From the IMG/VR virus record IMGVR_UViG_3300010354_008846, positions 1 to 24,080 of that record: 24,080 nucleotides of DNA; one strand, written 5' to 3'. A program made the position numbers and the translations under genes. Positions 1 to 24,080 of this stretch are shown piece by piece. The notes under the pieces were generated by a model that did not search any database, was not told the origin of the DNA, and was given only the letters and a program-made list of their open reading frames with translations. The stretch's first letter is position 1. Each line of letters starts with the position of its first letter. This DNA is from a virus.

Positions 1-2396
1 CACAGATAAATTCAACAACTGGAATAAACACAACTACAAAATACTATGTCATTAATTCTAGTGTAAACAGTTTTCAACTTTCGCTTTTGCCGGGTGGAAC
101 AACTATAACTCTAACTACAGACGGGACTGGAACTATTATTTATAACAGACAAGTTGGAGAAGGGACAGTAAATCTACTCGTTGCACCACCTACTCATCCA
201 TATGAAGTCGTATCATGGAACCCGATTACTACACCATTGTTTGACTATGATGAGCCAGTTGTTGTAACGGCCGCGCCAGATGATATTCGCTGGGTGGTGT
301 CAAATCGTAAAGGATTTTTATCTGAAGACAATAAAATTCAAGACAGTTATTTTTATCAAATACACAGTTATGAAATTAAAAGTCAACTTCAGGCAGAAGA
401 TTGGAAGGATGAATTTAAAGGATTTTGTCATCCATCTGGATATGAATTATTTTCAATACTAGAAATTATTGATTTTTCAAAAAATAACTGGGTCGACTAT
501 ATACCATATATCTACGGCAACCGTGACTATATACCACCCCGCATTAGGGATCTTATTAGTAAAAAAGAATCTAGTAAATTATTACCTACTGGGTTGTATG
601 AAATATTGACTACATTTGGTGGTCAACACACACCTCGTTCCCAACCTGGTCGTGGAATAGAGCGCGATATTCTTCTACTAATCTTTGTAAGAATGCTTGA
701 CGACCTTGGCAAGACATACACACTAAGAGATGATGCCGGGCAAATAGTCTACACGCGGAATATGGTGAGAATGTTGTATGCTTATCTTGCATTTCATATA
801 GACTCAAAGTATATACGCGGCACAAATGCAGAAGACATGAAATTTTTAGGCGACGATCTTGATGATACTGATGACGTCCTATACAAAAACACAGGAAAAA
901 CTTCAGTATATTCATACAACTCTGGCACAAAAACGTGGTCTCAACTTGGTCAAAATCTGTTGGGGCAACGCGGCGACAATGCGTCAGAATTTGGAGATTC
1001 ATTTGGTTATAGTGTGGCAATGAATTCAACTGGTACACGTGTTGCGGCTGCAATGCCATACAATGACAATGACGGCGACACCAACTACAATGATGACGAT
1101 GACACTGATAATGATTATAGAAACGATCCGGTAAATTTACCTGATCTTAAGGCAAATATTGGTTGTGTTAATGTCTATGAATATAACTCTGATGTTAATG
1201 TTCAAGCGTGGGTACGTCTTGGCAATCCAATAATTGGAGAGACCGCAGGAGACCTATCAGGGTGGAGTATATCAATGAATGATGCCGGCTCTCGCGTCGT
1301 CATTGGCGCTCCAGGTAGTGGCACTGATCATGGACATGTTCGTGTCTATGAATACAACTCGGGCACACAAACATGGGTAAAGTTGGGTCAAGACATTGAT
1401 GGTTTGGCTATCAATGATAAGAGTGGATCAAGTGTGTCAATAAATTCAACCGGTACACGTATTGCTGTTGGCACCCCATATTCTGACAATGGTAGTAGCA
1501 ACGTGGGTAGTGTTAAGGTCTATGACTATGATGTGTCTACTTCGTTATGGACACCAGTTGGTGCTACTTTAACTGGCGAAGCGGCAGAAGATAATTTTGG
1601 CTCAAGTCTGTCACTAAACTCGACCGGTAATCGTTTGATAATTGGTGCACCAAAAAATGGTGCACTTGACGCCGGCCATGCTCGTGTCTATGAATATATC
1701 AGTTCAAATTGGACTCAACTAGGAACTGATATTGACGGCGTAACTGCTCCAGGACAAAATCTTAGTTGGGCCAAAACAATAAATGAAAACGGAATTACTA
1801 TTGGTCTTAATGATTTAACGTCAGGCGAAAATTTTGGTTGGAGCGTAACAATAAATGCTGCAGGCGACCGAGTAGCAATTGGTGCACCATATGCAGATTT
1901 CTTATCCAAATATAACCGCGGCTATGTAAGAGTTTATGAATATTCTTCTGGAACATGGAATCTATTAGGTCAAACTCTTGAAGGCGAACTAGCCGAAACA
2001 ACCGGTGGATGGAGTCTATCAATGAATGCCGCCGGAAGCAGACTTGTATTGGGTTCTCCAAATCATGGCGGCGGTCATACAAAGGTGTATGAGTATGACA
2101 CCACTACACGTCAATGGAATCAACTTGGAAACGATATTTATGGTGATTCATTTCCATACAAAAATGGTTGGAGTGTAGATATAAATTCAACTGGTGATCG
2201 AATAGTTGTCGGTGAAAGTGGCAGCAACAGTCGAACAGAAATAATTGATGGTCAAAGTTTAGGAAATGGTCTATTAGATCACACTCCAGAATCATATTTA
2301 CAACTTACAACTGGACAAATACGTTCATCAATTCTAAATTTGCCAACAAATATAACGAAGATAAAAACTACAAAAATAGTTCCAACACTACCTTAA
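1..2396 (+). CDS. Large virion/baseplate-region protein, 3' part, with C-terminal seven-bladed beta-propeller
   Basis: The reading frame is open from base 3 to the stop at 2394-2396 and has no stop back to the window edge, so the gene starts outside. The first residues (YYVINSSVNSFQLSL, then a Gly/Thr-rich strand) look like a beta-rich repeat module of the kind common in large marine myovirus tail proteins. A globular part follows (nt about 200-880), containing DSYFYQIHSYEIK and CHPSGYELFSILE. Then come seven FG-GAP-like repeats (nt about 900-2235) and a short tail. The gene lies directly before gp8, where T4 carries the baseplate wedge gene 7, so a baseplate or side-fiber role fits. That role is inferred from position, and I see no direct gp7 signature. 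The propeller could bind a glycan or protein. An Asp-rich loop between blades 1 and 2 might bind metal ions. Confidence 0.75.
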   Translation, partial: QINSTTGINTTTKYYVINSSVNSFQLSLLPGGTTITLTTDGTGTIIYNRQVGEGTVNLLVAPPTHPYEVVSWNPITTPLFDYDEPVVVTAAPDDIRWVVSNRKGFLSEDNKIQDSYFYQIHSYEIKSQLQAEDWKDEFKGFCHPSGYELFSILEIIDFSKNNWVDYIPYIYGNRDYIPPRIRDLISKKESSKLLPTGLYEILTTFGGQHTPRSQPGRGIERDILLLIFVRMLDDLGKTYTLRDDAGQIVYTRNMVRMLYAYLAFHIDSKYIRGTNAEDMKFLGDDLDDTDDVLYKNTGKTSVYSYNSGTKTWSQLGQNLLGQRGDNASEFGDSFGYSVAMNSTGTRVAAAMPYNDNDGDTNYNDDDDTDNDYRNDPVNLPDLKANIGCVNVYEYNSDVNVQAWVRLGNPIIGETAGDLSGWSISMNDAGSRVVIGAPGSGTDHGHVRVYEYNSGTQTWVKLGQDIDGLAINDKSGSSVSINSTGTRIAVGTPYSDNGSSNVGSVKVYDYDVSTSLWTPVGATLTGEAAEDNFGSSLSLNSTGNRLIIGAPKNGALDAGHARVYEYISSNWTQLGTDIDGVTAPGQNLSWAKTINENGITIGLNDLTSGENFGWSVTINAAGDRVAIGAPYADFLSKYNRGYVRVYEYSSGTWNLLGQTLEGELAETTGGWSLSMNAAGSRLVLGSPNHGGGHTKVYEYDTTTRQWNQLGNDIYGDSFPYKNGWSVDINSTGDRIVVGESGSNSRTEIIDGQSLGNGLLDHTPESYLQLTTGQIRSSILNLPTNITKIKTTKIVPTLP
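900..2235 (+). repeat. Seven FG-GAP-like beta-propeller repeats in the first CDS
   Basis: Seven copies of the pattern VYEY-x(n)-W-x-x-LG, then a loop, then GxSxSxNxxGxRxxIGxP can be read in the protein. The W-x-x-LG elements are WSQLG, WVRLG, WVKLG, WTPVG, WTQLG, WNLLG and WNQLG. Copies differ in sequence, so this is an old protein repeat and not a recent DNA duplication. Copy 5 carries an insertion of about 20 residues. Between copies 1 and 2 lies a loop very rich in Asp and Asn (nt about 1060-1130). Seven repeats match the blade number of integrin-alpha-type propellers. Confidence 0.75.
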
Positions 2397-2419
2397 TAAA
2401 ATAAAAGAGAAAAAAACAA

Positions 2420-2427
2420 TATAAATA
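2420..2427 (+). promoter_or_regulatory. T4-type late promoter box for gp8
   Basis: This is an exact TATAAATA octamer, the T4 late promoter consensus. Five bases separate it from the gp8 ATG at 2433. Since the T4 octamer covers about -13 to -6, the predicted transcription start is the A of the ATG. No Shine-Dalgarno sequence is visible in the space. Confidence 0.7.
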
Positions 2428-2432
2428 ACAAT

Positions 2433-3932
2433 ATGGCTGCAATTATTACAGAAACCTTTAGGCGCAAAATGAGAGATTTGCTAGAGCAGGACATGATCGC
2501 AAATCCTTATTACATTGGAATTGGCAAATCGAATTCTTGGGAAGCAAACTCTTCGGGAACAGTTGAGACAGCGACAACGTTTAACGTGCCTATACCAAAA
2601 GGCACTCCCGGCGACGACCTTGAAACCCTAAACAACCTTACCAGTCTTTTAAAAATAACTGAAGAAAATATCAGTGCCGCTATTCCTAAGGTTGTATGGA
2701 AATCAGGAAACGCATATAAAGCATACAATCCACATGACGAAACATGCTTTTATAGTGATACAAATACACTTTTTCCGTGTTATGCAATAAATGAATCACT
2801 TCCAACAAAACCACTTTTCTTGTGTATTAAAAAAGGAACTGGTCCGAGTACTGAAGCCCCTACACTTATTTCATATGGCTATCAATTAAAAACCGATGGC
2901 TATGCATGGGTGTATGTACAAGACTATATAAATCTTGATGATACAATTAATAGCAGTAGCTTTTTACAAATACACAAACAAAATTTAGTTGAAAGAGGCG
3001 CTGAACCTTCAACCATAGCGTCATGTAAAAATACATTTGGCGGCAAAATATATGGTTTTACTGTAGTAAATAGTGGCAGTGGTTATAGTATCTCAAATCC
3101 TCCAAATTGTTATATCAGCATACGACGTACCTCCACGGCGCCAACCTCCGCGCCAACTACACTTCAGGGCACGTTTAAACTAAAGGCAATAGTACAGAAC
3201 GTAACAGTAAATGGCGTCACTACAAATGGTGTTATAACTGGTTGGGAATATGAAAACACACAAAGTCTGACCACACTCCTAAATGATGCAGCAAACAGCG
3301 AGATTATAAGTGCGAGCGTTGAAATACGTCCAGCATCTGGCACTGGCGGCAGTGGTGCGCTTATAGTTCCGCATATTTCTCCACTTAATGGATTTGGTTA
3401 TCACCCAAGCAAAGATTTTCCAGGTTGGTATATGGGAGTCTATTCTAAACTAGAAGACGACACTGACGATACATTTTTTACTCCATATCGCCAAATTTCA
3501 ATAGTTAGAAAACCGTCATGGGACCCCGCTCTCGGTCTAAACGCTCCACCTACATTGCGGGCACTAAGATATTTTACTATACCACAAAGTACAGACATAG
3601 ACACTAGTATTGTTGGAGCGCCTATACGAATAGTCTATTCTGGTGGTTCAGTTTCAAACCCAATTATTGGCTATGCTGATTTAATCTATAATGATTTGGA
3701 TGCAAATGCAAAACGTCTATATTTCCATCAGTGTTATTCGAGTGGGTTTGGACATATTCCGGCAACCGGAGCAATTCTAATAGGTGATATATCATCACAA
3801 ATAAATTATACTTCAGTTAATTCTGGTGAATATACAATGAATACCGGCGAGATTATATTTACAGAAAATCGTAAACCTATTAGCCGTGCGCCACAACAAG
3901 CCGAAGAACTGAAGATTATTATTCAACTATAA
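2433..3932 (+). CDS. 8: Baseplate wedge subunit, T4 gp8-like
   Basis: This 499-residue protein begins MAAIITETFRRKMRDLLEQD and continues with YYIGIGKSNSW, the N-terminal pattern of gp8-like baseplate wedge proteins of marine T4-like phages. In T4, gp8 forms a dimer in each baseplate wedge and contacts gp7, gp10 and gp6. This protein is longer than T4 gp8 (334 residues). The extra length includes a segment near residue 209 with VVNSGSGYSISNPP, a motif also found in the next gene product. The start is fixed by the conserved N-terminus and by a late promoter box 5 bp upstream. It lies between two large tail proteins in the same orientation, with gaps of 36 and 9 bp. No frameshift or odd base composition is seen. 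Confidence 0.85.
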   Translation: MAAIITETFRRKMRDLLEQDMIANPYYIGIGKSNSWEANSSGTVETATTFNVPIPKGTPGDDLETLNNLTSLLKITEENISAAIPKVVWKSGNAYKAYNPHDETCFYSDTNTLFPCYAINESLPTKPLFLCIKKGTGPSTEAPTLISYGYQLKTDGYAWVYVQDYINLDDTINSSSFLQIHKQNLVERGAEPSTIASCKNTFGGKIYGFTVVNSGSGYSISNPPNCYISIRRTSTAPTSAPTTLQGTFKLKAIVQNVTVNGVTTNGVITGWEYENTQSLTTLLNDAANSEIISASVEIRPASGTGGSGALIVPHISPLNGFGYHPSKDFPGWYMGVYSKLEDDTDDTFFTPYRQISIVRKPSWDPALGLNAPPTLRALRYFTIPQSTDIDTSIVGAPIRIVYSGGSVSNPIIGYADLIYNDLDANAKRLYFHQCYSSGFGHIPATGAILIGDISSQINYTSVNSGEYTMNTGEIIFTENRKPISRAPQQAEELKIIIQL

Positions 3933-3935
3933 ATT
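3928..3935 (+). promoter_or_regulatory. T4-type late promoter box for the DUF4815 gene
   Basis: TATAAATT differs from TATAAATA by one base. It overlaps the gp8 stop codon (3930-3932) and ends 6 bp before the ATG at 3942, the same spacing as at other starts in the window. Confidence 0.55.
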
Positions 3936-3941
3936 AACATA

Positions 3942-6900
3942 ATGCCAATTACAACATTTAATTCTGATTATTATGATGACTACACCTTAAATAGTGTAGG
4001 CGAAAAAAATTATGTAAGGATTCTTTTCAAACCGGGGTACAGTGTACAAGTTCGCGAATTGAATCAAATGCAAAGTATGTTGCAGGACCAAATACACCGG
4101 TTAGGCAGCACAATATACAATCAGGATAAAGCTATATTAGGATGTAAAGTTAATTTTAATCCCGTAATAGACAGAGTAGACTTTAAACTTACTCTTGATC
4201 CAAATTTATCAAAGGCCACAATTTTAGAAAATATCACTACAATCACTTCAGGCAATAATCTTATTGCCACTGTAATTGGTTACAAAGATATTGAAGAAGA
4301 AGTTGGCGCGCCTGACCATGTGAGGTTTTATGTAAAATATACAAACAGTGGAAATGACGGTCGCAAAGCATTTCAATATCCAACTGATACTGTATTTAAT
4401 TTTGCGTTAAATACAGAAACTGCTCCAGAGTTGGCAGGCTATAGTATATCTGGCACACTCACTGACGACACTGCTATTGGTTGGGGGTCTGGCATATTTA
4501 CTGATGAAGGTATATTTTATGTAAATGGTTCATTTGTAGCATTGCCAAAACAAACATTATTTGTTGACCATCTTGCAGAGTCAGAAGTTTTAGTTGGAGT
4601 CGTTGCATATCGCGTCTATGAAAATTTAATTACATATGCCGACGACGAAACATTAGTTGACAATAGCGCAGGTACTCTAAACTATACTGCGCCTGGTGCT
4701 GATCGTTATCAAATTGACTTGGAATTAGAGTGGTTAACCACAGATAATTGGAATAATCGCGATAATACAATACAATATATCAAGATTGGAGAAATACAAA
4801 ACTCTAGGTTGTCTGAAATGGTTAATCCAAACAGCCAAGAAAGTTTGTACAAACAAATTGATAAGACTATGGCTCTTCGAACTCAAGAGGAGTCAGGCAA
4901 CTATACCGTTAATCCATTTCCTCTAACATTAAAAGATCTTTATAATGGCCAAAAATTACCTGGTCGACTAATGGTGGCCGGCAATAGATATAAAATTGAA
5001 GCTCTTGGTACAGATTATACAACTGATCAATGGATAGCAGTAGGTGTCACAGATGCGCTTTCAGTAAAGATAGGCACAGAATTTATTGCAACTGGTGCAT
5101 TGCCATCAACCTTGATTGGAGCACTTGTCACTGAAGTGGCCTTTATAAATGGATTGTATACTTGGGATGACCTAGACCTTATCCCTGGATATGAACAATA
5201 CTACACAATCAGTTCAACCGATGCCGATAAATTAACTGCAATTTCTAAGGCAAAAGAATCTTTTGTAACAACTATAGACAAAAGTGCAGGATATGTAGAT
5301 GGCTATCGAGTACATCTAAACAAGCCTCTCAACATTGAAACTAAAAAGGCTCGCACTCGTGAAACTTTTCCGCTGTCAATGAGTTTGACATACGGCAACT
5401 ATTTTATTGGTACTGCAAGTGGCGCATCCTTTGAGTTGCCTCCTATTAATCTTTTAAGCGCCGACTATGAGTTACGAAATGCAATAGACGGAGGTGGAAC
5501 TGCAATTGGAACGTGTAAAGTAAAATCTTTTGAAGCCGCTGGAGGCAGCGAGTTTATTCTCTATATTTATGGCGAAACAATAACTAATTTACAAGACGTC
5601 AAATCGATAAAACGTGGTAATTTTGTTTTTAATATCAATACAAATTCTGTATTAAACGAACGTACAAAAAAATCGCTTGTGTATGCATTGCCATATGAGG
5701 AATGCGACCCAACTACTGGCGTGACGATACCATTTATTTCTGCATACAGACATTATAGCGGTTCAACAACTGGAAATACCTTATCACTAAATGTTGGTGG
5801 AGAATTAAATGAAACATATGATGATGCTTCATCATTTATTATCTATGTTGGGGGAACTCGTATTACTTCTGGAATAAGTATAGCAGGTGATTCGAAGGGT
5901 GTGACTATAACCCATAATCAAGGAGCCGGCAAAGCATATTCTGTTATAGCGGCAGTTACCACAAACACACCTGCGACAAAAAAGGTATTAACTATAGCTA
6001 CAGTCACATTACAGGCCGCCTCTGCAGTTGCAGGAGTGTTTACGCTGTCGACCACTGATGCAGTTGAAATTGTATCTATAATAAATGACAAATCTGGAGT
6101 CAAGTATGATGTAACTTCATCATTTATACTTTCGGACACCGGCCTAAGAGATACTCACTATACAAATAGTAAAATAAAGTATACCGGTAGCGGTACATTA
6201 AGTGGATCATTTTTAATTAAATATCGCTATTTAGCTCGTTCTGGAGGTGGAGAGTTGCGTTACTATACTGCAAATTCATATTCATCTGTGGCACGGCAAT
6301 ATATCCCATTGTCTGGAAATGTAAGCCTACGTGACACACTCGATTTTAGGCCCGATTTGTTAAATGGAACTTCAAAAAGTGGTATATTACCAAATCCAAA
6401 TTCGACATTCAGAGCAAACGCTCAATATTATTTGCCACGAATAGATAAGGTTGTAGTCAATTCTAACAATAATTTTACTGTCGTTGAAGGCACTCCTTCA
6501 TTGCAACCGAAGGAACCGGCAACTCCGGCAAATTCTATGTGTTTGTACATTTTAAATGTTCCTGCATACACGGCAGATGCTTCAAAAATACAGACTCGAT
6601 ATATCGATAATCGTAGATATACAATGCGTGATATCGCAAAACTCGATAAACGAATCGGCAACCTGGAATATTATACCTCGTTGTCATTATTAGAAAGATC
6701 TGCCACAGAAAAATCCATCTTTGATGTTGACGGTGCAGAGAGAAATAAAAACGGAATTATAGTAGACAGTTTCTTAAATCATAGCATTGGCGACAGCGCT
6801 AACAAATCTCATGCATGTAGTTTAGATCGCAAAAAGGGAATATTGCGTCCTGCATTTTTAACTCATTTAATTGATTTAGACTATAACGAAGCCTCTGTTG

Positions 6901-9458
6901 CAAATACAAATACGCGAGTACATCCTGATTGTATAACTCTTGACTATACTGAAGAAATATTATTTGATCAACCCATAGCAGTTGATCATATGAGTGTGCA
7001 ACCATACTTATTTGCTCAAACTGTAGGTAATATTGAATTATATCCGCCAGCAGATAATTGGAAAGACACTGAAACTCTTCCTGACCGAATTGTAGAAGAC
7101 GATAGTGCATTTCGCGCGATGGAAGAGTTGACAAAGGCAAACCCACAATTATTAGGTTATGATTGGGAAGACTGGGAACTTGTATCATCTAAAGCTGTAC
7201 TTGATAGTCAAACTAGTGTTACTACAAAACAAAAAGCTACTGCTGCGACAGGTGGGCGCGGTATTAGACAGGTCACTACCACAACATCTGTATATGACGT
7301 AACAGACACATTTAATCGTGAAGGAACATTTACTTCTTTAGGATTTAATACTGTAGAAAAAAGTTTAGGAGAAAATGTCACTGACGTGAATCTTATACCA
7401 TTTATGCGTGGTCGCAAGGTATATTTTATAGGAAGTGCGTTTAAACCAAACACCCAATTGTATGCATTTTTTGATGGTATAAACGTGTCTCAATATGTCA
7501 GTCCAGTGTTAAACTATGATGGTTGGGTTAATGCAGCATTTCCTAGAACAATGAGTTCGGTGTTTAGCGGACGTAGGGGAAGAAGAAGGGCAGCTGAAGC
7601 TCAAATATTTAATGACGCGATTCCTCCATTTCCGGCAGTTCCAACCAATAGTGTGCCATACGCACAGGGATGGCGCGATTATGGCTCTCAGTTAACCACT
7701 GATGAAAATGGCAATGTATGGGGTGCCTTTATTATACCAAATAATATCTATTTAAGATTTAGAACTGGCGAAAGAGAGTTTAAACTCACAGAGTCTTCAC
7801 GCAATCTTGATAGTTCTGACACATATGGCATGACAAAGTATGCTGCAACTGGTTTGTCTGTACAAAAACAAGAAACTATCTTGTCGATTAAAGAACCTGA
7901 GTTTACCGTTACTCCGGTAAGTGAGACACGAAGCCAAGAGCGAATTGAGACTACTACCAGCCAAACGTTTGGCAATTGGTATGATCCTCTTGCGCAGTCG
8001 TTTATTATTGACTCTAGACGATACAAAGAAGGATTGTTTTTAACATCAATTGATTTATATTTTTCTAAAAAGAGTGCAAATGCTCCAGTTAGCATCTATA
8101 TTGTGCCGACTCTAAATGGTTATCCAACACAAAAAATTGTCCCATTCTCCAGAGTTTCAATACCTGCTGCAGATGTAAAAATTTCATCAAACGCGACAGC
8201 CGCGACTACGTTTACGTTTTCAAACCCAGTATTTTTGCAGGCTGATGGTGAGTATGCATTTATTGTTGAGTCTCCTGATCCAGACTATAAAACTTGGATA
8301 GCAATACTTGGACCGGATAAAACTGATGTTACTACAGGACTCACATACACAAAACAAGAATATCTTGGAGTATTTTTTACAAGTAGCAATGCTTCAACCT
8401 GGACACCTCATCAAGATAAAGATTTAAAATTCACAATGCGCCGAGCAGAATTTAATACTGGATCTGGTGTAATTAAATTTGACGGAGTAATTCCAACTTC
8501 AATAGACTCAATTGTTATTACAAATGGTGGTTCCGGTTATACTTCTGCTCCTACAGTGACGATTGCGGCACCACCTACATCAACTGTTCCATTTGCTACC
8601 CGAACAGCGACTGCAGTTGCAGTTATTGATACCGTAACTGGAGCGGTAACTAATATTAAAATTATTGATCGTGGTTTAGGATACACATCTTCAACTCCGC
8701 CGGCAATAACGATTGCGCTTCCTCCGTCTGGCGGAGTTCGTGCAACCGCGACTGCAAGCCTGTATACTCGCTACTTCTCTCTAATTAACTGTTCGCAAAA
8801 CTCTATTTCGTTTGACCGAACAACAATAAAGAATGAATTAATGCTTGATGGAAAAACTTCAACTCCAATACTAATTAATAAAGGTGAAAATAAGATCATA
8901 CCAAAAGGACTGGTTGATGTTGGCAGTAATAAATTTGGAATTGGTGCTCCGTGCATTCTAACTACGACAATAACAAGTAGCGACACAGCACTTTCCCCCG
9001 TTATTGACATTAATAAAAATTCATTAATTGCTGTTGAAAACATTATTAGTTCTGAATCAAGTTTAATTGTAAGTTCTGTTGATACAGAACTTAGCGCAGC
9101 GAATGGCACTGCAAAAGCACGTTATCTCACACGTCCAATTTCATTAGATTTTGGAGCCGATAAAGTAAATGTCTATATTTCTGTTAATCGGCCATCCTCT
9201 ACAAGTAATATTTTAGTGTATGCTAGAGCATTAACATATGCAGGTGATGATACAAATATATATGACGACAACTGGACACAGTTAACCCCTTCAAAAGTTA
9301 TACCAGTAAATTCTAATACTGATGTTTATAGTGAAATAGGTTATGAATATGATCCGGCTTTAGAGTTTGGAATGTTCCAGATCAAAATTGTTTTGGTATC
9401 AAATAATATTATAGAAATACCAACTGTTAAAGATTTTAGAGCAATAGCTACAATCTAA
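3942..9458 (+). CDS. DUF4815-type giant tail/baseplate structural protein (1838 aa)
   Basis: The N-terminus (FNSDYYDDYTLNSVGEKNY, then LFKPGYSVQVRELNQMQSML) matches DUF4815 proteins, which are large virion structural proteins usually found next to gp8 in marine T4-like phages. Further signs are a coiled stretch near residues 890-910 (YTMRDIAKLDKRIGNLEYY) and WYDPLAQSFIID near residue 1346, a 'DPLAQSF' motif that recurs in such proteins. Two Gly/Tyr-rich segments (NGGSGYTSAPTVTI and DRGLGYTSSTPPAITI, about residues 1520-1600) look like an inserted beta domain. The protein probably forms part of the outer baseplate and anchors fibers. Its exact T4 counterpart (gp9, gp10 or none) cannot be decided here. 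It starts 9 bp after gp8 and ends 2 bp before the next gene. Confidence 0.8.
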   Translation: MPITTFNSDYYDDYTLNSVGEKNYVRILFKPGYSVQVRELNQMQSMLQDQIHRLGSTIYNQDKAILGCKVNFNPVIDRVDFKLTLDPNLSKATILENITTITSGNNLIATVIGYKDIEEEVGAPDHVRFYVKYTNSGNDGRKAFQYPTDTVFNFALNTETAPELAGYSISGTLTDDTAIGWGSGIFTDEGIFYVNGSFVALPKQTLFVDHLAESEVLVGVVAYRVYENLITYADDETLVDNSAGTLNYTAPGADRYQIDLELEWLTTDNWNNRDNTIQYIKIGEIQNSRLSEMVNPNSQESLYKQIDKTMALRTQEESGNYTVNPFPLTLKDLYNGQKLPGRLMVAGNRYKIEALGTDYTTDQWIAVGVTDALSVKIGTEFIATGALPSTLIGALVTEVAFINGLYTWDDLDLIPGYEQYYTISSTDADKLTAISKAKESFVTTIDKSAGYVDGYRVHLNKPLNIETKKARTRETFPLSMSLTYGNYFIGTASGASFELPPINLLSADYELRNAIDGGGTAIGTCKVKSFEAAGGSEFILYIYGETITNLQDVKSIKRGNFVFNINTNSVLNERTKKSLVYALPYEECDPTTGVTIPFISAYRHYSGSTTGNTLSLNVGGELNETYDDASSFIIYVGGTRITSGISIAGDSKGVTITHNQGAGKAYSVIAAVTTNTPATKKVLTIATVTLQAASAVAGVFTLSTTDAVEIVSIINDKSGVKYDVTSSFILSDTGLRDTHYTNSKIKYTGSGTLSGSFLIKYRYLARSGGGELRYYTANSYSSVARQYIPLSGNVSLRDTLDFRPDLLNGTSKSGILPNPNSTFRANAQYYLPRIDKVVVNSNNNFTVVEGTPSLQPKEPATPANSMCLYILNVPAYTADASKIQTRYIDNRRYTMRDIAKLDKRIGNLEYYTSLSLLERSATEKSIFDVDGAERNKNGIIVDSFLNHSIGDSANKSHACSLDRKKGILRPAFLTHLIDLDYNEASVANTNTRVHPDCITLDYTEEILFDQPIAVDHMSVQPYLFAQTVGNIELYPPADNWKDTETLPDRIVEDDSAFRAMEELTKANPQLLGYDWEDWELVSSKAVLDSQTSVTTKQKATAATGGRGIRQVTTTTSVYDVTDTFNREGTFTSLGFNTVEKSLGENVTDVNLIPFMRGRKVYFIGSAFKPNTQLYAFFDGINVSQYVSPVLNYDGWVNAAFPRTMSSVFSGRRGRRRAAEAQIFNDAIPPFPAVPTNSVPYAQGWRDYGSQLTTDENGNVWGAFIIPNNIYLRFRTGEREFKLTESSRNLDSSDTYGMTKYAATGLSVQKQETILSIKEPEFTVTPVSETRSQERIETTTSQTFGNWYDPLAQSFIIDSRRYKEGLFLTSIDLYFSKKSANAPVSIYIVPTLNGYPTQKIVPFSRVSIPAADVKISSNATAATTFTFSNPVFLQADGEYAFIVESPDPDYKTWIAILGPDKTDVTTGLTYTKQEYLGVFFTSSNASTWTPHQDKDLKFTMRRAEFNTGSGVIKFDGVIPTSIDSIVITNGGSGYTSAPTVTIAAPPTSTVPFATRTATAVAVIDTVTGAVTNIKIIDRGLGYTSSTPPAITIALPPSGGVRATATASLYTRYFSLINCSQNSISFDRTTIKNELMLDGKTSTPILINKGENKIIPKGLVDVGSNKFGIGAPCILTTTITSSDTALSPVIDINKNSLIAVENIISSESSLIVSSVDTELSAANGTAKARYLTRPISLDFGADKVNVYISVNRPSSTSNILVYARALTYAGDDTNIYDDNWTQLTPSKVIPVNSNTDVYSEIGYEYDPALEFGMFQIKIVLVSNNIIEIPTVKDFRAIATI

Positions 9459-9460
9459 TT

Positions 9461-9682
9461 ATGAGAGCAAAGGTACTTGAAAACGCCGATTATGAACGCG
9501 ATTTGACTACTGGCGCGCTTGTGAATGTTAATAGAGCAGCACACTATGCCTCTTTACAAAAACGACTGCACCAAAAAGCAATGGCGGCAGAAAAAATAAA
9601 GATGCAACATGACATAGAAGAACTAAAAGAAACTTGTAAAAGTTTGCAGTCTCAGCTTGATGAGTTGAAAAAAACATTATAA
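9461..9682 (+). CDS. Small coiled-coil protein between tail genes
   Basis: This is a 73-residue protein with no recognised family. It begins MRAKVLENADYERDLTTGAL. The C-terminal half is strongly helical with heptad-like spacing (IKMQHDIEELKETCKSLQSQ), which predicts a coiled coil. It has no late promoter box of its own and starts 2 bp after the preceding stop, so it is probably translated by coupling. Its position between a baseplate protein and a fiber suggests a small structural, connector or assembly protein, but this is inference. The short length leaves some doubt, though the tight fit between neighbours supports it as a real gene. Confidence 0.7.
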   Translation: MRAKVLENADYERDLTTGALVNVNRAAHYASLQKRLHQKAMAAEKIKMQHDIEELKETCKSLQSQLDELKKTL

Positions 9683-9685
9683 ATA
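9678..9685 (+). promoter_or_regulatory. T4-type late promoter box for the first fiber gene
   Basis: This is an exact TATAAATA. It overlaps the stop of the small coiled-coil gene and ends 6 bp before the fiber ATG at 9692. The predicted transcription start is at 9691 or 9692. Confidence 0.7.
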
Positions 9686-9691
9686 CTCTAT

Positions 9692-12600
9692 ATGCCAATT
9701 TCAGATACTGACCAACACACTCCATTCATCAACATTGTTGCAGATGGAGTAACATCAATTGATACATTTAATACGTGGCGCAAAAAGACTAACGGTATTA
9801 TTAAAGTCATTAATGATGGTTTAATTACCCGCTATATTGCTGACCGTGCAATTACTCCTTCAAAACTATCGGAAGGCGGACCATATTGGGACCGTGATGG
9901 CACATTTAATACAAATGGTAATAACGCGCGTGTTGGCTTTGGCCGAGGAGATACAATAAACCTTTATATTGGTCATTCACGCAGTGCTGCCGGTGCGTCA
10001 TCACTTATTTTTCGTACTGCTGCTACTGGAGGAATTGGAACAGATACTGCATCTATCACTCGAAATATAGCTAGTTCTGATTCTGGACTGACCGGTGACT
10101 TAACAATATATAACAAGAGTTCACCAATTAAACTATCTGTTGACGTCTCACAAAAAATATTTTTTAACGTAAATGGTTCTGAAAGTGCAAACGTTTCTAG
10201 TACCGGTATAAATGTTGTAAACACTGTAACTGCAAAAAATGTTAGTATAAGTGATGCAATTCCATATTATCGACTACAGTCTTCAACTTCTGGCGGACTA
10301 ACATGGAATATAGAAAGTAATAGTGGCCGTCTGTATGTGCGTTCAGGTACAACATCTGCAGCAGTTGATTCTGTTGCACCAATTCAGGTATTAAACAACA
10401 ATGCTGTTGCGCTCGGCGGCAAATTAAATGATGCAATTGTATCAACGGACGAATTAACTGTTTTTGGAGATTCACTATTTACCGGCGAAATACGCAACAA
10501 TACATCTATTACGGCTGGTTATAAAATTAGTTCAGGCGAAACAAGTGTGAAAGTTGGTGCCGAACGTACTGCAGATGGCATCAGTTCATTACAACTCTAC
10601 TCTACAAAATATGGAGTAGGAAATACCACCCCAAGTGCTAATATCACTCGTGCCGCTGGTGTTAATTCAAACTTAACGATAAAAAATACCGGTTCAGGCC
10701 AGACTGTGTTTGAACAGGATGACAATGGTAGTTATTCATTTAAAATAGGCACTTCCGAGCGTCTAAACATTGATAAAGCAGGAAAAATTACAATTGCCGG
10801 CACATTAAAAGTAGTTGGTGGGTTTACCACTGATACACCAATTACTGGTGCTAATATATCAAACAGATTGATTAATGCATTCGGAGACGGCTATGTCGAA
10901 TCAATAAACATAACTGACGGAGCTCAAAATACTACTACAGTCACGCTAACTGTACAGGATCATGGTTTCCAAATAGCAGAGACCGTGACAATCTCAGGAT
11001 TGAAGAAAGGTGACGGCACCGCTACTCCTTATGCAAATGGAGAGAAAACAATAACAGCCGTTACGACTGATACTTTTTCTTATACTGTTGGAACACCCGC
11101 ACCTGCTCCATTTTCTTTTGACGTCTCTACGGCGACACTGTCGTCAATAGCAGCTAACCAGTCATACTTTAAACTAGGAACTGCAGTACCTGAAGATTAT
11201 TATCTAATTGTCGGAGGCAACCGTTCTGCCGCAGACCGAACTGGAATTGTATTACGCAGTCAAAGTGGAAACTGGAAACCTACGGCAAACAGTGACCAGT
11301 ATGACACATCTGGTCTACACATATACAAGGGATCTGGAATTAATGGCAATGCCGGTATAGAAAATTCTGGTACGGGTACATTTACACTCGCAAACAAAGA
11401 GTCTGGAAATATTATATTTAGTACAGCAGTTAGCGGTACAACCTACCAACGTCTGACAATTAACGGCGCTACAGGCGCAGTCGGCATTGGAACCGCCCCA
11501 ACAACTGCGGCATTAACTGTCAGTGGAAACATTGGCGCAACTCGCTTTGTTGGACCACTTACTGGAGCAGTGACAGGAAAAGCAGACACTGCCGGAACTG
11601 CCGATACTTCACTTGTGCTTGAAACTCCAAACATCAAGGTTGATGCTGACTCTATAAAATCTAATGGCACACTTAAATTAAACACCACTAAGAAGGATGG
11701 AACGTCTGCCGCCACCGCATTAAACACTGAAGTTTATGACGGTAAGTCTGGCGTGATTGCAACCTTTAAAGGCGACACAAAGGCATTAGAAACTCAAGGT
11801 GATGTCATTATTGCATCAACTAAAAAGTTGACAATACAAGAAACTAGTACCTCCAACAGACGCGCGCGTGCACAAATTGGAAGTTGGTATATAGGTCAAA
11901 GTAGTCTGTCTAATGGTACATCTGATTTTTATATACACAATGGTGACGACGCATCAATCACTACACCACGACTAAAAATTGACGGTTCTACTGGTGTAAT
12001 AACTGGTCGTATTACAAATGCAGATGTTGCAGTTAATTTATCATCAACATTGCCGATAGATAAAGGAGGAACTGGAGCAACTACCGCAGCGGCTGCGCTG
12101 TCTGCTCTTGGAGGTGCGCCGTTAGTCAGTCCATCATTTACTGGCACACCAACTGCGCCAGAACCTAGTACAAATAGTAATGGCACTCAAATTGCGACTA
12201 CAGCGTTTGTTATTTCAAAAGTAACTGCCGAAGTTGCAGCGGCAAACGCCCCAACAAAAACTGGTGGTGGCGCAACTGGGAATTGGGGCATTAGTATAAC
12301 TGGAACCGCTACCACTGCCTCTACTGTTGTCAGCGGGGCAATTGTACCGACATCACTGACTACTGCAGCCAGCACATGGAATTTTAAAGATAAAGTTGGT
12401 GTTAACGTTGCATCGCCATCATTTCAATTTGAAGTTACAGACACGTTAGCTTCTCGCAGTGTTGGAATTGGCCAAAGCGAAATAAAATTTCGCGGTGATG
12501 GTTTAACACACTGGTCAATATATGGTTCTAGAACAAGCAAGGATTATTTTGATATTCAAAACACAAGTAACGCAGTTACCCCAGGCGTAGACGGTACAAG

Positions 12601-13771
12601 TTGTCTTAGAATAACTAAAGACGGAAATATCGGTATTGGTGTGCCTACGCCGACTCGTAAACTTGAAGTAAATGGAAGTGTAGTTGCAACCTCGTTTATT
12701 GGAAATGTATCTGGAAATGTATCTGGTTCTTCTGGGTCGTGTACCGGCAACGCTGCGACAGTGACAAATGGTGTTTATACTAACGCCGCAAATGTTATTA
12801 CAGGTTCTCTGGGATTTGGTTCACATGGAACCAACACAATAAGCAACGGCACCGGCGATCAAGCAACGCTATCAACATACAATCTTGCGATAAAAAGCCA
12901 TTGGGGAATTGGATTTCCATCATATGATAATGTAAATAGAATTGTTCTTGATACAAGAACTGGTGGAGCGCAATTTTCTGGAACAATTACTGCCCCTACT
13001 TTTTCTGGAAATGCTACTACCGTTACTAATGGAGTGTATACCTCTGGCGATCAAGTTATTAACGGTACTAAAACATTTAGTAATGTAATCAGATTAGCTG
13101 ATGCCGGAATAATGTTTAATTCTGATGGTGCACAAGACACTGGTTTCACCTGGGCAAGTGATGGTATCTTTAATGTACGTTGCAACGCTGTAACTGTTGG
13201 AACATTTAGAAGCACCGGTTGGAACGGACCTGTTGTAGGTAACGTGACAGGTAACGTCACCGGTTCTTCAGGATCATGTACTGGTAATGCTGCAACAGCT
13301 ACTAACGCGACTAACGCGACCAATGCCGGTTATGCGACCACCGCCGGTTATGCAAATGATTACCCAAATAGATATTTTATTCCACAATTTCAAGTATGGA
13401 CTGTAAATGAAACTGGTTATTGGGGAAATTCGTTTTATACAAATGGTAATAATGCATATATAGATATTAGCATAAACAATTTAGCTGCAACTGGATTTTT
13501 ATATAATGGTAGTAACTATGCAATATTTGTTGAACTTAAGGGCTATGACGGAGTTCTTTTTGCCCAGGCTGGTTGGTATCCGTCAGGAAATACGACTGGA
13601 CGAGTTAGGTTAATTTCTAATCTAAATTTATCTGATAGAATCGCATCTCCATGGAGAACTGGTTTTCATATACAAATAAGAGACCATCATAGCGGTAAAA
13701 TGGGCGCTATTCATGGAGTAGAGTTTAATTTTACTGGTGGAAATTCTAAAGAGAACTATTATTCATTTTAA
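9692..13771 (+). CDS. Long tail fiber protein (1359 aa)
   Basis: This is probably a trimeric fiber or receptor-binding protein. The N-terminal part (about residues 1-75, with DGVTSIDTFNTWRKKTNGII) likely attaches to the baseplate. The long Gly/Ser/Thr/Asn-rich shaft contains the fiber module DKGGTGATTAAAALSALGG followed by SPSFTGTPTAPEPSTNSNG and ATTAFV (about residues 788-840). This arrangement is typical of phage tail fibers. Two copies of a GNV[ST]GNV[ST]GSSGSCTGNA element follow near residues 1003 and 1182. The last 135 residues or so (from YPNRYFIPQFQVWTVNETGY) form a distinct, Trp/Tyr/Asn-rich globular domain, the best candidate for the receptor-binding tip. I see no S74-type self-cleaving chaperone signature. 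The coding DNA becomes visibly more AT-rich over this tip, as in the island that follows. Confidence 0.85.
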   Translation: MPISDTDQHTPFINIVADGVTSIDTFNTWRKKTNGIIKVINDGLITRYIADRAITPSKLSEGGPYWDRDGTFNTNGNNARVGFGRGDTINLYIGHSRSAAGASSLIFRTAATGGIGTDTASITRNIASSDSGLTGDLTIYNKSSPIKLSVDVSQKIFFNVNGSESANVSSTGINVVNTVTAKNVSISDAIPYYRLQSSTSGGLTWNIESNSGRLYVRSGTTSAAVDSVAPIQVLNNNAVALGGKLNDAIVSTDELTVFGDSLFTGEIRNNTSITAGYKISSGETSVKVGAERTADGISSLQLYSTKYGVGNTTPSANITRAAGVNSNLTIKNTGSGQTVFEQDDNGSYSFKIGTSERLNIDKAGKITIAGTLKVVGGFTTDTPITGANISNRLINAFGDGYVESINITDGAQNTTTVTLTVQDHGFQIAETVTISGLKKGDGTATPYANGEKTITAVTTDTFSYTVGTPAPAPFSFDVSTATLSSIAANQSYFKLGTAVPEDYYLIVGGNRSAADRTGIVLRSQSGNWKPTANSDQYDTSGLHIYKGSGINGNAGIENSGTGTFTLANKESGNIIFSTAVSGTTYQRLTINGATGAVGIGTAPTTAALTVSGNIGATRFVGPLTGAVTGKADTAGTADTSLVLETPNIKVDADSIKSNGTLKLNTTKKDGTSAATALNTEVYDGKSGVIATFKGDTKALETQGDVIIASTKKLTIQETSTSNRRARAQIGSWYIGQSSLSNGTSDFYIHNGDDASITTPRLKIDGSTGVITGRITNADVAVNLSSTLPIDKGGTGATTAAAALSALGGAPLVSPSFTGTPTAPEPSTNSNGTQIATTAFVISKVTAEVAAANAPTKTGGGATGNWGISITGTATTASTVVSGAIVPTSLTTAASTWNFKDKVGVNVASPSFQFEVTDTLASRSVGIGQSEIKFRGDGLTHWSIYGSRTSKDYFDIQNTSNAVTPGVDGTSCLRITKDGNIGIGVPTPTRKLEVNGSVVATSFIGNVSGNVSGSSGSCTGNAATVTNGVYTNAANVITGSLGFGSHGTNTISNGTGDQATLSTYNLAIKSHWGIGFPSYDNVNRIVLDTRTGGAQFSGTITAPTFSGNATTVTNGVYTSGDQVINGTKTFSNVIRLADAGIMFNSDGAQDTGFTWASDGIFNVRCNAVTVGTFRSTGWNGPVVGNVTGNVTGSSGSCTGNAATATNATNATNAGYATTAGYANDYPNRYFIPQFQVWTVNETGYWGNSFYTNGNNAYIDISINNLAATGFLYNGSNYAIFVELKGYDGVLFAQAGWYPSGNTTGRVRLISNLNLSDRIASPWRTGFHIQIRDHHSGKMGAIHGVEFNFTGGNSKENYYSF
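12248..12303 (+). repeat. Fiber module DNA repeat, copy 1
   Basis: This 56 bp stretch is identical at 50 of 56 positions, by eye, to 22424-22479 in the second fiber gene. It encodes APTKTGGGATGNWGISITG here and APTKTGGGATGTWAIGITG there. Both copies follow a KGGTGA module and an AT[TV]A[FY]V element, so the whole domain order is shared. Confidence 0.85.
12701..12760 (+). repeat. Fiber tail repeat GNVSGNVSGSSGSCTGNAAT, copy 1
   Basis: Sixty bases encode 20 residues that match the copy at 13238-13297 at 18 of 20 positions (two Ser to Thr changes). Many third codon positions differ, so the protein repeat is conserved more strongly than the DNA. Confidence 0.8.
13238..13350 (+). repeat. Fiber tail repeat copy 2 and short tandem repeats
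   Basis: Bases 13238-13297 encode GNVTGNVTGSSGSCTGNAAT, the second copy of the element at 12701-12760. They are followed by short tandem units encoding TNATNATNAGYATTAGYA. The stretch directly precedes the unique C-terminal tip domain of the fiber, and short repeats at such a site could help exchange of tips by recombination. Confidence 0.75.
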
Positions 13772-13777
13772 TAAATA
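13770..13777 (+). promoter_or_regulatory. Late promoter-like box before the island's first gene
   Basis: AATAAATA (one mismatch to TATAAATA) ends 6 bp before the ATG at 13784. A second overlapping AATAAATA lies at 13774-13781, but it leaves only 2 bp, so the first copy fits the common spacing better. Confidence 0.5.
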
Positions 13778-13783
13778 AATATT

Positions 13784-14368
13784 ATGAACTTTATAGAAAT
13801 AATAGATGAAACTGGCGTTATATTATATCGTGGTGAAAATATAAAATATGATAAGGAAAACTATATATTTACTGATATTTTAACTAATTCTGAAATAAAT
13901 ATTCCAAAAACTAGTGTAGTATATGCTAATACTATTACACATTATGGTTATGAAAATACTTTATCTTTTTTAAACAGAATTAAAGAAGACAATAGTTTAT
14001 CATTGTCTGATAAACGAGAACTATTTAAATCGCAAAATTTAATTAATGACTTTTATCAAAAGAAAATTATTAAATTATTAAATATAAAAAATTATAAAAC
14101 ACTTGATAATATTCCAAACGAAACTTTACAATTATCATTTAAAGCTTTAGTTGATGTACATTTTGAAAAAGCACTTAAATCATTAACGCAATTAATTGAA
14201 AATGAAAATGACGTGGATGTTATTGCAGAAATTAATTCGACTAAAGACGATTTAGAAAATAACGTTAAAGATTTTATCGAAAACGAAATTTCGACAATAA
14301 CTAAGGATAATATTGTACAAAAATGGCCAACTCTATTAAATCCTTCTCCATTCCAGCAAATATTGTAA
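13784..14368 (+). CDS. Unknown protein directly after the fiber gene
   Basis: This is a 194-residue protein that I do not recognise. The first 60 residues or so look beta-rich (MNFIEIIDETGVILYRGENI). The rest is mainly helical and charged, with LNRIKEDNSLSLSDKREL and a long acidic helical stretch after residue 130. There is no signal peptide or membrane segment. It starts 12 bp after the fiber stop, where other phages often place fiber assembly chaperones, so such a role is possible but rests on position only. Its 3' end overlaps the next gene by 46 bp, which suggests the two are expressed together. It is clearly more AT-rich than the fiber gene before it and marks the left edge of the island. 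Confidence 0.7.
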   Translation: MNFIEIIDETGVILYRGENIKYDKENYIFTDILTNSEINIPKTSVVYANTITHYGYENTLSFLNRIKEDNSLSLSDKRELFKSQNLINDFYQKKIIKLLNIKNYKTLDNIPNETLQLSFKALVDVHFEKALKSLTQLIENENDVDVIAEINSTKDDLENNVKDFIENEISTITKDNIVQKWPTLLNPSPFQQIL

Positions 14369-14922
14369 TTATAGCAAATTCTGAAAATATTTTAGATAAA
14401 AAATTTGGTGATAAAATCAATAATTTTGATACTGTAATTAGAGTTGGTAAATATAATATTAAAGGATTTGAGGAATATATTGGAAATAGGACAGATATTG
14501 TGTCAACAATATATTATAATATTAGAGAATGTGATAAAGATAAAAAATTGATATTAGTAAATCATTATAATTTAAACGATACAACTAGAATAATACCAAA
14601 TATCGATTTAAATTTAAATAATATTATTTACACACATACTAGAGATGATGATAAAGAAATAACAAATTTCTTTAAAAATAATTTGACAAGTAATATAGAA
14701 ATACCAAATTGTAATTTTTCTCTCGGATTTAGAACTATATTTTTAGTATTAAAATTATTTTCAGCATCAAAAATTTATATTCATGGATTTGATTTTTTTA
14801 AAACTGGCTATTATTTTAATCCAAATCACAATAGAAATATAGGAAATAAACACCCGTATTTATATGAAAGATTATGTGTAAAGAAATTAATACATTCTGA
14901 TAAACTTTATGAGTTGTCGTAA
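14323..14922 (+). CDS. Sialyltransferase-like (GT29-like) glycosyltransferase
   Basis: This 199-residue protein has the order of motifs seen in GT29 enzymes, which transfer a sugar from a CMP-linked donor. Near residues 14-40, IVIIANSENILDKKFG and INNFDTVIRV resemble the L-motif pattern, followed by GFEEYIGNRTDIVST (48-62). Residues 129-157, with NFSLGF and SASKIYIHGFDFF, resemble the S-motif region. H177 and E182 (HPYLYE) fit the HxxxxE motif, with YYFNPNHN just before it. The protein is short compared with eukaryotic enzymes and has no membrane anchor. The donor is unknown. Because the island also encodes CMP-Kdo synthetase, a Kdo-like ulosonic acid is a reasonable candidate. It overlaps the genes on both sides (46 and 14 bp). 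There is no other Met in the protein, so ATG 14323 is the only ATG start. Confidence 0.7.
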   Translation: MANSIKSFSIPANIVIIANSENILDKKFGDKINNFDTVIRVGKYNIKGFEEYIGNRTDIVSTIYYNIRECDKDKKLILVNHYNLNDTTRIIPNIDLNLNNIIYTHTRDDDKEITNFFKNNLTSNIEIPNCNFSLGFRTIFLVLKLFSASKIYIHGFDFFKTGYYFNPNHNRNIGNKHPYLYERLCVKKLIHSDKLYELS

Positions 14923-15793
14923 TATTATTTTCTGTAAACCAACTGGTTTAAATTCTAATTTAGTTAACCTTTTAGTGTGTAATGATTATTGTGTTAAAAA
15001 TAACTACAATTTAATTTTTTTTATAAAAGAAAAACAATTAGAAATTGCTAAACAATGTAATACCATTGCTCAATTTATTGTTGTTAATCCTAAATATCTC
15101 GATTTTTCTTGTGGTTTTAATTATAGAAAATTATCACTTTTAGAATTTTCACTGCGTCTTAAAAGTTTAATTAAAAAATATTATATAGAGACTCTATCTT
15201 TTAAAGATACTTATTTTCATAGTGGATATAATCAAAATCTTGATGATATTTCTTCTCAGTATCATAATGTTCTTCTATATAAAATATATAAAAGTGAATT
15301 AAAAAATATTAGTAAAACCCAATTACGACTAAAAGATAATAGTAAGATTAAATTTAAAAAGTACTATTCTAACATATTATCTTTTAATTTAGTAAATACT
15401 GGAGGAGACCAAAAACGTGTATATGATTTTTGGGATTATGTTATTAATAAAAAAATTATGAAACACCCGCGATCACAATTATTTTTTGTATGTGGGGATA
15501 AAATAATGTTAGAAAGATTTACTAAAAAATATTCCAGCATTAATTCTATAAATGATAAAGAATATGAAATAAAGTATTCTAGTACATTTGTCTCTACAAT
15601 TCATAGAGGCGCAGAAGATGATATTTTTTATGATATAGTAAATTGTAGTTTTACAAATTTTCAATCATTACACCTTTTACGAAATGAATTTCCAGAAATA
15701 ACTAATATTTTTAAAGACGTTAGCTTTGTCAATCGAACAGAACATTTTGATTTTTTAGTAGAATATTTTAAAGACAATATCAAGATACTTTAA
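14909..15793 (+). CDS. Unknown protein, possible glycosyltransferase
   Basis: This 294-residue protein is not recognised with confidence. It has an alpha/beta look: an N-terminal strand-like RNIIFCKPTGLNSNLVNLLV, a central SFNLVNTGGDQKRVYDFWDY, and a C-terminal part with LFFVCGDKIMLERFTKKYSS followed by STIHRGAEDDIFYDIVN. A strand, then GD, then a helix and a later acidic 'DD' patch is reminiscent of GT-B-type transferases such as fucosyltransferase-like proteins, but I cannot name a catalytic residue. The later island protein at 17222-18214 has a similar 'strand-SGD-helix' element. It starts inside the GT29-like gene (14 bp overlap) and its end overlaps the convergent oxygenase gene by 14 bp. 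It is very AT-rich. Confidence 0.65.
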   Translation: MSCRNIIFCKPTGLNSNLVNLLVCNDYCVKNNYNLIFFIKEKQLEIAKQCNTIAQFIVVNPKYLDFSCGFNYRKLSLLEFSLRLKSLIKKYYIETLSFKDTYFHSGYNQNLDDISSQYHNVLLYKIYKSELKNISKTQLRLKDNSKIKFKKYYSNILSFNLVNTGGDQKRVYDFWDYVINKKIMKHPRSQLFFVCGDKIMLERFTKKYSSINSINDKEYEIKYSSTFVSTIHRGAEDDIFYDIVNCSFTNFQSLHLLRNEFPEITNIFKDVSFVNRTEHFDFLVEYFKDNIKIL

Positions 15794-16367
15794 ATTCAGT
15801 TTCAAAGGTACAATAGTTAATCATAATTGCCTTTCTGCTATTTTTTATCTTGATTGGTTCTAATCCATGCCAAGTATCATGGCTTGGATAAAAATAGAAA
15901 CCAGTGTTATGACGATAAGGAACTATCTTTGCCAATTTTTGTTCTGAATCATAAATTGATGTTCCTATATCTTCGCTTTCGTCGGTATTATTTAAATATA
16001 TCATCATCGACAATATCTTTTCATGTATATCAACGTGTGGTTTCAGCCACGACTTTTCTCTATCTTCGATAAATTCGACTCTAAGATAATTTCCTCGTAT
16101 ATTTCTTCCCGATTCTTTTTCAAAATGATTTACTACGTCATCAGATAAAAAATATTCTACTATAGATTTTATAGCATCGTTTGTGTTGATGTTATCAACA
16201 TTTGCGAAAAATCTATTTTTATTTGATGCTCTTTCTCCGTGTAATTCTGCAGAAAATTTGAATAGATCTATACTAAGAATACCAGACAATTCACTTTCAC
16301 TAAAGACATCTTTAAATGTGTAGTGATTGAATGGTTCAGAATTTAATATAATATCATTTAGTTTCAT
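15780..16367 (-). CDS. 2-oxoglutarate/Fe(II)-dependent oxygenase
   Basis: This 195-residue protein would hydroxylate a protein, sugar or small molecule using O2 and 2-oxoglutarate. The iron ligands are visible as H111-x-D113 (LKPHVDIHEK) and H167 (DTWHGLEP). R178 (NSRKAIMINY) would bind the 2-oxoglutarate carboxylate. The double-stranded beta-helix core (LSMMIYLN, then NTGFYFYPSHDTWHGLEPIK) is complete. I chose the start at 16367 (MKLNDIILNSEP) over an in-frame ATG 141 bp upstream. The upstream choice would run into the divergent gene, and a late promoter-like box lies exactly 5 bp before the chosen ATG. The substrate is not clear. Candidates are a virion protein side chain or a sugar made by the island. 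It is convergent with, and overlaps by 14 bp, the preceding plus-strand gene. Confidence 0.85.
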   Translation of the reverse strand: MKLNDIILNSEPFNHYTFKDVFSESELSGILSIDLFKFSAELHGERASNKNRFFANVDNINTNDAIKSIVEYFLSDDVVNHFEKESGRNIRGNYLRVEFIEDREKSWLKPHVDIHEKILSMMIYLNNTDESEDIGTSIYDSEQKLAKIVPYRHNTGFYFYPSHDTWHGLEPIKIKNSRKAIMINYCTFETEFKVS

Positions 16368-16372
16368 ATAAG

Positions 16373-16380
16373 TATATATA
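16373..16380. promoter_or_regulatory. Shared bidirectional late promoter-like box (TATATATA)
   Basis: The two start codons of the divergent oxygenase and radical SAM genes are only 19 bp apart (16367 and 16387). In the middle lies TATATATA, a self-complementary octamer with one mismatch to TATAAATA on either strand. It is 5 bp from the minus-strand ATG and 6 bp from the plus-strand ATG, so one box could serve both directions. A partly overlapping TATAAGTA (16367-16374) is an alternative for the plus direction but has poorer spacing. Confidence 0.5.
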
Positions 16381-16386
16381 CACATT

Positions 16387-17244
16387 ATGATTGCAAATGA
16401 TAAAGGAGATGTTATAAAAATACGAAAAAGCCAAAGCGAAAACGTTACTATTAATGATGAAATGGATGCTCTGCAGTCCATTACTATAAATCCCACTGAA
16501 TTATGCAATAGAACATGTCATTTTTGTCCTCGACATGACCCCAAAATTTACCCAAATCAAAATTTGCATATGTCTGAAGAGACCGCAAAACGATTGGCTT
16601 CAGAACTAAAAAGCATTGATTATAAGAATAAAGTTATATGGTCAGGAAATGGAGAACCTCTTTTAAATAAAAATATATTAAATTTAATTAAAATTGTTAA
16701 TGATGATAATCCGCAATTGCGTGTTCATGAAGTAAATACCAATGGAGATAAGTTAAATCAATCAATGATTGATAATTTATATTTTGTTGGGATAAATCAT
16801 ATTATGGTTAGCGTCTATGATGGAGAAGAAACCTTTGAAAAATTTACTAAATTATTTGAAAATTACGACTCTAATCGATATACATTAAGAAAAAGTTATT
16901 ATGATAATTTAGATCTTACAGATTTTACCAATAGAGGTGGTACTACGCAATTAAATTCACATGTTAAATTTAATGGGAATAAATGTTATTTGCCATTCTA
17001 TAAATTATTTATGGATTGGAATGGTGATATATTATTGTGTTGCGAAGATTGGAGAAAAATAACCAAAGATATTTTAAAATTCAATATCAATACACATAGT
17101 ATAAAAGAGATATGGTTATCCGAAGTTTTAAATAAATACAGAACTCGATTAAAGGAAGGAGATAGAAGTCTTTCTCCCTGTAACCGTTGTAATATACATG
17201 GTGAAAAAGTCGGCGAAGAATATGTCAAAATTTTCAAATTATAA
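16387..17244 (+). CDS. Radical SAM/SPASM enzyme 1
   Basis: This 285-residue protein carries the radical SAM cluster motif C40-x3-C44-x2-C47 (ELCNRTCHFCPRHD). It would bind a 4Fe-4S cluster and S-adenosylmethionine and generate a 5'-deoxyadenosyl radical. WSGNGEPLLN (85-94) stands for the 'GGEP' motif that contacts SAM. A C-terminal SPASM-like region has Cys at 200, 218, 219, 265 and 268 (CYLPF, LLCCEDW, CNRCNIHG), suggesting one or more auxiliary clusters. SPASM enzymes modify peptides, proteins or sugars, but the substrate here is unknown. It is a paralogue of the second radical SAM gene at 18856-19731. The ATG has a box 6 bp upstream, and the 3' end overlaps the next gene by 23 bp. Confidence 0.9.
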   Translation: MIANDKGDVIKIRKSQSENVTINDEMDALQSITINPTELCNRTCHFCPRHDPKIYPNQNLHMSEETAKRLASELKSIDYKNKVIWSGNGEPLLNKNILNLIKIVNDDNPQLRVHEVNTNGDKLNQSMIDNLYFVGINHIMVSVYDGEETFEKFTKLFENYDSNRYTLRKSYYDNLDLTDFTNRGGTTQLNSHVKFNGNKCYLPFYKLFMDWNGDILLCCEDWRKITKDILKFNINTHSIKEIWLSEVLNKYRTRLKEGDRSLSPCNRCNIHGEKVGEEYVKIFKL

Positions 17245-18214
17245 CATATATTTACAAACTATTCAACATCCCAATACTTATTCGTGTAGCTGCACGTTGG
17301 GCGCTTTGTTGTATATGTCATGTTATTTAAATAATTTAAATATATGTTATGTATATAACGAAATTTTTGAATTATTTAATAGCAATTGTCATTATATTTT
17401 GCATAATATACATAATAATGTAAAATTTAAAACATATTTAATTTTGCATAAAAATAAATCATATCCACATAAGGAGAATAAAATTCAATATAATAGTTTT
17501 GTAAAAGATGTTATTGGCATATCAACATATAATGACTTAGCGTATAATGAATATGACGAAAAATATTATAATATAATATTTGAAACTACGATTAAAAAAA
17601 TTTTTAAAAATACATATTATCAAAAAAATAAAATAGAATATAGTAATGTTAATAATATTGAATCCGATAAAAAACTAATTTTATCTAAATCAATTGCGTT
17701 AGATCATAATAAAATAATATCTTTTTCAAATGATCGTTATTTTATATGTTTACCAACATACAAATTAGAAAATAATTTAGATATTAAAATTTATGATATT
17801 ATTATCCAATATATCATACAAAATACAAAATACAAAAATTTAATATTAATTAGCGGAGACAATGATTATAAACAATATTTCTATGATAAGTATGGAATAA
17901 TAACTACAGAACGATATCCACAAATAAATTACGAAATAAAAAATACAACTAAAAAAAAGGGTAATGATGTACTTTTTAGGAGTAAGAGCAAAAGTAATTT
18001 AGTATCTCAGATGACTGATTATCTGTATATTCAAGAATCTAATGCAAGTTATATAGATTTTTTTGGATTAATGAATACATTACGACCTGAATTAAGTAAA
18101 ATATTACCACAGAATAGCTTTACAGATTTTTTATTAAAGGATCAAATACAATGTATAGATATGATAGGCATATTACTTAAAACTAAAAAATTTATTCAGA
18201 ATGGAAAAGATTAA
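17222..18214 (+). CDS. Unknown, extremely AT-rich protein; possible glycosyltransferase
   Basis: This is a 330-residue protein from ATG 17222 (MSKFSNYNIYLQTIQHPNTY). An in-frame ATG at 17198 would lengthen the overlap with the upstream gene and is less likely. I recognise no family. It is rich in Ile, Lys, Asn and Tyr, matching the extreme AT content: one 60-base line, 17581-17640, has only 7 G or C. A cluster of Cys near the N-terminus (SCSCTLGALLYMSCYL) and a strand-helix element NLILISGDNDYKQYFYDKYG near residue 210 are the clearest features. The latter recalls GT-B transferases and the protein at 14909-15793. It overlaps both neighbours (23 and 14 bp), so it is probably co-translated between the radical SAM enzyme and the GT8-like transferase. 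Confidence 0.65.
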   Translation: MSKFSNYNIYLQTIQHPNTYSCSCTLGALLYMSCYLNNLNICYVYNEIFELFNSNCHYILHNIHNNVKFKTYLILHKNKSYPHKENKIQYNSFVKDVIGISTYNDLAYNEYDEKYYNIIFETTIKKIFKNTYYQKNKIEYSNVNNIESDKKLILSKSIALDHNKIISFSNDRYFICLPTYKLENNLDIKIYDIIIQYIIQNTKYKNLILISGDNDYKQYFYDKYGIITTERYPQINYEIKNTTKKKGNDVLFRSKSKSNLVSQMTDYLYIQESNASYIDFFGLMNTLRPELSKILPQNSFTDFLLKDQIQCIDMIGILLKTKKFIQNGKD

Positions 18215-18875
18215 TATTTTTATTGGATTGGATGAACCTCATAAAATTGCATATGATGTGTGCAAATATAGTATTGAGACTAATAATAAAAAATATAAAC
18301 TCAAAATACAACCAATAAATTATAATACTGTAACAGAATATAATCGAAAAAAAGATGAATTTGAAAGTACACAATTTTCATTTGCTCGTTTTTTTGCACC
18401 ATATCTATGTGAATATAAAGGTATTAGTATTTTCTGTGACGGTGATTTTTTATTTTTAAATTCTATAGATGAGTTAATTGATTTATACGATTCTGAATAT
18501 GCAGTTATGTGCTGTAAACATGATTATGTTCCTGCCAATCAAATTAAAATGGGAAATAAAAAACAATCAATATTTCCAAAGAAAAATTGGAGTAGTTTAA
18601 TGATTTTTAACAACGAACATCCAAAAATTAAAACACTAAACCCATTGACTTTAAATAATCAATCTGGCGGATTTTTACATCAATTTAAGTATCTTGATGA
18701 TGTCGAGATTGGTAGTTTACCGTTACAATGGAATTGGTTAGTAGATTATTATAGTGAACCAAAAGACGGAACTCCAAAAGCTTTGCATTTTACTGATGGA
18801 GGTCCATGGTTAGAACAATATAAAAAATGCGAATATTCAAATTTGTGGTTCGACTTTAAGAATAAAATTTCTTAA
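18201..18875 (+). CDS. GT8-like (GT-A fold) glycosyltransferase
   Basis: This is a 224-residue protein. It starts with a strand typical of nucleotide-sugar binding (KINIFIGLDEPHKIAYDVCK). It has the DxD metal/nucleotide-sugar motif D80-G81-D82 in ISIFCDGDFLFLNSIDEL, preceded by SFARFFAPYL, as in GT8-type enzymes. A later NWSSLMIFNNEHP, the acceptor-side LQWNWLVDYY and the C-terminal H196 in ALHFTDGGPW (compare the metal-binding His of GT8 enzymes) complete the pattern. It should transfer a hexose or similar sugar from a nucleotide donor in the cytoplasm. The specific sugar and acceptor are unknown. It overlaps the preceding gene by 14 bp and the convergent radical SAM gene by 20 bp. Confidence 0.75.
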   Translation: MEKINIFIGLDEPHKIAYDVCKYSIETNNKKYKLKIQPINYNTVTEYNRKKDEFESTQFSFARFFAPYLCEYKGISIFCDGDFLFLNSIDELIDLYDSEYAVMCCKHDYVPANQIKMGNKKQSIFPKKNWSSLMIFNNEHPKIKTLNPLTLNNQSGGFLHQFKYLDDVEIGSLPLQWNWLVDYYSEPKDGTPKALHFTDGGPWLEQYKKCEYSNLWFDFKNKIS

Positions 18876-19731
18876 ATGCATTAAAGCTACTTTCTCCATA
18901 TACTTGACCATGGACTTCGCAATTTTGACATGGGTGTAATCCGCAACGACCGTATTGTATATGATGTTTTCTAACTTTTGCAACCTCTTCTCCCAACCAA
19001 ATTTCTTTTAATGAAGTTTCATTGATATTTCCATATTTGATGTCTTTGGTCCAATTGTGGGTGCACAACAACACATCTCCGTTCCAGTCTATAAATGTAG
19101 AATTGAATGGCATAAAGCATGCGCGAGTAGGTATTTCATTATCATTTAATTTCATCATTCCTACTCTATTGCTAATGCCTGACATTCCATATTCCTGTTC
19201 TGGACCATACCAGAAACGTTTTATAACATATTTTTCTGAACTTATTCCACATTTTTCAAATAATTTTAAAAAGTGTTCTTCCTGTTCTGGTCCGTCATAC
19301 AAACTCATTTTTAAAAGGTCTAAGCCATTTTTAAATAGCCCAATTAACGTTTTTTCTGTCAATAGATCACCATTTGTCGTTATTGTTAGATTTTTATTAT
19401 GCGGCAAATGCAGTTTGAATGATGATATAATTTCAAATATATCTTTATGCATAAGTGGTTCACTAAATCCAGCTAATACAATTTGATTTGTATAGTTAAA
19501 TTCCGATAGGTCTCTTGCAAGTTTTAAATATGTTTCTTTTGACATATTTAATTTTCTATTTGGATATAGAGATGAATCATGTCGTGGACAAAAAACGCAT
19601 TTGCGAGTACACAATTCAGTAACATTAATATCAACTATTTGCAATGCCGATAATATATCATCGTTTATTTCAAATGACGAAAATATCTTTTTTCTTAACT
19701 CTATAAACTCGCTCGTTGGAACTTTTGACAT
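18856..19731 (-). CDS. Radical SAM/SPASM enzyme 2
   Basis: This 291-residue protein has the cluster motif C41-x3-C45-x2-C48 (ELCTRKCVFCPRHD), LAGFSEPLMH (86-95) in the 'GGEP' position, and TITTNGD further on. The SPASM-like Cys are 205 (CFMPF), 223 (LLCTHNW), 263, 268 and 271 (CGLHPCQNCEVHG). It shares long motifs with the radical SAM protein at 16387-17244: CPRHD, YPN, (I/V)DWNGD-like and LKEIWL-like elements, and the 'VHG' end. The two are therefore paralogues, but too different to be a recent copy. I start it at 19731 (MSKVPTSEF), not at 19758, because a TATAGATA box lies exactly 5 bp before this ATG and the longer form would enter the divergent aminotransferase gene. The substrate is unknown. 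Confidence 0.9.
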   Translation of the reverse strand: MSKVPTSEFIELRKKIFSSFEINDDILSALQIVDINVTELCTRKCVFCPRHDSSLYPNRKLNMSKETYLKLARDLSEFNYTNQIVLAGFSEPLMHKDIFEIISSFKLHLPHNKNLTITTNGDLLTEKTLIGLFKNGLDLLKMSLYDGPEQEEHFLKLFEKCGISSEKYVIKRFWYGPEQEYGMSGISNRVGMMKLNDNEIPTRACFMPFNSTFIDWNGDVLLCTHNWTKDIKYGNINETSLKEIWLGEEVAKVRKHHIQYGRCGLHPCQNCEVHGQVYGESSFNAFKKFYS

Positions 19732-19738
19732 ATACATA
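19731..19738 (+). promoter_or_regulatory. Late promoter-like box for the aminotransferase gene
   Basis: TATACATA (one mismatch, at position 5 of TATAAATA) ends 5 bp before the plus-strand ATG at 19744. It starts on the last base of the divergent gene's start codon. Confidence 0.5.
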
Positions 19739-19744
19739 TCTATA
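19737..19744 (-). promoter_or_regulatory. Late promoter-like box for radical SAM gene 2
   Basis: On the minus strand this reads TATAGATA (one mismatch, again at position 5) and ends 5 bp before the minus-strand ATG at 19731. It overlaps the opposing box at 19731-19738 by 2 bp, so two opposed promoters fit in a 12 bp gap. Confidence 0.5.
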
Positions 19745-20658
19745 TGCCAAAAAGACACAAAATAATACCAAATGAATCTAATTTTAATTTAATTAGAAAT
19801 GAGTGTCTTTTTCCTTCGATCGCTAATGCTATAATTAGTGGAGTAAATGTTGGTGTGCATGATATTATGCGGTATCATAGCTCATATGAAATAGAAGCAT
19901 TATTATCAAATAAAATAACAACAGATGGATTAATTTTTTGTAATTTTGGTTCAGAATCCGTTATTAAACAGATTGTAGAATGTTTATCGCAATATAGTAA
20001 ACGTTGGGTAATACCTCAACCGACATTTGAATTGACTAATTTTTATTGTGAGCATTATGGTTGCACAATAGAAAAACCTGAATACACATACACTACACAA
20101 TTTTCTATAGATCTATCTCATGTACAAAATACCTTTGAAAAAATATTGTATATAGTTTCTCCACATAATCCAACTGGAGTAAAATTTTTTAAAGAAGAGT
20201 TAGAAGTATTATGCAAAAAATATATGTATGTCATAGTTGATGAAGCGTATATTTCTCCAGATGACCCAATATTAAACTCATTCAATAATTTAATATTTGT
20301 TAGATCTTTTAGTAAAATGGGAGGATTGACTGGGCTAAGATTTGGATTTGGAATATGTTTTGATGAAAAATTATTTTCAGAATTTAATAAAATTAGACCA
20401 ATGTATTTAAATACAATTAGTTTAAAATACGTAGAATATATTTTAAATAATAATATTACTACACTTATAAAAAATAAAATTGACGACGAAATTATTGCAC
20501 TTAAAAAATCTCATGATATAGTTTGTAATGCTGGAAACTTTGCATTGTTACGCAACACTCAAAGTTATAACGGTTATGGACTTAAACCATATAAATTTTC
20601 TAATCAATTATTTTATAGAATGACTTTATGCGAATCTAACTATTTCTTTAACAAATAG
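19744..20658 (+). CDS. PLP-dependent aminotransferase, class I/II, HisC-like
   Basis: This 304-residue protein has the fold type I motifs: PHNPTG (140-145, with the Asn that holds the PLP ring), VDEAY (165-169, the Asp that pairs with the pyridine nitrogen), and RSFSKMGGLTGLRFGFG (187-203), with K191 as the Schiff-base lysine and R199 in the phosphate-binding position. FGSES (68-72) would contact the cofactor phosphate. The best family match I can name is histidinol-phosphate aminotransferase-like. Those enzymes are about 350 residues, so this one is short, mainly in the small C-terminal domain. It may act on an amino acid phosphate or a sugar-derived keto group. Its 3' end overlaps kdsB by 11 bp in convergent orientation, which hints at a link with the CMP-ulosonic acid route but does not prove it. 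Confidence 0.85.
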   Translation: MPKRHKIIPNESNFNLIRNECLFPSIANAIISGVNVGVHDIMRYHSSYEIEALLSNKITTDGLIFCNFGSESVIKQIVECLSQYSKRWVIPQPTFELTNFYCEHYGCTIEKPEYTYTTQFSIDLSHVQNTFEKILYIVSPHNPTGVKFFKEELEVLCKKYMYVIVDEAYISPDDPILNSFNNLIFVRSFSKMGGLTGLRFGFGICFDEKLFSEFNKIRPMYLNTISLKYVEYILNNNITTLIKNKIDDEIIALKKSHDIVCNAGNFALLRNTQSYNGYGLKPYKFSNQLFYRMTLCESNYFFNK

Positions 20659-21379
20659 TATCATATAAAATATTAGCAGTTTTTAAATCATCGGCGGTGT
20701 CAACACTTATATGAGAACCTTTGCAAGGTATCATCTTAACTAAAATATTGTTTTCTAAAAATCTATACATTTCTACTGACTCTGAGATTTCTAAATGTTT
20801 ACGTTTCAAAAGATTAAATTTTTTTAACGCAGCTGTTCGAAATGCATATAGACCTAACTGTTTATAATAGCATTTAGACTTATTATGAGTCGGTAACCTA
20901 CAGTATTGTAGTGCATAATCGTCTTGATCTAATTCAACTTTAACTACGTTACGATTTGAAAAATCGTTTGACTCTAAATTAGCGTATCCATTGACTATAT
21001 CTATTTTTTGATTGTTCAATAGACAGTTTCCAATGCTATTGATTGAGTTTATATCAATAAATGGTTCGTCTCCCTGAACGTTTATAAAAATATCAGAATC
21101 TAAATAATTAGCACACTCTGCTACTCGATCTGTTCCAGTTTCATGATGTGATGATGTTAATAGATAATTTAAATTTAACTCTTTACATTTTTCTACTATT
21201 CTAATATCATCTGTTGCAACATAAACATTTTTAGAAAATATTGATTTTTTAGCTTGCTGATATACATGCCATAACATGGGCATTTTTCCTATTAACATTA
21301 ATGACTTTCCTGGTAGTCGAGTAGAACCATATCTACATGGTATAATTACAGATACTTTTGTATGTTTGGCACTAAACAT
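20648..21379 (-). CDS. kdsB: 3-deoxy-manno-octulosonate cytidylyltransferase (CMP-Kdo synthetase)
   Basis: This 243-residue protein is close to the usual KdsB length (about 250). It catalyses CTP + Kdo to CMP-Kdo + pyrophosphate in the cytoplasm. Diagnostic motifs are all present: VIIPCRYGSTRLPGKSL (nucleotide-binding loop with R16, S19, R21 and K25), YVATDD, HETGTDRVAE, FINVQGDEPFI, KQLGLYAFR, ESVEMYRFLENN and ISVDTADDL. The enzyme looks intact and active. It is translated in the same direction as the HAD gene upstream (34 bp overlap), with no promoter box of its own, so the two probably form a unit. A phage kdsB implies supply of CMP-Kdo or a CMP-activated Kdo derivative during infection. 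The GT29-like protein in the same island belongs to a class that uses CMP-sugars. Confidence 0.95.
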   Translation of the reverse strand: MFSAKHTKVSVIIPCRYGSTRLPGKSLMLIGKMPMLWHVYQQAKKSIFSKNVYVATDDIRIVEKCKELNLNYLLTSSHHETGTDRVAECANYLDSDIFINVQGDEPFIDINSINSIGNCLLNNQKIDIVNGYANLESNDFSNRNVVKVELDQDDYALQYCRLPTHNKSKCYYKQLGLYAFRTAALKKFNLLKRKHLEISESVEMYRFLENNILVKMIPCKGSHISVDTADDLKTANILYDTIC

Positions 21380-21963
21380 TCTATCGATTCTATAACAATA
21401 TTGTCAGTATTTACTTCTCCATATCCCCATTTAGCATGAAAAAATTTTATTTCGGCCTTAGTTGCAGCCAAACAATCTACATGCATATCTCCAATATATA
21501 CTACTTTATCTTTACTTATACCAGAAGCCTCTATAATTCGTAAAATATGATCGGGATGCGGTTTTCCTTTCAAATCTTTACATGGAGTTTCAATATAATC
21601 AATTAGATGGTCTATAGGTTGTATTACATCACTTACTCTATCTTGATCTTTCGACGTGACTATACCTAGTGTATAACCTAATTGAGTTAGATGTGTCAAA
21701 GCATCTATTATTCCAGCATAAAATGTGATTGATTTTTTATTGTAAAATGATTTTTCTTTATATAATTTTTCTATATTATTGTGATTTTTAGTTATTTTTA
21801 ATTGTACTAAAATATCTTTAAATGGAATTCCTATATATTTAAAATACTCATTAAATGATATTTCGAGATTAAAAACTCGGTTAACACTTTGCCATGCATA
21901 TTGCATATTATCTTTTGAATCTATTATGACGCCATCCAAATCGAATAACACTAAACCTTTCAT
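21346..21963 (-). CDS. HAD-superfamily phosphatase (phosphoglycolate phosphatase-like)
   Basis: This 205-residue protein has all four HAD motifs: LFDLDGVIIDS (nucleophile D8 and general acid D10), TSKDQD (motif II Ser), KGKPHPDHI (motif III Lys) and VYIGDMHVDCLAA (motif IV acids). The helical stretch after motif I (residues about 15-80) is a C1-type cap, as in phosphoglycolate and beta-phosphoglucomutase-like enzymes. This differs from KdsC, the normal Kdo-8-phosphate phosphatase, which lacks that cap. It could still remove phosphate from a sugar intermediate before CMP activation by KdsB, with which it overlaps. I start at 21963 (MKGLVLFDLDG), because an ATG 24 bp upstream lies before the promoter-like box and motif I normally sits within the first 10 residues. 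Confidence 0.85.
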   Translation of the reverse strand: MKGLVLFDLDGVIIDSKDNMQYAWQSVNRVFNLEISFNEYFKYIGIPFKDILVQLKITKNHNNIEKLYKEKSFYNKKSITFYAGIIDALTHLTQLGYTLGIVTSKDQDRVSDVIQPIDHLIDYIETPCKDLKGKPHPDHILRIIEASGISKDKVVYIGDMHVDCLAATKAEIKFFHAKWGYGEVNTDNIVIESIECLVPNIQKYL

Positions 21964-21968
21964 AAATA

Positions 21969-21976
21969 TATTTATT
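21969..21976 (-). promoter_or_regulatory. Late promoter-like box for the HAD-kdsB unit
   Basis: On the minus strand this reads AATAAATA (one mismatch to TATAAATA) and ends 5 bp before the ATG at 21963, the same spacing as at gp8. Confidence 0.5.
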
Positions 21977-22012
21977 GTAGAAACCAATATATCGAAATGA
22001 ATATCTCTAACG

Positions 22013-22026
22013 TATAAATATAAATA
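22013..22026 (+). promoter_or_regulatory. Double T4-type late promoter box for the second fiber gene
   Basis: Two exact TATAAATA octamers overlap by 2 bp (22013-22020 and 22019-22026). The second ends 7 bp before the ATG at 22034. With the first box the mRNA would have a leader of about 8 nt, and with the second about 2 nt. Confidence 0.7.
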
Positions 22027-22033
22027 ATACCAT

Positions 22034-24080
22034 ATGGCTACAGATACTAAAATTGTTTTAAAGCGGTCTGATGTAAGCGGAGCAGGCCCAAACTCAGATT
22101 ATCTTGAATTTGGTGAACTTGCATTTAACTATAGGGACCAAAAACTATGGTACCGGACATATGATGAAAGTGGTACCAATGAAATTATTAATTATTATGA
22201 CTTTCAACGTATAGTTCCTATAGAAAAAGGTGGTACTGGCGCGATAACTGCTGCTGCTGCTCGTACAAACCTAGAAGCCGCGGCCATATTTTCTCCAGCG
22301 TTTCTTGGTACGCCATCATTGGCTGAAGCAGCGACTCAACCGACAATTGCTTTAACTACTGGGGCAGCAGACGGACGTAGATTAGCTACAGTTGCCTATG
22401 TACGCGCAGAAATTGCAGATGATGCCCCGACAAAGACCGGTGGTGGCGCAACTGGGACTTGGGCCATTGGTATAACTGGCAATGCCGCTACAGCTACAAA
22501 GTGGGCCGCGGCAAAATCTATTACCAGTAATAATACCGCAACAGGCAGCGATATAACCTTCAACGTATCACTTGATGGCAGTGCCAATGTCACGCCGACA
22601 CTTGCAATAAATACAAATCGCGTCAGCAATATACAGACAGCTCTATCTCTTGTTCCAGGCACAAACATTCAGGCATATGACGCTGATTTAAAAGCAATTG
22701 CTGACTTGACAGGAACATCTGGGCTCCTAAGAAAAACTGCAGCAGAACAATGGTCACTTGATACAACAACATACACTCCAACTTCTCGTACAGTCACAAT
22801 CACCACCGGCAATGGTATTACTGGTGGTGGAGTTGCCCAATCTTTAGGTGCAAATCTTTCTTGGACACTTGGACTCACAGACACTGGTGTAACTGCTGCT
22901 ACATATAATGATAATGCCACAACTGTTACTCCATTTACAGTTGATGTTAAAGGTCGAATTACTGGCACTGGAACTCCTGTAACAATTACACCGGCATTCT
23001 CATCAATTACCGACAAACCAGCAGATCTTGCTGGTTATGGTATTCTTGATGCGCTCAATACGTCTGCTGCCGGGCAAGCAAAGGCAGGATCACTGACCGC
23101 GAGTTCATTTATAAAATCTGGTGGTACCTCTTCGCAATTCTTAAAGGCAGACGGCAGTTCAGACAGTACGGCATACACACCACAGGCTCGTACTCTCACA
23201 ATTGCCAATGGCACTGGAATTACTGGTGGTGGAACAGCAAAGGCTTTAACAGCAGATCAAAGTTGGACGCTTGGATTGACTGGTCAAGCGCTCAGTCTGC
23301 ATAACTTAGCCACTAATGGATTTTTTGTACGCGACTCGTCTACAACTGTAGCTGCCCGCAGTATCGCGGTTGGATCTGGATTAACCATCGCTAGTCCAGA
23401 CGGTGTGTCTGGCAACCCAACAATAACTCTAACCACGAGTAACCTTACCGCTCTTCGTGATTTGTCTACAACTGGTTTCTTAACTCGCACTGGATCAAAT
23501 GCATTATCTGCAAAAAGTATTGCAGTATCAGGAGTTGGTCTTAGCATAACGAACGCTGATGGAGTCTCTGCTGGCAACCCCACAATAAGCAGTAATGCAA
23601 CAAGCACAAATACAGCAAACACAATTGTAGCACGAGATGCAAATAACGCTTTTGCGGCAGGTGCAATTACTGGCTCTTCATTTATTGTAAGCGGAACTGT
23701 CAATACAACGTTAGCCGGGAGTGCGACTGGTACAGCAAAGACTTTAACACTACCAAATAAAACTGGTACAATAGCGATAATTGATGATATACCAATCACC
23801 ACCATTACGCCAATTGCAATAACTGATGCACCGTTGAAAGTTCTTTCTGGTATTACAGTAAATGCTAATGGTCATACAACAAGTGTGACCTCCAAGGACC
23901 TTGTTGCTGCTGACATACCAAGTTTAGACGCGGCAAAAATTATTTCTGGCACATTTGCCTCGGCTCGCATAACTGATGAGACTGTGACTGGAAAACTTTT
24001 AACTGGTCTACCAGCTATTCCTCCAGTTGCAATAAACATTGCAGCATCTGACACTATAAATGCTGCATTTGCTAAACTTC
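22034..24080 (+). CDS. Second tail fiber protein, 5' part (gene runs off the window)
   Basis: The frame opens at ATG 22034 and stays open to the last base, giving at least 682 residues; the C-terminus lies outside. The N-terminus (MATDTKIVLKRSDVSGAGPN, then LEFGELAFNYRDQKLWYRT) matches the 'KRS...GELAxNxxDxKLY' start common to phage fibers. A collar-type module follows (EKGGTGAITAAAARTNLE, SPAFLGTP, LATVAYV), then APTKTGGGATGTWAIGITG, shared with the first fiber gene. The shaft holds repeated units such as GNGITGG or GTGITGG followed by SWTLGL, and L(S/A)TNGFFVR or LSTTGFLTR followed by SIAV and DGVS. It is probably another trimeric fiber with a different tip. Its GC content is clearly higher than that of the island before it. 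A double late promoter drives it. Confidence 0.85.
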   Translation, partial: MATDTKIVLKRSDVSGAGPNSDYLEFGELAFNYRDQKLWYRTYDESGTNEIINYYDFQRIVPIEKGGTGAITAAAARTNLEAAAIFSPAFLGTPSLAEAATQPTIALTTGAADGRRLATVAYVRAEIADDAPTKTGGGATGTWAIGITGNAATATKWAAAKSITSNNTATGSDITFNVSLDGSANVTPTLAINTNRVSNIQTALSLVPGTNIQAYDADLKAIADLTGTSGLLRKTAAEQWSLDTTTYTPTSRTVTITTGNGITGGGVAQSLGANLSWTLGLTDTGVTAATYNDNATTVTPFTVDVKGRITGTGTPVTITPAFSSITDKPADLAGYGILDALNTSAAGQAKAGSLTASSFIKSGGTSSQFLKADGSSDSTAYTPQARTLTIANGTGITGGGTAKALTADQSWTLGLTGQALSLHNLATNGFFVRDSSTTVAARSIAVGSGLTIASPDGVSGNPTITLTTSNLTALRDLSTTGFLTRTGSNALSAKSIAVSGVGLSITNADGVSAGNPTISSNATSTNTANTIVARDANNAFAAGAITGSSFIVSGTVNTTLAGSATGTAKTLTLPNKTGTIAIIDDIPITTITPIAITDAPLKVLSGITVNANGHTTSVTSKDLVAADIPSLDAAKIISGTFASARITDETVTGKLLTGLPAIPPVAINIAASDTINAAFAKL
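22424..22479 (+). repeat. Fiber module DNA repeat, copy 2
   Basis: This is the partner of 12248-12303: 50 of 56 bases are identical by eye. It lies in the same module context in the second fiber gene, and the island lies between the two copies. Confidence 0.85.

Follow-up and report, generated by a model that had tools for sequence, protein, structure and literature searches.

Sugar-modifying genes near the fiber genes of phages have mostly been described singly and ascribed to changes in the host O-antigen. In eukaryotic Skp1-type glycosylation, a P4H and several glycosyltransferases act on one proline-containing site of a single protein, and the Shewanella Kdo8N route consists of KdnA, KdnB and KdsB. 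In marine T4-like phages, radical SAM genes and GT8 genes are commonly taken as agents of host O-chain modification, at least in the portion of the pelagimyophage study consulted (PMC7029224). The radical SAM enzyme BtrN is a cyclitol-alcohol dehydrogenase with an auxiliary cluster of four-Cys ligation (PMC9012708), and CMP-Kdo transferase activity has been proposed for the plant GT29 protein RCKT1/MGP2 (PMC11288761).

We identified a cassette of sugar-related genes in a viral DNA window of 24,080 nucleotides (IMG/VR record IMGVR_UViG_3300010354_008846). There is about an even chance that it is a late-expressed protein-glycosylation cassette, with the C-terminal tag of its first gene product, A, as candidate acceptor and with three genes, I, J and K, that would add a CMP-activated (amino)ulosonic acid for the glycosyltransferase B in this phage. 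Searching 2.9 million viral contigs, we delimited a conserved cassette of A, B, C, D, E and G, found in 11 non-redundant contigs, one of which ends before A. The same gene order is seen again in other phages beyond chance, and G is present in every cassette whose contig runs on far enough; A, B, C, D and E, with G where the contig continues, are a conserved unit. The accessory genes are F, which is related to C, a second radical SAM gene (H), and the I-J-K block. In the viral collection, a query with the C-terminal motif of A alone and a query with the body of A trimmed of the motif retrieved the identical 12 contigs, and all of those with enough 3' sequence carry the cassette; motif contigs were collected by exact patterns, which divergent A homologs without the cassette may escape. 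Megablast found no near phage record for the window, and tblastn with A, B and the motif peptide gave zero matches in 50,697 phage records.

The surroundings are those of a T4-like baseplate and fiber region (gp8, a DUF4815 gene and a gp36-like fiber). GC content per gene is 20–31% in the cassette block compared with 37–44% in the flanking structural genes. A opens the cassette at two different genomic sites. The neighboring gene is a gp36-like fiber in the window and in contigs L005 and L041; in L030-L039 its place is taken by the gene for a 298-aa protein. A comes first throughout. The first-pass annotation had described a coherent glycan cassette between two fiber genes. The genes that it named are all intact open reading frames at the coordinates given here, their family assignments hold, with the catalytic motifs preserved, and their occurrence together in related phages disposes of the possibility that they are scattered and never together.

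A 19-bp spacer between the divergent genes D and E (16368..16386) contains late-promoter-like TATA elements (TATAAATA-like) on both strands. Such TATAAATA-like elements, with no more than one mismatch, are located 10–16 bp 5' of the ATG of A, D, E, H, I and K. The same elements precede gp8, the DUF4815 gene and the fibers, compared with 2.4% of other ATGs (p 8e-8). The element is clear in the window, whereas in cassettes that are more distant it is weaker or takes another form.

Gene A (13784..14368, plus strand) encodes a small carrier-like protein of 194 aa. It lies within the range covered by the first-pass annotation, which passed over it without comment, and it is central here. Its homologs are folded proteins of about 190–240 aa that end in the decapeptide WPTLLNPSPF (codons at 14324..14353, plus strand, in the window) plus a short tail. 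Across 10 non-redundant homologs all 10 residues of this peptide are invariant, compared with 9 of the 184 other positions, and the rest of the protein diverges to 21–27% identity. Synonymous codons differ at nine of the ten motif positions among the homologs, and selection therefore acts on the peptide. The AF2 model of A (pLDDT 87.5) has no clear match to a known fold in Foldseek or VIA searches, and no recognized virion family was found for the protein. A likeness of its N-terminal barrel to Sm/Hfq-like proteins (Z about 5.5–6.3 in Foldseek and VIA) was too weak to be used, and the idea that A is a phage tail assembly chaperone, given its WPT-type C-terminus, drew no support from Pfam. The pattern of conservation suggests that the C-terminal tag is the acceptor of a glycan; the invariant peptide could equally be a binding or assembly tag.

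The cassette of the window encodes four putative glycosyltransferases. B (14323..14922, plus strand; PF00777, E 7e-9) probably starts 3' of position 14323 and resembles the sialyltransferase fold of GT29, with a profile match to ST3Gal1 (E 4.5e-6). The hallmarks of GT29 enzymes, motifs L and S together with HxxxxE (motif VS), are all present, and residues N19, G29, R40, G54, S133, G135, H177 and E182 are invariant among 11 homologs. Membership in this family points to a CMP-sugar as the likely donor. Two PHROGs matches of B were too weak for use. C (14909..15793, plus strand) has no Pfam match, and its AF2 model (pLDDT 85.6) predicts a fucosyltransferase-type GT-B fold of the NodZ/FUT8/POFUT2 group, which includes the protein O-fucosyltransferase POFUT2. 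In VIA comparisons with known structures the model matches NodZ (Z 12.6), FUT1 (11.3), POFUT2 (10.2) and FUT8 (9.9), and the best 25 matches are fucosyltransferases throughout; a fold match of this kind fixes no donor. F (17222..18214, plus strand) is GT-B-like, is 52% identical to its counterpart in L005 and has no credible Pfam match, an NYN-domain match (E 0.034) having been discarded. C and F are the two genes previously listed as possible transferases, and hhalign shows their products to be related (P 92, E 5e-7). G (18201..18875, plus strand) is GT8-like: its PF01501 match (E 1.9e-4) falls short of the Pfam cut-off, it matches phrog_28018 (E 7e-48), its DGD is invariant in the homologs, and it is 45% identical to homologs in cyanophage S-SCSM2R and pelagiphage Mosig.

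D (15780..16367, minus strand) is a P4H-like 2OG-Fe(II) oxygenase (PF13640, E 2.6e-7) with a profile match to a P4H-domain structure (E 2e-5) and the invariant residues H111-x-D113, H167 and R178. A Pfam scan gave no match to the Kdo 3-hydroxylase family. E (16387..17244, plus strand) and H (18856..19731, minus strand) are BtrN-like radical SAM enzymes (both PF04055 and PF13186). They match BtrN in profile searches (E 1e-31), with E covering BtrN almost end to end. Fourteen E/H proteins share an invariant CX3CX2C (C40, C44, C47) and four invariant auxiliary cysteines (C200, C218, C265, C268), which is the BtrN-like arrangement of one auxiliary cluster with four Cys. H is 80–82% identical to its counterparts in L004 and L005. 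The neighbors of bacterial E/H relatives include kds-type genes, CTP_transf_3 genes and aminotransferases, which are sugar genes rather than small peptides, and Prochlorococcus relatives adjoin kdsB/kdsC/kdsA/kdsD-like genes. PADLOC matches of the cassette to viperin (pVip) and to CRISPR-associated 2OG proteins as defense genes were set aside, the alignments being limited to the shared domain core.

I (19744..20658, plus strand) is a HisC/CobD-like PLP aminotransferase (PF00155, E 1.9e-22) with an invariant SFSK lysine and an invariant D166, found again beside A in L030, L032 and L033. J (20648..21379, minus strand) is a KdsB-like CMP-ulosonate synthetase (PF02348, CTP_transf_3, E 1.6e-38; E 1.8e-32 to KdsB in the PDB) that is 48% identical to J of L033. 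It passes the NCBIfam model PRK05450.1-5 (229.9 bits, cut-off 193) but misses the equivalog cut-offs of TIGR00466 (129 versus 155 bits) and PRK05450.1-1 (165 versus 281 bits). Given this lack of an equivalog-level match we do not claim a strict KdsB, and the substrate may be a relative of Kdo. K (21346..21963, minus strand; PF13419, E 2e-34) is a HAD_2 phosphatase found again behind J in L033. It is not of the KdsC type (HAD-III without a class-I cap): its best models are HAD_2 and PpaX/PGP-type, and a KdsC model is absent among the matches listed.

The I-J-K block keeps its order and strands in the distant phage L033 and is cleanly missing from the same site in the sister contig L004. Among the nine other A-bearing cassettes, J and K occur only in L033 and I in only three. 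A query with KdsB alone found two unrelated contexts among the viral contigs (L002 and L003). The one route envisaged in the first-pass annotation is not borne out as an obligatory one, as the KdsB, HAD and aminotransferase genes are missing from most of the cassettes. Its CMP-ulosonic acid idea survives in a restricted form: I-J-K accompanies the cassette in L033, the B homolog of L006 lies close to a NeuA-like synthetase gene, and bacterial E/H relatives have kds-type neighbors. A CMP-ulosonate theme is supported by these gene contexts and by the CMP-Kdo proposal for the plant GT29 protein (PMC11288761), but it is not universal to the cassette.

In the proposed mechanism, an initiating enzyme, most likely C as a POFUT/NodZ-type GT-B protein, would place the first sugar on the tag, at a Thr, Ser, Asn or hydroxyproline, perhaps after D has hydroxylated one of the three prolines there. 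The chain would be extended by F or a second C, by G and by B. E and H may convert a sugar hydroxyl into a ketone, which I, where present, could aminate. Where I, J and K are all present, a keto- or amino-ulosonic acid would be dephosphorylated, activated as a CMP-sugar and transferred by B; in phages without their own synthetase, B may take CMP-Kdo or CMP-nonulosonate from the host. The glycan-bearing A is probably built into the tail or fiber, where it could shield the virion or tune host contact.

Remodeling of the host LPS or capsule for superinfection exclusion, with A in an accessory or targeting role and its C-terminus bound to an enzyme or to the envelope, is rather unlikely, though it corresponds to the published reading of GT8-rich pelagimyophage host-recognition islands and their radical SAM cassettes (PMC7029224, in the part consulted). 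GT8 genes, like those for Kdo, typically belong to LPS, and bacterial E/H relatives occur in surface-glycan and Kdo loci. However, LPS or capsule remodeling leaves unexplained both the invariant decapeptide in the fast-diverging A and the constant first place of A, and the late-type promoter elements, which structural genes have as well, suit virion modification at least equally. The cassette is flanked by two fiber genes in the window and L005 and by one in L041, which would fit glycosylation of these tail fibers, with A as a fiber chaperone or adaptor. The first-pass annotation had named the fibers as its first option for the acceptor, for which we found no direct support. The cassettes of L030-L039 adjoin no recognized fiber, and the window and L005 keep the cassette but have different downstream fibers. 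A is the likelier acceptor since it, unlike the fibers, moves with the cassette, and we consider fiber glycosylation improbable.

An invariant C-terminal peptide beside radical SAM/SPASM, 2OG oxygenase and glycosyltransferase genes also recalls RiPP- or cofactor-like systems such as mycofactocin. On that reading A would be a precursor, with WPTLLNPSPF as the core that the radical SAM and 2OG enzymes remodel before it is glycosylated. D weakly matches the peptide 2OG maturase NF041706 (E 0.0018), and no NCBIfam maturase model reaches its cut-off. The chances of such a system are low, given that E and H match a cyclitol-alcohol dehydrogenase with a single four-Cys auxiliary site, that A has the size and fold of a full protein, and that sugar genes adjoin the bacterial relatives. 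It is very improbable that the motif merely serves docking during virion assembly and that the sugar genes are an unrelated cargo island: cargo genes do accumulate in hypervariable regions of phages, but A and the cassette co-occur perfectly over two genomic sites and highly divergent A sequences.

Protein glycosylation on A remains our preferred reading. In its fullest form, which we put forward tentatively, it would be a dedicated viral system in which WPTLLNPSPF on one carrier receives, possibly via prolyl hydroxylation, a complex glycan from four phage glycosyltransferases with BtrN-like tailoring, the CMP-amino-ulosonic acid being phage-supplied in some members. A protein-sugar-coating system of this kind appears to be without a description in the literature searched. 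The conserved unit points to its own likely acceptor, a defined ten-residue sequence, so that mass spectrometry can directly address what these genes modify. Should the tag prove to be the acceptor, a bacterial virus would possess a portable glycotag defined by its sequence, and phage protein glycosylation would come to include ulosonic acids and the sugar chemistry of radical SAM enzymes.

Like the pelagimyophage and cyanomyophage host recognition cluster, the locus is a variable island of T4-like marine phages that combines fibers with radical SAM cassettes and GT8-type glycosyltransferases (PMC7029224). The first-pass statement that no described phage system has this combination is thus only partly right, such fiber-region islands being known. 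The tag-bearing carrier protein and the defined A-B-C-D-E-G unit are mentioned nowhere in the consulted portion of that study. As in plant RCKT1/MGP2 (PMC11288761), CMP-Kdo rather than CMP-sialic acid may be the donor of a GT29 enzyme, although B is compact (about 190 aa) and comes from a phage. A stretch of about 7 kb in Synechococcus phage S-SCSM2R contains KdsB, 2OG oxygenases and the G homolog with 45% identity. However, its gene order differs from that of the A cassette, KdsA is present there, and neither an A homolog nor the motif was found in phage records. E and H share the cluster ligand count of butirosin BtrN, and their action followed by that of I would parallel the oxidation and transamination by BtrN and its aminotransferase; unlike in butirosin, I is HisC/CobD-like and the cassette is linked to glycosyltransferases and, in two phages, to KdsB. 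The scheme proposed for E/H, I and J would likewise resemble the Kdo8N route, in which an ulosonic acid is oxidized, aminated and activated with CMP, except that I belongs to Aminotran_1_2 (class I/II) rather than DegT and that no iron alcohol dehydrogenase was found among the genes scanned. Purely by analogy with Skp1-type glycosylation, the cassette could work with a P4H-like oxygenase and several glycosyltransferases on one site.

Two fiber genes of the window, one with its end at 13,771 and the other with its start at 22,034, bracket eleven tightly packed genes, A–K. The window is by itself an IMG/VR virus record of 24,080 bases, and its assignment to a T4-like phage is based on the presence of gp8, DUF4815 and gp36-like genes. 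GC content per gene is 20–31% across A–K versus 37–44% in the flanking structural genes.

Relatives of this block were sought by scans of 2.9 million viral contigs, and ten non-redundant examples besides the window were identified. The window, L005 and L041 share the order fiber-A-B-C-D-E-F-G-H, with the L041 contig ending in F. On L004, which also reaches a contig end, F-G-H adjoins a fiber gene homologous to the one downstream of the cassette in the window. Four contigs have the order A-B-C-D-X-E-F-G-H; G is forward in L037, whereas in L034, L036 and L039 its orientation is opposite to that in the window. L030 and L032 have A-I-C-C'-D-E-B-G, and L033 has A-I-J-K-rSAM-C-D fragment-rSAM-C'-D-E-B-G, where rSAM is a radical SAM gene. 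Judging from these layouts, the universal genes are A, B, C, D and E, and G is found in every contig that extends far enough; the accessory genes are H, I, J-K and either F or a second C. Gene X (~180 aa; L034:12711-13265, L036:12744-13289, L037:10626-11168, L039:12735-13289) has no Pfam or PHROGs match in the copies scanned and is possibly phosphatase-like. The piece of a second D gene in L033 (12530-12691) is next to duplicated C and radical SAM genes, which suggests an earlier duplication of the cassette. Downstream of the cassette, L005 carries a sulfotransferase-like gene (3-422) and leucine-rich-repeat fiber-like genes (433-7249).

The enzyme families named in the first-pass annotation hold, with refinements. 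B contains GT29 motifs, G is GT8-like, and D is a 2OG oxygenase that weakly matches a P4H-domain structure. The profile of the radical SAM proteins E and H matches BtrN, a cyclitol-alcohol dehydrogenase (PMC9012708), across nearly its whole length (E 1e-31), and like BtrN these proteins have a single four-Cys auxiliary site. C and F are related to each other and have no credible Pfam match; structure prediction places C, as a GT-B, in the NodZ/FUT8/POFUT2 group (Z 12.6, 9.9 and 10.2, respectively). I is a HisC/CobD-like aminotransferase retaining the PLP lysine, J is KdsB-like with scores under strict equivalog cut-offs, and K is a HAD_2 phosphatase that is not KdsC-like. I-J-K sits exactly between the H start and the fiber promoter region, where L004 has a short spacer, and reappears in L033, where gene order and strands match those of the window (48% identity for J, 59% for I). 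This CMP-sugar module is therefore a real yet optional add-on.

The earlier proposal of a CMP-ulosonate donor gains support from the following observations. Bacterial relatives of E and H (18 loci, 31–43% identity) are surrounded by methyltransferases, aminotransferases, cytidylyltransferases and epimerases, and in Omnitrophota and Latescibacteria they adjoin KdsB- or NeuA-like genes. In Prochlorococcus AG-402-C09 (L058) the relative is followed by a KdsB-like gene, with KdsC-, KdsA- and KdsD-like genes, labels read from sequence rather than gene-by-gene scans, on the other strand. A B homolog lies near a NeuA-like gene on phage contig L006, and a plant GT29 protein has been proposed as a CMP-Kdo transferase (PMC11288761). 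The L058 genes (8612-14172), which also include a flanking class III aminotransferase-like gene, suggest that this cyanobacterium has a Kdo pathway of modified form. The L006 region (696-13512 of a 210 kb contig) is a large sugar-nucleotide cluster encoding transketolase halves, DegT-like, class III aminotransferase-like, GT29-like and SIS-like proteins, and a NeuA-like synthetase whose C-terminal part is extended. Synechococcus phage S-SCSM2R (L015:13815-21074) carries a G homolog, KdsB, KdsA, glycine amidinotransferase and two 2OG oxygenases in a gene run that forms a separate Kdo-type phage island.

The cassette genes come in short runs on both strands, headed by A, D, E, H, I and K. Each of these six genes, like gp8, the DUF4815 gene and both fibers, has a TATAAATA-like element (at most one mismatch) 10–16 bp ahead of its start. 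Among the block's other ATGs the share with such an element is only 2.4% (p 8e-8), and every cassette gene that does not head a run overlaps or directly adjoins the gene upstream of it. This arrangement, shared with virion genes, suggests that the cassette would be expressed late along with them; the pattern is weaker in distant relatives. Exact TATAAATA copies (2420-2427, 9678-9685 and 22013-22026) lie 13–15 bp ahead of gp8 and both fibers, near leaderless spacing. The divergent D/E (16368-16386, 19 bp) and H/I (19732-19743, 12 bp) spacers contain palindromic TATATA-type sequence serving both strands.

Protein A is ~194–241 aa long, and identity between subfamilies drops to 21–27%. However, its C-terminus retains WPTLLNPSPF unchanged, followed by 4–14 variable residues; all ten motif positions are invariant versus 9 of 184 elsewhere. 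Synonymous variation is seen in nine of the motif's ten codons, which argues for selection on the peptide and not on a DNA signal. Most A sequences were first picked up by the exact motif, and motif-trimmed A was searched to remove this bias. The search returned the same twelve contigs and no others; the window, L005 and L009 (the same contig as L037), found without the motif, all already carry it. Because A also accompanies the cassette at two distinct genomic sites that differ in their neighbors, and comes first every time, it belongs to the cassette. The listed B start falls within the codons for this tag (overlap 14323-14368), and since B homologs start later, the true start is probably downstream of 14323.

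The fiber-region islands published for T4-like marine phages contain GT8s as well as radical SAM cassettes and are read as modifying the host O-chain (PMC7029224). The conserved A-cassette and peptide tag are not mentioned in the portions of that work consulted, and 50,697 isolate phage records contain no match to either A or the motif. A stronger reading is tag-directed protein glycosylation, which the evidence favors, short of proof, with the C-terminus of A as the leading candidate site of modification.
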